64,000 bases of DNA, from assembly GCA_028288625.1 (NCBI GenBank), contig JAQBNI010000074.1:1-64000 (forward strand), written 5' to 3'. Below are positions 1 through 64,000 of this stretch, piece by piece; within the stretch, counting starts at the first letter, position 1, and every line of letters starts with the position of its first letter. Under the pieces are notes generated by a model that was given only the letters and a program-made list of their open reading frames with translations, was not told the origin of the DNA and did no database searches. Made by a program: the position numbers and the translations under genes. This stretch comes from Bacteroidota bacterium. GTDB taxonomy: Bacteria; Bacteroidota; Bacteroidia; Chitinophagales; JADIYW01.

Positions 1-104
1 ATCCGGAATTTTTGCAACGCTTTCCGCAGCATATCATTGCTTCTTATCTTGGCGTTACTAAGGAAACTCTTAGCCGTATCCGCCACCAGGCAGAGAAGAA
101 ATAA
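1..104 (+). CDS. Crp/Fnr-family transcriptional regulator, C-terminal fragment
   Basis: This is a partial gene whose 5' part lies before the window. The visible frame starts at position 3 and gives 33 residues ending at TAA 102-104. It reads through a helix-turn-helix recognition segment (IASYLGVTKETLSRIRHQ) typical of the C-terminal winged-helix domain of Crp/Fnr-type regulators. The sensor domain and the ligand cannot be judged. It points toward the isochorismatase-like gene 143 bp downstream and might regulate it, but nothing in the sequence shows that. Confidence 0.7.
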   Translation, partial: PEFLQRFPQHIIASYLGVTKETLSRIRHQAEKK

Positions 105-247
105 AATTGCTCTTACATTTTTTTTTATTTTCTTTTGATTCTGTTATCATTTGTCAACAGATTTTTTTATCATTTATCATCGTTTTGAATTCTTTCTATG
201 ATGCACCTTTATGCTCTATCATTATTAACATCAAAAAAAATAAAATT

Positions 248-928
248 ATGAATAACAACAAATCAAGCGGCATCTGGGACTCAAAAGAATGCGTATTAAT
301 TTTGATCGATTATCAGCCGGGAGTGATGAGCTTTATCCGGTCAAGCGATCCCAAACTCGTCGAACTCAATGCCCGCTATCTCGCTAAGACGGCACTGGCT
401 TTCGATATTCCCATCATCCTAAGCACGGTCGGTGTAGAGATGGGTGTCAACCAGCCGACGATTCAATCGCTTCGCGACGAAATTCCAAACGTGCCGGAAA
501 TCGATCGGTCCTCAATGGACTCGTGGGCAGATGCGAACTTTTTCAAGGCGGTTAAGGACACCGGGCGCAAGCGGTTGGTGATGTGCGGAATTCTAACGGA
601 GGTTTGCCTGGCTTATCCTGTGGTTAACGCGTTGAAGGACGACTACGAAGTCAGTATTATAGCCGATGCCTCCGGTGGTTCAACAAGGGAAACGCACGAC
701 ATCGCTGTCTCGCGGATGATCCAGGCAGGCGCAGTTCCAAATACAACTATCGCCATGATCACCGAATGGTTTCGCGATTGGTCGGGACCACTTGCTCCTG
801 CTGCCCGCGAGATTATTGTGCCGCTCGTGAAGGAAACAGCAATCGTGCAAGATATATATCCCCGTATCGAGGCAGCCAAAGCGGCTGACGCACGGGCAGC
901 TGCGCAGACGCACGCGACGACTACATAA
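248..928 (+). CDS. Isochorismatase-like cysteine hydrolase (YcaC type)
   Basis: Predicted cytoplasmic hydrolase of the isochorismatase-like superfamily, about 226 residues, closest in pattern to YcaC-type proteins of unknown substrate. Visible features are Asp21 in the LILIDYQ strand, Arg87 at the usual basic position, and the nucleophile Cys120 in GILTEVCLAYP. I chose ATG 248. The open frame runs back to 107, but the extra 47 residues are low-complexity and hydrophobic and precede the conserved domain. Base composition is unlike the neighbours: the line 841-900 is 34/60 G+C, against 20/60 for a line inside the next gene (1501-1560). The C-terminus is Ala-rich. This suggests recent transfer from a GC-richer donor. 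Confidence 0.85.
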   Translation: MNNNKSSGIWDSKECVLILIDYQPGVMSFIRSSDPKLVELNARYLAKTALAFDIPIILSTVGVEMGVNQPTIQSLRDEIPNVPEIDRSSMDSWADANFFKAVKDTGRKRLVMCGILTEVCLAYPVVNALKDDYEVSIIADASGGSTRETHDIAVSRMIQAGAVPNTTIAMITEWFRDWSGPLAPAAREIIVPLVKETAIVQDIYPRIEAAKAADARAAAQTHATTT

Positions 929-966
929 GTCAGACATGCTATGCGGAATAAATAAATTATATACAC

Positions 967-1851
967 ATGAAAAAGAAAATCAGTTTCTCAACATTAGGGC
1001 ACAGAGCCGACATTGGCGAATATATGATCAATCGCATATTACCAAACAGGTATGCTGATGCAGTAGGTCCGTTTGTATTTCTTGACCATGCGCTGCCAAT
1101 GAAACATTCGCCGGGCGAACCGGTTAAAAAAGCGAATGGAAGTGGTGCACACCCTCACCGCGGCATTGCCACCTTAACTTATATTTTGAATGGTGAAGCC
1201 GACCATCTTGACAGCAAGGGACATCACGCCAAAGTAAGGTCAGGCGGAGCACAGTGGATGAAAGCCGGCAACGGAATTATTCACGATGAAGTGGTGAATG
1301 TTGATCCTCAAACCAACGATCTGCTTACGCATGCTTTTCAATTCTGGATCAATCTTCCTGCAAAACAAAAAGCCGAATTGCCGGAATATCTTCCCATACA
1401 GGCCAATGAAATTCCGCAACAAATGTTGAGTGATAAAGGAGGATGGATCAAAGTAATTGTGGGTGAATATGAAAATTTAATTTCCAAAATTCCAAATTAT
1501 TCAAAGCAGTTTTTATATCACATTCATTTGGTAGCAGGAAAACAATTTTCTCTCTCCACAGAAAAAGGATTTGAATATGCCGCGTTTCTGCCGCTGCACA
1601 ATGCAGTGATCAACGATACTGAATTTGCAGCCGGTGAATTCATTGAATTTGACAGGAATGGCGGAACGATTGAAATCAACAACAACTCCGAAGTAGCGAT
1701 TGATATTATTGTTTTTGGAGGAGAAAGATATACAGAGCCAATTGTAGCAGAAGGACCTTTTGTAATGAACAGCCGACCTGAAATTGCCGAGTCGTATCGG
1801 GATTTCCACGAGGGTAAATACGGTAAGATAAATTATAGCACGGAAAACTAA
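967..1851 (+). CDS. Pirin family protein
   Basis: Bicupin protein of the pirin family, 294 residues, the normal family length. The N-terminal cupin carries the metal-binding pattern HPHRGIATLTY, then a His in GEADHLDS and a His-Asp-Glu in GIIHDE, giving the usual His/His/His/Glu iron site. The C-terminal part (about 165-290) is the less conserved second cupin. Some pirins have quercetinase activity and others modulate transcription; the sequence does not say which applies here. It follows the isochorismatase-like gene by 38 bp and may be co-transcribed, although codon use returns to the AT-rich norm here. Confidence 0.9.
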   Translation: MKKKISFSTLGHRADIGEYMINRILPNRYADAVGPFVFLDHALPMKHSPGEPVKKANGSGAHPHRGIATLTYILNGEADHLDSKGHHAKVRSGGAQWMKAGNGIIHDEVVNVDPQTNDLLTHAFQFWINLPAKQKAELPEYLPIQANEIPQQMLSDKGGWIKVIVGEYENLISKIPNYSKQFLYHIHLVAGKQFSLSTEKGFEYAAFLPLHNAVINDTEFAAGEFIEFDRNGGTIEINNNSEVAIDIIVFGGERYTEPIVAEGPFVMNSRPEIAESYRDFHEGKYGKINYSTEN

Positions 1852-1874
1852 AAAATAAAACAATTTGTTTTTAG

Positions 1875-1901
1875 TCACCTATGTATCTATGTGGTTAAAA
1901 T
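1875..1901. repeat. Dispersed AACCACATAG element, copy 1 (inverted orientation)
   Basis: Read on the minus strand this is ATTTTAACCACATAGATAC followed by ATAGGTGA. It is the same short element as at 44048-44102 and 50881-50904. It lies between the pirin and LLM genes. The GTG that would lengthen the LLM protein is inside this repeat, which argues for the later ATG at 1945. Confidence 0.6.
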
Positions 1902-1944
1902 TTTCGAACGAACTAAAATAAAAAACACACGTTATATAAATCAT

Positions 1945-3009
1945 ATGGAAATAGGCATTGATAGTTTCGCAGCCATGTTCAGCGGCAACAGCAGCAAATC
2001 TATAAGTGATACCGATGCACTTGCACAATTGTTGGAGAGAATAGAGCAGGCAGATCGTATAGGTCTTGATATATTTGGAATCGGGGAGCATCACCGGAAA
2101 GGTTTTCTGGATTCTGCTCCGACACTGATTCTCGCTGCGGCTGCTGCGCGCACCAAACAGATACGTCTTACCAGTGCCGTTACTGTGTTGAGCGCAGCTG
2201 ATCCTGTAAGAGTATTTCAAAACTTTGCAACACTGGACCTGATCTCAAACGGTCGCGCAGAAATGGTTGTTGGACGAGGTTCATTCATTGAAGCTTTTCC
2301 GCTGTTTGGCTATAACCTGCAGGATTATGATGAGCTGTTTGCAGAAAAACTAGATCTCCTCCTAAAAATTCGCGACAATGAATTTGTAACATGGGCAGGT
2401 AAATTCCGCCCTGCTCTAAAAAATCAACCGGTCTATCCAAGACCACAGCAAGATCCATTTCCTATTTGGCTGGGTGTTGGCGGTACACCTGAATCCTTTG
2501 TTCGCGCCGGCACTTTAGGGCTGCCTTTAATGGTTGCTATCATTGGCGGTGAAACACATCGCTTTCGACCGTTGGTAGATCTTTATCGAGAAGCAGGAAA
2601 AAAAGCGGGACATCAACCTGAAAAATTAAAAGTAGGGGTGCACTCACTCGGTTATGTAGCAAATACTACACAAGAGGCAATGGATGGCTTTTACCCGGGA
2701 TATGCCGAGGCAATGACGAAGGTTGGAAAAGAACGCGGCTGGCCGCCAATGACACGCGGCAGGTTTGAAGCACAGGCAGGACCTGAAGGAGCATTGCTAG
2801 TGGGTAGCGCCGGGGAAGTGGCTGAAAAAATTCTCCGGCATTCGGATGCGCTCGGCGGAATTTCCCGGCTGACTTTCCAGATGGACACTGCCGAATTGCC
2901 GCATGAAAAACTATTGGAGTCTATTGAAATAATCGGGGCACGCGTAAAGCCTTTAGTTCAAAATAAAAAGAATAAAGATCAGGCAAAAGAAACAGAGGTT
3001 CATAAATAG
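1945..3009 (+). CDS. LLM-class flavin-dependent oxidoreductase
   Basis: Luciferase-like (LLM) monooxygenase-family protein, about 354 residues, expected to use reduced flavin (FMNH2 or F420-like). It has the (beta/alpha)8 signatures of the family: the segment with TLILAAAAARTKQIRLTSAV near 55-75, the strand with GRAEMVVGRGSF near 105, and FPIWLGVGGTPES near 170-180. The substrate is unknown. I prefer ATG 1945 (MEIGIDSF), which begins directly at the first beta strand. The longer GTG start at 1891 falls in a dispersed repeat. The C-terminus is Lys-rich (KNKKNKDQAKETEVHK). A tail of 175 bp without a gene follows. Confidence 0.85.
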   Translation: MEIGIDSFAAMFSGNSSKSISDTDALAQLLERIEQADRIGLDIFGIGEHHRKGFLDSAPTLILAAAAARTKQIRLTSAVTVLSAADPVRVFQNFATLDLISNGRAEMVVGRGSFIEAFPLFGYNLQDYDELFAEKLDLLLKIRDNEFVTWAGKFRPALKNQPVYPRPQQDPFPIWLGVGGTPESFVRAGTLGLPLMVAIIGGETHRFRPLVDLYREAGKKAGHQPEKLKVGVHSLGYVANTTQEAMDGFYPGYAEAMTKVGKERGWPPMTRGRFEAQAGPEGALLVGSAGEVAEKILRHSDALGGISRLTFQMDTAELPHEKLLESIEIIGARVKPLVQNKKNKDQAKETEVHK

Positions 3010-3085
3010 ATCAATCATATGATCACCAATATCGATTCTCTTTAATTTAAATTTTTCACTTTATTAAAAATCTTTGAGTAAATTT

Positions 3086-3102
3086 AAATTGATAATCAAT
3101 TT
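3086..3102. promoter_or_regulatory. Perfect 17-bp palindrome upstream of the peroxiredoxin operon
   Basis: AAATTGA, TAA, TCAATTT is a perfect inverted repeat in the 175-bp spacer 3010-3184, 83 bp before the peroxiredoxin start. It could be an operator for an oxidative-stress or metal regulator, or simply a chance AT-rich palindrome. The rest of the spacer shows no gene. Confidence 0.3.
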
Positions 3103-3184
3103 ATCACCTTTACGTATCTGACTATCCTGTGATCCTTCTTCGAACAATATTATTTAAATAACGTTTCACAAATAAATTACAACA

Positions 3185-3649
3185 ATGCTCGCACCAGGCA
3201 CACAAGCGCCGGAATTTGAACTCCACTCTACTCCGGATCAGAAATTAAAATTGAATGATTTGCGCGGTAAAAAAATTGTCCTCGCATTTTATCCTGCAGA
3301 CTGGAGCCCTGTATGCAGCGATCAGATGGCGCTTTACAATGAAATGCATAAAATGTTTTCAAAGCACAATGCACAAGTCATCGGAGTATCGGTGGATAGC
3401 AAATGGTGCCATTTGGCTTTTAGCGGCGACCGCAAATTTCATTTCCCACTGCTTGCAGATTTTGAACCCAAGGGTGCAATTTCCAAATTGTATGATGTTT
3501 ATGATGAAAAGGAAGGAGAATCCCAGCGCGCCTTATATGTAATAGATGAAAACGGCATCATCCGCTGGAGTTACTTGTCTCCAAAGGGCATGAACCCGGG
3601 CGCTGATGGAATACTAAATGCGCTCGAAGAATTAGATAAATCAAAATAA
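3185..3649 (+). CDS. Peroxiredoxin (AhpC/TSA family, AhpE-like)
   Basis: Thioredoxin-fold peroxidase, 154 residues. The peroxidatic cysteine is Cys44 in ADWSPVCSDQ (family consensus PxxxT/SxxC). Cys75 in DSKWCHLAF is a possible second redox cysteine. There is no signal peptide, so it should act in the cytoplasm reducing H2O2 or organic hydroperoxides. It is followed after 5 bp by a DsbA-fold protein, which forms a clear two-gene operon and makes that protein a plausible reductant or partner. The start ATG 3185 gives a normal family N-terminus (LAPGTQAPEFEL). Confidence 0.9.
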   Translation: MLAPGTQAPEFELHSTPDQKLKLNDLRGKKIVLAFYPADWSPVCSDQMALYNEMHKMFSKHNAQVIGVSVDSKWCHLAFSGDRKFHFPLLADFEPKGAISKLYDVYDEKEGESQRALYVIDENGIIRWSYLSPKGMNPGADGILNALEELDKSK

Positions 3650-3654
3650 TTATT

Positions 3655-4188
3655 ATGTCACAATTACATCCGGCTGTAAACAGCAAAGATTACATCCAGG
3701 GAAATCATTCGGCTTCGCTGGAATTAGTAGAATACGGAGATTATCAATGTCCTTACTGTGGTCGTGCTTATCCGATCATAAAAAAGATACAGCAAAAGTT
3801 GGGTGATGATCTGAAATTTGTTTTCCGGAATTTTCCGTTATCGGATATGCATCCTGATGCTTTCAACGCAGCGATAGCAGCAGAAGCGGCTGCAATGCAA
3901 AATAAATTCTGGGAGATGCATGATATTATTTTTGAGAATCAGCAGGAATTGGATGGGGAAAGCTTATTTGTTTACGCGGATTCCATTGGACTGGATGTAG
4001 AGCGTTTTAAAAAAGATATTCAGAATGATGCGCTCGTTGCTAAAGTGGAACAGGATTTTGAAAGCGGTGTCAGGAGCGGCGTAAACGGCACACCTTCATT
4101 TTATATAAACGGTGAAAAATATAACGGTGATTGGGAAGAACATGCATTCACAGAGTATTTGAAAAGCCAGTTAGAAGTTATTAAATAA
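3655..4188 (+). CDS. DsbA-family thioredoxin-fold protein, probably cytoplasmic
   Basis: 177 residues with a CPYC active site (Cys32, Cys35) in EYGDYQCPYCG, an inserted helical domain (about 65-125), and the cis-proline loop GVNGTPSFYING near residue 145. This is the layout of DsbA/FrnE-like and BdbD-like thioredoxin-fold oxidoreductases. No signal peptide or membrane anchor is visible, unusual for a disulfide-forming DsbA. It lies 5 bp after the peroxiredoxin, so a role as reductant or co-defence protein is an inference from context. Its end is only 5 bp from the convergent hydrolase gene. Confidence 0.9.
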   Translation: MSQLHPAVNSKDYIQGNHSASLELVEYGDYQCPYCGRAYPIIKKIQQKLGDDLKFVFRNFPLSDMHPDAFNAAIAAEAAAMQNKFWEMHDIIFENQQELDGESLFVYADSIGLDVERFKKDIQNDALVAKVEQDFESGVRSGVNGTPSFYINGEKYNGDWEEHAFTEYLKSQLEVIK

Positions 4189-4193
4189 GATGA

Positions 4194-5246
4194 TTAGAAC
4201 GCAGGTGGAGTCAGCTTAAAGCTTCCATCGTCAACATCCTTTATAAATTGTATCACACCGTTCATATACACCTGCTGATCATCCCACATCGATAAATGGC
4301 TTCCATTCGCGCAGTAAAGATATCGCCCGTGCTGAACCAGTTTGCTTTGTTCTTCCATTGCCTTCGGATCCATCGTGTCATATTTCGCGCCGATCATCAA
4401 CGTAGGTTTTTTAATTTCTCTCAATCTCTTTTTTACATCCCAATAAGTTAGTCTGCCGCCGATGCCAAATTCTGATGGTCCCTGCACCATGGTATAAATT
4501 TCTCCATTAACATGTTTCAATGCACGAATAAATCCATCCGGCCATTCTTTTAACCTGCAAATATGTTGGTGATAAAAATTCGGCGTCAGTAATTCCATAT
4601 ATCGCGGATTTGCAAAATCTCCTTTCGCTTCAATAGCTTTTATTTCACCCAGCACTTTCGGATCCATTTGTTTCGACAAAACTTCTTCCGCGTACTTTCC
4701 GTAATCCGGGCAGCTTGCCATCATATTTGAAACGATCAAGCCCTTCATGTTTTGCTGATACTTCAACGCATATTGCATACCGACTATGCCTCCCCATGAA
4801 TTTCCAAGGATGTAAAAATTGGATGAATCTGCACCTATAGCTTTTCGTACCTGCTCTACTTCTTCCACAAACCTGTCAACCGTCCACAGACTGCTGTCCT
4901 TCGGCTGATCGCTGTAATAAGAGCCCAGCTGATCGTACTCGTAAAATTCAAATCCTTCCCTTTGAAAAAATGTTTCAAAACATTCCATGTATTCATGTGT
5001 CAGTGCCGGTCCGCCGTGTAGGAGCAAAATTTTTATTCGCGGGTTATTGCCAAATCGTTTCGTCCATACTTTAAAATTTCCAACAGGCGTTGTGATGGGG
5101 ATCATTCTTACACCTGCGGATTCAACAGCAGTATCGCCGTAATTAAAATATTTCGAAACCGGCATGTTGCTGCTTTCTGATTGTTCATGTGCAGGTTTGC
5201 ACGACACGATAAATAACAGAGTCAAAGAAAATAAAAGAGTGCGCAT
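4194..5246 (-). CDS. Proline iminopeptidase-like alpha/beta hydrolase, lipoprotein
   Basis: Alpha/beta hydrolase resembling proline iminopeptidases. It has the oxyanion motif LLHGGPALTHEYM, the nucleophile elbow GNSWGG, a late Asp in IGAKYDTMDP and a catalytic His in ANGSHLSMWD. The N-terminus is a lipoprotein signal (hydrophobic stretch then lipobox IVSC), so the enzyme should be anchored in the envelope. The frame extends to a TTG at 5264, but that TTG overlaps the -7 promoter element at 5262-5269. ATG 5246 (MRTLLFSLT) is therefore the likely start and the 5' leader is very short. The gene converges on the DsbA-like gene. Confidence 0.87.
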   Translation of the reverse strand: MRTLLFSLTLLFIVSCKPAHEQSESSNMPVSKYFNYGDTAVESAGVRMIPITTPVGNFKVWTKRFGNNPRIKILLLHGGPALTHEYMECFETFFQREGFEFYEYDQLGSYYSDQPKDSSLWTVDRFVEEVEQVRKAIGADSSNFYILGNSWGGIVGMQYALKYQQNMKGLIVSNMMASCPDYGKYAEEVLSKQMDPKVLGEIKAIEAKGDFANPRYMELLTPNFYHQHICRLKEWPDGFIRALKHVNGEIYTMVQGPSEFGIGGRLTYWDVKKRLREIKKPTLMIGAKYDTMDPKAMEEQSKLVQHGRYLYCANGSHLSMWDDQQVYMNGVIQFIKDVDDGSFKLTPPAF

Positions 5247-5261
5247 ACAAATGTATTTATT

Positions 5262-5292
5262 CAAAAATACGAAATTTATGAACTGAATTCAA
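5262..5292 (-). promoter_or_regulatory. Bacteroidetes-type promoter of the iminopeptidase-like gene
   Basis: On the minus strand: TTG (5292-5290), a 20-nt spacer, then TATTTTTG (5269-5262), a full match to TTG-N19/20-TAnnTTTG. The transcription start would fall near 5255, just before ATG 5246. Confidence 0.65.
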
Positions 5293-5341
5293 TTCACACA
5301 GTTTATACTTTTAATTTATATTTACAACCTAAAACAAAAAG

Positions 5342-5770
5342 ATGGAAACAACAGATAAAACGGAAGTAACCGTCCAAACAACAATTAATGCCCCTGTAGA
5401 AAAAGTCTGGAAGCTTTGGAGCGATCCACAGCACATCACTGGTTGGTGCAATGCTTCCGACGACTGGCACGCACCTTATGCGGAAAATGATCTGCGAAAT
5501 GGCGGGAGCTTCAAAACTACTATGGCGGCAAAAGATGGCAGCATGCAGTTTGATTTTGGAGGCATCTACTCGAATGTTAAAGAGCATGAATTAATAGAAT
5601 ATGCCATAGGAGATGGAAGAAAAGTAAGGATCGAATTTTCCGGCGATGGAGATCAAACAACAGTGATCGAAACTTTTGAAACGGAAAATACACACCCGGT
5701 TGAAATGCAGAGAGAAGGATGGCAATCCATTCTTAATAATTTTAAAAAATATGTAGAATCAAATAATTAA
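5342..5770 (+). CDS. SRPBCC / AHSA1 domain protein
   Basis: 142-residue START-like (SRPBCC) protein of the AHSA1 type. The N-terminal pattern [20 protein letters not shown] and the C-terminal helix beginning [17 protein letters not shown] are characteristic. These proteins have a hydrophobic ligand cavity, but their ligands are mostly unknown. The gene is 1 bp from the following VOC-family gene, a pairing often seen in this family, so the two are one operon. Confidence 0.85.
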
Positions 5771-5771
5771 T

Positions 5772-6271
5772 ATGGCAGCAGTTAAAAATTCTCAACAAAA
5801 AATCAAACCTTGTTTATGGTTTGATAACAATGCAGAAGAAGCGGTGAAATATTACACCTCCATTTTTAAAAGATCAAAGATCAAAACAATTTCGCATTAT
5901 GGAAAGGGCGCGCCCATGCCTGAAGGAACTGTACTTACAGTCGATTTCGACCTGGAAGGACAGGAATTTTTGGCGCTCAACGGCGGCCGATTTACAAATT
6001 CACGGAAGCGATTTCATATATGGTGTATTGCAAAACACAAAAAGAAATTGATTACTACTGGGATAAATTATCTAAAGGTGGAGAAAAAATTCAATGCGGT
6101 TGGCTGAAGGATAAATACGGTTTAACGTGGCAGGTCGTTCCCGCAGTTATGGAAGAATTGATGTCAAAAAAGAATCCGGAAAAAACTTCCCGCATGATGC
6201 AGGCTTTGATGAAGATGAAAAAACTCGACATCAAAAAATTGAAAGCTGCCTACGCAGGAAAGGGAAAATAA
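5772..6271 (+). pseudogene. VOC/PhnB-like (glyoxalase-fold) gene with a one-base frameshift
   Basis: Frame 1 (from 5772) reads a normal PhnB-like N-terminus: [20 protein letters not shown], then [16 protein letters not shown] and LALNGG. After LALNGG it turns to nonsense. The expected continuation ([20 protein letters not shown], then [16 protein letters not shown]) is in the next frame and runs to 6271. Restoring one C in the GGCGGCC run at about 5982-5988 joins the frames into a protein of about 166 residues. So this is either a recent inactivating deletion or a sequencing error. It follows the AHSA1 gene by 1 bp. Confidence 0.85.
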
Positions 6272-6292
6272 AGTAAATTATAGTATACAGCA

Positions 6293-6323
6293 TTCCCCCT
6301 TATCAAGGGGGATTGAGGGGGAT
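6293..6323. repeat. CCCCCTT-ATC-AAGGGGG hairpin element
   Basis: A perfect 7-bp stem with a 3-nt loop (6295-6311), followed by GATTGAGGGGGATG. This looks like a dispersed intergenic palindrome rather than a terminator, because no T-run follows on either strand. It lies between the VOC gene and the Rieske gene, and the alternative GTG start of the Rieske gene (6324) abuts it. Confidence 0.55.
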
Positions 6324-6392
6324 GTGTCGATTACATCACAACCATTTCATCCTTCCATTGTTACACATTTATCTGATCAACATGTTTCCAAT

Positions 6393-7397
6393 ATGATAAT
6401 TAACCAATGGTATTTAGCTTGCGTGTTGGATGAATTAAATCATCAGAATCCGCTGAAGAAAAAGATCTGCGGGGAGGAGATTGTCATTTTCAAAACAAAG
6501 AGCGGTGAAGTTGGGGCGTTGGAAAATCGCTGCTGTCATCGCAATGTTAATCTGTCACTCGGTTATGTTCAGGACGAAAACATTAAATGCGGTTATCATG
6601 GATGGGAATATAATTGCGATGGCAAATGCGTGCTGATTCCGTCATTGCCGGACGATGAAAGAATTCCTTCATCGGCAAGAATAAAAAAATATACGGTCGA
6701 GGTAAAATATAAATCTGTTTGGGTGTGGATCGGTGATGAAGAAAAAACAGATCATACTTTAATTCCGCCGATGCATGAAATGGATGAATACCCGATGGTC
6801 TACAACTATCATTTTTTAAATGCTGATCTGCAACTGGTGGCGGAAAGTTTGTTTGATGCGTATCACATCAATCATGTGCACCGCAATTCTATTAAGGGAA
6901 TGATGGGCGCTTTGAAAGATGAGCGTATGGATTTTAATGTGCATGTTTCGGAAAATTCTATTACCGGGAGTTACTTCCGCGATAACGATCGCAGCTTGTT
7001 TGAAAAAGTTTATTTCGGATTTAATAAAAAAGTGGAAACGCATTTTGGTTTCTGGTTTCCGAATATTTCAAAGCTCGACATTCGCTTTAAAAAGCGGCAC
7101 ATGGTGATCTATGAGCATTATTACCAGGTAGATGAAAATACGGTTTCAATGTGCCAGATCACTTTATGGAAAAACATTTTAGATCTTTTTCCGCCGTTTG
7201 CAAAATGGTTCATGTTGCGTAAATCTCTTGCCATTGTTAGTGAAGACATCGAATTCCTGGAGAATAATAAAAAAGTAAAAGAAGAAACCGGGAAGAAAGA
7301 TCTTTTAATAAAATCCGATGAAGTAACATTTGAATTCCTAAAGTTATGGAAACGCAAAACAATGCCGCATGAGAGCCTGGTGGAGAGAGAAAATTAA
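6393..7397 (+). CDS. Rieske [2Fe-2S] oxygenase alpha-subunit-like protein
   Basis: Ring-hydroxylating oxygenase-type protein, about 334 residues. The Rieske cluster ligands are Cys47-x-His49 and, 16 residues later, Cys66-x2-His69 in CGYHGW. The mononuclear iron motif Asp155-x2-His158-x4-His163 lies in ESLFDAYHINHVH. The frame extends to a GTG at 6324, but that codon abuts a dispersed hairpin; ATG 6393 (MIINQWYLA) gives the normal family N-terminus. The end overlaps the CrtU-like gene by 29 bp, so the two are translationally coupled. From this I infer action on the same carotenoid or other isoprenoid substrate. The reductase partner is not in the window. Confidence 0.88.
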   Translation: MIINQWYLACVLDELNHQNPLKKKICGEEIVIFKTKSGEVGALENRCCHRNVNLSLGYVQDENIKCGYHGWEYNCDGKCVLIPSLPDDERIPSSARIKKYTVEVKYKSVWVWIGDEEKTDHTLIPPMHEMDEYPMVYNYHFLNADLQLVAESLFDAYHINHVHRNSIKGMMGALKDERMDFNVHVSENSITGSYFRDNDRSLFEKVYFGFNKKVETHFGFWFPNISKLDIRFKKRHMVIYEHYYQVDENTVSMCQITLWKNILDLFPPFAKWFMLRKSLAIVSEDIEFLENNKKVKEETGKKDLLIKSDEVTFEFLKLWKRKTMPHESLVEREN

Positions 7398-8880
7398 ACG
7401 GAAGCTTAAAAATTATAAAGTTGCTGTAAACACAGTTGATTTATCCTTGCCTGTTCATCTTTCTTCTTTAAAAAAAGTGGCTATCATCGGTGGTGGCATC
7501 GCAGGATTAAGCGCCGCTGCAAATCTTTCGGAACGCGGTTTTGAAGTTACACTCTTTGAAAAAAATAATTACCTGGGAGGAAAATTAGGATCGTGGAGTT
7601 TTCAAAGTCATGGAGAAACACTGCAGGCGGAACACGGCTTTCATGCATTTTTCCGCCAGTATTACAACTTGCGAAATTTTATGAAGAAGATAGATGTGTA
7701 CAAACATCTTATTTCCATCGATGATTATATTATATTATACAAGGACGGTAAACGGCAAGGTTTTGCAGGCATCGACAAAACGCCGGGATTAAATATTATG
7801 GATCTAAGAAAGAAGGGTGTTTTTAATTTTTTTACTTTTCTGAATCCGTTTGCATTTTCATTTTTGCAATTATTAAAATATCATCCCGAAAAAACATTTA
7901 AAAAATTTGACAATGTAAGCTTTGCGCAATTTGCAAAACGCACCTTTATGCCGAAGCGAATGCGTTTAGTCTTTAATAGTTTTTCGCGGGCTTTTTTTGC
8001 ACAACCGGAAAAGATGAGCATGGCGGAACTGATCAAGGGTTTCCATTTTTATTTTTTGAGTAATGATGATGGGTTGATGTACGATGTACTGGATGATGAT
8101 TTTAATACAACATTTTTAAAACCGGTTGAGCATTTTATTCTCCAGCATAACGGCAAAATAAAATTGAATACTGAAATCAATTCCATAGAGTATAAGAATG
8201 AAAAATTTATTGTGGATGATGAAATTTTTGATTACTGTATTTTATCTGCTGATGTAAAACACGTGAGATCATTGGTAGAAAAGAGTAAGGGTTTGGCGGA
8301 ATTCCCTTCATTCCGAAAAAATATCGGAGAATTAAAATGTACAGACCGGTATGCCGTGTGGCGGATCTGGACGGATAAATTTGAACAAGATGATACGCTG
8401 CCGTACTTTATTTTTACTGACAGGCTGCAAGCACTCGACAGTATCACTTTCTATCATAAAATGGAAAAAGAATCGACAGTATGGAGTGAAAAAAATCAGG
8501 GCGGGATTTTTGAACTGCATTCTTATTCGCTTCCTGATGATTTAAAAGAAGATCACGTTATCAAACAGCAATTACTGGAAGAGTTTTATCATTACTTTCC
8601 GGAGCTGCGTGGCATGCAGATCATTCATGAGTATTTTCAGCATCGCGATGATTTCCCCGCCTTTCATTTAGATCAGCATAAAAATAGACCGACTGTAAAA
8701 ACGGAAATTCCGAATTTATTTTTAGCAGGCGATTGGGTGAAGCTGCCTGTTCCTGCTATGCTGATGGAAGCCGCTTATACAAGCGGCGCTATGGCAGCGA
8801 ATTGTATTTTTACAAAAGAACACTTGCAGGAAAATCTTTTGGAAAGTGTTTATGGTTATGGGTTGCTGTCGAAGGAATAG
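7369..8880 (+). CDS. CrtU/CruE-like FAD-dependent carotenoid desaturase/methyltransferase family
   Basis: 503-residue flavoprotein of the CrtI/amine-oxidase superfamily. The Rossmann motif GGGIAG is at 41-46 with the acidic ribose ligand in TLFEK (Glu64). The segments EHGFHAFFRQYYNLR (about 88-102), DSITFYHKMEKES, FELHSYSLP and DWVKLPVPAMLMEAA near the C-terminus match what I recall of isorenieratene synthase-like CrtU/CruE proteins, which aromatise beta- or gamma-carotene rings. The start at 7369 lies inside the Rieske gene and leaves a 35-residue leader before the FAD domain. Its stop directly abuts the stop of the convergent nucleotidyltransferase gene. Assignment to the family is firm; the actual reaction is inference. 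Confidence 0.8.
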   Translation: MRAWWREKIKRKLKNYKVAVNTVDLSLPVHLSSLKKVAIIGGGIAGLSAAANLSERGFEVTLFEKNNYLGGKLGSWSFQSHGETLQAEHGFHAFFRQYYNLRNFMKKIDVYKHLISIDDYIILYKDGKRQGFAGIDKTPGLNIMDLRKKGVFNFFTFLNPFAFSFLQLLKYHPEKTFKKFDNVSFAQFAKRTFMPKRMRLVFNSFSRAFFAQPEKMSMAELIKGFHFYFLSNDDGLMYDVLDDDFNTTFLKPVEHFILQHNGKIKLNTEINSIEYKNEKFIVDDEIFDYCILSADVKHVRSLVEKSKGLAEFPSFRKNIGELKCTDRYAVWRIWTDKFEQDDTLPYFIFTDRLQALDSITFYHKMEKESTVWSEKNQGGIFELHSYSLPDDLKEDHVIKQQLLEEFYHYFPELRGMQIIHEYFQHRDDFPAFHLDQHKNRPTVKTEIPNLFLAGDWVKLPVPAMLMEAAYTSGAMAANCIFTKEHLQENLLESVYGYGLLSKE

Positions 8881-9354
8881 CTATTCTTTTTGTTTCCGGA
8901 TCTTTCCCAACTCTTCAATATCTAAAAGATCTTTTAATCTTCCGGTAGCTTTTTTAGATTCGATAAGATGATTAAAATGTAGATATGGAATTATAATGCT
9001 GGATACAACAATATGTTCGGCTGCATCATAACACTTTTCAAATCCAATTTTTTCTAGTCCTTTAGGCATTCCTATGATATCTACATAAAATCCATTATCC
9101 AGTATGATTTCACAAAATCCTGCAGCTAATGGAAGATCAGTAAATGCTTCCATCCCCTCCATATTTAATACTTTGAGCGCATCAATAAATTTTAACCGGT
9201 TTTCATTTGTATCATGAAGCCAGATGTCTATATCGCCTGTCGTTCGTGAATATCCGTGTAAGTTGGTAGCAAATCCACCTATCAGTATATACTCAACTTT
9301 AAATTGATTTAAACTTTTAAAGAATGACAAAATATCATTGTCGTAAATATCCAT
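8881..9354 (-). CDS. MNT-type nucleotidyltransferase-fold protein
   Basis: Small nucleotidyltransferase, about 157 residues, with GG at 26-27 in YILIGGFATNLHGYSRTTG and the metal-binding DID at 41-43 in GDIDIW, then a third acidic position in YVDIIG. Relatives include minimal nucleotidyltransferases and AbiEii-like toxins. The start ATG 9354 overlaps the stop TGA of the upstream small gene (TGATG), so the pair is translationally coupled. The TTG at 9357 is a less likely start. The C-terminal half (KKATGRLKDLLDIEEL) is the usual helical tail. The target (tRNA, protein, antibiotic) cannot be read from the sequence. Confidence 0.8.
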   Translation of the reverse strand: MDIYDNDILSFFKSLNQFKVEYILIGGFATNLHGYSRTTGDIDIWLHDTNENRLKFIDALKVLNMEGMEAFTDLPLAAGFCEIILDNGFYVDIIGMPKGLEKIGFEKCYDAAEHIVVSSIIIPYLHFNHLIESKKATGRLKDLLDIEELGKIRKQKE

Positions 9355-9536
9355 CAATTATTTTTTTTTCTGAAGATGTATTTTGCCGTTGGAGCTTTTA
9401 GGGGTTTGCCGCCATTTAATTTTATGGAAGTATCAATTAGTTTTAATAGGAAGAGAAAACGTTCATTTGCATCTTTCCCGAAATTGCGTTCTACATTGCC
9501 ATTTTCGCCGTCTGTATGAATGAATATTTTTGGCAT
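9354..9536 (-). CDS. Small hypothetical protein coupled to the nucleotidyltransferase
   Basis: 60-residue basic protein (begins MPKIFIHTDGENG, ends FRKKNN), not recognised. It begins with ATG 9536 and ends with a TGA that shares its A with the ATG of the nucleotidyltransferase gene, so the two are one transcript with coupled translation. A run of nine T (nine A on the coding strand) at 9361-9369 sits just before the stop and could slip. Small protein plus minimal nucleotidyltransferase is a toxin-antitoxin-like arrangement, but function is not demonstrated. Confidence 0.6.
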   Translation of the reverse strand: MPKIFIHTDGENGNVERNFGKDANERFLFLLKLIDTSIKLNGGKPLKAPTAKYIFRKKNN

Positions 9537-9570
9537 ACTGCAAATTAATCATTATTTCTATAGAGATGAA

Positions 9571-10707
9571 TTATTTACTATCCCATGTTTCAATAAATTT
9601 GATCAGCACTTCCTTCACAGCTTCTAAAGCTTCAGGGTCAATATGCTCGATCGTATCCAATCGCGTGTGATAACATGGATCGAGTTTATCGGAGCACATG
9701 CCAATCACACAAACCGCCGGCAATCCCAGGATATGAAAAGCAGAAGCATCGCTTGCGCCAACTGCTAACGGTAATTTTTTGTAAGGTATATTAACTGCTT
9801 TAAAAGCATCTTCCACTAACTGCACATTTTCCTTTTTGTAAAACACAAGCGTATTTGTTTCTGATGTTGCAATGGTCAGGTGTTCTTTATTCTTGATGGT
9901 ATCGAGGTTAAACAGAAATGCTTTCTCATCTAGCAGCTGCTGTTTATGTACCTCCGCATAAGCAAATGCGCCGCGCAACGCTGCCTCTTCAGAACCAAAA
10001 CTGATCAGGCGCAATCTTGTATGCTGCAATTTTCGCGCAGAAAAAACTTTTGCCATTTCTACAGCTAGTGCAACACCGGTTAAATTATCTGACGCGCCAT
10101 GCACAACCTCTTCGCCATGCATATCATAAAACACGATCAAAATTGGTGTCATTATTGCAAACAACCACCAGATATTGGTAAACCATGCTGCTTGAATAAA
10201 AATATTGAGGAATGCGAAAATACCCATCAGCACAATTTGAAATCCTGCAATGACTGATAAAACGGCACCAGGATGCTTTAATTTGTACCACCATTTAAAT
10301 TCTTTTACACTATCAATATGTCCGGCAACTATTAAAGTAGTTTTTGCTGTTTGCAGCGGCTCTATATTTCCAATTACATTCCACGAAGTTTTTTTAGGAA
10401 AAAGAAAGTCAAGCCAGTGACGATAGGTAACAAAATGTCCAAAAAATAATATAGTATTCAGCAAGCCGAGCACGCCCGCAATACGCACATCAACTTTTAG
10501 AAGTATCAGAACGAGCACATAAATAATACAGAAGATCTTTAAAGATTGGAAATGTGATTCAAGAGGAGATTCAAATTCTTCGACAACCACATTGTCGCAA
10601 TATTTTTTCAGGATATCCGCCGTATAATATTGTGCATTTTTTTCCTGTTCGCTTCCGAAGTACCTGCCTCCGAAGCGTGTGATAATATCCTGTATGTAAA
10701 TAAGCAT
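9571..10707 (-). CDS. M28-family metallopeptidase with transmembrane insert
   Basis: 378-residue zinc aminopeptidase-fold protein. The M28 ligands are visible in order: His in VAGHIDS, Asp in HGASDNLTG, the Glu-Glu pair in FGSEEAALRG, Asp in FNLDTI and His in CYHTRLDT. Unusually, the domain is interrupted by hydrophobic segments: two around 57-93, before the first ligand, and two around 145-195, between the first and second ligands. It is therefore likely an integral membrane peptidase. The start ATG 10707 has a normal N-terminus without a signal peptide. It is divergently arranged with the PAP2-like gene. Confidence 0.85.
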   Translation of the reverse strand: MLIYIQDIITRFGGRYFGSEQEKNAQYYTADILKKYCDNVVVEEFESPLESHFQSLKIFCIIYVLVLILLKVDVRIAGVLGLLNTILFFGHFVTYRHWLDFLFPKKTSWNVIGNIEPLQTAKTTLIVAGHIDSVKEFKWWYKLKHPGAVLSVIAGFQIVLMGIFAFLNIFIQAAWFTNIWWLFAIMTPILIVFYDMHGEEVVHGASDNLTGVALAVEMAKVFSARKLQHTRLRLISFGSEEAALRGAFAYAEVHKQQLLDEKAFLFNLDTIKNKEHLTIATSETNTLVFYKKENVQLVEDAFKAVNIPYKKLPLAVGASDASAFHILGLPAVCVIGMCSDKLDPCYHTRLDTIEHIDPEALEAVKEVLIKFIETWDSK

Positions 10708-10818
10708 AAGTCAATAATCTTGTATGAAAAGTATGTATTTTAATTAATTTAACTCACTGTTTACAGTTATTTTTTAATCTTTTTGTGAGATTGGACATTT
10801 ATATTGAATGATAATCAA

Positions 10819-10826
10819 TAATTTTG
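10819..10826 (+). promoter_or_regulatory. -7 element TAATTTTG upstream of the PAP2-like gene
   Basis: A full match to TAnnTTTG, 16 bp before ATG 10843. The nearest TTG triplets are 12 or 25 nt upstream, so the -33 element is not convincing. Confidence 0.4.
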
Positions 10827-10842
10827 CAGCCAAACCATTAAG

Positions 10843-11532
10843 ATGAAAGGATTACAATTCTTCAGAGATATAAAAACTGCCTGGAAATCTATATGGTCCT
10901 CAAAGATTTTTCGTGCGCATTTTTTTCTCACTGTTGTCATTTTTGCAGTTGTTGCGCATTATTGCACCTTATATATCAGTACATGGGAAATAAGAAGGGG
11001 TACATCTTTATTAGACCCTTTATTAAACATGCTGACACCAAGAGATTTTTCTGTGTATATATTTTGCATCCTTCATTCAGCAATATTGCTCTCCCTGTTT
11101 TTTAGCCTGGATGACCCTAAAGAATTATTGAAAGCATTCCAGGCGTACTCGTTGTTATTGCTGCTTCGTACATCCTTCATTTATTTTATTCCTTTGGAAG
11201 CGCCGAAGGGGATGATCTATTTAGAGGATCCTTTCGTGGGCTTTTTCCTGAATAGTGTTCACGTGGTGACAAAAGATCTTTTCTTTTCGGGACACATCTC
11301 TTCCATGTTTTTATTTATTTATTTCTCGCATAAAAAATTCTGGAGAACTTACCTTAAAATTGTAACGCCAATTCTTGCTGCATTGCTCCTGTGGCAACAT
11401 GTACATTACACTGTAGATATTATTGCTGCACCTTTCTTTGCTTTCATTTGCTGCAAATTAATTGATGTCTTAAATGAAAGATGGGAATACGGTATGGGAA
11501 GGATCAGGTTCCGCAGATGGCAATACCGGTAA
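10843..11532 (+). CDS. PAP2_C (sphingomyelin-synthase-like) membrane phosphotransferase/phosphatase
   Basis: 229-residue polytopic membrane protein with about six hydrophobic segments. The catalytic residues fit the sphingomyelin synthase-like PAP2_C pattern: His151 in LFFSGHISSMF, and His188 and Asp192 in QHVHYTVDI (His-Tyr-Thr-x-Asp). Such enzymes transfer or hydrolyse phospho-headgroups on lipids. Members of the Bacteroidetes make sphingolipids, so a role in dihydroceramide or phosphoceramide headgroup chemistry is plausible, though a plain lipid phosphatase is also possible. It is a monocistronic gene that ends 3 bp before the convergent esterase gene. Confidence 0.8.
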   Translation: MKGLQFFRDIKTAWKSIWSSKIFRAHFFLTVVIFAVVAHYCTLYISTWEIRRGTSLLDPLLNMLTPRDFSVYIFCILHSAILLSLFFSLDDPKELLKAFQAYSLLLLLRTSFIYFIPLEAPKGMIYLEDPFVGFFLNSVHVVTKDLFFSGHISSMFLFIYFSHKKFWRTYLKIVTPILAALLLWQHVHYTVDIIAAPFFAFICCKLIDVLNERWEYGMGRIRFRRWQYR

Positions 11533-11535
11533 CGG

Positions 11536-12780
11536 TTATTTAGAAGCTGCCATATCCTTTTTCAAAGCTTTTTCTTTTTGTTCTATTTCAAAGATGCATT
11601 CGTATGTAACCATTCGAAGTGCAAGCTCGCGCGGATCGTTTGCGATATGCGTGCCCATCTTATTCATCACATAAGCAAAGGCTACCTGCTTCTCCGGATC
11701 AGCAAATCCACCTGAACCACCCGCGCCAAATGTGCCGTAACTCCTGTAATTGATACCGAAATTCTGATATTCTGAAGGCTTCGCGAAACCCAGTGAAAAA
11801 GGAATATCCACATGCAAAACAAGATCATCCTTGCCTTCCTTCGGATGTACCGGTGCAGCTTCGAGTAATGCGAGGGTATTCTTGTGTACCTGGAGTTTTT
11901 TTCCGCCGGTTGCAAATTCATTGTATGCCTGCGCAATCGAGCGTGCGTTGCCGAACCCATGTGCCGAGCCGAGGGGAATGGAAATATATTTTCGCTTGTT
12001 AAAATTATTCAGGTTGATCGCATGCGGAGGATTTAACAGCGATTTGTAGAAATAAGAAAACGGGTTTAATAATCCTCTGACGATGTGACCGACATCTGAA
12101 TTTTCTTTTGCAGTGAAAGCTTCGTGCGGTAAGAAAGGAATGAGCTGCGCTAGTTTTTCTGCAGGAAAATTTTCTTCTAACCCGATAGAGAAATCTATTT
12201 TTAATTTATCCGCAAGCTCTTCTTTAAAAAAAATATGCAGCGGTCTGTTTTGCGGATCTGCTCTTTTACAAATTTCGTTTTCATACATCCCTATCGTCCA
12301 TGCATGATAACCCTTGCGATCGCCGGGAATCCAGTATGGTTTTTGTTTAGCAAGACAGTTGGATAATTTTTCCTCGTTAGTGAGCACTTCGTAACTTAAA
12401 GTTTTCTCATTTGTAAACAAGCCCGCCTGGTGGCTAAGCAACTGGCGTATCGTTATATTTTCTTTTCCGTTAAACGCAAACTCCGGCCAGTAAAATGCAA
12501 CCCTTTCATCGTAATCAATTAAACCTTTTGAATGCAGCAACGAGAATGCAAGTGATGATAATCCCTTCGTTGTTGAGAATACAATTGCCCTTGTGTCTTC
12601 CTGCCATTCCTCTGTTCGTTTCTTGTTTTTATAGCCTCCCCAGAGATCCACTACTTTCTTTCCCTTATAATAAATACAGCATGAAGCGCCGACTTCTTTT
12701 CTTTTTTCGAAATTTTCTTCAAAGGTTTTCTTCACCTTTTCGAAACCTTCACTAACAAAACCGGAAACAGGAACGGGCAT
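11536..12780 (-). CDS. Serine hydrolase of the beta-lactamase/esterase VIII family
   Basis: 414-residue protein with the class C beta-lactamase fold as found in EstB-like carboxylesterases. The nucleophile motif is S69-T-T-K72 in VFSTTKGLSS. A Tyr in GYHAWTIG fits the second catalytic position, and GAGGSGGFADP fits the third-motif loop. There is no signal peptide, so it is probably cytoplasmic and an esterase rather than a beta-lactamase. It is transcribed alone, convergent with the PAP2-like gene and divergent from leuC. Confidence 0.82.
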   Translation of the reverse strand: MPVPVSGFVSEGFEKVKKTFEENFEKRKEVGASCCIYYKGKKVVDLWGGYKNKKRTEEWQEDTRAIVFSTTKGLSSLAFSLLHSKGLIDYDERVAFYWPEFAFNGKENITIRQLLSHQAGLFTNEKTLSYEVLTNEEKLSNCLAKQKPYWIPGDRKGYHAWTIGMYENEICKRADPQNRPLHIFFKEELADKLKIDFSIGLEENFPAEKLAQLIPFLPHEAFTAKENSDVGHIVRGLLNPFSYFYKSLLNPPHAINLNNFNKRKYISIPLGSAHGFGNARSIAQAYNEFATGGKKLQVHKNTLALLEAAPVHPKEGKDDLVLHVDIPFSLGFAKPSEYQNFGINYRSYGTFGAGGSGGFADPEKQVAFAYVMNKMGTHIANDPRELALRMVTYECIFEIEQKEKALKKDMAASK

Positions 12781-12906
12781 AGGTAATTTTTTGAATGCAG
12801 AAGATACACTTTTCTTTTAACTTTTAATGATAGCTTAATCAAAGCAGAATGTTCCGCCGCAATTAATTCAATAACTTGTAAGACGCTTTAAAAACAACAA
12901 TGTTGC

Positions 12907-14280
12907 ATGCAACAAACATTATTTGATAAGATATGGGATGCTCATGTGGTACATTCAATCGAGAATGGACCGCAGGTAATTTATATTGATAAACATTTTA
13001 TTCATGAGGTCACCACACCGCAAGCTTTTGCAGGGTTGGACAAGCGGGGAATTAAAGTTTTGCGACCTGAAAAAACGGTTGCGACAGCAGATCATAATGT
13101 GCCGACAAAGGAACAGCATCTTCCTATAAAAGAAAAATTATCGCGGCAGCAAGTGGAAACACTCATACAGAATTGTAAAAATCACGGGATAGAATTATAT
13201 GGATTAGGACATCCGTTCCAGGGAATCGTGCACGTGATCGGACCCGAGTTGGGTATCACGCAGCCGGGAATTACTATTGTTTGCGGCGACTCTCACACAT
13301 CCACGCATGGGGCGCTTGGAGCTATAGCATTTGGTATCGGCACATCCGAAGTCGAACAGGTTTTAGCTACACAATGTATTTTGCAAACGAAGCCAAAAAA
13401 AATGCGGATCAATGTGGAAGGAACGCTTGGAAAAGGCGTTACATCAAAAGATATTATTTTGTACATCATTTCAAAAATTTCTACAAGCGGCGGAACCGGT
13501 TATTTTGTAGAGTATGCAGGTTCTGCGATCAGGAACTTAAGTATGGAATCGCGCATGACCATCTGCAACATGAGCATAGAAATGGGTGCACGCGGAGGCA
13601 TTATTGCACCCGATGAAATTACTTTTGAATATTTAAGAGGACGAAAATTTGCACCAAAAGATTTTGATGCCGCAATAGAACAATGGAAAAAATTGAAGAC
13701 GGATGAAGAAGCTGTTTTTGATATAGAATATACTTTTGATGCGGCAGATATTGAACCGATGATCACGTATGGAACAAATCCTTCGATGGGTATCAAGATT
13801 TCAGAAAACATTCCGGACAATGAAGACAATGGTTTATCAAAAGCGTTGCAATATATGGGCTTTGAAAAAGGGCAGTCGTTGATCGACAAAAATATTGATT
13901 ATGTCTTTGTAGGCAGCTGCACGAATTCGCGCATGGAAGACCTGCGTTTGTTTTGCAGCCTGATCAAAGGAAAACAAAAAGCGGAAAATGTAACGGTGTG
14001 GATTGTTCCGGGCAGCAAGCAGATCGAACAGCAGGCAATTGCTGAAGGTTTGGATAAAATATTAGCGGAAGCCGGTATTGATTTCAGAGAACCCGGTTGC
14101 TCCGCTTGCCTCGGGATGAATGAAGATAAAATTCCTGCGGGAAAATATTGCATCTCTACATCAAACAGGAATTTTGAAGGCAGGCAGGGACAAGGCGCAA
14201 GAACATTGCTGGCTAGTCCGCTGATGGCTGCAGCGGCAGCTGTTACCGGCAAGATCACTGACGTCAGAAAATTAATGTGA
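12907..14280 (+). CDS. leuC: 3-isopropylmalate dehydratase large subunit
   Basis: Aconitase-superfamily subunit of isopropylmalate isomerase (leucine biosynthesis), 457 residues. The [4Fe-4S] ligands are visible as the Cys in [10 protein letters not shown] near residue 338 and the pair in [11 protein letters not shown] near 398 and 401. The N-terminal pattern [10 protein letters not shown] and the [11 protein letters not shown]-like segment ([11 protein letters not shown]) are standard. It forms the holoenzyme with LeuD, encoded 55 bp downstream. The other leucine genes (leuA, leuB) are not in the window. The 126-bp upstream spacer shows no clear attenuator. Confidence 0.96.
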
Positions 14281-14300
14281 AAATTTGAACGGAGTTTTTG

Positions 14301-14335
14301 TACGAAATACGAACTACGCAATACTCAATACTAAC
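14301..14335. repeat. Heptamer array A (5 units) abutting the leuD start codon
   Basis: Five consecutive 7-bp units sharing TAC at positions 1-3, such as TACGAAA, TACGCAA and TACTCAA. The last unit ends at 14335 and the leuD ATG begins at 14336. The array replaces the place where a ribosome-binding region would be. Confidence 0.8.
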
Positions 14336-14917
14336 ATGGAAAAATTTACAACCATAACAAGCACTGCAGTTCCATTAAATCGAGAAGATGTTGACACCGA
14401 TCAGATCATTCCTGCGCGCTATTTAAAAGCAACAACGCGAGAAGGTTTCGGTAATAATTTATTCCGCGACTGGCGATACAATGCAGACAATACACCAAAA
14501 GATTTTGTTTTGAATGATAAAAAATATTCAGGTGAAATATTAGTTGCCGGAAAAAACTTCGGCTGCGGAAGCTCAAGGGAACATGCCGCTTGGGCAATAC
14601 ATGATTACGGTTTTCGTGTTGTGGTGTCCAGTTTTTTTGCAGACATTTTTAAAAACAATGCTTTGAATAACGGCTTGCTGCCTGTAGTTGTTTCTCCGGA
14701 ATTTTTACAGCAATTATTTTCTGCAATTGAAAAAGATCCTCAAACAGAAATTAAAATTGATCTTGGAAAACAACAAATATCAATTGCAGATAAAGTAGAA
14801 TCATTCGATATCAATCCATATAAAAAAACCTGTATGATCAATGGCTACGATGATATCGACTTCCTATTTAGCCTGAAAGAAGAAATTGGCAATTTTGAGC
14901 TAAAAACAAATAATTAA
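14336..14917 (+). CDS. leuD: 3-isopropylmalate dehydratase small subunit
   Basis: Swivel-domain subunit that pairs with LeuC, 193 residues. Diagnostic motifs are [17 protein letters not shown] (about 15-31) and [17 protein letters not shown] (about 70-86). I chose ATG 14336 (MEKFTTI); the frame upstream of it (from 14285) is made of a heptamer array and spacer and is not conserved protein. The array abuts the start codon, so translation initiation depends on a repeat-derived leader. Confidence 0.95.
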
Positions 14918-14977
14918 TTCTATTATTGAATAATTAATATTAACTTTATTGTTATCTGTTCATCAATATAAATAACA

Positions 14978-15598
14978 ATGAAACCGATATCAAGATTATT
15001 TCTCCCCTTATTAGTCGTAGCAATTTTCCAGAGCTGCATCCCAACGGGCGGCGGTGTTGCTAATCCCAATGCATTTGCAGTCAATAAAACCGTTAACCAG
15101 TTAAGCTATCCCGCTCATGGTGTGGAAAAAGTAATTTCGTTGCCATTCATCAATGATTCATTTATTGTATCACAATATGACTGGCCATTATACGCGTCTC
15201 CGAATCTGAATGTCACTACTATGCAAATACAAGCTCCCACTGATATTGAAATGGTAACGGACAGCCTCAGCCCTAATGGAAATCAGAAACCAAGATCATT
15301 ATCTTTCAACTCTACATTAGATGCAACGATATCCAACTGGACAAATCCATATTATAACATTTACCTGATAGATCAGCTGGTGGAGTATAATCGTGTATTC
15401 AATGTTCCTACAGGGAATACCATATACACGGCGCTAATACCGGATGGCATCCATTATTTCGGATTTCGCACGACGAAAACAAATCCTTACACATACTTCT
15501 GGCTAAAAACAGAAATAAAGAATAACCCAACCGGCGGCAAACAATTGGTGATCAATAATGGTGCATACGGCTCGGGTTCTGTGATAGTGGGCAAGTAG
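14978..15598 (+). CDS. Hypothetical lipoprotein
   Basis: 206-residue protein with a lipoprotein signal peptide ending in IFQSC (lipobox Cys at about 21), followed by a Gly-rich linker. The mature part is rich in Tyr, Asn, Thr and Pro and looks all-beta. I do not recognise a family. It probably has its own promoter, since 60 bp of AT-rich spacer separate it from leuD, but no consensus promoter is evident. Confidence 0.7.
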   Translation: MKPISRLFLPLLVVAIFQSCIPTGGGVANPNAFAVNKTVNQLSYPAHGVEKVISLPFINDSFIVSQYDWPLYASPNLNVTTMQIQAPTDIEMVTDSLSPNGNQKPRSLSFNSTLDATISNWTNPYYNIYLIDQLVEYNRVFNVPTGNTIYTALIPDGIHYFGFRTTKTNPYTYFWLKTEIKNNPTGGKQLVINNGAYGSGSVIVGK

Positions 15599-15670
15599 TT
15601 AACCGGCATATAAGGTATCCCTCAAAATTTAGTATTTTAGTGCTTTATTTTTAGAAGTGATGCGTTTGTA

Positions 15671-16447
15671 ATGACAAAAGATCAGTTAAACATTTCTTTA
15701 GAACCGGGGAAAAAAATATATTTTCTTTCAGACCTCCATCTTCGAGCACCCGACCATGCAACAAGCCTGATCCGAGAACAAAAAGTGATCCGTTTTATTG
15801 AATCTATAGAAGCCAATGCACACGCAATTTTTTTTATTGGGGATACTTTTGATTTCTGGTTTGAATACGAACACGTCGTGCCGAAAGGATTTATCAGGAT
15901 ACTGTCAAAGCTCGCACAGGTAAAACAAAAAGGGGTAGATATTTATATATTTACCGGTAATCACGATATGTGGTTTAAGGATTATCTCGGAGAAGAAGCC
16001 GGAGTGACGATCTGCAATGGGAAAATGGAATTGAACTGCAATGAATCCTCCTTGTTGCTGGCACACGGCGATGGATTAGGTCCGGGAGATCTGAAGTATA
16101 AAATATTAAAGAGAATTTTTTCGAATCGTTTTTGCCGCTGGCTTTTTAAATGGCTGCATCCCGATATTGGTATCAAAATTGCACAGCTATGGAGCAGGCA
16201 TAGTTATACAGATCCTGCTATAGAAGCTTTCCACGGGGAAGATAAAGAATGGCTGATCCAGTATTGTAAAAAGAAATTGACGGAAAGACACTATGATTAT
16301 TTTTTGATGGGACACCGGCATTTGCCAATGGATATTGTGCTGAATGAAAAAAGCCGGTATATAAATCTCGGCGACTGGATATTGAATTGCAGCTATGCAG
16401 TATTTGATGGTGAAAATATGCGCTTAATAAAATTTGATGATAAATAG
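15671..16447 (+). CDS. lpxH: UDP-2,3-diacylglucosamine diphosphatase-like metallophosphoesterase
   Basis: 258-residue calcineurin-type phosphoesterase with all metal motifs: SDLHL near 18-22, GDTFDFWFEY near 57-66, GNHDMW near 97-102, AHGDGLG near 127-133 and the late GHRHLPM near 216-222. The FDFWFEY sequence is typical of LpxH-type lipid A enzymes, which hydrolyse UDP-2,3-diacylglucosamine to lipid X at the inner face of the membrane. The 14-bp overlap of its end with the longest frame of the next gene suggests co-transcription with the secreted protein that follows. Confidence 0.87.
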   Translation: MTKDQLNISLEPGKKIYFLSDLHLRAPDHATSLIREQKVIRFIESIEANAHAIFFIGDTFDFWFEYEHVVPKGFIRILSKLAQVKQKGVDIYIFTGNHDMWFKDYLGEEAGVTICNGKMELNCNESSLLLAHGDGLGPGDLKYKILKRIFSNRFCRWLFKWLHPDIGIKIAQLWSRHSYTDPAIEAFHGEDKEWLIQYCKKKLTERHYDYFLMGHRHLPMDIVLNEKSRYINLGDWILNCSYAVFDGENMRLIKFDDK

Positions 16448-16466
16448 AGAAAGAGATACAGTAAAG

Positions 16467-17258
16467 ATGATAAGCAATAATTTATTGTTCTTATTTCTTA
16501 TGCTTTTTAGTTTTCTGTCTTTTTCTACCAACCCGGTTTATTTTAAAACTATTCCAAAAGTTCCTCTCGAAATTTTTATCAATACAACGAATGATATTTT
16601 TTTATTAAAGAAAGGGATGCTGGAAAGATATGATGTGGATGGGAATTTCCTTCAGAACTACGGCAGCATTTATATCAACGACCGTACGCAGATCATCAGC
16701 GTAAATGGTTTTAAGACAATATTGTTTTCCCCGGATTACGGCAAGATCATCCAGCTGGATAATCGCTTAAAAGAAATTGATGTTATCGACGCACTGAACC
16801 TTGGAACGTACATTATTACTTGTGTCGGCGCTTCTTACGACAATAATTTTTTGTGGATATGGGATTCCGGTAATCAGCGATTAGTAAAACTCGACAAAGA
16901 TCACAAGCCGGTTTTTACCAGCAATACCTTATCGCTGTTCGTTGGTAAAAAAATAAACCCCATACAAATTGTAGAATCCGGTATCCTGTTGTACCTGGTG
17001 GATGATCGCAATGGAATTTTTATTTTTGATAACCAGGGAAATTACATCAAGAATATTCCAATTCAGAATACAAAGAACCTTAAAATTATTGAAGGGAAAA
17101 TTTACTACTTCAAGGACAACTGCATTTACGGTTATGATAACATGACCTTTGTTGAAACGCGTTATACAGAAACTCCTGACTTAAAAAATATCCAGATCGG
17201 AAAAACAATTATTGCCGGTATGAATAAGGATGGATTTGTAGAAGTCTGGAAATTCTAG
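16467..17258 (+). CDS. Secreted beta-propeller-like hypothetical protein
   Basis: About 263 residues from ATG 16467, with a hydrophobic signal segment (LLFLFLMLFSFLSFS). The rest repeats a beta-strand pattern (DIFLLKKGMLERYD, KIIQLDNRLKEID, RLVKLDKDHKPVF, GIFIFDNQGNYIKN) like an NHL or WD-type propeller. I do not recognise a specific family. An alternative start at 16434 would overlap the LpxH-like gene and add 11 charged residues. It lies in tandem with the LpxH-like gene and may serve the envelope. Confidence 0.7.
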   Translation: MISNNLLFLFLMLFSFLSFSTNPVYFKTIPKVPLEIFINTTNDIFLLKKGMLERYDVDGNFLQNYGSIYINDRTQIISVNGFKTILFSPDYGKIIQLDNRLKEIDVIDALNLGTYIITCVGASYDNNFLWIWDSGNQRLVKLDKDHKPVFTSNTLSLFVGKKINPIQIVESGILLYLVDDRNGIFIFDNQGNYIKNIPIQNTKNLKIIEGKIYYFKDNCIYGYDNMTFVETRYTETPDLKNIQIGKTIIAGMNKDGFVEVWKF

Positions 17259-17262
17259 CCTG

Positions 17263-17311
17263 CACCTCGTCTACCATCTCGCATCTCATATCTCACTTCT
17301 CACATTTATCT
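17263..17311. repeat. Heptamer array B (7 units) between convergent genes
   Basis: Seven 7-bp units, five of them beginning TCT, such as TCTCGCA, TCTCATA and TCTCACT. The array fills the whole gap between the propeller gene and the convergent DUF4293 gene and supplies that gene's stop codon (17306-17308). Confidence 0.8.
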
Positions 17312-17716
17312 TAACCTATCCATTGATTTCACTAAATTTTCATCGTGCTTAATTCCTTTGTAAGCAAGGAAATTAAAAATTAAAACAAACAACGGGAAGA
17401 TAACTGCAGGTCCGAATTGATAATGGTCTTTTTGATGTAATACAATGGCATACACGGAGAGCCCGATCAAACCGAACGACAATAATATTGAAAGCAATAC
17501 GGTTTTCATTTGTACTTTTCTTTTATTGAAGAGGAAGATGCTGAGAAATGAAACTGCAGAGATCACCCCGCACAAAAAACTAAAATCATCCCTCATCATC
17601 CCTTTCATAATAATAATAGATCCGTTCATTTGTATTTTACCAAATGACACAAATAAGAAAACAATAGCAGCGAGCGCTGCCAGGAAAAGATATACGGATT
17701 GAATACGCTGTATCAT
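17306..17716 (-). CDS. DUF4293 family membrane protein
   Basis: 136-residue protein with four predicted transmembrane helices (about 8-26, 45-62, 74-91 and 101-119). The N-terminus MIQRIQSVYLFLAALAAIV matches what I know of DUF4293, a family confined to the Bacteroidetes with no known function. It has a short charged C-terminal tail after the last helix. It is divergent from truA with 109 bp between, and it converges on the propeller gene across heptamer array B. Confidence 0.8.
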   Translation of the reverse strand: MIQRIQSVYLFLAALAAIVFLFVSFGKIQMNGSIIIMKGMMRDDFSFLCGVISAVSFLSIFLFNKRKVQMKTVLLSILLSFGLIGLSVYAIVLHQKDHYQFGPAVIFPLFVLIFNFLAYKGIKHDENLVKSMDRLR

Positions 17717-17825
17717 AGGATTAATTTTAGAATTAACGAATCAAAATAATCAGGGCTGTAAAATTATAAATTAAACACCAAACTAAAAAGAATGTCTTGT
17801 ATCTTCGAGCCTGTATTGATTGATT

Positions 17826-18599
17826 ATGCGTTATTTCCTAAAACTTTCTTATAATGGCAGGAATTATTCCGGGTGGCAGCGCCAGGAAAATGCTATTTCC
17901 ATACAGCAAGTAGTAGAAGAAAATTTATCCAAAATATGGAGAGAAAAAATTGAAATGACAGGCTGTGGTCGAACAGATACCGGCGTGCATGCAAAACAAT
18001 ATTATGCGCATTTCGACGCGGAAAAACATATCCCGGATAATTTCTTATACCGCATCAACCATATTCTTCCGGGAGATATTGCGATTATAAATTTGTCGAA
18101 AGCTAAAGAAGAACTGCATGCACGGTTTGATGCACAGCTAAGAACATATAAATATTTCATCCATTATCGTAAAGATCCTTTCTTAGACGAAACGAGTTTT
18201 TTAATTTATGAATGGAAACCGGATATTCAAAAGATGAATCATTGTGCACAGCAATTGCTGGGTACGAATGATTTTTCTGCATTTGAAAAAAAAGGAAGTG
18301 ATAATAAAACATCAATTTGTGAAATACATAGCGCCGCCTGGCAAAAAACAAAAGAGGGCTTAGTATTTACGATTTCTGCAGATCGTTTTTTGCGGAACAT
18401 GGTGCGCAGGTTAACGTCTGCGCTTTTATTAGTAGGAACAGGAAGAATGGATGAACAGGAATTCATCAATGCCGTTTTACATAAGCGGACTTTGGATGTA
18501 AAGCTTGCAGTTCCGGCAAAAGGATTATTTTTGTGGGAAGTAAAATATCCGGTTAATTCAATGCGCATAATAGAGAATAAAAAAGATAATGGAAAATAA
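17826..18599 (+). CDS. truA: tRNA pseudouridine synthase A
   Basis: Pseudouridylates U38-40 of the tRNA anticodon arm. About 257 residues. The catalytic Asp is in GCGRTDTGVHAKQY near residue 50, and the N-terminus RYFLKLSYNGRNYSGWQRQ and the late FLRNMVRRL motif are standard. I chose ATG 17826 over 17820. The end overlaps the ABC transporter gene by 11 bp, so the two are coupled. Confidence 0.95.
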   Translation: MRYFLKLSYNGRNYSGWQRQENAISIQQVVEENLSKIWREKIEMTGCGRTDTGVHAKQYYAHFDAEKHIPDNFLYRINHILPGDIAIINLSKAKEELHARFDAQLRTYKYFIHYRKDPFLDETSFLIYEWKPDIQKMNHCAQQLLGTNDFSAFEKKGSDNKTSICEIHSAAWQKTKEGLVFTISADRFLRNMVRRLTSALLLVGTGRMDEQEFINAVLHKRTLDVKLAVPAKGLFLWEVKYPVNSMRIIENKKDNGK

Positions 18600-20457
18600 A
18601 AAATTAAAAGGAGGCGATTGGGTTACACTCAAAAGAGTGATCAGGCTTGCTATTCCTTTTCGCAATTTATTTATCCTGTCGCTGAGCTTTGGAATTTTTG
18701 CTGCTATTGTTACGGCGCTTCGTCCGTACCTCATTCAAATTACCGTTGATAAAAATATTATTGAATTGAACGGGAAAGGCTTGGGCACAATGGGGCTTAT
18801 TTTACTCGGAACGTTAGTGTTGGAATTTGTGATCAAGTATGTATTCGGTTTAAGCTCAACAAAGCTCGGACAAAATATTATGCTGAATCTTCGGACTGAA
18901 TTATTCAACCACGTGCAAACGATGCGTCTTAAATTTTTCGACACAACACCTGTCGGCATTATCACCACGCGTACGATTAATGATATTGAAGCCATCAATA
19001 ATATTTTTGCGGAAGGACTGATTGCTATCGTGGCAGACGTGTTAACACTGATCTTCGTAGTTGTATTTATGTTTTTTATCAACTGGAAACTAACGCTGGT
19101 CTGCCTCACCACATTTCCTATTATTTTAGCTGCGACTTATGTTTTTAAAGAGAAAGTGCGCGTTTCGTTTAATGAGGTTCGCGACAAAGTTGCGCAGTTG
19201 AATGCGTTCGTACAGGAACACATTTCGGGCATGCGCATGGTGCAGATCTTTAATGCGCAGGAAAGAGAATTTAATAAATTTGAAGAATTGAACAGGAAGC
19301 ATTATGCAGCAAACGACAAATCTGTTTTGTATTATTCTATCTTTTTCCCTGTTGTCGAAATTATTTTAGCGCTTGCAATTTCGCTGATGATCTGGTACGG
19401 ATCATTGTTGATCATTAACAGGGATGCTACAATAACTTCGCATTATATGATTTCGGGTTTTATGAAAATAATTAAAGTGAATGATCCGAATGCGACAGGG
19501 TTGGGGCTCTTCACGGCGTTTATTTTATATCTTAATCTTGCTTTTCGCCCATTGCGTATGCTCGCGGATAAATTTAATACGCTGCAGATGGGCATCATTG
19601 CATCCGAAAGAGTTTTCAGGTTGCTGGATACCGAAGAAAAAATTGAAGACACCGGAACCTACGCGCCTGCTAAGATAAATGGCGACATAGAATTCAGGAA
19701 TGTGTGGTTCGCTTATAGCCGTGATAATTATGTGTTGAAAGATATTTCTTTTAAGGTCTCTGCCGGTGAAACCCTAGCAATTGTTGGTGCTACCGGTTCA
19801 GGAAAATCTTCGACGATAAATATTTTAAACAGGTTTTATGATATTCAGAAAGGGGAGATCTTACTTGATGGAGTTGACGCAAAAGAATATAAATTGAATA
19901 AATTCCGTTCGTATATCGGAACAGTGTTGCAAGATGTTTTTTTGTTTTCAGGTTCTGTGCTGGATAATATCACTTTAAAAAATCCTGCGATTACACTGGA
20001 ACAGGCGATAGAAGCAAGCAAGCTGGTAGGTGCACACGATTTTATCATGGCGTTACCTAACGGTTATCATCACAATGTAATGGAGCGCGGATCAACATTG
20101 TCAGTAGGTCAGCGGCAGCTGATCTCGTTCATTCGCGCGCTTGTATACGATCCTCAGATACTTATTTTAGATGAAGCTACTTCCAGCGTCGATACGGAAT
20201 CGGAATTACTTATACAAAACGCCATACAAAAATTAGTGAAGGGAAGAACTTCTATCGTTATCGCGCATCGCTTATCTACCATACAAAATGCAGATAAAAT
20301 TATGGTATTGGAAAAAGGGGAGATCAAGGAAATTGATACACATGAAGAATTATTAAAGAAAGGCGAAGGCTATTATAAAAAACTCTACGAAATGCAGTTC
20401 CAAAAGACTGATGTCGTCGCTTCAGCCCTGATTGATTCCATCGCTTCGAGCGATTGA
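18589..20457 (+). CDS. ABC transporter, fused membrane and ATPase domains (MsbA/lipid exporter type)
   Basis: 622-residue type IV half-transporter. It has six transmembrane helices in the first ~340 residues. The ATPase domain has Walker A GATGSGKSS near 400-408, signature LSVGQRQLISF near 504, Walker B ILILDEATSS near 525 and the switch His in VIAHRLSTI. Such exporters move lipids or hydrophobic compounds and work as homo- or heterodimers; no second half-transporter is adjacent. It is translationally coupled to truA. Its end is 1 bp from the convergent lycopene cyclase gene. Confidence 0.93.
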   Translation: MENKKLKGGDWVTLKRVIRLAIPFRNLFILSLSFGIFAAIVTALRPYLIQITVDKNIIELNGKGLGTMGLILLGTLVLEFVIKYVFGLSSTKLGQNIMLNLRTELFNHVQTMRLKFFDTTPVGIITTRTINDIEAINNIFAEGLIAIVADVLTLIFVVVFMFFINWKLTLVCLTTFPIILAATYVFKEKVRVSFNEVRDKVAQLNAFVQEHISGMRMVQIFNAQEREFNKFEELNRKHYAANDKSVLYYSIFFPVVEIILALAISLMIWYGSLLIINRDATITSHYMISGFMKIIKVNDPNATGLGLFTAFILYLNLAFRPLRMLADKFNTLQMGIIASERVFRLLDTEEKIEDTGTYAPAKINGDIEFRNVWFAYSRDNYVLKDISFKVSAGETLAIVGATGSGKSSTINILNRFYDIQKGEILLDGVDAKEYKLNKFRSYIGTVLQDVFLFSGSVLDNITLKNPAITLEQAIEASKLVGAHDFIMALPNGYHHNVMERGSTLSVGQRQLISFIRALVYDPQILILDEATSSVDTESELLIQNAIQKLVKGRTSIVIAHRLSTIQNADKIMVLEKGEIKEIDTHEELLKKGEGYYKKLYEMQFQKTDVVASALIDSIASSD

Positions 20458-20458
20458 A

Positions 20459-21133
20459 TCAGGCAGCCTTTAATTTCTCATACATCGAAACATTCATCAG
20501 CAACAATAACAGGCAATAGATCGTATCTTCTACAGGAATAGTAAAAATCCGAACTCCCATATTTTCAGCATTATTATAAGTGACAACAGGCAACGCAGTT
20601 AAGATTCCATTTATTATAAAAAAGGGGATAAGGGAAAAAAAATAAGCAACATAAAATCTTCCCAGCCATTTCGGATTTAAAACAAATTGTACAAAAGCCA
20701 ACAATACGGCAGCAGAAATAAAATTAAATGCAGTGTATGCGCGATGAATATAGAAAATGCTTGTTATACTGATAACGATAAGTATATAAAGATTTATCCA
20801 AAAGACGTCCTGCGTTAAAATGTTTTTCTGGAAATAATAATTGACGCATTCATAAATAAAAATGCAGGAAAAAGGCACGCAAATAAAAAACATCCATTCT
20901 TCAACAGGCAATAAAAAAAAATTATATCCAAGTATGTATTCATTATTAAAACTCCAGATGCCTCTTTGTGTAAATGCATGATCCCATATAATAAAATAAG
21001 TACCTGTAACGAAGAATGGCAGTACTAAATATTTCCATTTCTTATAATACTGTATCCGTTTGTCAAAGCTATACAGCAAAGGACCTGCAATGGTCAGCAG
21101 CATTAAAATGACGTATGTATATTTGGCAGACAC
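20459..21133 (-). CDS. Lycopene cyclase (fused CrtYc-CrtYd / CarR type)
   Basis: 224-residue membrane protein with two homologous halves of about three helices each. The first half ends in the motif LLPVEEWMFFICVP, and the second in FTIPVEDTIYCLLLL. The duplicated PxEE/PxED motif is diagnostic of the heterodimeric-type lycopene cyclase in its fused form. It also has the conserved DHAFTQRGIWSFNNEY segment. It should cyclise lycopene ends to beta-ionone rings. It is the last gene of the crtI-crtB-cyclase operon (29 bp after crtB). Confidence 0.9.
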   Translation of the reverse strand: MSAKYTYVILMLLTIAGPLLYSFDKRIQYYKKWKYLVLPFFVTGTYFIIWDHAFTQRGIWSFNNEYILGYNFFLLPVEEWMFFICVPFSCIFIYECVNYYFQKNILTQDVFWINLYILIVISITSIFYIHRAYTAFNFISAAVLLAFVQFVLNPKWLGRFYVAYFFSLIPFFIINGILTALPVVTYNNAENMGVRIFTIPVEDTIYCLLLLLMNVSMYEKLKAA

Positions 21134-21162
21134 TATAATAATTCAGCGAAACAAAAATAACA

Positions 21163-22008
21163 TTATAAGAGATTAAATGAATTTTTTACAATTACATTCA
21201 TCATTAAATAAGCTTTTCTTTTGTCGCTGATGCGGATGCGTTCCGCCAGGATGGTTTCAGTGGAAGCATTTCGCAGCTTGCGAAATAGATGCAGGTAATA
21301 AAGGTATGCAAGATAAACGCCGCGCCGCGCACTCTTCGGGAGGCAACGAATTCCTTCTAACGATTCATCGAGATTTTGCTGAATGTCTTTTAATATTTCC
21401 TGTTTGGCATATTCATCAAATTTGGAAAGATCAAGACCCGGAAAATATATTCTACCGCGTTCATTAAGATCGCTCTTCATATCACGCAAAAAATTTATTT
21501 TCTGGAATGCAGCACCGAGACTTTTTGCAGAAGGTGCAAGATCTTCGTAAAGCTTTCTATCATTCCCGGTAAATACCTGCAGGCACATTAACCCCACAAC
21601 TTCCGCAGACCCGTAAATATACTTTTCATATAAAGCTCTGTTCTCGTAAGTGTTTTTATGAAGGTCCATTTCCATAGAACCTAAAAAATCATTGATCAAC
21701 TCATGATCGATCCCGTATTCATTCACCACTTCCTGGAACGAATGCAGGATAGGGTTTAAGCTGATTTTTTGTGTAATAGCTTTGAAAGTTTCTTGCCTGT
21801 AATCCTGCAGCAATTCTTTTTTATTGAAGGCGTGAAAAGTATCCACGATCTCATCCGCAAAGCGTACAAAGCCATAAATGCTGTAAATCGGATCTCTTAA
21901 TTCTTTGTCGAATAAGCGGATGCCAACGGAAAACGAAGTGGAATATTTTTTCGTGATGATCTCGCTGCATTTCACACAGCTTGATTGATATAACTGCATA
22001 CTAGTCAT
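21163..22008 (-). CDS. crtB: Phytoene synthase
   Basis: Condenses two geranylgeranyl diphosphates to phytoene. 281 residues with the two Asp-rich motifs: DEIVD in the segment GFVRFADEIVDTFH, and DMKSD in NFLRDMKSDLNERGRIYFP. KKYSTSFSVG near the N-terminus is also standard. It overlaps crtI by 8 bp, so it is translationally coupled to the desaturase. Confidence 0.95.
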   Translation of the reverse strand: MTSMQLYQSSCVKCSEIITKKYSTSFSVGIRLFDKELRDPIYSIYGFVRFADEIVDTFHAFNKKELLQDYRQETFKAITQKISLNPILHSFQEVVNEYGIDHELINDFLGSMEMDLHKNTYENRALYEKYIYGSAEVVGLMCLQVFTGNDRKLYEDLAPSAKSLGAAFQKINFLRDMKSDLNERGRIYFPGLDLSKFDEYAKQEILKDIQQNLDESLEGIRCLPKSARRGVYLAYLYYLHLFRKLRNASTETILAERIRISDKRKAYLMMNVIVKNSFNLL

Positions 22009-23476
22009 GGTCCTGTAATATTCTTTCAGTCACTAATTTTGATCCGATCACTACAATAGGCAAGCCGGTTCCGGGGACTGTACTTGCGCCAACGTAATAT
22101 AAATTATTCATATGCTCATCCTTATTTTTTGGTCGCATCGCAGCAACCTGGTTTAAGCCGTGCGCCAATCCTAACCCCGAACCTTTGTATAAATTAAACA
22201 TAGTTTCCCAGTCTTCCGGTGTGTATATGGTTTGCGTCATCCTGTTTTGTATCAGGTCAAATCCTGTTCGTTCACTCATATCTTTCAGGATGGTATCGGC
22301 AAATTTTTCTTTGTCTTCCCAATTATTTTTAAAACGCCTGTCCGGAACAGGACAAAGAATAAAAATATTTTCACAGCCGTTCGGCGCACAACCCGGATTT
22401 GATATTGATGAAACATTTACATAGTAATAAGGTTTTTCAGGCGCGGCAGTTAACTTAAATATATTGTCGGAATATTCCTTGAAATTGCTTCCGAGAAAGT
22501 AGTTATGATGATGAAGATCTTTGACTTTTCCTTTTACGCCTAAATAAATAGTGAAGGGTGCAAGAGTCCAGTCTTTTTGTGCTAATTTTTTTTCAGAGAA
22601 TTTCTTTCTATTGAGGATGGATCCTCTGAATGCAGCAGCATCTCCATTGCAGACAAAAATATCGCTATGCCATTCTTTGCCGAGCTTATCCGTAAATGAG
22701 ATTACGCTATCATTTTCTTTATTCACAGAAATAATTTCCGTATTGAAATGAAATTTTACACCACGTTCAATCAGCAGCTTTTGTATTTCTTCCACGATCT
22801 TATACATACCGCCGTTTATATTCCAGTAGCCGTCGTGTTTTAATTCCGTATAGTTGAGCAAACTGTAAACTGCAGGTGTATCAAATGGCGTAGATCCCAG
22901 AAAAAATGCAACAAGCGAGAAGATCACTTTTACATGTTCTGAATCGAAATTGCGTTCCAGCTCTTTCCACATTGATCGAAATAGTAACGGCGTATGTTTT
23001 ACAGGAACACTCGTCAATGCCAAAGCATATTGTATCAAATTATCATAGTTGCGTTTGATGATCACGTGTTCTGTATCATGGAATATTTGCCCTGCTTTTG
23101 CTAAGTATTTTTTTGCTTTTGTTTCAAAATGCGGTTCGATCGCTGCAAATTCCCTAGCTAGTTTATCGAGCTCTTTATAAATATGGTAAGGCTTTTCTTT
23201 TCCTGCAAAATAGACGGAGTACACAGGATCGAGCTCGTTCATTTGCAAAGGATTTTCAACCTTGCAATAATTAAACAATTCTGAAAACTCGTAACTCATG
23301 CTGAAAAACGACGGACCAACATCAAATGTAAACCCGTCTTTTTTAAGCTGGTTTAATCGTCCCCCCGCCTGGTGATGTTTTTCAACGATCTCTACTTCGT
23401 AACCGTGTGTAGTTAAACGTAATGCTGTAGACAAGCCGCCAAGTCCTGCACCGATAATTAGAACTTTCTTTGCCAA
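22001..23476 (-). CDS. crtI: Phytoene desaturase (CrtI family)
   Basis: FAD-dependent carotene desaturase, 491 residues. It has the N-terminal dinucleotide motif IIGAGLGGLSTALRL with the acidic residue in VEKHHQAGGRL, and the C-terminal CrtI signature VPGTGLPIVVIGSKLV. The start is a TTG (MAKKVLIIGAG); no ATG is available in frame before the Rossmann motif. It heads the carotenoid operon, and heptamer array C lies 58 bp upstream. CrtI and related CrtD/CrtN enzymes are similar, so the exact number of desaturations is not certain. Confidence 0.92.
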   Translation of the reverse strand: MAKKVLIIGAGLGGLSTALRLTTHGYEVEIVEKHHQAGGRLNQLKKDGFTFDVGPSFFSMSYEFSELFNYCKVENPLQMNELDPVYSVYFAGKEKPYHIYKELDKLAREFAAIEPHFETKAKKYLAKAGQIFHDTEHVIIKRNYDNLIQYALALTSVPVKHTPLLFRSMWKELERNFDSEHVKVIFSLVAFFLGSTPFDTPAVYSLLNYTELKHDGYWNINGGMYKIVEEIQKLLIERGVKFHFNTEIISVNKENDSVISFTDKLGKEWHSDIFVCNGDAAAFRGSILNRKKFSEKKLAQKDWTLAPFTIYLGVKGKVKDLHHHNYFLGSNFKEYSDNIFKLTAAPEKPYYYVNVSSISNPGCAPNGCENIFILCPVPDRRFKNNWEDKEKFADTILKDMSERTGFDLIQNRMTQTIYTPEDWETMFNLYKGSGLGLAHGLNQVAAMRPKNKDEHMNNLYYVGASTVPGTGLPIVVIGSKLVTERILQDHD

Positions 23477-23533
23477 AATGAGTAATTAAATTCTTAACCG
23501 CATTAGAGCAGAATTGTTTACGGCTTATTAAAA

Positions 23534-23568
23534 TAAGTTATAAGTAAGAAGTTATAAGCAAGTGAAGA
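23534..23568. repeat. Heptamer array C (5 units) upstream of crtI
   Basis: Units such as TAAGTTA, TAAGTAA and GAAGTTA in exact 7-bp register. It lies between crtI (start 23476) and the end of the AddB-like gene (23570), and no consensus promoter for crtI is seen in the remaining spacer. Confidence 0.75.
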
Positions 23569-23569
23569 A

Positions 23570-26362
23570 TTACTGTATACCAAGCAGGTCGGCATAAGGA
23601 GAATAAACATACGCGTCTTCATTATTCGTCTGGATAAATTCATCGTTGTAAATAATTTCACTAACTAACTGCGAGAGGCGTTTTTCAAATGATAACAGCA
23701 GTTCTACAGGAATGGGTTGCGCATCATTCAGATAGGAAATGCCTTCCTTCATTTTTTTTGCGTGATGATAACCGACATAAATTTCGCCACAGTCGTGTAA
23801 TTTATAATACATCAATGCATATAGAATGCCCTGGAATATTGCGCTGTAATCTTTTTGTTTGAAAATAAACATGCTGTCTAAAAATGGCTGCGGGTCTTCT
23901 CCATCAGCAATGTTCGGAAATTTCGGGATCTCGATCTGCCCGGTTTTATAATCGATGATCCTTACCGCATGTTCATTTATTTTATCAATGCGATCAAATG
24001 TTCCTTGGATGGAAGCGAATGAGCCATTTTCAAGTTGTAGATTATTCCACACAAATTTTTCTTCGGTTTTAAGAATGAAAAGGTCTCCCATCAGTGCGTC
24101 ATTCTGAATAATTTTCTGCGCTATCCTTTCAATAATTTTCAATTGTAATTTGTTGCTGCCTTGTATGATCTCTTTCGGTAGTTCAAGATCAATGCACGCT
24201 TGTTTTATTTTTTCACGGATAAAATATTCTGCACTGAATGATTTGATCATTTCCGCATTGATCAATTTATTTAAAAAAGGATGATAAACCAATTCCAAAA
24301 CTTTATGCAATATTTGTCCGAAAACTGCAGCATCAATTTCTTCAGCCAGTTCTTCCGGTTCTTTTATTCCTGCAACATATCGTAAGTAAAACTGCAAGGG
24401 ACATTTAATATAAATTTTAAGTGATGAAGGAGAGAATACGCGTTGTTGTAACAGAGCGATCATCTCCGGTGTTTTTTTAATTCTTAACACACTGCCTTCA
24501 CTTGTAGCAGAAATATTCTTTTCTTCTATCATCGCGATACAATCGCTGATGTTATTTTTTTCTGTGTCGAGATCGTGCTGTATCTGCCTGATAAACCTGC
24601 TCTTTTCGCTGGCATTATCGCTGATCTGGTTGTTGTAAATTAAATGAATATTTTTGGCGCGTTTTAACAGCCTGTAAAAATGATATGCGTTGATGCCATC
24701 GAATTGCTCAAAGGTGGGTAGTCCAAAGCCTTTCCGCAAATTATATGGAATAAAGGAATTCGTTTTATTCGTTCCGGGCAAATTATCGTCGTTCAGGGAA
24801 AGAATAAATAAATTATCAAAATCCAGGATACGCGTTTCGAGGAAGCCCATGATCTGGATATTGCTTTTTGTATTTGTTTCAAAAGGGATTTTTAGTGTTG
24901 CGAGAAATTGCTTCACGATGAATGGCAACGCATTCCTGTTCACTTCTAATTGATTAGCTTGCAAGGAACCTAAAAGCAAGGTAAGCTGCGAAACAATAGA
25001 TTCCTTCACAGGTTCAAAATATGGATCGTAATTTTTTAGGGAAAGAATGATGTTGATGACAACATTCAGTATTTGCTGAGAAGTTGAAACATTTTCCAGG
25101 ATGGCAGCCGGAAAAAATTCTGCGAGAATCTCCTGCGGCATATAGGGAACAAAATAAGGAAGTATATTTTCCAGCTTTTGTTTTTCCAACACGTTGTTTT
25201 TCAGGAATGCATGTTTCGCAAGCGCAGCAATATCTTTGTGGTAATATTCTATTTTTGAATTTTCCATCCGTGCATTGCCGTACAGCTTAAATAATAAATT
25301 GGTGAACAGGTACAATTCGCTTTCTGAAACAGTATAACCCATGGTAATATTGGCATGGCTCGCATCAATAGAAAATAATAAAGGTTGTAATAAATGTTCA
25401 TCGCACAAAACAATAGCGGTAGTTTCATTTTCTTTCGGAGCAAGGTTATCTGCTACATATTCCGCTTGTGCAACATTGGAAGAAATACCGATAATATCAA
25501 TATTTTTATCATGGTTAAGTGATGACTCCATGATCCAGTGACTGTTTTCTCCTGAAAATTTCTGTTGATAGTCGCGCAAAAAATTACCCGCTTCATGCAG
25601 CTTGTTTTCCATGAAATGTGCATCAGCATCCCACCAGAATTCCGTGGGATAAGTCTTTTCAACCAGCTGGAATATCTTTTCTTCACAAACGGACAGCGCG
25701 TTAAATCCGCAAAAAGAGATCTTTTGATAAGGTAATTTTAATTTTTCACTCTTCAGGTTTTCATAAACTTCGCGGTACGCCATTCCTTCATACGCAAAAT
25801 TTTCTTTCTTCAGTCTTTCATGCAGGACTGTATAAATATCTCCAAGTAAACTCCATGTTTTTATAAACTCTGTTTTGTAAATATTTTCTTTGTTGTTATC
25901 GCGTGTTGTTGTGGTAAGAATAAATTGTTCGATGTATTTTCTCGTTTCTTCAGAAATATAAAAGCTATCATCAATTTCTTTTTGCGCTTTAAGCAACGAG
26001 AACAATTGATTTACATTCACTAAATATTTATCACATTCATCCAGATCTTTTAAGATCATTTTCCCCCACGGCAAAAATTTCTCCAGCGGCTGATGTGTTG
26101 CAGTTAATTCATTTTGTATTTGATAAACCTGCAGTAACAAATGCCAGTCATCCTTTATAATAAAAGAAGAATACTGAGTGATGAATTCCTGGATAGTGAT
26201 AGTTTCAGGAAGGATAAAATTTTCGCCGGTAAATTTTTGCTGAAGGAAATTCGTAAAATAAATTGCCGCTCTTTTGGTGGGGAAAATGTAGCACGAATCA
26301 TAAAGGTACGGCAAATTTTCTTTCGTAACAGACTCCGCGATTTTTTGTAAAAAAGCTTCCAT
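23570..26362 (-). CDS. AddB-like PD-(D/E)XK nuclease
   Basis: About 930 residues. The N-terminal two-thirds resemble the degenerate helicase-like region of AddB/RecC-type subunits (begins YLYDSCYIFPTKRAAIYF, no convincing Walker A). The C-terminal nuclease has the entry motif SSLKIYIKCPLQFYLRYVAG and the catalytic IIDYKTGQIE (Asp, x, Lys) followed by the GILYALMYYK helix. I chose ATG 26362 over a TTG 15 bp upstream. In the Bacteroidetes the AddA/UvrD-like partner is often encoded separately, and it is not in this window. Only one clear Cys is at the cluster position, so an iron-sulfur cluster is uncertain. Confidence 0.8.
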   Translation of the reverse strand: MEAFLQKIAESVTKENLPYLYDSCYIFPTKRAAIYFTNFLQQKFTGENFILPETITIQEFITQYSSFIIKDDWHLLLQVYQIQNELTATHQPLEKFLPWGKMILKDLDECDKYLVNVNQLFSLLKAQKEIDDSFYISEETRKYIEQFILTTTTRDNNKENIYKTEFIKTWSLLGDIYTVLHERLKKENFAYEGMAYREVYENLKSEKLKLPYQKISFCGFNALSVCEEKIFQLVEKTYPTEFWWDADAHFMENKLHEAGNFLRDYQQKFSGENSHWIMESSLNHDKNIDIIGISSNVAQAEYVADNLAPKENETTAIVLCDEHLLQPLLFSIDASHANITMGYTVSESELYLFTNLLFKLYGNARMENSKIEYYHKDIAALAKHAFLKNNVLEKQKLENILPYFVPYMPQEILAEFFPAAILENVSTSQQILNVVINIILSLKNYDPYFEPVKESIVSQLTLLLGSLQANQLEVNRNALPFIVKQFLATLKIPFETNTKSNIQIMGFLETRILDFDNLFILSLNDDNLPGTNKTNSFIPYNLRKGFGLPTFEQFDGINAYHFYRLLKRAKNIHLIYNNQISDNASEKSRFIRQIQHDLDTEKNNISDCIAMIEEKNISATSEGSVLRIKKTPEMIALLQQRVFSPSSLKIYIKCPLQFYLRYVAGIKEPEELAEEIDAAVFGQILHKVLELVYHPFLNKLINAEMIKSFSAEYFIREKIKQACIDLELPKEIIQGSNKLQLKIIERIAQKIIQNDALMGDLFILKTEEKFVWNNLQLENGSFASIQGTFDRIDKINEHAVRIIDYKTGQIEIPKFPNIADGEDPQPFLDSMFIFKQKDYSAIFQGILYALMYYKLHDCGEIYVGYHHAKKMKEGISYLNDAQPIPVELLLSFEKRLSQLVSEIIYNDEFIQTNNEDAYVYSPYADLLGIQ

Positions 26363-26563
26363 CCGCCTAATATACAAAATCTATATTTTATTGGCATACG
26401 CGTAAAGCCGTTCACCATTCATTCACAAAATGAACACCACATAAATTCAATAACCTTCACAAAACGGATATGCTTTTCCAATAAAGCCCCGCAACATTCA
26501 AACTGCCTTTACGCGCTAGTGACATCCACCATATTACTTTGCAATATCAAAACACACACACAC

Positions 26564-29356
26564 ATGAAAAATTTGAAAAACTGGCTGATAGCAATCGTAT
26601 TGCTTCCCTCCTTTGCATTAGCACAAAATGGAAAAATCTCCGGATTGATTATTGACAAAGTAACACAGGAATCACTCATCGGCGTGAATGTGTCTATTGA
26701 TCATTCTACTTTAGGAGCTACAACAGATATAGATGGAAAATATGAAATTACGGACCTCGCACCCGGAACATACAAAATCATATTCTCTTATATAGGTTAC
26801 ACAAATAAAAATGTAGAGCATATTGAAGTAACTGCAGATGGAACCACAACATTAAATGTCAATTTAGATCTTGCTGCTAATGAGTTATCAGAAGTTGAAA
26901 TTGTTGACTTTAAGAAAACAAATACAGAAACCGCAGTTTTGCTGGAATTAAGACAGGCATCACAAATTGCAAGTGGCATTTCTTCCCAGCAGATTTCCAG
27001 AACACTGGATCGTGATGCGGGACAAGTCGTAAGAAGAATTCCGGGAGTTTCCATCCTCGGAAATTTTGTAAATATCCGCGGGCTTAACCAGAGATACAAT
27101 ACTGTTTTATTAAACAATGCTGTAGCGCCCAGTGTCGAAGCAGATGTAAAATCTTTTTCATTTGATATTATTCCAAGTTCACAGTTAGACAGGATACTGG
27201 TTTTAAAAAGTCCCGCTGCGGATGCGATGGGAGATTTTGCAGGAGGCATCGTAAAAATATATACAAAGAGCTTGCCCGACAGCAACTACTGGTCGATAGG
27301 TTATAATACAACTTTCAGGACGGGAACTTCTTTCCAGCCGTTTTATAACCAGAAAAATGGCGCGCTATTTTTTGTTGGCGGAGATAAAGTTCACGAGATC
27401 CCGAAAGATTTTCCCTCTGATGTGCGGCAGGTAACAGATCTGAAACAACTGGAAGAAGTTTCGGGAAATTTAAACAACGATTGGTCAGTAAAGAAAAAAG
27501 CTTCCATTCCCGATCAGCGTTTTACGATCACGAAAGGTTCGCGGATTAAAACGGATAAATGTTTGATCGGGAATATCACTTCACTGAATTATACTTTGGC
27601 TAAACAAACCAATGATATTTTCCGTGCAGATTACAGCGCATATAACAATGCGGAAAATCATTCTTCACCCATCTATAATTATAATGCTAAGGAATACACC
27701 GATGCAGTTCGTGTGGGCGTGCTGCACAACTGGTCGTTCAAATTCAATAAGAAACATTATATCGAACTGGATAATCTCGCAAACGTAAACTCGAGTTCCC
27801 AATTTACCGATAGGACAGGCGAGAATTTTGCGAACCCGAGAATTGTGCACGACCGTTCTTATTACCAGTTATACCGTGGTGTGATCAGCAGCCAGGTTTC
27901 AGGTAAGCATATACTAACTCCTGAAGTCAACGTAATCGACTGGATGGCGAGTTACAGTCATTCTTACCGGAATGAGCCCGATTACAAACGCTATATCACA
28001 AACGTCGATACGATCAGTAAGGTAGAAAACATTTACGTGCCCAACCAGGTAAGCCCGGATTTCTTAGGTAGGTTCTTCTCTACTTTAAAAGAAAATCTAT
28101 ATTCCGGTGCTTTCAGTTATTCGCATAAGATCGGTTACAAAAAAGATAAGGCAATTATACCAACGATCTCTGTAGGCAGTTATGTTGAATATAAGAACAG
28201 GGATTTTAAGGCGAGAAATATCGGTTACATCTATGGCAATCCGTCAACTTTCGATCATAATTTATTGACGAACGGTATTGAGAATTTATTTCAACCACAA
28301 AATATAAACGCAACTACCGGAATAATTATGGATGAAAAAACAAGCAGCAGTGATTCCTATACTTCCAGCAATATTTTATCATCCGTATACGCTAACCTGG
28401 AAATGTCTGTAAAGAAAAAATTTAGATTAATTGCGGGATTGCGATACGAATATAATTTACAAAAGTTGAGATCTGTCGGAGAGCTCGGACCTGTAAATGT
28501 GAAACATCCGAAATCAAGTTTTTTGCCGTCACTCAACATGAGTTATAATTTTTCAGAAAAAATGTTGATGAGAGTAGCTTACGGAATCACCAACAACAAG
28601 CCCGAATTCAGGGAGATCGCGCCATTTGCATTTTATGATTTTAATAATGGGTATGTTTTTAAAGGAAATCCGGATCTCAATTATTGTACTATTCATAATG
28701 TTGATGTGAAATGGGAATTCTACCCGGGTATGGGCGAAGTCCTGAACGTAGGATTTTTTTACAAGCGTTTTAATAACCCTATAGAAGTGGTGAATATTGT
28801 TGGCGCCGACAGAACTTTTTCTTTCCAGAATGCAAAAAAAGCAGACACCTACGGCGCAGAAATTGAAGTAAAGAAAAACTTCAGAAGATCCGGAATAAAA
28901 TTTTTCAAAGATCTTGGTATTAACGTAAACGCGGCGTACATATTCAGCCGCGTAACATTAAATGATAAAAATAAGATCGGTCAGTCTGATAATCGTCCGT
29001 TGCAGGGACAAGCGCCGTATACTGTGAATGTGGGCATCTTTTATAATAACAAAGAAAAGGGTTTGCAATGGAACGTATTATACAATGTTACGGGCAAACG
29101 CATAGTATTTGTTGGCTTCGAAGACTACCCGGATGTTTACCAGATGCCGAAACACACAATCGATCTGAATGCATCTTACAATTTCAAAAAAGGCGTGGAG
29201 CTCACTCTTGGCGTCACTGATCTCCTCAATCAAAAAACAGTATTGATACAAGACGGCAACGGCGATAAAAAACTGGATATAAAAAAGGACCAGGTGATGC
29301 AGTCCTATAAAACAGGCACTTCGATTTCATTAGGCGTAAAATATACATTCAAATAA
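26564..29356 (+). CDS. TonB-dependent receptor with CarboxypepD-reg-like N-terminal domain
   Basis: Outer-membrane receptor, about 930 residues. It has a signal peptide (LIAIVLLPSFALA), a carboxypeptidase regulatory-like beta-sandwich (about 22-105, with GATTDIDGKYEITDLAPGTY), a plug domain containing VVRRIPGVSILGNFVNIRG, and a long beta-barrel ending in an aromatic Lys (GVKYTFK). No SusD gene is next to it; the partner is the lipoprotein 27 bp downstream. The start ATG 26564 directly follows a short CA dinucleotide run. The ligand cannot be told from the sequence. Confidence 0.9.
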   Translation: MKNLKNWLIAIVLLPSFALAQNGKISGLIIDKVTQESLIGVNVSIDHSTLGATTDIDGKYEITDLAPGTYKIIFSYIGYTNKNVEHIEVTADGTTTLNVNLDLAANELSEVEIVDFKKTNTETAVLLELRQASQIASGISSQQISRTLDRDAGQVVRRIPGVSILGNFVNIRGLNQRYNTVLLNNAVAPSVEADVKSFSFDIIPSSQLDRILVLKSPAADAMGDFAGGIVKIYTKSLPDSNYWSIGYNTTFRTGTSFQPFYNQKNGALFFVGGDKVHEIPKDFPSDVRQVTDLKQLEEVSGNLNNDWSVKKKASIPDQRFTITKGSRIKTDKCLIGNITSLNYTLAKQTNDIFRADYSAYNNAENHSSPIYNYNAKEYTDAVRVGVLHNWSFKFNKKHYIELDNLANVNSSSQFTDRTGENFANPRIVHDRSYYQLYRGVISSQVSGKHILTPEVNVIDWMASYSHSYRNEPDYKRYITNVDTISKVENIYVPNQVSPDFLGRFFSTLKENLYSGAFSYSHKIGYKKDKAIIPTISVGSYVEYKNRDFKARNIGYIYGNPSTFDHNLLTNGIENLFQPQNINATTGIIMDEKTSSSDSYTSSNILSSVYANLEMSVKKKFRLIAGLRYEYNLQKLRSVGELGPVNVKHPKSSFLPSLNMSYNFSEKMLMRVAYGITNNKPEFREIAPFAFYDFNNGYVFKGNPDLNYCTIHNVDVKWEFYPGMGEVLNVGFFYKRFNNPIEVVNIVGADRTFSFQNAKKADTYGAEIEVKKNFRRSGIKFFKDLGINVNAAYIFSRVTLNDKNKIGQSDNRPLQGQAPYTVNVGIFYNNKEKGLQWNVLYNVTGKRIVFVGFEDYPDVYQMPKHTIDLNASYNFKKGVELTLGVTDLLNQKTVLIQDGNGDKKLDIKKDQVMQSYKTGTSISLGVKYTFK

Positions 29357-29383
29357 TTAAGAACAATTAAACAAAAGAATTTT

Positions 29384-30910
29384 ATGAAAAAACAAATCAT
29401 TTTTGGCAAGAAAACGGCAAGTTGTATTGCTGTATTAGCGCTCGCCGCGTTAATGTTATCAGGCTGTTCGAAAACCAGCAATAACAATAATACAACGACG
29501 CCACCGACAACAAAGGGAACAAGAATCATTTCCGGTACTTTGAGTGGAAACATCATATGGTCGGCGGATACCGTTTATCAGTTAAGTGGTATTGTTCGCG
29601 TAGGAAGTGATAATTCTGTGGACGGATCGCAGATCACACAAACCGGTGTTCTAACAATTCCTGCGGGAACCGTAGTAGTTGGGTTACCTTCTACAAATCC
29701 TACAGAGATCCCGGGAACACTGATCATTCAGCGCGGAAGTAAAATTATGGCGGAAGGTACGTCAACAAATCCGATCGTATTTTCTTCTGCAAAATCTCCG
29801 GGTTTAAAACGTCCGGGTGACTGGGGCGGATTAGTGATCTGCGGTAAATCTGTCAACAACATTACAGGTGGAGCTGCGGAACTCGAAGGCGGTTACGGCG
29901 GCTATCATGGTGGTGCGGATGCGCATGATAATTCAGGGATCTTAAAATACGTGCGTATTGAATATGCAGGTTTCCCGATCCATCCAAACCAGGAAATTAA
30001 TTCACTAACAATGGCAAGCGTTGGTGATGGCACGACGATCAGTTATGTGCAGGCTTCTTACGGTGCCGATGATCAGTTTGAATGGTTTGGTGGAACAGTA
30101 AATTGCGATCACCTTATTGCATACAGAGGACAGGACGATGAATTCGATACAGATAACGGCTTCAGCGGTTATGTGCAATTCGGGTTGGGTATTCGTGATA
30201 ATAATATTGCAGATCAATCAGGATCAAATGCTTTTGAATCTGATAATGATGCAGCAGGAAGTTTAAATACACCCTTTACTTCCGCAATATTTTCTAACAT
30301 GACGATCATCGGACCAAAAGAATATTACAATACCTATTTGAATACAAATTTTGGTAATGGAGCACAGATCCGCAGAAGCTCTAAGATGAAAATTTACAAT
30401 TCATTTATTACAGGATATCCTGTTGGAATTTATATTGACGGAGGCGCGGGAAGCTCAGTTTCTTTTGCACAAGGCGGAGACATTGCAATTAAAAATACAG
30501 TATTAACAGGCGTACAGTATTGGGGCGGTAATGGTTTCGGTTCTGCGGGTTCATTGTACATAAATGCAACAACAGGTTTGGATTCCTTAACCAACCAGTT
30601 TCCTGCCTTACCAAGAGGCAGTGCATTTAAAACAACTTCCGGAAGCTTTGATGTGACTGCATGGTTTATGACACCTTCATTCAATAATACATTCTTACCC
30701 AAATGGCAGGATGCGGGAATCTCACCTTCCATATTTGAATTAGGAACACCAAATGTTTTACCAAATTCAGGTTCAATATTACTAAGCGGTTCTGACTATT
30801 CAGTTTTACCGTCTTTCTTTCAGCAAGTGGCTTATGTGGGTGCTTTCGGATCTGTTGACTGGACAACAGGTTGGACATTATGGGATCCAAACAGCAAAAA
30901 ATATTTCTAG
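29384..30910 (+). CDS. Surface lipoprotein with beta-helix-like repeats, partner of the TonB receptor
   Basis: 508 residues with a lipoprotein signal ending in MLSGC, then an Asn/Thr-rich linker. The mature part has repeated short beta-turn segments with Asn, Asp and Gly (PGDWGGLVICGKS, YVRIEYAGFPI, DQFEWFGGTVNCDHL), as in a right-handed parallel beta-helix. Similar lipoproteins occur beside TonB receptors that lack SusD. Function is unknown; ligand capture for the receptor is the natural inference from the 27-bp spacing. The transcript ends at the strong terminator at 30961-30986. Confidence 0.8.
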   Translation: MKKQIIFGKKTASCIAVLALAALMLSGCSKTSNNNNTTTPPTTKGTRIISGTLSGNIIWSADTVYQLSGIVRVGSDNSVDGSQITQTGVLTIPAGTVVVGLPSTNPTEIPGTLIIQRGSKIMAEGTSTNPIVFSSAKSPGLKRPGDWGGLVICGKSVNNITGGAAELEGGYGGYHGGADAHDNSGILKYVRIEYAGFPIHPNQEINSLTMASVGDGTTISYVQASYGADDQFEWFGGTVNCDHLIAYRGQDDEFDTDNGFSGYVQFGLGIRDNNIADQSGSNAFESDNDAAGSLNTPFTSAIFSNMTIIGPKEYYNTYLNTNFGNGAQIRRSSKMKIYNSFITGYPVGIYIDGGAGSSVSFAQGGDIAIKNTVLTGVQYWGGNGFGSAGSLYINATTGLDSLTNQFPALPRGSAFKTTSGSFDVTAWFMTPSFNNTFLPKWQDAGISPSIFELGTPNVLPNSGSILLSGSDYSVLPSFFQQVAYVGAFGSVDWTTGWTLWDPNSKKYF

Positions 30911-30960
30911 CAACACCTTTTTTGCCGATGTGTGTAAACGGCAATTATCATCTGTGTGTG

Positions 30961-30986
30961 ACCCCGGTTTTTTACCGGGGTTTTTT
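30961..30986 (+). terminator. Intrinsic terminator after the receptor/lipoprotein operon
   Basis: ACCCCGGT, 5-nt loop, ACCGGGGT: a perfect 8-bp stem followed by a run of six T counting the last stem base. Confidence 0.85.
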
Positions 30987-31068
30987 AATTTCAATACTCA
31001 CAATAAATGCACGCAGTGATTTATATTTACATTGTAACCGGACATTTTTTTTAAAGACTATTCAGGTT

Positions 31069-31095
31069 CCCGATGCTCGACACATCGGGTTTTTT
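31069..31095 (+). terminator. Second intrinsic terminator upstream of the M23 gene
   Basis: CCCGATG, 7-nt loop, CATCGGG: a 7-bp stem followed by TTTTTT. It sits 83 nt after the first terminator, with no gene between. It may be a backup terminator or the end of a small RNA transcribed from within 30987-31068. Confidence 0.7.
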
Positions 31096-31185
31096 ATTTA
31101 ATGAAACCATTCAGTGATATAATTCACAGCTCGGTGATAAATAATGTACACATGATCATCATAATAAGATATAACTTTATTGTTA

Positions 31186-34100
31186 ATGAAAGTCTATATA
31201 AAAATCTGCATCTCCCTATTTCTGCTGTTCAACGCTTTTACACTTACCGTTTTAGCGCAACATAAAATTCCCGTCCCCGAAGTGAGTAACGAATATTCTT
31301 TTAAAAATAACGACGGACAACATCCTTGTATTACACCATCCGAATATTTATTTATTGAAAAGGAAATTGCAGAAAATTGCAGGCTGTTGCATATTAATAA
31401 CACGGTTCAGCATCGTCCTTTGTCAACAGCTCTCAATTGGCCGCTGAGAGCAGCTGCCGGTCTTACAAACTGCAGCTATTATGCAATTACCGCACATGTG
31501 GATCAGGATCCTGCTGCAGGAACATTTAAGGATTATAATTGCGGCTCCATTGCGTATGATACACATACAGGAACAGATATAGCAATATATCCTTTTAGTT
31601 TTTTGATGATGGATAACAACCAGGTGGAAGTTATTGCAGCAGCAGCAGGTACCATCGTTGGAAGGGCAGATGGAAACTTTGACAGGAACTGCAGCTCCAA
31701 TAATTTACCTGCGAATTATATTATCGTCCAGCACGCCGATGGTTCCAACGCGTTGTACTGGCACATGAAAAAAAATTCTGTTACTTCTAAAATTGTGGGT
31801 CAGACTGTTGCTGCGGGAGAATATCTTGGTGTTGTTGGAAGTTCAGGAAGTGCTTCCGGTCCGCATTTGCATTTTGAAGTATGGACGGGAAATACGGTGA
31901 GTACGATGATCGATCCTTTTTCGGGAACTTGTAATCTTATAAATGCTTCTACATGGTGGGCTTCACAGAAACCATATACCGAGCCGTCTGTTTTAAAAGC
32001 ATCTGTTCATACTACTGATGTTGTTTTTCCAGGTTGTCCCACTACAGAAACGTCGAACGAAAGTACTTCTTACACCATTCCGTTCCAGGGTTCAGGGTTG
32101 CCGCCAAATGCTGCCAAATTTTATATTTTTCTCCGGAATGAAACTTCCGGACTTGTTGCAAATATGAGTATTCTGAATCCGAACAGCACCGTGTTTACAA
32201 GCTGGTCTATTACCAGCAGCGTATCGCACGTCAGCAGCTATTGGGGTTGGACAAAAAATTTACCACTCACCGCAGGAACATATACTTTTAAAGCCGTGTA
32301 TAATGGAATTACTTGTTCTCAAACATTTGATATCATCACATCAGGGTGTGTTGCTACCATTACAGCAAGCGGACCAACAACATTTTGTCAGGGCGATTCT
32401 GTTATATTAACTGCAAGCACAGGCGCTTCTTATTTGTGGAGTAACGGTCTGACCACAAAAAGTATTACGGTAAAAACTGCAGCAAGTTATACGGTAAAGG
32501 TCACTTGTCAGGATGCAAGTTCAGCTACATCTGCTGCAACTGTGGTGACCGTTAATTCATTGCCAACTGCAACAATTAGTACTTCGGGTTCTACAACATT
32601 TTGTCAGGGTGATTCTGTGATACTGACCTCAACTGTTGGTAGTTCATATTTGTGGAGTAACGGATCAACAACGAGAAGTATCACTTTAAAGACTGCAGGA
32701 AATTATTCTGTGAAAGTGACAGGCGCGAACGGATGTTCCGCGACTTCATCGATTACTTCTGTTATAGTAAATTCATTGCCCACTGCAACAATCAGTACTT
32801 CGGGTTCTACAACTTTTTGTCAGGGCGATTCAGTGATACTAACTTCAAGTATCGGCAACTCTTATTTGTGGAGTAACGGATCAACAACGAGAAGTATCAC
32901 TGTAAAAACTGCAGGAAATTATTCTGTAAAAGTGACAGCTGCAAACGGATGTTCCGCAACTTCATCGATTACTTCTGTTATAGTAAATTCATTGCCCACT
33001 GCAACAATCAGCACTTCCGGTTCTACAACATTTTGCCAGGGTGATTCTGTAATACTAACTTCAACTGTAGGCAGTTCCTATTTATGGAGTAACGGATCAA
33101 CATCGCGAAGCATTACTGTAAAGACTGCAGGAAATTATTCTGTAAAAGTAACAGGCGCGAACGGATGCTCAGCAACTTCCGCGATCACATCAGTTATAAT
33201 AAATTCATTGCCCACTGCAACAATCAGTGCATCGGGCAGTACAACTTTTTGTCAGGGGGATTCTGTGATACTGACCTCAAGTGTAGGCAGTTCTTATTTA
33301 TGGAGTAACGGATCAACATCGAGAAGTATCACTGTAAAGACTGCAGGAAATTATTCTGTGAAAGTGACAGGCGCGAACGGATGTTCAGCAACTTCATCGA
33401 TTACTTCTGTTATAGTAAATTCATTACCCACTGCAACGATTAGTACTTCGGGTTCTACAACTTTTTGCCAGGGTGATTCTGTGATACTGACCTCAACTGT
33501 TGGTAGTTCATATTTGTGGAGTAACGGATCAACATCACGAAGCATCACTGTAAAAACTGCAGGAAATTATTCAGTGAAAGTAACGGGTGCGAATGGATGT
33601 TCAGCAACGTCAGCAATTACTACTGTTACCGTTAATTCATCACCCACTGCAACAATCAGCACTTCCGGTTCTACAACATTTTGCCAAGGTGATTCTGTGA
33701 TACTGACCTCAACTGTTGGTAGTTCATATTTGTGGAGTAATGGATTAACATCGAGAAGTATCACTGTAAAAACTGCAGGAAATTATTCTGTAAAAGTAAC
33801 AGCTCCGAATGGATGTTCCGCAACATCGGCGATCACAACGGTTACCGTTAATTCATTACCAACTGCTACAATAAGCACTTCGGGTTCTACCACTTTTTGT
33901 CAGGGCGATTCTGTGATATTGACATCAAGTGTAGGCAGTTCTTATTTATGGAGTAATGCATCAACATCGCGAAGCATTACCGTAAAAACTGCAGGAAATT
34001 ATTCTGTGAAAGTAACAGGTGCGAACGGATGTTCAGCAACTTCCGCGATCACATCAGTTATAGTAAATTCATTGCCAACTGCAACAATAAGCGCTTCGGG

Positions 34101-34779
34101 TTCTACAACATTTTGCCAGGGCGATTCTGTGATACTCACTTCAAGTGTAGGAAGTTCTTATTTATGGAGTAATGCATCAACATCGCGAAGCATCACTGTA
34201 AAAATTGCAGGAAATTTTTCTGTGAAAGTAACAGATGCGAACGGATGTTCAGCAACTTCAGCAATTACAACGGTTGTCATCCATCTACCGCAAAACGGCT
34301 TATCCATACAGTTAAGAAATGATACTTTATTCACACCATATAACGCAACAAACTATTGGTATTTAACGGGCACATCTGCGCCTTTTGATTCAGGATCATA
34401 TTACAAATGCAGACAAACGGGAAATTATTTTGCTGAAGGAAGAGATGTAAACGGATGCCTCGCGACTAGTGTAGCTCTATTTGTAAATTGTGATCTTACA
34501 GGTATTATTGTAAAATCAAATGAGTCTCAATTGAATGTTTATCCAAATCCTGCAAACAGTATATTGAATATTGATTGGACAAACACAGAAAATGATGACT
34601 ATTCGTTTGTTTTAATAAATTCATTGGGACAAATGGTGATCAATGAAAAAGAAAATATCATCAATAATTCTCTGCACAAAATTATTTCTACCGGCGAGCT
34701 TTCTGATGGGATATATATTCTTATTATAGAATCCAAAAAGATGAGGAAGACTATAAAAGTGAATAAGCTTACTCAATAA
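31186..34779 (+). CDS. Secreted M23 peptidase with nine 72-residue repeats and a type IX sorting domain
   Basis: About 1,197 residues. Order: signal peptide (ending TLTVLAQ); an LytM/M23 zinc peptidase (about 90-265) with HTGTDIAIYPF, the active-site region YWHMKKN and GPHLHFEVW; a domain of unclear type (about 270-380); nine tandem modules starting near 385 that each contain TTFCQGDSVILT, YLWSN and GCSATS; a diverged tenth module; and a type IX C-terminal sorting domain (LNVYPNPANSILNIDW to the end). The protein is probably exported and attached to the surface. ATG 31186 is chosen over TTG 31180. The peptidase motifs are intact, so peptidoglycan or protein cleavage is possible. Confidence 0.88.
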   Translation: MKVYIKICISLFLLFNAFTLTVLAQHKIPVPEVSNEYSFKNNDGQHPCITPSEYLFIEKEIAENCRLLHINNTVQHRPLSTALNWPLRAAAGLTNCSYYAITAHVDQDPAAGTFKDYNCGSIAYDTHTGTDIAIYPFSFLMMDNNQVEVIAAAAGTIVGRADGNFDRNCSSNNLPANYIIVQHADGSNALYWHMKKNSVTSKIVGQTVAAGEYLGVVGSSGSASGPHLHFEVWTGNTVSTMIDPFSGTCNLINASTWWASQKPYTEPSVLKASVHTTDVVFPGCPTTETSNESTSYTIPFQGSGLPPNAAKFYIFLRNETSGLVANMSILNPNSTVFTSWSITSSVSHVSSYWGWTKNLPLTAGTYTFKAVYNGITCSQTFDIITSGCVATITASGPTTFCQGDSVILTASTGASYLWSNGLTTKSITVKTAASYTVKVTCQDASSATSAATVVTVNSLPTATISTSGSTTFCQGDSVILTSTVGSSYLWSNGSTTRSITLKTAGNYSVKVTGANGCSATSSITSVIVNSLPTATISTSGSTTFCQGDSVILTSSIGNSYLWSNGSTTRSITVKTAGNYSVKVTAANGCSATSSITSVIVNSLPTATISTSGSTTFCQGDSVILTSTVGSSYLWSNGSTSRSITVKTAGNYSVKVTGANGCSATSAITSVIINSLPTATISASGSTTFCQGDSVILTSSVGSSYLWSNGSTSRSITVKTAGNYSVKVTGANGCSATSSITSVIVNSLPTATISTSGSTTFCQGDSVILTSTVGSSYLWSNGSTSRSITVKTAGNYSVKVTGANGCSATSAITTVTVNSSPTATISTSGSTTFCQGDSVILTSTVGSSYLWSNGLTSRSITVKTAGNYSVKVTAPNGCSATSAITTVTVNSLPTATISTSGSTTFCQGDSVILTSSVGSSYLWSNASTSRSITVKTAGNYSVKVTGANGCSATSAITSVIVNSLPTATISASGSTTFCQGDSVILTSSVGSSYLWSNASTSRSITVKIAGNFSVKVTDANGCSATSAITTVVIHLPQNGLSIQLRNDTLFTPYNATNYWYLTGTSAPFDSGSYYKCRQTGNYFAEGRDVNGCLATSVALFVNCDLTGIIVKSNESQLNVYPNPANSILNIDWTNTENDDYSFVLINSLGQMVINEKENIINNSLHKIISTGELSDGIYILIIESKKMRKTIKVNKLTQ
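32340..34285 (+). repeat. Nine tandem 216-bp coding repeats
   Basis: Copies are 216 bp apart (for example 32569 and 32785) and encode 72 residues each. The first copy is diverged and the inner ones are nearly identical at DNA level, with copies alternating between two versions (STVGSS and SSVGSS). Homogenisation by recombination is likely, and copy number could vary or be misassembled. Confidence 0.85.
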
Positions 34780-34858
34780 GATTCACGATCCATGCTAATC
34801 TATGAATTATCCTCTGCCGTAATGATGGATATATTCATATTTTTTCTAATTTTAAGAC

Positions 34859-35779
34859 ATGAAAAAAATATTAAAAGCGATAACCGTCATATTGCTATTG
34901 TTGATTGTAGCGTTCTTTGCTTTGAAAAAAGCGGATATTCCCTTGCAGGATTTAAAAACGAAGTATTGCAATTCGGAATCCAAATTTATTCAAATCGACA
35001 GCATGAATGTACACTACAGGATAGAAGGAGACGGGAAGCCGATCGTTCTTATTCATGGTACAGGGGCTTGCCTTCAAAGCTGGGATGAATGGACCGACAC
35101 ATTGAAAAAATATTATAAAGTTGTTCGTCTCGATATGCCGGGTTTTGGACTTACCGGTCCGCGTGGAGATAAAGATTATTCCATAAAAAGATATGTCTCT
35201 TTTTTAGATGAGTTTTTAAAAGCGAAAGGAATAGATTCCTTTGCTCTTGCAGGAAATTCTTTGGGAGGAGAAATTGCCTGGAATTACGCTGCTGCTTTTC
35301 CCGGTAAGGTTACACATCTTATTTTAGTAGATCCGGGTGGTTTTTACCTGGATAAAAATGAGCATCCTTTTTCGGTTTTTGCTTTGGCCAAGCATAAATG
35401 GTTTGCAGAGATCGTTGGTAAATTGGATACGAGAATATTGGTGAAGCGTACACTGAACGATGTATTTTATGATGATTCAAAGATCACACCGGAGAAGATT
35501 GATATGTACCATGACATGAGTTTAAGAGCCGGCAACAGGCAGGCATTCACAGACAGGGTCCAATTAATCGGTAAAGAAAAATTAGCGGATGTATCCACTA
35601 TAAAATCAAAAACGTTGTTGATGTGGGGAAAGGAAGATCAACTGATCAACATCTCGCTTGCAGAGCATTTTAAGTCGATCCCGGGTGTAGAAAATTTAAT
35701 ATATGAAAAAGTAGGACACTCTCCGCAGGAAGAAATTCCACAGCGGTCCGTACAGGATGCAATGAACTTTATACACTAA
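34859..35779 (+). CDS. Membrane-anchored alpha/beta hydrolase
   Basis: 306 residues with an N-terminal signal anchor (about 5-22) and no lipobox, so it is probably held in the inner membrane facing the periplasm. Motifs are LIHGTGACLQSWD (oxyanion hole), nucleophile GNSLGGEIAW, the acid in WGKEDQLIN and catalytic His in VGHSPQEEIP. The substrate is unknown. It is similar in layout to many epoxide hydrolase- or haloalkane dehalogenase-like hydrolases, but nothing in the sequence fixes the substrate. Confidence 0.82.
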   Translation: MKKILKAITVILLLLIVAFFALKKADIPLQDLKTKYCNSESKFIQIDSMNVHYRIEGDGKPIVLIHGTGACLQSWDEWTDTLKKYYKVVRLDMPGFGLTGPRGDKDYSIKRYVSFLDEFLKAKGIDSFALAGNSLGGEIAWNYAAAFPGKVTHLILVDPGGFYLDKNEHPFSVFALAKHKWFAEIVGKLDTRILVKRTLNDVFYDDSKITPEKIDMYHDMSLRAGNRQAFTDRVQLIGKEKLADVSTIKSKTLLMWGKEDQLINISLAEHFKSIPGVENLIYEKVGHSPQEEIPQRSVQDAMNFIH

Positions 35780-35850
35780 ATTGGGTTTTTATTATCAATT
35801 TTGGAGATTGGTATGATTATTGAAAGCTATAAACAAATTAAATTAATTAT

Positions 35851-36810
35851 ATGAAAAGAATCATCAGTTTACTACTACTTACAGGCTTACTGACTTACTC
35901 GGTATCAAACGTGCAGGCAGGAACTGTACCTATTACTTCAACTAATCTTTCTCCCGCCTTAAAATCGATAATAGAAAATGTTAAAAAGGAATGTGGTTTA
36001 AATCCTACCCAAACAACAAAGTTTACAAACGACTATGTAACTTTTTTGAATGAAAACGCGAAGCCGAACGCTGATACAAGAAAATTGCTTTTTGATGCAG
36101 GTGGGAGCTTCAGGAGTTATTTAAATGACGGACAGTTTACAAAGTTGATGGAAATGATCAAGGCAGGGAAATTGGATCCGGCAAAAGCAGCCGGTTCGGT
36201 AACACCTTCCAAAGCAGCTGCTCCTCCTCAGAAATATACTGAAACAGCATTGCCAAAAACAATCTATGTGCAATCACATGTAGCGAGTCTTTTTAAGCAG
36301 CTTACTCCATTCATGAATGTAACTCAGGAACAAAGCACGAAAGCTACGCCGATATTACAGGAATATGACAGGAGAATTACGGGGATTAAAAATAATGGCG
36401 GAAACTTTCAGGCTCCTCTTGATGCATTGAATGCGGAGACTGCTTCAAAACTAAAAGCTATTTTGAACGATGACCAAATGGCGAAATTGGTTCTGGCAGT
36501 TCAAATGCAGGAAAATATTTTATTAGGGACAAACTTATCTCCAAGTCAGAAAGAGTTTCTTTCCAAGTTACGTACACAATACAATTTAAATGATGTTCAA
36601 ACCATGGCAGTAATACTGGTAATGGTACAGGGAAAAGTAAGAGGTGATGCAATTAACCAGATGGCAAAAACAAATCCGCAGGGTGCAGCACAGGAACTTG
36701 GTAAATTGATGCAGGATCTCGACGTGCAATTGAAATCTTCGCTGTCGGCAGATCAATACGCAAAATTAAAATCTGATATAGAGAAATTGATAAAGGGTCA
36801 GAAACTATAA
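35851..36810 (+). CDS. Secreted helical protein with three related modules
   Basis: 319 residues with a signal peptide ending near VSNVQA. The mature part is nearly all helical and contains three related modules of about 90 residues: LSPALKSIIENVKKECGLNP..., PFMNVTQEQSTKATPILQEY... and SPSQKEFLSKLRTQYNLND.... Each has a late hallmark of the type LNDxQxxKLxxxI (YLNDGQFTKL, ILNDDQMAKL, SLSADQYAKL). The repeat resembles the LTxxQ helices of Spy/CpxP-like periplasmic proteins, but I cannot assign it. A Pro/Ala-rich linker is near residue 115. It is a single gene ending at the bidirectional terminator 36830-36859. Confidence 0.72.
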   Translation: MKRIISLLLLTGLLTYSVSNVQAGTVPITSTNLSPALKSIIENVKKECGLNPTQTTKFTNDYVTFLNENAKPNADTRKLLFDAGGSFRSYLNDGQFTKLMEMIKAGKLDPAKAAGSVTPSKAAAPPQKYTETALPKTIYVQSHVASLFKQLTPFMNVTQEQSTKATPILQEYDRRITGIKNNGGNFQAPLDALNAETASKLKAILNDDQMAKLVLAVQMQENILLGTNLSPSQKEFLSKLRTQYNLNDVQTMAVILVMVQGKVRGDAINQMAKTNPQGAAQELGKLMQDLDVQLKSSLSADQYAKLKSDIEKLIKGQKL

Positions 36811-36829
36811 CAACATAAAAAATTTATAC

Positions 36830-36859
36830 AATCCACGGCATCGTCCGTGGATTTTTTTT
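36830..36859. terminator. Bidirectional intrinsic terminator
   Basis: AATCCACGG, loop CATCGT, CCGTGGATT: a 9-bp stem followed by T-run on the plus strand. On the minus strand it is followed by an A/T-rich tract. It separates the secreted protein from the convergent glycosyltransferase gene. Confidence 0.75.
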
Positions 36860-36864
36860 TGCAT

Positions 36865-38007
36865 TTATACTACAGCATCCCGGATAAGGTCTGCAACTTT
36901 TTTTGCTGAAATATCCCAGGTAAAATCCTTTGCACGCCGGAGCCCTTTTTCAATAAGATCGTTTCGCAAATTTTCATTGGCGATCAATTCATTCATCGCT
37001 TGTGAAATACTTGTGATATTATGCGGATCTACAGTAATTGCTGCACCTGCGGAGATTTCCGGCATGGAAGAAGTATTGGAAGAGATCACGGGAACTCCAA
37101 GGCTCATGGCTTCAATAACTGGTATACCAAAGCCTTCAAAAAAACTTGGATACACCAGTGCAAAAGAATTTTTTAATATTTCCAGCAGCATCGATCGTTC
37201 AATTTTTTCAATCCATACAATATCATTTTTAAATTTCATGGATGAATAAAAATTTTCCAATTCATTATTCATCCATGCTTTTCTTCCGATAATAACTAAT
37301 TGATGGGAATGAGAATAATCCGTTTTAAAATTTTCAAATGCTTTCAATAATCCTAAAACATTTTTTCGTGGATGAACAGCGCCGATGAATAAAAAGTATG
37401 GTTTTTTTAATGACCATAATTTTTCTGCCATTGACCATTGACTATTGACCATTGACATTTCATCCAAATCAACAGCATTGTACACCACATCAATTTTTTC
37501 TTCATCAATTTTATATCTTTCAATAATATCCTGTTTGGTGAAATTCGAAACAGCTAAAATTTTTTCTGCTTTTGCACAATACTTCGGAACAAAATATTTA
37601 TAATAGTTGCGCACTAAAAATGGTGTGTGTGTTTCATAGTGTTCGAATGCAAGATCATGAATGGTGATGATCTGCGGAACCTGCGTATTCAAACTTCCAT
37701 ATCCATCGGGTGAAATAAAAAGATCTGCGTTCAATTCTTTTAAAACTTTTGGCACAGATCTTTCAAACCACCAGTACCACAATAACGGATGCCTCGCTTG
37801 TGGAGAGACAATTAATTCTTTCACATTCTCATCAAAAATAAATTCTGCGTCAGGTTTCCTGTCAAACAAAAAATAAAATTCGTATTCCGGCAAAAGTTTT
37901 ACAACGCGGCGAAAAATTTCCTGGGTATATATGCCAATTCCTTCTAATTTATTTTTCAATAAAAAACGCGTATTAACTGCAACTCTTTTTTTAGCTTCCT
38001 TTTTCAC
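36865..38007 (-). CDS. GT4-family glycosyltransferase carrying an in-frame heptamer array
   Basis: 380-residue GT-B fold glycosyltransferase. It has the N-terminal EGIGIYTQEIFRR segment, the central YFLFIGAVHPRKNV motif and the C-terminal donor motif SFFEGFGIPVIEAMSLGVPV. It should transfer a nucleotide-sugar residue in envelope or polysaccharide synthesis. The start is GTG 38007. At 37428-37462 a TCAATGG-type heptamer array adds about 11 residues (MSMVNSQWSMA) between VDLDE and AEKLW, in the variable linker before the second Rossmann domain. The reading frame is kept. Confidence 0.88.
   Translation of the reverse strand: MKKEAKKRVAVNTRFLLKNKLEGIGIYTQEIFRRVVKLLPEYEFYFLFDRKPDAEFIFDENVKELIVSPQARHPLLWYWWFERSVPKVLKELNADLFISPDGYGSLNTQVPQIITIHDLAFEHYETHTPFLVRNYYKYFVPKYCAKAEKILAVSNFTKQDIIERYKIDEEKIDVVYNAVDLDEMSMVNSQWSMAEKLWSLKKPYFLFIGAVHPRKNVLGLLKAFENFKTDYSHSHQLVIIGRKAWMNNELENFYSSMKFKNDIVWIEKIERSMLLEILKNSFALVYPSFFEGFGIPVIEAMSLGVPVISSNTSSMPEISAGAAITVDPHNITSISQAMNELIANENLRNDLIEKGLRRAKDFTWDISAKKVADLIRDAVV
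37428..37462. repeat. Heptamer array D inside the glycosyltransferase gene
   Basis: Four units of CCATTGA/CTATTGA (TCAATGG on the coding strand) in exact 7-bp register plus a degenerate fifth. It lies at residues about 182-193 of the protein. Confidence 0.85.
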
Positions 38008-38036
38008 TTATAAACATTTATCAGCACTTATAAACA
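38008..38036. other. Three DnaA-box-like 9-mers at exact 10-bp spacing
   Basis: TTATAAACA (38008), TTATCAGCA (38018) and TTATAAACA (38028) lie in the divergent spacer between the glycosyltransferase and dnaN. The outer two differ from TTATNCACA at one base and the middle one at two. They may bind DnaA, or the stretch may only be a 10-bp-period repeat. Confidence 0.35.
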
Positions 38037-38086
38037 CCTGTCGAAAGATAAGATATTCAATGCATTTTATATTAGGTTGAAATCCT

Positions 38087-38094
38087 TAACTTTG
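38087..38094 (+). promoter_or_regulatory. -7 element TAACTTTG of dnaN
   Basis: Full match to TAnnTTTG, 15 bp before ATG 38110. No TTG is at the right distance upstream. It supports ATG 38110 rather than the TTG at 38077 as the dnaN start. Confidence 0.5.
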
Positions 38095-38109
38095 AAAAAA
38101 ATACACAAT

Positions 38110-39225
38110 ATGAGATTTGTAGTTTCCTCGGCACAGTTATTGAAAAATCTGCAAAAGATCAGTGGGGTTATCAGCACGAACACGGTACTGCCAATTTTAG
38201 AAGATTTCCTTTTCGACATACAAAAAAATAAATTAACGATCACTGCAACAGACCTGGATACTACGATGTCCGTTTCGATGGATGTGGAATCAAAAGAGAA
38301 TTTTAAAGTTGCTATTCCTGCAAGGATCCTTTTAGACAGCTTAAAAGCATTGCCTGAGCAGCCGATAACCATCGCTGTTGATGAAACTACAAATGGAATT
38401 GAGATCACCACAGATAATGGAAAATACAAACTAAGCGGGGAAAACAGCGCAGATTTTCCTAAAGAACCAATTGCTGACGGCGTTGATCAGGTGACGCTCG
38501 TGTCTTCGGTTTTAAATAAAGGCGTTGCAAAAACTTTATTCGCGGTAAGCAACGATGAATTGCGTCCTGCGATGACAGGCGTGTATGTACAGCTCGATGA
38601 AAACGGAATAACCTTTGTTGCTACCGATGCACATAAGCTTGTAAAATTTAATCGCTCTGATGTGAAAGGCGGCAATGCAACATTTATTGTTCCGAAGAAA
38701 GCTTTAAATCTTTTAAAAGCAGTTGTGCCGAATAATGAAACTGAAGTAAGTATTCAGTTCAATAAATCAAATGCATTTTTCAGCTTTGAAAATATTCAAC
38801 TGATCTGTCGTTTGATCGATGCAAAATATCCGGATTATAATGCGGTCATTCCAAAAGAGAATCCGAATTTATTATCCATTCCGAAAGATGATTTTTATTC
38901 TTCATTGCGCAGAACATCCATATTCTCCAATAAGACAACACACCAGGTGGTATTGAAAATGGCAGGTTCCGAATTGACGGTATCTGCACAAGACCTTGAT
39001 TTTTCAAACGAAGCTTCCGAAAAATTATCCTGCGAATACCAGGGCAACCCAATGGAAATCGGCTTTAACGCAAAGTTCCTGATTGAAATGTTAGGCGCTT
39101 TGGAAAGCAACGATATCAATATCGAATTATCTACGCCGAACAGGGCGGGAATTATTCGTCCGGCAATTAAAGAAGACAATGAAGATCTGCTGATGCTGGT
39201 GATGCCGGTGATGCTGAACTCATAA
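38110..39225 (+). CDS. dnaN: DNA polymerase III beta subunit (sliding clamp)
   Basis: 371 residues, the usual length for the beta clamp. The family pattern MRFVVSSAQLLKNLQKISGVI is at the N-terminus, with LPILEDFLFDI, DAHKLVKFNR and the late KFLIEMLGAL / DNEDLLMLVMPVML end. The clamp is a dimer on DNA that tethers polymerase III. The -7 box at 38087 fixes the start at 38110. Transcription ends at the strong hairpin at 39265-39290. dnaA and recF are not beside it. Confidence 0.96.
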   Translation: MRFVVSSAQLLKNLQKISGVISTNTVLPILEDFLFDIQKNKLTITATDLDTTMSVSMDVESKENFKVAIPARILLDSLKALPEQPITIAVDETTNGIEITTDNGKYKLSGENSADFPKEPIADGVDQVTLVSSVLNKGVAKTLFAVSNDELRPAMTGVYVQLDENGITFVATDAHKLVKFNRSDVKGGNATFIVPKKALNLLKAVVPNNETEVSIQFNKSNAFFSFENIQLICRLIDAKYPDYNAVIPKENPNLLSIPKDDFYSSLRRTSIFSNKTTHQVVLKMAGSELTVSAQDLDFSNEASEKLSCEYQGNPMEIGFNAKFLIEMLGALESNDINIELSTPNRAGIIRPAIKEDNEDLLMLVMPVMLNS

Positions 39226-39264
39226 TTTATCCAACCAGATGATCAGGGGATACCTGGTTAAATT

Positions 39265-39290
39265 TAATCCACGATGCAAATCGTGGATTA
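39265..39290 (+). terminator. Intrinsic terminator after dnaN
   Basis: AATCCACGAT, GCAA tetraloop, ATCGTGGATT: a perfect 10-bp stem with a GNRA-type loop, followed by a T-rich tract. A weaker hairpin (AACCAG / CTGGTT, 39233-39259) precedes it. Confidence 0.75.
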
Positions 39291-39311
39291 TTATTTTGTA
39301 ACCATTCGAAC

Positions 39312-40130
39312 TTAATAATAGGTAAATGTATAAAGTAAATACGTTAAAGGACTGTAAGACGGTGGTCCAATCTTCATTTGTATAACTCTGTTTTGAGCAT
39401 CTGTTGTGTATGTAAATGGTGTAGTATTTATTGATGATATCAGATTCTTGTTTGGCGGATACACGGTGTAACCTGAAAGACCGAGGATATACAATGGATC
39501 GATGATCTGATAGCTAAGCCATATCGTAGATACATTTGTATGGATTATTTGAGTCGGGATTTGTGGAGTATTTAACATTGCGGTATAAGTATACATGCCT
39601 GTATCTGTATAATGACCAGGGATGAATACCGCAACATCATACGCCACAATAGAACGGGTATAATTATTTCCATCAAAGATAAATCCATAAGACATTACAT
39701 TATATGCATTTGGATATGCATCCGGGCTGATAATGGAATCTATATAATTACCGGTAAAGTGAAACCGATAATAAGGTTCTTCTCCAACCGCTCCTTTCTT
39801 ATTGATTGAAGTGATTTGATTTCCCTGCACATGAATGATAAGTGTATCATTGGTTTCGAGATTGCGAATAGTTATCTCAGAATTATTCCCATATGTTACT
39901 ATGACAAAATTGACTGAGTTTTTTAAAATCTTATTTACGTTGCCAGTGATTGAATCGTAGTAGAATGAATAAAAGACATACGGTGTGGGTACGGTGTCAT
40001 TCACATTGACAACATTAAGCGATTTAATTTTTCCAGATAAATTAGCGTAGGATGGATTCGACACATGTTTTTTGCATGAAAATAGAAATCCAAACAAACA
40101 AAGCAGGAAAATATATCTTAAGTATTTCAT
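39312..40130 (-). CDS. Hypothetical lipoprotein, paralogue 1
   Basis: 272 residues with lipoprotein signal (lipobox LFSCKK). The mature part is Tyr/Asn/Thr-rich beta sequence with YD-repeat-like segments (FYYDSITGNVNKI, YTTDAQNRVIQMKIGP). It shares its layout and the motif IDPLYILGLSGYTVYPPNKNL with the next gene (IDPLYVLGLNGWNAYSPNKHL), so the two are paralogues. They look like the many uncharacterised DUF4595-type lipoproteins of the Bacteroidetes. A 144-bp spacer separates the two genes, so a separate promoter is possible. Confidence 0.75.
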   Translation of the reverse strand: MKYLRYIFLLCLFGFLFSCKKHVSNPSYANLSGKIKSLNVVNVNDTVPTPYVFYSFYYDSITGNVNKILKNSVNFVIVTYGNNSEITIRNLETNDTLIIHVQGNQITSINKKGAVGEEPYYRFHFTGNYIDSIISPDAYPNAYNVMSYGFIFDGNNYTRSIVAYDVAVFIPGHYTDTGMYTYTAMLNTPQIPTQIIHTNVSTIWLSYQIIDPLYILGLSGYTVYPPNKNLISSINTTPFTYTTDAQNRVIQMKIGPPSYSPLTYLLYTFTYY

Positions 40131-40274
40131 ATTGTATTTTTTAGTGCCCGTTTAGCCATCCTTTCAAATTTTATCACGAGGATATTTTACAGATGTATAT
40201 TGGCTAACGCATTGGAAGATATTTATGCAAAAAGAAAAAAAAGAAGGACTTCATTTGAGAAATGATCAAACTGA

Positions 40275-41093
40275 TTAATAATAAGACAGAATATATTTCA
40301 CGAAGTAATGAAGGTTCAATGGAGACGGTCCTAAAGTCATTTCAGAAACTTGTTGTGAACTGTTAAACATATACGCATATTGGTTGCCATCTACACCGGA
40401 TTTCAGATGTTTATTCGGACTGTATGCATTCCAACCATTTAATCCAAGTACATATAGCGGATCAATGGCATCGTATCCGAGTCCGTAACTGGAGAGATAA
40501 GAGTGGATTTCCTGGAGCGGAACAGCATTCGCATTCGATGTAGTCAGATATTCATATTGATTGGAATCTACGAAAGTGTTTGAGGAAAGGACGTCCAAAT
40601 AAGTAGCATATACTACTGGATAATCACTGCCATCGAAGGAAAAATTGTAATTCTTAATATTCTTTACTGCTGGAGCAGCTGGCTCAATTAATGTGTCAAG
40701 TGTATTATTCTTTAATACAATTCTATAAAATGGTACTTCTTGCATAGTTACTGAATCGATGCTATTAATAGATTCAATAGTTTCTCCATTCATGTGAGCC
40801 ATGAGAAATACACGCGTATCTTCCCTTGTCAATTTTACATGCTGTGCATCTAAATAATTAATTGTTAGGTATGGAAGTGAATTTTCCGAGATTTCCGAAA
40901 TTCTGCCAGATTGGTCATACGTAAATGAGTAGTTAAAGTTTCCTGTAATGACAGAATCAGTATATTGCCTGTATTCAATACTTTTGACTTTTCCAGATAA
41001 GTTTACTGGATTATCCATATTATGTTTCTTACAGCAACTAAAAAAAATGATGCATAACACCACTATAAAGATTATTCTCTGTGTATGTTTCAT
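40275..41093 (-). CDS. Hypothetical lipoprotein, paralogue 2
   Basis: About 272 residues with lipobox FFSCCKK and the same beta-rich fold and C-terminal signature (LGPSPLNLHYFVKYILSYY) as paralogue 1. ATG 41093 begins 1 nt after the stop of the upstream esterase pseudogene (an alternative start at 41105 overlaps it), so it was coupled to that gene before it decayed. Confidence 0.75.
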   Translation of the reverse strand: MKHTQRIIFIVVLCIIFFSCCKKHNMDNPVNLSGKVKSIEYRQYTDSVITGNFNYSFTYDQSGRISEISENSLPYLTINYLDAQHVKLTREDTRVFLMAHMNGETIESINSIDSVTMQEVPFYRIVLKNNTLDTLIEPAAPAVKNIKNYNFSFDGSDYPVVYATYLDVLSSNTFVDSNQYEYLTTSNANAVPLQEIHSYLSSYGLGYDAIDPLYVLGLNGWNAYSPNKHLKSGVDGNQYAYMFNSSQQVSEMTLGPSPLNLHYFVKYILSYY

Positions 41094-41094
41094 T

Positions 41095-42019
41095 CTAATG
41101 TCCATTTAACCAAGTAATGATGTCAGGTCGCACTTGTATTTCGCGTAAAGTAATTGCCGTTGAAGATGAATTACTCCCACTTGCATCAGTCCATCCGTGA
41201 TTGGCAAAGTTATACTTTTTTATCATGTGCTTTAGAGGATTTTGACCGTAGGTGCTTGATGCAGGTATTGTTGTGCCATCATAGGTTCCAATGAGACCTC
41301 CATTTGGATTTGCCATATGTGTATCCATCGTACTCGTACAATTAGCATAAGGAGTTAAAAGATCTGATTTCCCATGCATGATAAATGTAGGAATTATTCG
41401 TGTTGAGGTAAGATTGTTACATGGGCTGTATGCGCTCATCGTTGCATTAGTTCCTGGTGTTGTTGTTGTAAATCCAAGAGCGCTTTCAAGGAAATTATAG
41501 GTTATTAAAATTTGATAGTTTACATTGCAGTATTCGGGATAACCTGTGTTGCAATTATTAGCAAATGTTGCAATATCTGTAGCACTGACCGGGCAATTCA
41601 CGGGAAAGGTATTAATGATAGAGCCCGCATCATTCATGTTTTGAGGGAAGTACTTCGGATAATATGTACTCATGAGATTGACATAGTTGGTGCCACATGT
41701 ATAGGTTGCAGAGATGTTGTTCAAATATTGACCGTAGGTATTAATATTGGTTGGTCCATACATGGAAATGACGGATTTTACATACGAAGTATTTGCTTTC
41801 GTATATGCCCACATTAAAGCGAGATGCGCACCCCGCGCTTTCTCCGATCACCTGAATGCTATTCGCATCTACCGGATGCCCATATAGGCACGTTGGAAAG
41901 TTATTGTGAATATGCGTAATCGCAAGATCAATGTCATCAATTTGAGATTGCCATAAAACAGTATTTTGAATAATCTCTGCATTGTTATTTCCATACTTCG
42001 TAAGTCTATATAATAACAA
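41095..42019 (-). pseudogene. Decayed alpha/beta hydrolase (esterase), 5'-truncated and frameshifted
   Basis: Two frames together encode an esterase. The first (42019-41830) has YRLTKYGNN and the nucleophile motif VIGESAG. The second (from 41814) has MWAYTKANTSY to the catalytic Asp region FIMHGKSDLLTPY and His in FANHGWTD. Removing one base from the run of four C at 41831-41834 joins them as GESAGAHLALMWAY. The N-terminal part with the HGG oxyanion motif is missing, because an in-frame stop lies at 42020-42022, right beside the end of the alkyltransferase-like gene. Two independent lesions make a true pseudogene likely. Confidence 0.85.
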
Positions 42020-42031
42020 TTAGGTTTCCTG

Positions 42032-42355
42032 TTAATTCCTCTTCCTTGGTATCCACCTCAGCTTTTCGAAATCCTGCACCTGGTCATCAATAATTTTGAC
42101 GCCTTCATTTTCCAGTAATTGCTGCATCATGGTAGGAGATCCGAAATGATGTTTACCTGTGAGTAATCCATTCCTGTTTACCACGCGGTGCGCCGGAATA
42201 GGCGGAGAAACGGCATGCGCATTGTTCATCGCGTAGCCCACTGTACGCGCAGAACCTTTCGTTCCAAGATGTTCAGCAATGTCGCCATAAGATGCAACAC
42301 GACCTTTCGGGATCTTGCGAACGAGCGCATATACGCGTTTATAAAAATCATTCAT
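42032..42355 (-). CDS. Alkyltransferase-like (MGMT-fold) DNA-binding protein without catalytic Cys
   Basis: 107 residues covering only the C-terminal MGMT domain. The helix-turn-helix is present (IPKGRVASYGDIAEHLG, with GSARTVGYAMN). The active-site motif reads IPAHRVVN, with Ala where methyltransferases have Cys (PCHRV). It is therefore an alkyltransferase-like protein, which is known to bind O6-alkylguanine and hand it to nucleotide excision repair. ATG 42355 (MNDFYKRVYALV) is preferred over an extended frame to 42457, which is repeat-poor, hydrophobic and Cys-rich. Confidence 0.85.
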   Translation of the reverse strand: MNDFYKRVYALVRKIPKGRVASYGDIAEHLGTKGSARTVGYAMNNAHAVSPPIPAHRVVNRNGLLTGKHHFGSPTMMQQLLENEGVKIIDDQVQDFEKLRWIPRKRN

Positions 42356-42461
42356 AATTTTCTCTTCACTCCAAGATACCAATAAACATTGAAGTAAAAA
42401 GGCGCATAAGTATGAATGTTTACAGTGCAAATAAAAAAGCAATAATTTTTTTTGCAAGGTA

Positions 42462-42492
42462 TTGACAAATATAAAAATGCGGTCTACCTTTG
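42462..42492 (+). promoter_or_regulatory. Bacteroidetes-type promoter of the secreted protein gene
   Basis: TTG (42462-42464), 20-nt spacer, TACCTTTG (42485-42492): a complete match to the consensus. The transcription start would be near 42499, before ATG 42514. Confidence 0.7.
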
Positions 42493-42513
42493 TCTCACGT
42501 AAAAACCCGTGCC

Positions 42514-43248
42514 ATGTTAAACCCTAAAATGCTCATGGCGCATGTACTAACCTTTATTTCTTTAATTGTACAAGCGCAATCTTCATCTGATAATAGTATA
42601 CTTTGCTACATAGGCGCAGATAATGGTCCGCATAAAATAAATACGTACATCACGCAGGAAAAACCTTATGTGATCACGTGTAAATATGAGGATGGTACGG
42701 CTGCCGTTCCAAAGTTTCTGCAGTTTACATGCAGCGAAGGCTCAAGTTTAGTTACGATACAGGTGAATATAACCGATGGCGTACATACACAGGTAATCAC
42801 TCGGGATGTACAGGTAAATGAATCGGATGGATTGCTGGAAATGCCGGTATTAGCCTTCATGAACGATGCTATGGCGCAAAGCGGCAAAGCGAGAATAAAG
42901 TCTATAACATTTAATAACAGTATGAATATTCCTTTGCTGTTATCGGAAGTAAATTTTTCCAATATCTCGGCGAATTACGAAATAAAAATGAACCAGGTAT
43001 TTACTGTTGATCTCAACAGCAATTTCGGAAAAAATTATTTCATGTATGCAACGACATCGAAAACCGTGAGTATTAACTTATATAAAACAAACGGAGAACT
43101 TGAACAAAAGATATTGAAAACACTGGTGAAAGGAAATAATTTTATACGGTTTCCGGAGAACCAGATGACAGAAGATAAATATGTTATCGTTATCTCAGAG
43201 TACGATATAAAGAAAGCCCCTAATAGCAGAATAACCGTTATGAATTAA
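42514..43248 (+). CDS. Secreted hypothetical protein
   Basis: About 244 residues with a signal peptide ending in LIVQAQS. The mature part is beta-rich. The C-terminal segment (INLYKTNGELEQKILKTL, then NFIRFPEN) has the strand pattern of type IX sorting domains but lacks the usual PNP motif, so assignment as a type IX cargo is doubtful. I do not recognise a family. It has its own promoter at 42462-42492 and no coupled neighbour. The longer reading start at 42490 overlaps the -7 box and can be excluded. Confidence 0.68.
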   Translation: MLNPKMLMAHVLTFISLIVQAQSSSDNSILCYIGADNGPHKINTYITQEKPYVITCKYEDGTAAVPKFLQFTCSEGSSLVTIQVNITDGVHTQVITRDVQVNESDGLLEMPVLAFMNDAMAQSGKARIKSITFNNSMNIPLLLSEVNFSNISANYEIKMNQVFTVDLNSNFGKNYFMYATTSKTVSINLYKTNGELEQKILKTLVKGNNFIRFPENQMTEDKYVIVISEYDIKKAPNSRITVMN

Positions 43249-43281
43249 AGATATAGATAAGTAGTCCAGTTGGGGGACAAA

Positions 43282-43329
43282 AGACCTCATTTTCCATCGT
43301 AAAAAAATGGGAGGTGGGGTCTAATTTTT
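43282..43329. terminator. Imperfect hairpin between convergent genes
   Basis: AGACC at 43282-43286 pairs with GGTCT at 43318-43322, with an inner CCAT/ATGG stem, followed by TTTTTT-rich sequence. Possible terminator for the secreted protein and for lspA. Confidence 0.35.
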
Positions 43330-43977
43330 TTATTCCGCAGGGAGTTCCAGTTCTTCTGTAGGCTGTACTTTCTTTTCTTCCTTAAAGAATTTTTTCTGGA
43401 ATATTAAAATTATGAAAACACCTATTGTAATGCAGGCATCGGAAACATTAAAGATAAAACGGAAAAATTCAAAATAATCTCCGCCAACATAAGGTACCCA
43501 ACGGGGCCATGTTCCGCGGATGATTGGAAAATAAAACAGATCAACAACCCTGCCGTGAAACCAACCTGCATAACCCACCTTCGGAAATAATGTAGCGATC
43601 TGTCCTTCGCTGTGTGTAAAGATCTGTCCGAAAAAAATACTGTCAATAATATTGCCGATCGCGCCTGCTAAGATCAACGCCAGTGCAAACACAAAACCTT
43701 TGGAAGATTTTTTACTTCGTATTTGCTGCGCGAGGTAATAAGAAATAAAGATCACGGCGAGTATCCTGAAAAAAGTAAGTAAGAATTTCCCCATGCCTGC
43801 GCCGAAACTCATGCCGAATGCCATGCCTTCATTTTCTACAAAATGTATGCGCGCCCAATTCCCGATATACATAATTTCATCACCGCTGCGCATGGTGAGC
43901 TTTACCCATATTTTTGATGCCTGGTCGAGAACAAGGGATAAGAAAACAGTCAGCAGTGCGATCGCTCTTTTATTCAT
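43330..43977 (-). CDS. lspA: Lipoprotein signal peptidase (signal peptidase II)
   Basis: Inner-membrane aspartic peptidase that cleaves prolipoproteins after lipidation. 215 residues with four transmembrane helices and the two catalytic Asp motifs GAIGNIIDSIFF and FNVSDACITIG. ENEGMAFGM is also conserved. Compared with a compact LspA there is an insert of about 30 residues (near HSEGQIATLFPKVGYAGWF) between the catalytic regions, as is common in the Bacteroidetes. It has a charged C-terminal tail. It is last in the ileS, DksA-like, lspA gene order, with 143 bp before it. Confidence 0.94.
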   Translation of the reverse strand: MNKRAIALLTVFLSLVLDQASKIWVKLTMRSGDEIMYIGNWARIHFVENEGMAFGMSFGAGMGKFLLTFFRILAVIFISYYLAQQIRSKKSSKGFVFALALILAGAIGNIIDSIFFGQIFTHSEGQIATLFPKVGYAGWFHGRVVDLFYFPIIRGTWPRWVPYVGGDYFEFFRFIFNVSDACITIGVFIILIFQKKFFKEEKKVQPTEELELPAE

Positions 43978-43995
43978 AAATAGGTATTAAATATT

Positions 43996-44031
43996 AAAAG
44001 CCAATAATGATAAATATCCTTACTGGCTTTT
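43996..44031. terminator. Stem-loop between the DksA-like gene and lspA
   Basis: AAAAGCCA and TGGCTTTT form an 8-bp stem around a 20-nt loop. On the minus strand the stem is followed by an AT-rich tract, not a clean T-run, so partial termination or processing is possible. Confidence 0.45.
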
Positions 44032-44047
44032 TGATTTTTGTAATTAT

Positions 44048-44102
44048 TAAACCACATAGGTACATAGAAAATTATTAGAGTTTATGTGATCTATGTGTTT
44101 AA
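44048..44102. repeat. Dispersed AACCACATAG element, copy 2, present as an inverted pair
   Basis: TAAACCACATAGGTACATAG (44048-44067) and, reversed, TTATGTGATCTATGTGTTTAA in 44082-44102 face each other around a short spacer, so a long imperfect hairpin can form just downstream of the DksA-like gene. Confidence 0.6.
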
Positions 44103-44120
44103 TTTTTTCTGATTTTGGAC

Positions 44121-44990
44121 TTATTTCTTTTCCAGTTTTTTCCCTTCCACGCTTAATGTAGCGTGAGGTACAACTAACAGTCTTTCCTTTGGAATTAACC
44201 TGCCGGTTTCCCTGCAAATGCCGTAAGATTTATTTTCTATGCGAACGAGCGCACTTTCCAGATGCGAGATCAGTTTTTGCATGCGTACAACGATCTGATT
44301 CATGTTTTCTCTTTCTGAGGTCATAGAGCCATCATCTATACTTGCAAATTGCGTTTCAGATTCAGAGCTATTCTTGATCTGGTCTGAGTAAAAATCGATT
44401 TCTTCTTTTGCTTTGGCGATCTTTTTCAGAATTACTTCTTTAAAGATGGCAAGGTCAGCATCTTTGTAACGTACCACGGAAACTTCCATGAGTGGTTTAG
44501 CTTCCTGGATGTGTCTTTGCACAGCTACCTGCTGTGCTTTTTCGGTAGGAGTTTTTTGTGTCGGTTTCATTGTGGATTTCTGTTCAGGTTTTTTAATTTC
44601 CGGTTTAACAATAGATTTCACAGGTACAGGTTTTACTGCAGCCTTTGGTGTTGCTTTTGCTTTCTCCGCAGTTTTCTTTAATGCAGGCTTTGCTTTAGCG
44701 ATTGTTTTCTTCATGGGTTTGACAGCAGGTTTAGCCGCTTTTTTAACGGGTTTTGCTGTTACCTTTTTAGAGAGCGGTTTTGCTTTTAGGGTTGCTTTCT
44801 TCGCGGGTTTAGCAGCAATTTTTTGCTTGCCCTTTGTTGCAACTTTTTTCGCAGGAGCTTTAACTTTAGTTTTAGGTTTCGGTTTAGCAGCAGCTTTTTT
44901 TGTTGCCGGCTTTGCGGCACTTTTTTTCATTGCAGGCTTTGCTTTCTTCGCTGCGGGTTTCGCTGTTTTTTTCTTAATCACTTTTGCCAT
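44121..44990 (-). CDS. TraR/DksA-like protein with histone-H1-like Lys/Ala tail
   Basis: 289 residues. Residues 1 to about 155 are a low-complexity, strongly basic Lys/Ala/Pro domain like histone H1 or AlgP tails (begins MAKVIKKKTAKPAAKK). The rest is a DksA/TraR-like coiled-coil pair (KIAKAKEEIDFYSDQI) and a degenerate zinc-finger region with YGICRETGRLIPKERLL: only one Cys remains and the final CxxC is replaced by LSVEG. It should bind RNA polymerase or nucleic acid. It lies 1 bp after ileS and before lspA, an order conserved in the phylum. Confidence 0.85.
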   Translation of the reverse strand: MAKVIKKKTAKPAAKKAKPAMKKSAAKPATKKAAAKPKPKTKVKAPAKKVATKGKQKIAAKPAKKATLKAKPLSKKVTAKPVKKAAKPAVKPMKKTIAKAKPALKKTAEKAKATPKAAVKPVPVKSIVKPEIKKPEQKSTMKPTQKTPTEKAQQVAVQRHIQEAKPLMEVSVVRYKDADLAIFKEVILKKIAKAKEEIDFYSDQIKNSSESETQFASIDDGSMTSERENMNQIVVRMQKLISHLESALVRIENKSYGICRETGRLIPKERLLVVPHATLSVEGKKLEKK

Positions 44991-44991
44991 T

Positions 44992-47900
44992 TTATACTTT
45001 TTGTATGAATAAATTTAAGACCTCACCATTTATATCAAAATCTTTACCGTTTGATATATCGCCTGAAAATAAGATATCGCTTGCTAAAGTTTCGTTGCAA
45101 ATATATTCTTTATATCTATTTAAAACATTGTTGAGAACCAACTGATTTTGCACATGTAAAACGATCTTGTCAGTAACTTCAAAGTTCGATTCTTTGCGTT
45201 CCGTTTGTACTTTATTGACGATCTCGCGTGCAAAACCTTCGTCTCTTAACTGATCGGAAATCGTAATATCAAGCGCAACCGTTATGCCGCTATTTGATGC
45301 GACCAGCCAGCCCTGGATATCATCGGAAATAATCTCCACTTCTTCCAATAAAATATTAAACGTTTCGCCATCTAAAATGAGTTCAAGACTTCCATTTTGT
45401 TCCAGTTGTGCGATCTGTTCATTATTCAACTCCTGTATCACTTCAGTGGCAGCTTTCATTTTTCCACCTAATTTTTTCCCAAGCAATTTAAAATTCGGTT
45501 TTACCTTTTTGGAAATGATGCCTGCAGTATCACTGATATATTCTATCTCTTTTACATTCACTTCCGACAAGATCAATTCTTTCACTTGATCAATTTGCTG
45601 AATAAAATGCTTGTCGATGGCAGGGATCAGAATTTTCTGCAGCGGCTGGCGAACCTTTATTTTTGTTTTCTTTCGAAGTGATAATACCAACGAGGAGATC
45701 TCCTGCGCCCATTCCATACGCTGCTCGAGTTCTGCATCGGTTAAATTCAGATCTGCAATTGCTAAATAAGAAAGATGAATGGATTCTTTTGTGCCGTTTA
45801 AATTCTGGTACAACCAGTCGCTGAAAAATGGCGCTACAGGACTCATCAGTTGTGCAACCACATTCAGGCATTCATGCAATGTTTCAAAAGCAGCTTTTTT
45901 ATCTTTCGATAATTCATTTCCCCAGAATCTCCTTCTCGATAATCTTACAAACCAGTTGGACAAATGCTCGATCACAAAATCTTCTACAGCACGTGCAGCC
46001 TTTGTTGGCTCATAATCTTCATACGCTTCCGTTACCTCTTTGATTAAGTTATTTAATTTAGAAATTATCCAACGATCAATTTCAGATCTTTCTTCAATAG
46101 GAATAGAATTATTTTTATCGATAGTGAAGCCGTCGATATTAGCGTAGATCGCAAAGAAATTATATGTATTGTATAATGTTCCGAACAATTTTCTCCCGGA
46201 TTCTGCAAGTCCTTCAATATCGAATTTTAAATTATCCCACGGCTGAGAATTGGAAATGAGATACCATCTCGTTATGTCGGCTCCGTATTTTTCTATAGTT
46301 GTAAAAGGGTCGACGGCATTGCCTAAACGCTTCGACATTTTATTGCCGTTCTTATCCAACACTAAGCCATTAGACACTACATTTTTATAAGCAACAGAAT
46401 CAAATAACAGCACCGCAATAGCATGGAGTGTGTAAAACCATCCGCGCGTCTGATCAACGCCTTCCGCAATAAAATCAGCGGGAAACGACTTTTCAAAAGT
46501 TTCCTTATTTTCAAAAGGGAAATGCCATTGTGCATACGGCATGGCGCCGCTATCAAACCACACATCTATCAAATCGGATTCCCGGCGCATCGGTTTTCCT
46601 AAAGGCGACACTAAAATAATTTCATCAACATACGGCTTATGTAAATCAATGTTGAATGATGAATGTTGAATGTTGAATTTGTTTTTATCGAGAAGTCCAG
46701 CATCGATTGACTTTTGAATTTCATTGTTCAATTCTTCAATAGAACCGATACAAATTTCTTCCGCTCCGTCTTCGGTTCTCCATATATTTAAAGGCGTTCC
46801 CCAATAACGTGAACGTGATAAATTCCAATCTACTAAATTCTCCAGCCACTGCCCAAAGCGACCACTACCCGTACTTTCCGGTTTCCAATTGATGGTTTTA
46901 TTCAATTCCATCATTCGCTCCTTTGCAGCAGTAACCTTAATAAACCACGAATCCAAAGGATAATAAATAACAGGTTTATCCGTACGCCAGCAATGCGGAT
47001 ACGAGTGCTCATACTTTTCAATTTTGAAAGCTTTATTTTCCTGTTTCAGCTTTACACAGATATCAATATCAACAGAAACATAATTCGGATCATCTTTATA
47101 ATCCTTTACATATCGACCGGAAAATTCTCCAACGCCATCAATAAATTTTCCTTCCTTATCTACAAGCGTTAAAGTGCCGATACCATTTTCTGCAGCCACT
47201 TTCATGTCATCCGCACCAAAGCTCGGCGCGATGTGCACGATACCTGTTCCATCAGAAGTTGTAACAAAATCTCCGAGCACGACGCGGAATGCATCACCAT
47301 CAATATTTTCTTTTTTATTCGCTTCAAACGGCAACAATTGCTCATAGCGCATGCCTTCGAATTCTTTTCCTTTAAAGCTTGCCAAAATTTTATAAGGCAA
47401 ATTCTTTCCATCATTTTGATAAGATGAAAAATCTTTATTCTCATTTTCTTCCTGGAAATATTTCCCTAATAATTCTTTTGCTAAAATTAATCTGACTTGC
47501 TGATGCGTATAAGGATTGAAAGTTTCTACTAAGCTATAATCAATATTTTTTCCGACGGCTAAGGCTGTATTAGAAGGCAGTGTCCACGGCGTCGTCGTCC
47601 ATGCAAGAAAATAAATATTGTCAGCGCCGCCTTCTTTTTGCAATTCTTTCAACGGTGAACTGTGGTCCGTCGACTGTGGACTAACTTTAAACTGCGCCAC
47701 ACAACTCGTATCCTTTACATCGCGGTAGCAACCCGGTAAATTTAATTCGTGTGAGCTTAAACCGGTTCCCGCAGCAGGAGAGTATGGCTGAATTTTTAAG
47801 CCTTTATATAAATATCCTTTTTGATAGAACTCTTTTAAGATCCACCAGATCGTTTCGATGTATTCATTTTTAAAAGTGATGTACGGATGTTCGAGATCCA

Positions 47901-48336
47901 CCCAGTATCCCATTTTAATGGTGAGATCATCCCATACATCTTTAAACTTCATCACTTCTTCGCGGCATCGCTCATTATATTCTGCAACAGAAACTTTTGT
48001 CCCGATATCTTTCTTAGTGATGCCCAGCATTTTTTCTACCTGCAATTCCACGGGAAGTCCGTGCGTATCCCAGCCGCCCTTCCTTTTTACCTGGTAACCC
48101 TGTAAAGTTTTGAAACGGCAGAATATATCCTTTAAGCCGCGCGCCAGCACGTGGTGAATTCCGGGTAAACCGTTTGCACTCGGCGGACCTTCGTAAAACA
48201 CATATTGAGGTTTTCCTTCACGTGAGGAAATGCTTTTTGCGAAAACATCGTTTTCTTTCCAATAAGCCAGTATTTCTTTCTCAATTTGTGTTTGAGAAAG
48301 ATTTTTGACCTCCCTGTATTGCTTTCTGCCTGACAT
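44992..48336 (-). CDS. ileS: Isoleucyl-tRNA synthetase carrying two in-frame heptamer arrays
   Basis: 1,114-residue class I synthetase. The HIGH-type motif reads GLPGIHHVLARGLKD, the editing domain has WTTTPWTLPSNTAL, and the KMSKS-type motif is NKMSKRLGNAV. The N-terminus MSGRKQYREVKNLSQ is plausible, with a -7 box TATCTTTG at 48370-48363. Two stretches are made of heptamer arrays: residues about 219-228 (SPQSTDHSSP, 47654-47681), before the editing-domain motif, and about 551-563 (KFNIQHSSFNI, 46648-46682). Both lie in variable loops and keep the frame. It is co-oriented with the DksA-like gene 1 bp away. Confidence 0.95.
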   Translation of the reverse strand: MSGRKQYREVKNLSQTQIEKEILAYWKENDVFAKSISSREGKPQYVFYEGPPSANGLPGIHHVLARGLKDIFCRFKTLQGYQVKRKGGWDTHGLPVELQVEKMLGITKKDIGTKVSVAEYNERCREEVMKFKDVWDDLTIKMGYWVDLEHPYITFKNEYIETIWWILKEFYQKGYLYKGLKIQPYSPAAGTGLSSHELNLPGCYRDVKDTSCVAQFKVSPQSTDHSSPLKELQKEGGADNIYFLAWTTTPWTLPSNTALAVGKNIDYSLVETFNPYTHQQVRLILAKELLGKYFQEENENKDFSSYQNDGKNLPYKILASFKGKEFEGMRYEQLLPFEANKKENIDGDAFRVVLGDFVTTSDGTGIVHIAPSFGADDMKVAAENGIGTLTLVDKEGKFIDGVGEFSGRYVKDYKDDPNYVSVDIDICVKLKQENKAFKIEKYEHSYPHCWRTDKPVIYYPLDSWFIKVTAAKERMMELNKTINWKPESTGSGRFGQWLENLVDWNLSRSRYWGTPLNIWRTEDGAEEICIGSIEELNNEIQKSIDAGLLDKNKFNIQHSSFNIDLHKPYVDEIILVSPLGKPMRRESDLIDVWFDSGAMPYAQWHFPFENKETFEKSFPADFIAEGVDQTRGWFYTLHAIAVLLFDSVAYKNVVSNGLVLDKNGNKMSKRLGNAVDPFTTIEKYGADITRWYLISNSQPWDNLKFDIEGLAESGRKLFGTLYNTYNFFAIYANIDGFTIDKNNSIPIEERSEIDRWIISKLNNLIKEVTEAYEDYEPTKAARAVEDFVIEHLSNWFVRLSRRRFWGNELSKDKKAAFETLHECLNVVAQLMSPVAPFFSDWLYQNLNGTKESIHLSYLAIADLNLTDAELEQRMEWAQEISSLVLSLRKKTKIKVRQPLQKILIPAIDKHFIQQIDQVKELILSEVNVKEIEYISDTAGIISKKVKPNFKLLGKKLGGKMKAATEVIQELNNEQIAQLEQNGSLELILDGETFNILLEEVEIISDDIQGWLVASNSGITVALDITISDQLRDEGFAREIVNKVQTERKESNFEVTDKIVLHVQNQLVLNNVLNRYKEYICNETLASDILFSGDISNGKDFDINGEVLNLFIQKV
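46648..46682. repeat. Heptamer array E inside ileS
   Basis: Four units of AATGTTG/AATGATG in exact register plus a degenerate fifth; on the coding strand the unit is CAACATT. It encodes about residues 551-563. Confidence 0.85.
47654..47681. repeat. Heptamer array F inside ileS
   Basis: Four 7-bp units GGTGAAC, TGTGGTC, CGTCGAC and TGTGGAC; columns 3 and 7 are invariant (T, C) and column 2 is always G. It encodes about residues 219-228. Confidence 0.8.
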
Positions 48337-48362
48337 ATGATATTCCTTCCGAAAAAGTTGCG

Positions 48363-48370
48363 CAAAGATA
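48363..48370 (-). promoter_or_regulatory. -7 element TATCTTTG of ileS
   Basis: Full match to TAnnTTTG on the minus strand, 26 bp before ATG 48336. No good -33 TTG is present at the usual distance. Confidence 0.5.
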
Positions 48371-48480
48371 GCAAATATCCAATGATAATAAAAATATAAC
48401 TGTATGTGAAAGAGGTTAAATACAAGGCATCAGGAGATGATGTTGCCATAAGAATCCCTCCTTTTTATAATAAAAATTCA

Positions 48481-48526
48481 TAGATTTGGAGTCGAGATCA
48501 TGAAATCAACCTGCGGGGCTGATCTC
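48481..48526 (+). promoter_or_regulatory. -7 element and 5'-UTR hairpin of porZ
   Basis: TAGATTTG (48481-48488) matches TAnnTTTG; the -33 element is weak. Downstream, GAGATCA (48494-48500) pairs with TGATCTC (48520-48526) around a 19-nt loop, within the leader that precedes ATG 48538. Confidence 0.5.
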
Positions 48527-48537
48527 ACGTAATACAT

Positions 48538-50874
48538 ATGAAATCTTTCCTTAAATACATACCTTTTTTACCGGGCGTGCTTTCCATTTTAGCGCTGTTG
48601 CACATTAACTTGTCGATGGCGCAAAAAGCTCCGCTCGGAAGCTGGACCGCGCATTTGCCGATGGTCAGCGGGACTTCGGTTTGTCAAAGCACGAACAACA
48701 TATATGCAGCTTGTACGAACGGCGTGTTAAGCGTCAACATAGATAACGGCTTGCTTGAAAAATATACAAAGGTGATCGGGTTGGCGGAAGTGTTTGTGTC
48801 GCAGGTTGGATATGATACGGCGACATCTACCTTAGTGATCGGTTACGCAAATTCCAATATTGATCTCATTCAAAATGGGAAGATCGTTAACCTCCCTTAT
48901 TTAAAGAATGCAGCGATCTCAGGCGATAAGAACATTTATTACATTTTTTGCAGGGATAGTATTGCGTATATCGGCACAGGCTTTGGCTTAATGCAGGTGG
49001 ATCTTGTAAAACAGGAAATTTCTGAAACATATACATTCAACAATGGTGTATCCAACGATCGTGTGAATGCAGTGTGGGCGGATGAAACTGCGATCTATTG
49101 TGCGACGACAGAAGGCATAGTAATGGGTAAGATCGCAGCAAATGTAAACCTGCTAAATTTTAATGACTGGGTAAAATATTCTTCAGGAATACCTGCAAGT
49201 GAAGCGAGTGCGATCACGCAATATCAAAATAAAATTATCGCTGCAGTGGGCAATACTTTATACCAGTTTGACGGAACGAACTGGTCTGTATTTTTTATGG
49301 ATGCAAATTGGCTCACGATGCATTTGAATAATTCTTACGGGCAACTGCTTATCGCGCAGCAAAAAAGTGTTGGAGGAAATATTGTTGACAAGCGCGTGGG
49401 AAGATGGAATGGCAGCGCTTTCACTTTTTATTCCGGTCAGTTTAATATAGAGCGTCCATTGCAGGTCTTACAGGATAAGAACGGCGAGTTGTGGCATGCA
49501 GATCTTTACCGCGGACTGGTGCATCAGCAGGGTGGAAATTTCAACGTGATCGCTCCGAATGCACCTTACAGCATTAACTGCAAGGAAATGGATTACATGA
49601 ACGGAACGATGTGGGTGTCATCTTCCGCAATAAGAAACGGCTGGAACCCCGACAACCTACCTGATAGCAGATCTTTTTATGCATGCACTAATTATACATG
49701 GACAAATTACACGCAATATGATCTCCCCGTATTAGATACCTTTTCACAGATCGCTGTGGTAAAAGCATTGCCGGCAGAAAATAAAGTGCTCTTCGGCGCA
49801 GCGAGTTTCGGTACGGGAGGTATTATGGAATTTTCTCCTGCTGATAAATCATACAAGATCATTAAGTATGCACCAAATGTAACTCCTGCGTTTCGTATCA
49901 CAGGCGCTGACGTGGATGCGCAGGGGAACGCATGGTTTTCGAATGCGTATTCTTCAGCGCCTATTATTTGCAGGAAGAAAGATGGCACTTATACTTTTTT
50001 CAATTCAGGATTTTTAAACGGTATCGTGGTAAAAGATATTCTTGCCGATGATTATAACCAGATCTGGGTGGCGAAAGAAAGTGCGGGTGGAGGATTGGTA
50101 GTTTTAAATTACGGAAATGATATTGATGATAAATCGGATGATACCTATTATAATTTTGCTGCAGGAAGAGGTGCGGGAAATTTGCCGATCAACGATGTGG
50201 TCTGCATGGCAAAGGATAAAGATGGTGTGATCTGGCTCGGCACTTCGCAAGGAATTGCGATTGTTTCGTGCGCGGGTTATGTAACAGAGAATGCATGCGA
50301 AGCGGAACAGATCTGTATCAACAGGAATGATGGCAGCGGTTTTTGCGATAATTTACTGGAAGATGAAATTATAAATTGCATTACTGTAGATGCAGCGAAC
50401 CGCAAATGGATCGGTACAAACAACGGGATATTTTTAGTGAGTGCGGATGGACAAAAAACCATCCATTATTTTAATGAAATAAACTCTCCGCTGCTCGCAA
50501 ATTATGTTCGGTCAATTGCGATCAACCCTGAAAACGGGGATGTATTTATCGGAACTGAAAAAGGAATTTGCACATACAGGGCTGAAGCTACTTCTACAAC
50601 GGATAATACGGAAGCTCCTTATGTTTATCCGAATCCTGTGCGCCATGAATACGATGGACCTATAGCAATTGCTGGTATTCCCGACAATTGCAATGTGAAA
50701 ATTGTTGATGTAAGCGGTAACCTGGTTTTTGAAAGTACTGCCTTGGGCGGGCAAGCAACGTGGGATGGAAGATTGACAAATGGTGATCGCGCAGCGACAG
50801 GAATTTATTTTGCATTATGCCAGGGTTCCGATAAGAAACAAAAAGCGAAACTGAAATTTTTGCTGGTACATTAA
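48538..50874 (+). CDS. porZ: Type IX secretion system protein PorZ-like
   Basis: 778 residues, close to the length of PorZ, the surface component of the type IX attachment complex. It has a signal peptide ending in NLSMAQ, then two beta-propeller domains rich in two-component-regulator-propeller-like blades (NDRVNAVWADETAIYCATTEGI; INDVVCMAKDKDGVIWLG), and a C-terminal sorting-domain-like end (VYPNPVRHEYDGPIAIAG...ATGIYFALCQ). PorZ binds A-LPS and aids cargo attachment by the PorU sortase in better-studied species. It is a single gene followed after 27 bp by the convergent DUF2779 gene. Confidence 0.85.
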   Translation: MKSFLKYIPFLPGVLSILALLHINLSMAQKAPLGSWTAHLPMVSGTSVCQSTNNIYAACTNGVLSVNIDNGLLEKYTKVIGLAEVFVSQVGYDTATSTLVIGYANSNIDLIQNGKIVNLPYLKNAAISGDKNIYYIFCRDSIAYIGTGFGLMQVDLVKQEISETYTFNNGVSNDRVNAVWADETAIYCATTEGIVMGKIAANVNLLNFNDWVKYSSGIPASEASAITQYQNKIIAAVGNTLYQFDGTNWSVFFMDANWLTMHLNNSYGQLLIAQQKSVGGNIVDKRVGRWNGSAFTFYSGQFNIERPLQVLQDKNGELWHADLYRGLVHQQGGNFNVIAPNAPYSINCKEMDYMNGTMWVSSSAIRNGWNPDNLPDSRSFYACTNYTWTNYTQYDLPVLDTFSQIAVVKALPAENKVLFGAASFGTGGIMEFSPADKSYKIIKYAPNVTPAFRITGADVDAQGNAWFSNAYSSAPIICRKKDGTYTFFNSGFLNGIVVKDILADDYNQIWVAKESAGGGLVVLNYGNDIDDKSDDTYYNFAAGRGAGNLPINDVVCMAKDKDGVIWLGTSQGIAIVSCAGYVTENACEAEQICINRNDGSGFCDNLLEDEIINCITVDAANRKWIGTNNGIFLVSADGQKTIHYFNEINSPLLANYVRSIAINPENGDVFIGTEKGICTYRAEATSTTDNTEAPYVYPNPVRHEYDGPIAIAGIPDNCNVKIVDVSGNLVFESTALGGQATWDGRLTNGDRAATGIYFALCQGSDKKQKAKLKFLLVH

Positions 50875-50880
50875 TTATTT

Positions 50881-50904
50881 AACCACATAGGTCACATAGA
50901 ATTA
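50881..50904. repeat. Dispersed AACCACATAG element, copy 3
   Basis: AACCACATAGGTCACATAG followed by AATTA, filling the 27-bp gap after porZ and reaching the stop codon of the DUF2779 gene. Related to copies at 1875 and 44048. Confidence 0.6.
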
Positions 50905-52383
50905 CAGCTGCTTCAGCTTTTCAAAAATTTCATACAACACATACGTATCCGTTTTGCAGTAAGCTTTTAATTGTTGCAGCTGTAGATCTGTTTTGTTTTT
51001 ATCTTCTTCATAAAACAATTCATTGTACACCGCCATTGCTTCTTCGCCGTCCTTCACCTGGCTTCGTGCAAATTCATCTTTCTGCAATAATGCATTCCCG
51101 ATCGCTTTTAGTGAAAAGCTGCCTTGCTGTGCAGGATGATAATAGTATAATTCTTTGAACGGAATTTCAACATCTATAATGCGCTTGATCCTTTCAAGAA
51201 TTTCATTTTTATAATCAGGAAAATCACTTGACAGCTTGAACAAAATAGTTTTTTCCATGAGCGTATTAAAGACAAGAATTTTTCCTTCACCAGATGTTGC
51301 AGATAAGAAATGCTCGATAAAATTGATCCTGTCATCTTCACCAACCGGAGAAATATAATCTATGTGCTGCAATTCACCCGTTTCAGATGCTTTGTAATGG
51401 AGAGAAAATAAAAATGGAATGCGGTCATACGGCTTTGTGCCTTTAAATACAGGTACCGCAGGCTGAAAAGCTTCCACATCAAAATAATACAGAGGGTAAT
51501 GAATGTTTGAAATAAAAGTACGTAATTTTTCTCTTTGAAGAAAGGGTTGCTGATCCTGGTAGCTCGCAATGATGACTTTCTGGCGCGCGTTCAGATCGTC
51601 ATTAATTTCAATCTGGTGGACAGTGGTAATTCCTTTTTCAATAAAATTACTTTTCTCCTGCATGGATACACCGGGCAAATACCAGATAGAATCTTTCTCA
51701 ATATGCTTCCAGCAATAACCCTGGAAATCGCACGGATAAGGTTTAGTACAATGCTGCCCGATCGCTACTTCAGGAATTAACGGCGCATCTAAAATATCAA
51801 TTGCGCTTCCTATACTTTTTTCTACAAAAGGAATGCGTTCCCGAATTTCATCCATTACGGAAGTGATCTTAAAAAAGGAATGTACATCAAAGCTATCTTT
51901 CAAAACATAATCATTGTTGATCGTTACTAAAGAAAAATCTTCGAGCTCCACTCCACTCTTTGTAATAATATAATATTGAATGGTTGCATCGAGTAAATAT
52001 GTATTAGATATCCTGAAGGAACTCTTTACTTCGTAAGCGTAAGATTTTCCTTCTTTATTTTCAAGTATGTCCAAAGCAGCAAGAATGCCGTTGTATTTAA
52101 ATGCGGCTTCATAAATAACAGGGTGCTGTTGCTGCATCAATAATTTTGTTGCTGCTATCGATTCATTATAACTTGAGGCATCCGGCGGCGTACAATCTTT
52201 CCCCCCGGGAAATAATTGATGCGCTAATTTTCCTACGCGATGTCCGCGATCGAATTTTTGTTGCTGTACGACTCCTGCATTATCGCGCAGCGTATAATAA
52301 TTTTTGTACAGGTATAATGATTTAGAGCACTGGATACTGCGGATCAGTGTAGATTTGCTAAGCGTGTTTTTTTTAGGATTCAT
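50902..52383 (-). CDS. DUF2779 domain protein (PD-(D/E)XK plus exonuclease-like)
   Basis: 493 residues. The N-terminal half has a nuclease-like core with SLYLYKNYYTLRD near 20-35, ALDILENKEG and YEVKSS (Glu-x-Lys), and Cys residues in GQHCTKPYPCDFQGYCW that could hold a metal cluster. The C-terminal half has an RNase H/DnaQ-like start (YYFDVEAFQPAVP), HNTL-like FNTLMEK and the late acid in YCKTDTYVLYEIF. DUF2779 proteins are predicted Cas4-like or exonuclease-type nucleases but lack experimental function as far as I know. No CRISPR array is near, so it stands alone. It diverges from the outer-membrane protein gene. Confidence 0.8.
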   Translation of the reverse strand: MNPKKNTLSKSTLIRSIQCSKSLYLYKNYYTLRDNAGVVQQQKFDRGHRVGKLAHQLFPGGKDCTPPDASSYNESIAATKLLMQQQHPVIYEAAFKYNGILAALDILENKEGKSYAYEVKSSFRISNTYLLDATIQYYIITKSGVELEDFSLVTINNDYVLKDSFDVHSFFKITSVMDEIRERIPFVEKSIGSAIDILDAPLIPEVAIGQHCTKPYPCDFQGYCWKHIEKDSIWYLPGVSMQEKSNFIEKGITTVHQIEINDDLNARQKVIIASYQDQQPFLQREKLRTFISNIHYPLYYFDVEAFQPAVPVFKGTKPYDRIPFLFSLHYKASETGELQHIDYISPVGEDDRINFIEHFLSATSGEGKILVFNTLMEKTILFKLSSDFPDYKNEILERIKRIIDVEIPFKELYYYHPAQQGSFSLKAIGNALLQKDEFARSQVKDGEEAMAVYNELFYEEDKNKTDLQLQQLKAYCKTDTYVLYEIFEKLKQL

Positions 52384-52390
52384 TCAAAAA

Positions 52391-52423
52391 TTGATAATCT
52401 ATAGGCGTAATTTCCTATATTTG
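52391..52423 (+). promoter_or_regulatory. Bacteroidetes-type promoter of the outer-membrane protein gene
   Basis: TTG (52391-52393), 22-nt spacer, TATATTTG (52416-52423). The spacing is at the long end of the accepted range. It leaves a leader of about 80 nt before ATG 52511. Confidence 0.6.
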
Positions 52424-52510
52424 AAGAAATTATAACGGCTTGAGTGGTATCGTAGTCAGTTTAATTTTTACAATTTCATTTTCACTTAAAAGTATAAAAA
52501 ATAATTCCAA

Positions 52511-53485
52511 ATGAGATTAAGAAATTTTACCATCACTTCTTTTTGTATTTTATTTTTCTCTGCCGCATACGCGCAAAAGGGCGGCAGTATAAGTGTTGGT
52601 GTAACGCCGGGCTTATCTTATATGCTCAAGCAAAATACTTATTTCCTGGCGAACAACTCAAAGGAATTAAATTATAAGCCGAAATTCAGTTACCACGTTT
52701 TTATACAAGGCGGATATAATTTTAAAGAGCAGCATGGTATAGTTGCATATGCAAACTTCTGTGATGAGGGACAAAATTATAAGGATGAATTTAAATATAA
52801 AATTTATCCGGCATTGATCGGAACACATACTAAATCGGTGGATTTTAAATATATGGGCTTTGGTGTATTATACCGTTTCGCTCCATTATTACAAGGACAA
52901 AAAGCGCATATACGTATCAAGACAGATCAGTTTCACTGGAGATTGAAATTACTTGTTGGTTTTGAAACTGATTTTTTATTGCAGGCGCAAATGAAATACA
53001 GGGTGAATCTTAATAACACGGGGAATATAATAGATTATGGCTATCCGATTCCTTATTCGATTCCCGGGTATCCGATACCAACGCCTACCGGAGGCGTGCC
53101 GGGTTATGGATTTGCAGGGTATTCACCGAATCAAAGCAATAATTATAAATCTTATTTTAAAACCATACAAGGTGTTGGAGTGTTGAAATTTGGCGTGGAT
53201 TACATCTTTAATAATAATATGTACATGGGTTTTGCGATTGAAACAAAGTTCGGATTAAATGATGTTAATGCATCAGCATATAAGGTGCATCCGGATTATC
53301 ACAAATCGAAAAATTATTTCTTTGGATTGAATGTGGAATTAGGATATAACTTTAAGAAAACAGGAGAGAAGAAAATAAAAACGAAGGAAGTTACAAAGAC
53401 AAAGGTGAAGCATGCCGGTGTGGATGTTAACAGGCAGGTAGATAAAGTAGATAAGAAAACGATCAAGAAGCTCAAGCAAAAATAA
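52511..53485 (+). CDS. Outer-membrane beta-barrel protein with Lys-rich tail
   Basis: 324 residues with signal peptide (ending in SAAYAQ). Alternating beta-strand pattern with aromatic ends (GVTPGLSYMLK, FSYHVFIQGGYNFKE, YMGFGVLYRFAPL, YFFGLNVELGYNFKK) suggests an outer-membrane barrel. A Gly/Pro/Tyr-rich loop (YPIPYSIPGYPIP) lies near 180-200. The last strand is followed by about 45 strongly basic residues (KKIKTKEVTKTKVKH and onward), which is unusual, because barrel proteins normally end at an aromatic residue. The tail may sit in the periplasm. The gene ends 3 bp before convergent murB. Confidence 0.75.
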   Translation: MRLRNFTITSFCILFFSAAYAQKGGSISVGVTPGLSYMLKQNTYFLANNSKELNYKPKFSYHVFIQGGYNFKEQHGIVAYANFCDEGQNYKDEFKYKIYPALIGTHTKSVDFKYMGFGVLYRFAPLLQGQKAHIRIKTDQFHWRLKLLVGFETDFLLQAQMKYRVNLNNTGNIIDYGYPIPYSIPGYPIPTPTGGVPGYGFAGYSPNQSNNYKSYFKTIQGVGVLKFGVDYIFNNNMYMGFAIETKFGLNDVNASAYKVHPDYHKSKNYFFGLNVELGYNFKKTGEKKIKTKEVTKTKVKHAGVDVNRQVDKVDKKTIKKLKQK

Positions 53486-53488
53486 ATC

Positions 53489-54508
53489 TTACAGAATAAT
53501 ATTCACTTCCGGTACAAGGAGGATATTAAATTGCTGCTGAACGGAATTTTGTACAGCCAAGGCATGCTGCCGGATTTCTTCCCCTGTTGCATTTCCATAA
53601 TTTACAATCACTAATGCCTGACGGTCATGGTTCCCGGTATCGCCCAGGCGCTTACCCTTCCATCCGCATTGTTCGATCAGCCATCCTGCAGGAATTTTTA
53701 CTTTTCCATCCGGCAGATCATAAGAAGGCATTGCAGGGAATTCTTTTTTTATTTTTTCAGCAACAGCTTTTTCAACTTCAGGATTTTTAAAAAAACTTCC
53801 TGCGTTCCCGATATCATGCGGGTTTGGCAACTTGCTTTCACGGATCTCTATCACTGCATCTGAAACATTTTTTATCGTAGGATTCTTTATTCCATTTTTC
53901 CCCAGTGTTTTTTGAATATCGCCGTAAGCTGTATTTACAACAGGATGCTTTGATAATTTTAAAGTGATGGAAGAAATAAAATAATTATTTTTTTCTGTTG
54001 ATTTAAAAATACTTTGCCGGTAACCGAAATTGCATGCTTCTTTATTGAAGACGAGCGTTTCGGCTGTTTTCAGATCAATGGCTTCCAGTGAAACAAACGT
54101 GTCCTGAATTTCCGCTCCATATGCGCCGATATTCTGCATCGGAGCTGCGCCTGCTGTTCCCGGTATCAGGGATAGATTTTCTATGCCGCCCCAGTTGTGA
54201 TTTACGCAATATATAACAAGCTCATGCCAGTTTGTTCCGGACATGCTTTTGATCCAGACATGTTCATCATCTTCCTTGATCAATTCAATTCCTATGATCT
54301 CATTTTTAATAACCAGTCCGTCAAAATCATTGCACAGCAGGATATTGCTGCCTTCACCGAGGATCAGTATCTTCTTATAATATTGAAAATGATCTTCAAT
54401 AAGGCTGATAATGTCGGCAGTAGTTCTTACTCGTGTAAAAAAATGTGCCGTAGAATTTACGCCGAATGTATTGTACGGTTTTAAGGAAAGATATTCGAGG
54501 ATAGACAA
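53489..54508 (-). CDS. murB: UDP-N-acetylenolpyruvoylglucosamine reductase
   Basis: FAD enzyme of peptidoglycan precursor synthesis, 339 residues. It has the N-terminal SLKPYNTFGVNSTAHF, FAD-binding GEGSNILLC, IPGTAGAAPMQNIGAYGAEIQD, catalytic Ser in NAGSFFKNP and the C-terminal Glu in LLVPEVNIIL. The length and these motifs fit a type I MurB. The start is a TTG (54508); a TAA lies 9 nt upstream in frame, so no earlier start is possible. Heptamer array G directly abuts the start codon. Confidence 0.95.
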   Translation of the reverse strand: MSILEYLSLKPYNTFGVNSTAHFFTRVRTTADIISLIEDHFQYYKKILILGEGSNILLCNDFDGLVIKNEIIGIELIKEDDEHVWIKSMSGTNWHELVIYCVNHNWGGIENLSLIPGTAGAAPMQNIGAYGAEIQDTFVSLEAIDLKTAETLVFNKEACNFGYRQSIFKSTEKNNYFISSITLKLSKHPVVNTAYGDIQKTLGKNGIKNPTIKNVSDAVIEIRESKLPNPHDIGNAGSFFKNPEVEKAVAEKIKKEFPAMPSYDLPDGKVKIPAGWLIEQCGWKGKRLGDTGNHDRQALVIVNYGNATGEEIRQHALAVQNSVQQQFNILLVPEVNIIL

Positions 54509-54543
54509 AGTGAATTACTATTTACGATGTGCAAATTACGATT
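54509..54543. repeat. Heptamer array G (5 units) abutting the murB start
   Basis: On the coding strand units such as AATCGTA, CATCGTA and AATAGTA in exact 7-bp register; the last unit ends at 54509, next to the TTG start codon at 54508. Confidence 0.75.
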
Positions 54544-54604
54544 TTTATTTTAGTGAGAATGAGAATGCGTCCCGGTAAATAGAAGGCTTAATCTTTGGAA
54601 TAAC

Positions 54605-55564
54605 CTAATTAATCGATCTCATCCAAAACGCACCCGGTTGTCTTTTTGGTTGAGATTTTAATATTGGACAAGCAACTGATAGTTTTTCGAAATGGTTATT
54701 TTTTAAATAATTCAAAGCACCTATTACTTCGTACTTGTTGTTATTACTTAAGTATGCTTCCAATAAATATTGTTCATTCCATAAGCGATGTTCAATAAAC
54801 AACCATTCCGCAGGATAATCTCTTGGTGAAAAAATATCATGAATATGTACAAGGACATTTTTATTTAGTGCAGGTAATATCTCCAGGTATTCTATGAGTA
54901 CATCTCCTTGTGGTCTGATGATATGAGACGAATCGATGAATAAAATGTCATTATCTGTCAGCCTTTTGAAAAAATCAATCGGCACATCTTCAACCTTCTT
55001 TCTCAAAACTTCTACTCGTGTAGATTCCAGCCAGGGCATTTCATAAGGTTCAATACAAATATGGTTGCATGTATACTGAGGGTCTTGCGTTTTATTGTGT
55101 TCTATGGCTTTCATTGCCATAAGCGTCGACATACCACTCCCAATTTCAATAACATTTTTAGGTTTAAAATGCCTGATCATATTATAAAGATATTCAGAAT
55201 CCCCGGATTCATACCGCCCGTTATTGTAGTAATATCCCAATTCTCCGGGGCTGTTCATTGGAATAGATAACAATTCATTTTGGTAACGGAATTTGTCAAG
55301 AAGATCCAGTTGAAATTCGACATTCATATTTATACCCGGTAAATACCGGTCCTGATCCAAAGGTTTTTTCAGATGTTTTTGAGGATTAATAAGCGGTTGA
55401 TAATAATGATCTCTGATAGGTAAGACGCCAAAGCTTCTTAATAATTTATGGGTGACCGGCATCACCCTTTCGTTCGACCTGGTAATAACAATATTCCAGA
55501 GAGATGTAATTATTGTAATAGGAATACCAAGAATATCTATAACTCTTTTTAATAATTTTTTCAT
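54605..55564 (-). CDS. Class I SAM-dependent methyltransferase (Methyltransf_24 type)
   Basis: About 319 residues. The SAM-binding motif I is KPKNVIEIGSGMSTLMAMKA, followed by CIEPYEMPWLE (acidic ribose ligand) and the FIDSSHIIRPQGDV region, which resembles TylF/Methyltransf_24 enzymes acting on sugars or small molecules. An N-terminal 60-80 residue extension begins with a hydrophobic helix (IPITIITSLWNIVI), so it may be membrane-associated. ATG 55564 is chosen over TTG 55588. The substrate is unknown. Confidence 0.75.
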   Translation of the reverse strand: MKKLLKRVIDILGIPITIITSLWNIVITRSNERVMPVTHKLLRSFGVLPIRDHYYQPLINPQKHLKKPLDQDRYLPGINMNVEFQLDLLDKFRYQNELLSIPMNSPGELGYYYNNGRYESGDSEYLYNMIRHFKPKNVIEIGSGMSTLMAMKAIEHNKTQDPQYTCNHICIEPYEMPWLESTRVEVLRKKVEDVPIDFFKRLTDNDILFIDSSHIIRPQGDVLIEYLEILPALNKNVLVHIHDIFSPRDYPAEWLFIEHRLWNEQYLLEAYLSNNNKYEVIGALNYLKNNHFEKLSVACPILKSQPKRQPGAFWMRSIN

Positions 55565-55648
55565 AAACAAATATAAGAATTTAATCAAAGAGGGAAGTTG
55601 CTAAAAAATGTTTATTAGATATTCGATAGATAAATTAGCAGTTTATTA

Positions 55649-57121
55649 TCATTCTCCCAGCCTGTTCAATCCTGCCTTAGCTTCTGCATCTATGCTGTTC
55701 GTATATTCATCTTTGTCGAGTTCGATCGCTTTTTTATAATACAGGATTGCATTTGATTTTTTATGCTGCTGCTCAAATATTGCTGCCACTTTCACACAAG
55801 CATTCGCCGCAAAATAATAATCATAAGATTGTCCTTTCTGAATAGCCAGTAAATAATACTTCACTGCATCATCCGCATTATTTAACTCATCATAAATTCT
55901 TCCTTTGCGGTAATAATATTCTATCTGGTCGCGGCTGCGGGTTAATTTTTCCGGCTTTATATTATTCACAACTGTTAAAGCCTTATCAAAATAAGATCCG
56001 TCGGATAAAATTCTAGACTTTAATAACTCTTTGTTTGGAATAAAATTTTGTTCTGCTTCTTTCTGTGCGGATTTATCTTCGTCAGTCGGCGCATCTTTTA
56101 CCTGCAGGATCTGCTGCATATATTGTTTGTATACGTCGGGATTGCCGTTTATAAGGTTGTACCACGCGAGTTTGCGGTATGCCTCTTTCTGATAAGATCG
56201 TCCTTTGTTATTTACAATGAATTTTTTAATGTATACATCTGCATCCGAATCCAGTTTATTGAGTTTTGCATTGCCGTATAAGAAATCGAGAAAAGGGAAA
56301 GGATAATATTCACTTCCTGTTGGATGATTAGTTAGTAGAGAAATTACCTTGTCGTTTTTTCCAGTGTGAGAAGCAACTGTGGCTGCAATAAAATAATTCA
56401 ACAGATTGTCGCCAAGCGGGATATTTGTATTTTCGATCATATTCCATGCAGTCGTTTTATCTTTCTGCAAATGCAGCACCAGCAAGGTATACATGATGAT
56501 CGTCTCTTCCTTAAACTGGAAATTCTCATCCTTCATCACCGAATTTAATTCTTTCAAGCCTTCGTCGATGGAGCCTTTTAAACCAAGCAGTTTGGCGCCG
56601 AATTTATATTTGTCGGGTACAGCGCCGAAGATGGTATGCAACAATCCAAGGCTCTTAAGGTTCGGTTTAAAATCGGGATATTTTTTCTGGTTGCTAAGCA
56701 ACAGCGAGTATGCTTTTTTCACTTCAAAAACCGCGGTGAAATATTCACCGAATTTTATTTTACACAGCGCCCATTGCAAATGCATATCCGCCTGCGTATA
56801 TAAATAATAAGGCGAATTAGAATTTCCATTTTTTAATTTTTCCAGCCTTGCATTCACCCTTGGCTCCATCTGGTTGAAAAGTGTTTGATTGTCGTTGACA
56901 TACAGCTTTAAAAAATCAGCATAATTTTCAATAAAAACAGGCAGGTAGTTTTTCGGATTTTCTTTTTTTTCTTTTTCCAGCATTTGCAATCCTTCTGTAA
57001 TCTTTAATTTAAAGATCGATTGGTATGCTTGCCTGCAATTCGAATTAAATTCAAAATTCTGGGCGGAAACAGAATTGATCCGGCAGCATAAAAAAAGAAT
57101 GATCAGCAAGAAAGTTCGCAC
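55649..57121 (-). CDS. Secreted TPR-repeat protein
   Basis: About 490 residues, start uncertain (GTG 57121 or TTG 57175). An N-terminal signal ends near CRINSVSAQ. The rest is helical with TPR-like repeats, the clearest at the C-terminus (YYYRKGRIYDELNNADDAVKYYLLAIQKG and the following AILYYKKAIELDK). I do not recognise a family beyond TPR. It is a single gene, divergent from the following outer-membrane protein gene. Confidence 0.72.
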   Translation of the reverse strand: MRTFLLIILFLCCRINSVSAQNFEFNSNCRQAYQSIFKLKITEGLQMLEKEKKENPKNYLPVFIENYADFLKLYVNDNQTLFNQMEPRVNARLEKLKNGNSNSPYYLYTQADMHLQWALCKIKFGEYFTAVFEVKKAYSLLLSNQKKYPDFKPNLKSLGLLHTIFGAVPDKYKFGAKLLGLKGSIDEGLKELNSVMKDENFQFKEETIIMYTLLVLHLQKDKTTAWNMIENTNIPLGDNLLNYFIAATVASHTGKNDKVISLLTNHPTGSEYYPFPFLDFLYGNAKLNKLDSDADVYIKKFIVNNKGRSYQKEAYRKLAWYNLINGNPDVYKQYMQQILQVKDAPTDEDKSAQKEAEQNFIPNKELLKSRILSDGSYFDKALTVVNNIKPEKLTRSRDQIEYYYRKGRIYDELNNADDAVKYYLLAIQKGQSYDYYFAANACVKVAAIFEQQHKKSNAILYYKKAIELDKDEYTNSIDAEAKAGLNRLGE

Positions 57122-57215
57122 GAAATAAAAATACGAAAAAATAAACAAGGCAGACCGGCTTGCAGTAGTAAACAATTCTTCATAAATAGTTCGGGCTGTT
57201 TTTAAGAGAATACTT

Positions 57216-57223
57216 TATTTTTG
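57216..57223 (+). promoter_or_regulatory. -7 element TATTTTTG of the outer-membrane protein gene
   Basis: Full match to TAnnTTTG, with ATG 57236 12 bp later; supports that start over ATA/ATT-like codons or the in-frame Met at 57221. No clear -33 TTG. Confidence 0.4.
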
Positions 57224-57235
57224 ATAAAAATCACT

Positions 57236-57910
57236 ATGAGAGTTCTTCTTTTGTTTATTGTTCTGTTTTCCTCCAGGTTTATATTCGCCCAGGATGATAT
57301 TGTTTTAGACCTTGATTCCATTAAGAATATAAAGACGACGCGTTATTCTTCAGTGAACGAAGTAGGCGTGGCGATCAATATAGGCGGAACGGTTATAGAC
57401 AAGCTGCCAAGCCATACAACAAAAACCAAGCAAGGCATCGATAAGCCAAGTGTGATGATCCGCACCGTGCATGGCATCCTTATTAACCCTAAGTTTTTTA
57501 TCGGTGCAGGATTGGGGATTGATTTTCTTCCAAGCGGGGGGACAACCGGTGGTTCTTTTTTGGTAACGTTCCCGATCTTTGCAGAATTCCGCGAATATAT
57601 TCTTGATGGGAATTTCAATATCTTTTTCTCAGAGCGTTTAGGCGGCGCAATATTCCTCGATAAAAAAGTAAACACGTTAAGCGGTCAGAAGCGCACATCT
57701 TCCGGCGCGTTCGGGGAGTTTATGATCGGCGGGAGATATGTGCCGTCCAGCAAAAAACTCGCCATACATTTTGGTGTCGGTTACCGCTTGCAACATTTGC
57801 AAACAAAAGTGAATTTTACGGATACTTCTACACCTACACAGGTAATTAGTAATGTAAAACAAATTACGATCAAACATTACATCCCGGTATCCATCGGTGT
57901 TACCTTCTAA
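57236..57910 (+). CDS. Probable outer-membrane beta-barrel protein
   Basis: About 224 residues with signal peptide (LLLFIVLFSSRFIFAQ). Alternating beta strands (FFIGAGLGIDFLP, FLVTFPIFAEFREY, FNIFFSERLGGAIF, LAIHFGVGYRLQHL) end in a barrel-like final strand (YIPVSIGVTF). No further function can be assigned. Its stop codon TAA (57908-57910) overlaps the convergent stop of batE (57907-57909). Confidence 0.75.
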   Translation: MRVLLLFIVLFSSRFIFAQDDIVLDLDSIKNIKTTRYSSVNEVGVAINIGGTVIDKLPSHTTKTKQGIDKPSVMIRTVHGILINPKFFIGAGLGIDFLPSGGTTGGSFLVTFPIFAEFREYILDGNFNIFFSERLGGAIFLDKKVNTLSGQKRTSSGAFGEFMIGGRYVPSSKKLAIHFGVGYRLQHLQTKVNFTDTSTPTQVISNVKQITIKHYIPVSIGVTF

Positions 57911-58689
57911 ATAGATTCGAGTGCAGCGTGTTGTACCCAGCCTTCTTTCCCGTTCGGCAATTCAATTTTTATCCAGCAGTTAGCATCTCTATCTGTTAGT
58001 TTCACTTTGATGCCTGCTTGTAGGGAGTCAGTTATTTTTGAGGAAGCAACAGGTGTTCTTTGAACAGGAGTTTTATCCAGGAAGACAATCGCGTATTCAC
58101 TTACCTTTTCCTGTTTGTACCGGAAGTAAGTTAAATAACCAAAACACAGAGATAATAAAAATAAGATGATACCAAATTTTCTGCTCAGGGTGCTTTTCCC
58201 AAAAAAATAAAAACAGAAAAAGATACTGCTCAACCAAAGACATGCGAGCATCCAGTGACTCCATTGATTGGAAGACCTGCTGTTCAGGAAATTTTTCGAA
58301 TACTTGGTGACGAAGAATTCCCTGCTGAATTCTATTTTAGAAAAAAGCTTGTTGTTGGTGAGAGAAAGATTCTTGTCGATATATTTATTGCCGGGATCCA
58401 GTTTTTTTGCCTTTTCGTAATACAAAATTGCTTCAGGATATTTTTGGAGGTGATAATAAGTATTGCCGAGATTGAAATATGCGTTTACATTATTTTTATC
58501 TTTTGCGATCACCAGTAAATAAAAGTGTCCGGCTTCGTCAAATTGCTTGCTTTTATAATAACTGTTGGCAGTTTTAAATAGTGTTTTTGTATCCTGAGAA
58601 AAAGAAGAAACAGAAAATAAAATAAAGTATAGTAATATCCCCGCGTGAATTACGGAGAACTTTAAAAGATATGTAAGTCTTTTATTCAT
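57907..58689 (-). CDS. batE: BatE: TPR and SH3-domain protein of the aerotolerance operon
   Basis: 260 residues. N-terminal hydrophobic segment, TPR units (TANSYYKSKQFDEAGHFYLLVI; NLGNTYYHLQKYPEAILYYEKA), a pair of transmembrane helices (about 150-190) and a C-terminal SH3-like domain (SKITDSLQAGIKVKLTDRDAN, ending KEGWVQHAALESI). It is last of the Bat genes in this operon, 0 bp from batD. It stops within a 4-bp overlap of the convergent outer-membrane protein gene. The Bat proteins aid survival under oxygen or envelope stress in known cases. Confidence 0.85.
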   Translation of the reverse strand: MNKRLTYLLKFSVIHAGILLYFILFSVSSFSQDTKTLFKTANSYYKSKQFDEAGHFYLLVIAKDKNNVNAYFNLGNTYYHLQKYPEAILYYEKAKKLDPGNKYIDKNLSLTNNKLFSKIEFSREFFVTKYSKNFLNSRSSNQWSHWMLACLWLSSIFFCFYFFGKSTLSRKFGIILFLLSLCFGYLTYFRYKQEKVSEYAIVFLDKTPVQRTPVASSKITDSLQAGIKVKLTDRDANCWIKIELPNGKEGWVQHAALESI

Positions 58690-60561
58690 CTAACTTTTTA
58701 TTTGCTCTTCAAAATCAATAATTAATTCTATCGCCTTGCTGTATGTTTGCTGCATGGAATCTTTTTTTCCAACCTGTGAAAACAAAGATTGCTCACAGGT
58801 ATCGAGCGTATGTTTCAGTTCTTCTATTTTTTCCTGCGGGATATTTTTCAGGCTTAATTTTTCCGCCATATTTTCTTTCGACAATTCACTTTGAGGAATG
58901 TATAATTTATCGGAAAGATATTCCCACAATGCGCGGATCACTTCATTATAAAATCCCTGCTCATTGTTTTGCTGCAATAATTTTTTAGCCGTTGTCATCC
59001 TTCGAAGTGCAATACGGTTCGCTTTTTTCCTTCTCAATGAAAGTAATTCGCCTTCCGTGTAATCGCGTTTCCTGAAGATAAATCCAAATAGCAACAAGAC
59101 AACCGGCAGGGCTGTGAATGTCCAGAAGCCGGCACTTCCCGCAAAATTATTTACGCTTACATACTGTTGCCGGATTCCGTAAATTCCTTTTGATGTATTT
59201 TGTTTTTCCCGCTTAAAGAAATTGATCACATTCTGGCTGATCTTCGCTTCTCCTTCCACATCGATCTCTGTTTCCGGGAGTGTGTACTTTATATAATCTC
59301 CCTTTTCAATATCGAAATAAGCAAATTCATATTTTGGCAGCTTGTACTTTCCTCCATCCTGCGGGACTAATATATATTCAAAGCTTTTTGATCCTGAAAC
59401 GACACTGCCATTGTTTGCATAATCATCTTTTATTTTAGGCTCGTACGCTTCAAACTCTTCCGGGAATTGCAATTTTGGCGGTGTGATCGATTTTAAATTT
59501 CCTGTTCCGGTATATACTACTTTAAGCGATACCGGTTCGCCGACTTTTACTTTTGTCTTATCGTATTTTGCATTAAACGAAAATTTACCAACTGCACCGC
59601 TGAAAGTCGCAGGCTTATTTTTTTCAGGTAATGGTTTCACATTAATATTTACCGTATTGCTTTTTGATTTGAATTCAAATTGACGGTAATCAGGCACCTG
59701 GAAAAATCCCATCTGCACATAAACCATCAAGTCAGCAATTCCTGAAAATTCCAATGCGGGAATGGTAAAATTTCCGGACCTGGTTGGAAATAAAGTTACC
59801 CGTGTTATTTCCTGCATGTGATAATCCTTACCATTATATTTCTCAACAACCGGCTTACGGTTTTCGTCTAATTTATATTCTTCAGATAAGAAACCATCGT
59901 ATGCCGGCATTTTGTCCGGAATTAATTGTTCGATATTCACACCAAAATATAATTTATAGGAAAGCGTGAGTTGTTCACCAACATATACAGAAGTTGTGGT
60001 CGGGATTACGCGAAGAAATACATTCTGATTAATATAATTACCGGCATCGGTTTGTTCTTTCTGATTTTGTGGCTGTGTTTGCTGCTGGAAAGCATCAAAA
60101 GGATCATTCGATTGTTGAGGTTGTTTTGCAGGAGCCACCACTTTTATATAAACTGTATTCGACCTCATTTCATTTCCGCTGATAATAGCCGCCGCCGCCG
60201 CAATCGTAAACTCACCTTGTTTCCTCGGCTGTAAAGTATACGTATAAGAAATTGATTTGGAAACCCGTCCATTCACTACGGAAACATTGGTGCTTTGAGC
60301 CGGAGCACCTAACTGATCGAAACCATCAAATTTAGGAGGAACAAAACGCTCGAGGCTGCCATTCTCCACTGAATAGGTAATATCGAATGTGTAATTTAAC
60401 GGGACTTCTCTTGTATCGGCAGTTGCAGTGAAGCGCTGTGAGAAAGAGGTGAAAGGTGTAAGTAGTAAGGTGAAAGTTATAAGGTATAAGGAGTAAGGTA
60501 TAAGTCTCAACATAGTATTGAGATACTTATTACTTACTACTTTGTACTTACTACTTTTCAT
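58690..60561 (-). CDS. batD: BatD (BatA-associated oxygen tolerance protein) with repeat-encoded signal peptide
   Basis: 623 residues. It has beta-sandwich domains typical of BatD (DTREVPLNYTFDITYSVENG; GEPVSLKVVYTGTGNLKSI), a Gln-rich linker near residue 170, and a C-terminal transmembrane helix (about 455-480) followed by a cytoplasmic helical tail with RRKKANRIALRR. The ATG at 60561 directly follows the batC stop. The first 42 residues (through FTSFSQ) are encoded by heptamer array H. An internal ATG at 60513 would start just before the hydrophobic core. It is co-transcribed with batC and batE. Confidence 0.87.
   Translation of the reverse strand: MKSSKYKVVSNKYLNTMLRLIPYSLYLITFTLLLTPFTSFSQRFTATADTREVPLNYTFDITYSVENGSLERFVPPKFDGFDQLGAPAQSTNVSVVNGRVSKSISYTYTLQPRKQGEFTIAAAAAIISGNEMRSNTVYIKVVAPAKQPQQSNDPFDAFQQQTQPQNQKEQTDAGNYINQNVFLRVIPTTTSVYVGEQLTLSYKLYFGVNIEQLIPDKMPAYDGFLSEEYKLDENRKPVVEKYNGKDYHMQEITRVTLFPTRSGNFTIPALEFSGIADLMVYVQMGFFQVPDYRQFEFKSKSNTVNINVKPLPEKNKPATFSGAVGKFSFNAKYDKTKVKVGEPVSLKVVYTGTGNLKSITPPKLQFPEEFEAYEPKIKDDYANNGSVVSGSKSFEYILVPQDGGKYKLPKYEFAYFDIEKGDYIKYTLPETEIDVEGEAKISQNVINFFKREKQNTSKGIYGIRQQYVSVNNFAGSAGFWTFTALPVVLLLFGFIFRKRDYTEGELLSLRRKKANRIALRRMTTAKKLLQQNNEQGFYNEVIRALWEYLSDKLYIPQSELSKENMAEKLSLKNIPQEKIEELKHTLDTCEQSLFSQVGKKDSMQQTYSKAIELIIDFEEQIKS
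60449..60560. repeat. Heptamer array H, two inverted arms at the batD start
   Basis: Plus-strand units of the type GTATAAG or GTGAAAG (eight, 60449-60504), then a 21-bp core holding TCTCAA / TTGAGA as a perfect inverted repeat, then units of the type CTTACTA (five, 60526-60560). The two arms are inverted relative to each other. They encode BatD residues 1-38. Confidence 0.9.
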
Positions 60562-61359
60562 CTACCAGTCTTTTTGAACTTTTGAACTTTGCGGTTTATT
60601 TTTATCCCTGATGAGTTTTTGCTCCACCTTTGTCTCGTCGTTAGCAATATCATCCAGCCTTTTCTGAGCTTCTTCCAGGCTCATTTGTCCCTGTTGTTGT
60701 TGCTTTTGCTGCTGCTGTTTATCCTGCTGACCCTGTTGTTGCTGCGGATTATTTTTTTCATTCTGTTGCGGGTTATTCTGCTGCTGATTTTTATCTTGTT
60801 TCTTATCCTGTTTATCTTTCTGATTATTTTTTTCGCCGCCTCCATTCTTTTTAATTTTAGACAATGCCATCATTAAATTATATTTTGCTTCCTGGTCTTT
60901 CGGATTTAATTTCAAAGATGTTTTATATGCTTTAGCGCTTTCTTCATATTTTTCCTGCTTGTACCATGTATTACCTATGTTGTAAAATGCTTTCGCCTGG
61001 ATGTCCGTGTTGCCGGTAAGTCTTGCAGCTGCTGCATATTGATCCTTCGCTTTGTCGAGTTCATTTAATTTAAAATAGGCATCTCCCTGGTTAAAATTTG
61101 CGCGCACATCCTTTGGCGCTTTTTGCAATGCCTTACTGTAACTTTCCGTGGCGTTGTTATATTTCTCGTTATTATAAAACCTGTTTCCCTGTCTCAATAA
61201 TTTATTGCTGCTTTGTGCAGCGCACTTATTGGAAGATAAAAGGATCCAGCCAAGTAATGCAATTTTCAGGAATACCTTTAATAGAAAAACAATGAATACT
61301 GTTTTTTTATTCTGCCTCATCCATATTTTAATATTTATTAATTTTTGTTTCATTAACAT
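60562..61359 (-). CDS. batC: BatC: TPR protein with Gln-rich region
   Basis: 265 residues. N-terminal signal or anchor (about 18-45), TPR units (RQGNRFYNNEKYNNATESYSKAL; NFNQGDAYFKLNELDKAKDQYA; NIGNTWYKQEKYEESAKAYKT), then a long low-complexity Gln/Asn/Lys tract (about 175-225) and a conserved C-terminal segment (SLEEAQKRLDDIANDETKV). It is part of the Bat envelope complex. batB ends 3 bp upstream and batD starts immediately after its stop. Confidence 0.88.
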   Translation of the reverse strand: MLMKQKLINIKIWMRQNKKTVFIVFLLKVFLKIALLGWILLSSNKCAAQSSNKLLRQGNRFYNNEKYNNATESYSKALQKAPKDVRANFNQGDAYFKLNELDKAKDQYAAAARLTGNTDIQAKAFYNIGNTWYKQEKYEESAKAYKTSLKLNPKDQEAKYNLMMALSKIKKNGGGEKNNQKDKQDKKQDKNQQQNNPQQNEKNNPQQQQGQQDKQQQQKQQQQGQMSLEEAQKRLDDIANDETKVEQKLIRDKNKPQSSKVQKDW

Positions 61360-61362
61360 CTG

Positions 61363-62391
61363 TTAAACCGTCTCGTTTTTAAAATCGAAAAATTTCTTCC
61401 GGTATGTAATAAAAAAATCTGCCAGCAATAATAGCAATGCAAATGCAAGGAAATATTGGAACTGTTCCACAAAATCCGTAAACACTTTATCGTTGATCGT
61501 TTTTGTTTCCATTTTTGCGATATCCTTTGAAAGGAATTCTGCGACCTGCTTTGCATTATCCAGGTAATAAAAATTTCCATTACCGCCTTTCGCTAATGCC
61601 TGCAGCATATTTGAATTCATTTTAGAAATGATCACCTGCCCGCTGTCATCTTTTTTCTCTGTGATCTTATTCCCATTTTGATCATAAACAGGAATGGTTC
61701 CGCCGCCCGGTGTTCCTACACCAACGGTAAATATTCTGGAGCCGTCAGATGCAATTTCTTCCGCCTTTGTGATCGCGTTTTCTTCATGATCTTCCCCGTC
61801 CGTGATCACGATAATGGCTTTATATTTTTTATCTGTTGCTTTAAATGCATTTTCTGATTGCTCCAATGCATTAGCGATAATAGTACCTTGCGTTGGAACC
61901 GAATTTGTATTAATAGAGCGCAGATATAATAACAACGACGAATAATCTACTGTCAGCGGCATTTGCAGATATGCATTTCCTGCAAAGATCACCAAGCCTA
62001 CACGGTCGCCATCCAGTTTTTTCAACAAGGTTTGGATAAGCAATTTTGATTTCTCCAGCCTGCTTGGAACAACATCCTGCGAAAGCATGCTTTTGGAAAC
62101 GTCTAATGCGATCACGACATCAATGCCTTTTCGCTGGATCTTTTCCATCTTCGTTCCCATCTGCGGCTGAGCCAGGGAAATGATCAGCAGTGATCCTATT
62201 AAGTTGAAAAAAATAAATTTAATCAGGGATTTGTTTTCGTTCCTGTCAGGCATTAACCGTTTTAAAAGATCGATGTTGCCGATCTTCTGCAATTGTTTTT
62301 TGGTCTGGTAACCGGCATAAAAATATATGACTACTGCAATTGGTATCAGCAAAAGCAGCAATAAAAATTCTGTATGTTCAAATCGGATCAT
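61363..62391 (-). CDS. batB: BatB: VWA-domain membrane protein
   Basis: 342 residues: two N-terminal transmembrane helices (about 8-25 and 55-75), a VWA domain with the MIDAS motif DVSKSM near 95-100 and further metal-site Thr/Asp (IVITDGEDHEENA), and a C-terminal helix (about 315-333). It pairs with BatA. It overlaps batA by 1 nt. Confidence 0.9.
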   Translation of the reverse strand: MIRFEHTEFLLLLLLIPIAVVIYFYAGYQTKKQLQKIGNIDLLKRLMPDRNENKSLIKFIFFNLIGSLLIISLAQPQMGTKMEKIQRKGIDVVIALDVSKSMLSQDVVPSRLEKSKLLIQTLLKKLDGDRVGLVIFAGNAYLQMPLTVDYSSLLLYLRSINTNSVPTQGTIIANALEQSENAFKATDKKYKAIIVITDGEDHEENAITKAEEIASDGSRIFTVGVGTPGGGTIPVYDQNGNKITEKKDDSGQVIISKMNSNMLQALAKGGNGNFYYLDNAKQVAEFLSKDIAKMETKTINDKVFTDFVEQFQYFLAFALLLLLADFFITYRKKFFDFKNETV

Positions 62392-63398
62392 TATGCCAAA
62401 ATCGTTTTTAAATATGTTCCGCTTAAAATAAAGTGTGCCACCAAAAACAACAATGCAAAGAATGCGAATACATGGAAGTGTTCGCTTTTCCTGTGGTAGT
62501 TGCTGATCTTTATTTTTGATTTTTCCAGTTTATCAATATTGTTATAGATGTTTTTTAAGGACGAATTGTTAGTAGCGCGAAAATAATTACCGCCTGTTTC
62601 CCGCGCCATTTCCCTGAGCAGCTGTTCATCAATCTGCACCGGCATACTTTGGTAAAATGTATTTCCGTTTTGATCCGTGAAAGGATAAGGCGCGGTGCCG
62701 TTCTTGCCAATTCCAATAGTGTATACCCGTATGCCAAAAGCCTTGGTGATCCTGATGGCGGTATATGGATCGATATAACCTGTATTGTTTACACCATCCG
62801 TCATCAGGATAATTATTTTTGTTTTTGATTTGCTTTCCTTCAGGCGTGCAACAGCTGTCGCCAGACCCATGCCAATTGCTGTTCTGTCTGTCACCATACC
62901 GCTATGGATGTCTTTAAATAAATTCATCAATACCTGGTGGTCAATCGTGATAGGGCATTGTGTAAAGCTCTCTCCTGCAAAGATCACTAAGCCTATCCTG
63001 TCATTCGGTCTGTCTTCAATAAATTTCATTGCAATTTTTTTTGCAGCTTCTAAACGATCGGGTTCAAAGTCTTTTGCGAGCATCGACCCTGAAATATCAA
63101 GCGATAAAACGATATCGATTCCCTGGGTTGAAATTTCTTTTTCAGACAACGCACTTTGCGGTCGCGCTAATGCAATCACCATAAATATATACGACAATAT
63201 TTTCAGCAAGGGTAAACCCGGCAGCAGCTTTACTCTTAAAGATCTTGACTGTGCCAGCACTCCGCCATGCTGCGGAATGCTAAAAGTTGCGTAAAAGGTT
63301 TTTCGCTTGTAGTACGACCAATACACCAATAAGGGCACTGCCAGCAATAACCAGAAATATTGTGGATGCGCAAATGTGTATGGAACCAGTCTAAACAT
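62391..63398 (-). CDS. batA: BatA: VWA-domain membrane protein
   Basis: 335 residues with the same layout as BatB: helices near 10-25 and 60-75, VWA MIDAS motif DISGSM near 100-105, DGVNNTG further on, and a C-terminal helix. BatA and BatB form the VWA core of the Bat complex. It follows the upstream operon gene by 3 bp. Confidence 0.9.
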   Translation of the reverse strand: MFRLVPYTFAHPQYFWLLLAVPLLVYWSYYKRKTFYATFSIPQHGGVLAQSRSLRVKLLPGLPLLKILSYIFMVIALARPQSALSEKEISTQGIDIVLSLDISGSMLAKDFEPDRLEAAKKIAMKFIEDRPNDRIGLVIFAGESFTQCPITIDHQVLMNLFKDIHSGMVTDRTAIGMGLATAVARLKESKSKTKIIILMTDGVNNTGYIDPYTAIRITKAFGIRVYTIGIGKNGTAPYPFTDQNGNTFYQSMPVQIDEQLLREMARETGGNYFRATNNSSLKNIYNNIDKLEKSKIKISNYHRKSEHFHVFAFFALLFLVAHFILSGTYLKTILA

Positions 63399-63401
63399 TT
63401 T

Positions 63402-64000
63402 TTAATCTTTTTGAGTCAGCGGTTTCTTCTCTTCTTCCAGCTGTTTTGTTTTGTCAATAAATTCTTTGATGATCCTCATCGAATTTTCGTTTTCAATAAA
63501 ATCCGGTTGAGCTTTTGCAAACTTTACAAAATCACTCATCACCAAAACTTCATTCAGATCTTTCTTCAGAGATTGTTTCATCATTCCTTTGTGCATTGCA
63601 CTCATCAACTCATCCGTAGTCCTTTCCATCGCAGAAATATGATACCTCAATTCGATATACGTTCTTGCAATATCAGTAAGGCGCGAATAATAATTTTTTA
63701 CCGCTCCGGTTTGCCATAGTTTATCTCTCTGCAGTTTGTCTAGTTCTTTCAATGCCCACACATGCGGCGGAAGCAGATATTTTTCATCAACAGGCTGGTT
63801 CTTTCTCTTTCTTTCTATAATATACCATGCGATCAATGCAGCTATAAGCGCTAAAATAATTGTGCCAATCAGGAAGGGAAGAATTTCTTTAAATGTCAGA
63901 GGAATTTTTAATGGCTCCTTGATCGGTTTGATATCTTTTGTGGTATCGATCTTCACTCCGGCAACATGCACTAATATAGATTCAGAAACGATAGTATCGA
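63402..64000 (-). CDS. Bat-operon membrane protein, partial (5' end beyond the window)
   Basis: The frame is open to the window edge, so the real start is outside; a GTG at 63971 is only internal. The visible 199 residues have a short outer segment, a transmembrane helix (ILPFLIGTIILALIAALIAW), and a cytoplasmic helical domain (YLLPPHVWALKELDKL, then TDELMSAMHKGM). This resembles the uncharacterised membrane protein that sits before batA in Bat operons, between a DUF58 protein and batA. moxR and the DUF58 gene are expected upstream. Confidence 0.75.
   Translation of the reverse strand, partial: DTIVSESILVHVAGVKIDTTKDIKPIKEPLKIPLTFKEILPFLIGTIILALIAALIAWYIIERKRKNQPVDEKYLLPPHVWALKELDKLQRDKLWQTGAVKNYYSRLTDIARTYIELRYHISAMERTTDELMSAMHKGMMKQSLKKDLNEVLVMSDFVKFAKAQPDFIENENSMRIIKEFIDKTKQLEEEKKPLTQKD

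Follow-up and report, generated by a model that had tools for sequence, protein, structure and literature searches.

The window (the whole stretch of DNA that was analysed, 64,000 nucleotides) carries on its minus strand a gene for a BatD protein. The family assignment is clear, with PF13584 scoring 135.3 bits against a curated cut-off of 24.1, and the context fits as well: the neighbours are a batC-like TPR gene and VWA (BatA/BatB-like) genes. The features referred to below are the following.

58690..60561, minus strand: batD coding sequence, 623 aa (PF13584 BatD, E 1.2e-39)
60562..61359, minus strand: batC-like TPR gene, its stop codon abutting the batD ATG (TPR families and a below-cut-off BatC match, NF047507)
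60439..60561, minus strand: signal-peptide codons 1-41 (MKSSKYKVVSNKYLNTMLRLIPYSLYLITFTLLLTPFTSFS), from the translation; cleavage before Gln42 placed by analogy with congeners
60524..60556, minus strand: right arm, AAG-sense units AAGTAGT AAGTACA AAGTAGT AAGTAAT AAGTATC, n-region residues 2-14
60446..60505, AAG strand on the plus strand: left arm, whose CTT complement codes for the hydrophobic core, residues 20-38
60505..60523, minus strand: central hairpin TCTCAA-TACTATG-TTGAGA (coding strand), 6-bp stem and 7-nt loop, from sequence and RNA folding
60511..60513, minus strand: Met17, an in-frame ATG within the hairpin loop, from the sequence

Two degenerate heptamer arrays thus lie within batD, at codons 2-14 and about 20-41, and face each other around the hairpin. 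On the coding strand, the units of the left arm read CTTATAC CTTACTC CTTATAC CTTATAA CTTTCAC CTTACTA CTTACAC CTTTCAC. Tandem Repeats Finder reported both arms, with periods of 7, 14 and 21. The first-pass annotation had proposed that the BatD export signal is encoded by such an inverted pair, and this was borne out, as both arms are present in the sequence and codon shuffles almost never match them. The right arm gives the basic n-region and the left arm the hydrophobic core, as had been stated, and the seven-residue period of the peptide (LIPYSLY followed by LITFTLL) is as described. The claim that residues 1-42 are almost wholly array-derived is mostly right, but the hairpin centre supplies residues 15-19 (LNTML) and the signal comprises residues 1-41. 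The hairpin said to separate the arms is indeed exact, with stem halves at 60505-60510 and 60518-60523 (forward strand TCTCAA-CATAGTA-TTGAGA).

By reading, the leader has the features of a Sec signal: five Lys and one Arg within residues 1-19, the core LIPYSLYLITFTLLL, and SFS, with small residues at -3 and -1, before Gln42; the leaders of congeners agree. The array-encoded leader probably functions in export. Met17 is a possible alternative start that would leave a 25-residue signal, MLRLIPYSLYLITFTLLLTPFTSFS; if used, it would give batD the layout seen in the GldD and PorE-like genes (AAG arm, ATG, CTT arm). We favour the first ATG, because in congeners, too, batD begins with the ATG next to the batC stop or close to it. 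No downstream batD start lacking a signal peptide was seen.

The arrangement is unusual for the window and for the peptide. Allowing up to three mismatches, the window has 18 matches to the heptamer pattern, whereas shuffles have 6.3 ± 2.6, and 10 of the 18 fall within the 110-bp batD stretch. When the peptide was held fixed and codons were redrawn from genome usage, the 7-base periodicity of batD was matched in only 0 to 2 of 20,000 trials (P = 5e-5 for the whole, 1e-4 for the n-region and 1.5e-4 for codons 17-42). When the order of the codons was shuffled, no trial reached it (P = 5e-5 each time, the floor of 20,000 trials). The same codon test gave unremarkable values for several GldD and GH3 leaders that lack arrays. 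On these tests we reject chance periodicity of the batD leader. A general 7-periodicity of signal peptides is rejected too (3 of 237), so that only a handful of genes is concerned.

Of 61 related genomes, 48 yielded a BatD ortholog. An alignment query (BatD alone gave no match) placed the relatives among uncultured MAGs that carry the labels Chitinophagales, Sphingobacteriales or Bacteroidota, the nearest of the named records. All seven aligned BatD sequences of the genus share one plan: a basic n-region, then a hydrophobic core, then a cleavage motif that ends at an invariant Gln (Q42 here). Judged by the relatives, the mature protein begins with this Gln, and we take residues 1-41 as the signal. 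In the BatD leaders of the six other congeners, reading revealed no heptamer arrays. Because these six have a heptamer-free signal peptide in the same place, the array appears to have overwritten an existing signal; within the genomes sampled, export predates the array. The suggestion that a repeat had been "taken over as an export signal" is therefore not supported in that wording. Nor was any relative seen with the same N-terminus but without heptamers, one of the two refuting outcomes named in the first-pass annotation.

The leader before the Gln is 41 residues long here and about 33-37 in the relatives, which is consistent with some net growth of the leader. Part of the n-region resembles that of congener G004 (SNKYLNT versus SNKFLKS), and for this reason some of its residues may be inherited. 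The batD array is known from one genome, and the assembly of the array-rich congener G006 has no batD; with the array seen in one genome only, we infer the replacement by parsimony.

Arrays of this kind are a genome-wide class. Our sample comprised 803 kb from contigs known to hold arrays, plus array neighbourhoods; the gene caller and the signal-peptide rule were home-made, and gene starts were taken from the caller and from reading. In this sample we found 66 lag-7 segments, compared with 3 in shuffled sequence and 0-12 for periods other than 7. Although about 90% of the sample was called coding, 54 of the 66 segments are intergenic. Their words are diverse (AAGTAGT/AAGGTGT, AAGTCGT/AAGTTGT, AATGTTG/AATGATG, GTGAACT, CCGTGGA and others). 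The batD word pattern, AAGKWRTAAGKWRTAAG, has 50 matches here and 58 in G006, versus 0 to 5 in each of the 59 other relatives; among 247 genomes sampled from the class, 14 contain four of its units in a row. Orientation follows the genes in both array-rich genomes. Here (G000), the AAG strand is sense near 3' ends in a ratio of 16:5 and the CTT strand is sense near 5' ends in a ratio of 17:3 (p = 1.3e-4); the corresponding ratios in G006 are 14:3 and 18:4 (p = 9e-5). Of 67 arrays, 13 have an inverted neighbour at a score of 12 or more and 3 a direct one, and in strict inverted pairs no more than about 150 bases apart the AAG arm precedes the other.

Inverted pairs also lie between gene ends at L110:10554-10659, L114:2141-2295 and L084:1962-2069, with an AAG- or AATG-type arm first, and could form long 3' hairpins in mRNA. 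The number of intrinsic terminators equals that in shuffles, and a phage origin found no match. No Rfam family reached its gathering score in 57000-64000.

The two strands of an array differ in what they can encode. In simulated arrays, the AAG strand was always interrupted by a stop, while the CTT strand was always stop-free and its peptides were hydrophobic. All three frames of the CTT strand are open, and the peptides they encode are rich in Leu, Ile, Tyr and Thr. In-frame N-terminal arrays are present in GldD of G000, G006 and G015, in a PorE-like protein of G000, G006 and G003 (with related words in G004), and in a GH3 enzyme of G006. The PorE-like name stands for partial-sequence matches below the curated cut-off. 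To judge from leaders and families, the BatD, GldD, PorE-like and GH3 proteins are probably all exported. In GldD of this genome, the array encodes the lipoprotein leader MKTKKSYLHLITYTLLLFYFTLLLVSC (L047:1495-1630; G000:C39, about 49095-49230), and an inverted array lies ahead of the ATG, after the preceding stop codon. This case was established from exact pattern matches; its lag-7 score is low because the units alternate every 14 bases. The PorE-like TPR/PD40 protein has the array-encoded leader MKIFNSILTFTLLLTTYYSFAQ (L060:1495-1650; G000:C73). Four congeners have arrays at this place, with differing unit words, which suggests that the arrays of the PorE-like gene turn over in place.

An independent class-wide search added two in-leader arrays, both at the codon-shuffle floor. 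One (L282, genome G154) belongs to a type B cargo protein of the type IX secretion system with SprB repeats (CHU_C and TIGR04131 above cut-off). The other (L284, G185) lies in a lipoprotein-like ORF that is LptC-like by eye and matched no family; it is left out of the named cases. An in-frame array at L004 was left out too, as it opens a short ORF of doubtful status. In this genome, CTGTGGA/CTGTCGT heptamers encode the n-region of an M28 peptidase lipoprotein (L089:1640-1785), and an inverted array of related words directly precedes its ATG.

Arrays ahead of frames that resemble IMP dehydrogenase, a MoxR ATPase, malate dehydrogenase and D-Tyr-tRNA deacylase (these four named by eye), and of a methyltransferase, stay upstream of the apparent start even though the frame is open. 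At L074, L082, L165 and L182, CTT-sense arrays precede cytoplasmic-looking genes and are open in the frame of the gene; there, initiation further upstream would extend the protein by a cryptic hydrophobic leader. A few arrays run in frame through internal parts of cytoplasmic proteins, so tolerance of arrays is not confined to signal peptides.

Signal peptides are known for their loosely constrained sequence. We consider it probable that heptamer arrays of gene junctions, whose stop-free hydrophobic strand points toward starts, enter genes mainly where a signal peptide is already needed, and that the pair at batD overwrote an older signal. The batD signal would then be one inverted pair among genome-wide arrays that fill gene junctions and whose orientation tracks the genes: AAG strand sense after stops, CTT strand sense before starts. 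Because the CTT strand is stop-free and hydrophobic, an array that runs across a start codon would be tolerable and serviceable only where a Sec signal is required. At batD, the older array-free signal peptide would have been replaced in the same position with export kept. Purifying selection presumably accounts for the tolerance, and slippage or conversion of 7-bp units may let the arrays grow.

A wider form of this reading would make the stop-free hydrophobic arrays toward starts a reservoir of ready-made signal peptides, start hairpin included, which across Bacteroidota repeatedly replace the leaders of exported proteins and may now and then give rise to new ones. We regard this extension as tentative and rather doubtful.

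The start region of the batD mRNA can fold, as had been anticipated, and it is conceivable that the inverted pair is kept because a hairpin at the start codon controls translation, as an attenuator, thermosensor or coupling device. Compared with shuffles, the start regions of paired genes fold well (z -3.1 to -3.35 for BatD, -3.9 for GldD, -2.0 for the PorE-like gene and -4.5 for its G006 ortholog), while six array-free BatD orthologs range from -1.6 to +0.7; in the GldD and PorE-like genes, the AAG arm directly precedes the ATG and the CTT arm directly follows it. However, inverted arrays fold by construction, and for this reason start-region folding alone is not evidence of regulation. A good inverted partner exists for only 13 of 67 arrays, pairs are also found at convergent gene ends, and batD orthologs manage without one. 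In the sequence read, neither GldD nor GH3 of G006 has an upstream arm comparable to its coding arm. A selected regulatory element thus seems unlikely; the hairpin may lower translation initiation, but most likely it is a by-product of the array pair.

An insertion of a short hairpin element, MITE- or REP-like, at the batD start would also account for a pair that is dispersed, inverted, about 110 bp long and found at related places of other genes. Yet the copies showed neither conserved ends nor a fixed length, they vary in unit words, unit numbers, overall length and loop, and most arrays are single; a mobile element seems very improbable. We give even less credit to a contingency switch in which slippage alters the number of heptamers and frameshifts batD on and off: seven is not a multiple of three, and repeats near gene starts are generally known to act as such switches in host-adapted bacteria (discussed in PMC4679880), but degenerate units damp slippage and conserved genes such as GldD are involved. 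That AT-rich Leu, Ile, Thr and Tyr leader codons merely mimic heptamers has next to no probability left: the CTT strand does use the codons that such leaders favour, and two strict in-leader matches occur among the 59 array-poor relatives (GldD of G015, the PorE-like gene of G003), but P stays between 5e-5 and 1.5e-4 with peptide or codons fixed, several array-free orthologs are ordinary, the AAG arms ahead of the GldD and PorE-like genes are non-coding, and six in-leader cases belong to the two array-rich genomes.

Several components of this picture are already known, namely heptamer arrays, the orientation rule and single repeat-derived signal peptides (PMC4692102, PMC4679880, PMC2759123, PMC2229807). 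The heptameric G-rich repeats of Xanthomonas and Nostoc form dispersed, mostly intergenic 7-bp arrays, with the preferred strand sense within 50 bp after stops and antisense within 50 bp before starts (PMC4692102). The batD-type arrays share the excess of period 7, the mostly intergenic location and the strand preference; in contrast, the Xanthomonas/Nostoc words form G-quadruplexes, whereas AAGKWRT here lacks a GGG run. A text search of that paper found no signal-peptide use. TAACTGA heptamers occur in Beggiatoaceae, Cyanobacteria and some Bacteroidetes (five listed) and resemble our arrays as short 7-bp direct repeats near starts, some overlapping ORF ends and some within ORFs, but they consist of one fixed word with few inverted sets (PMC4679880). 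The words here are others (AAGTAGT, AAGGTGT and more), and the text of that paper does not mention signal peptides.

The RU-2/YPAL small mobile sequence sits in the signal peptide of Yersinia YPO1552 and, as with BatD, relatives that lack the repeat at this place are likewise predicted to have signal sequences (PMC2759123, PMC2229807). Unlike the 7-bp arrays, which recur across several gene families, it is a 168-bp MITE-like element and a single case. The palindromic elements of Rickettsia are repeats that form hairpins and that conserved proteins tolerate in frame (Ogata et al. 2000, as cited in PMC2229807); according to that secondary account, they measure 105-146 bp and lie in frame in many proteins, while the arrays here are short and enter mainly at gene ends. 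We found no report of the recurrent combination of oriented heptamer arrays and repeat-derived signal peptides in the open-access papers searched, outside which most subscription papers lie. Unrelated, partly widely conserved families (BatD, GldD, PorE-like, GH3, type IX cargo) have leaders in the same short-repeat class. They offer one system for testing how leaders evolve, how proteins tolerate internal repeats and why heptamer repeats are oriented as they are, and they illustrate how a protein can accommodate, and make use of, a junk-like repeat.

The window contains further repeats. Short heptamer arrays lie at 14301-14332, 17275-17305 and 23533-23562 (TACGAAA, CATCTCA and ATAAGTT words), and two more, at 37428-37456 (CCATTGA) and 46648-46678 (AATGTTG), are in frame within the large minus-strand ORFs 36865-38007 and 44992-48336. 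A 216-bp tandem repeat of 7.9 copies with 87% matches (32554-34268) lies within a 1199-aa ORF at 31180-34779.
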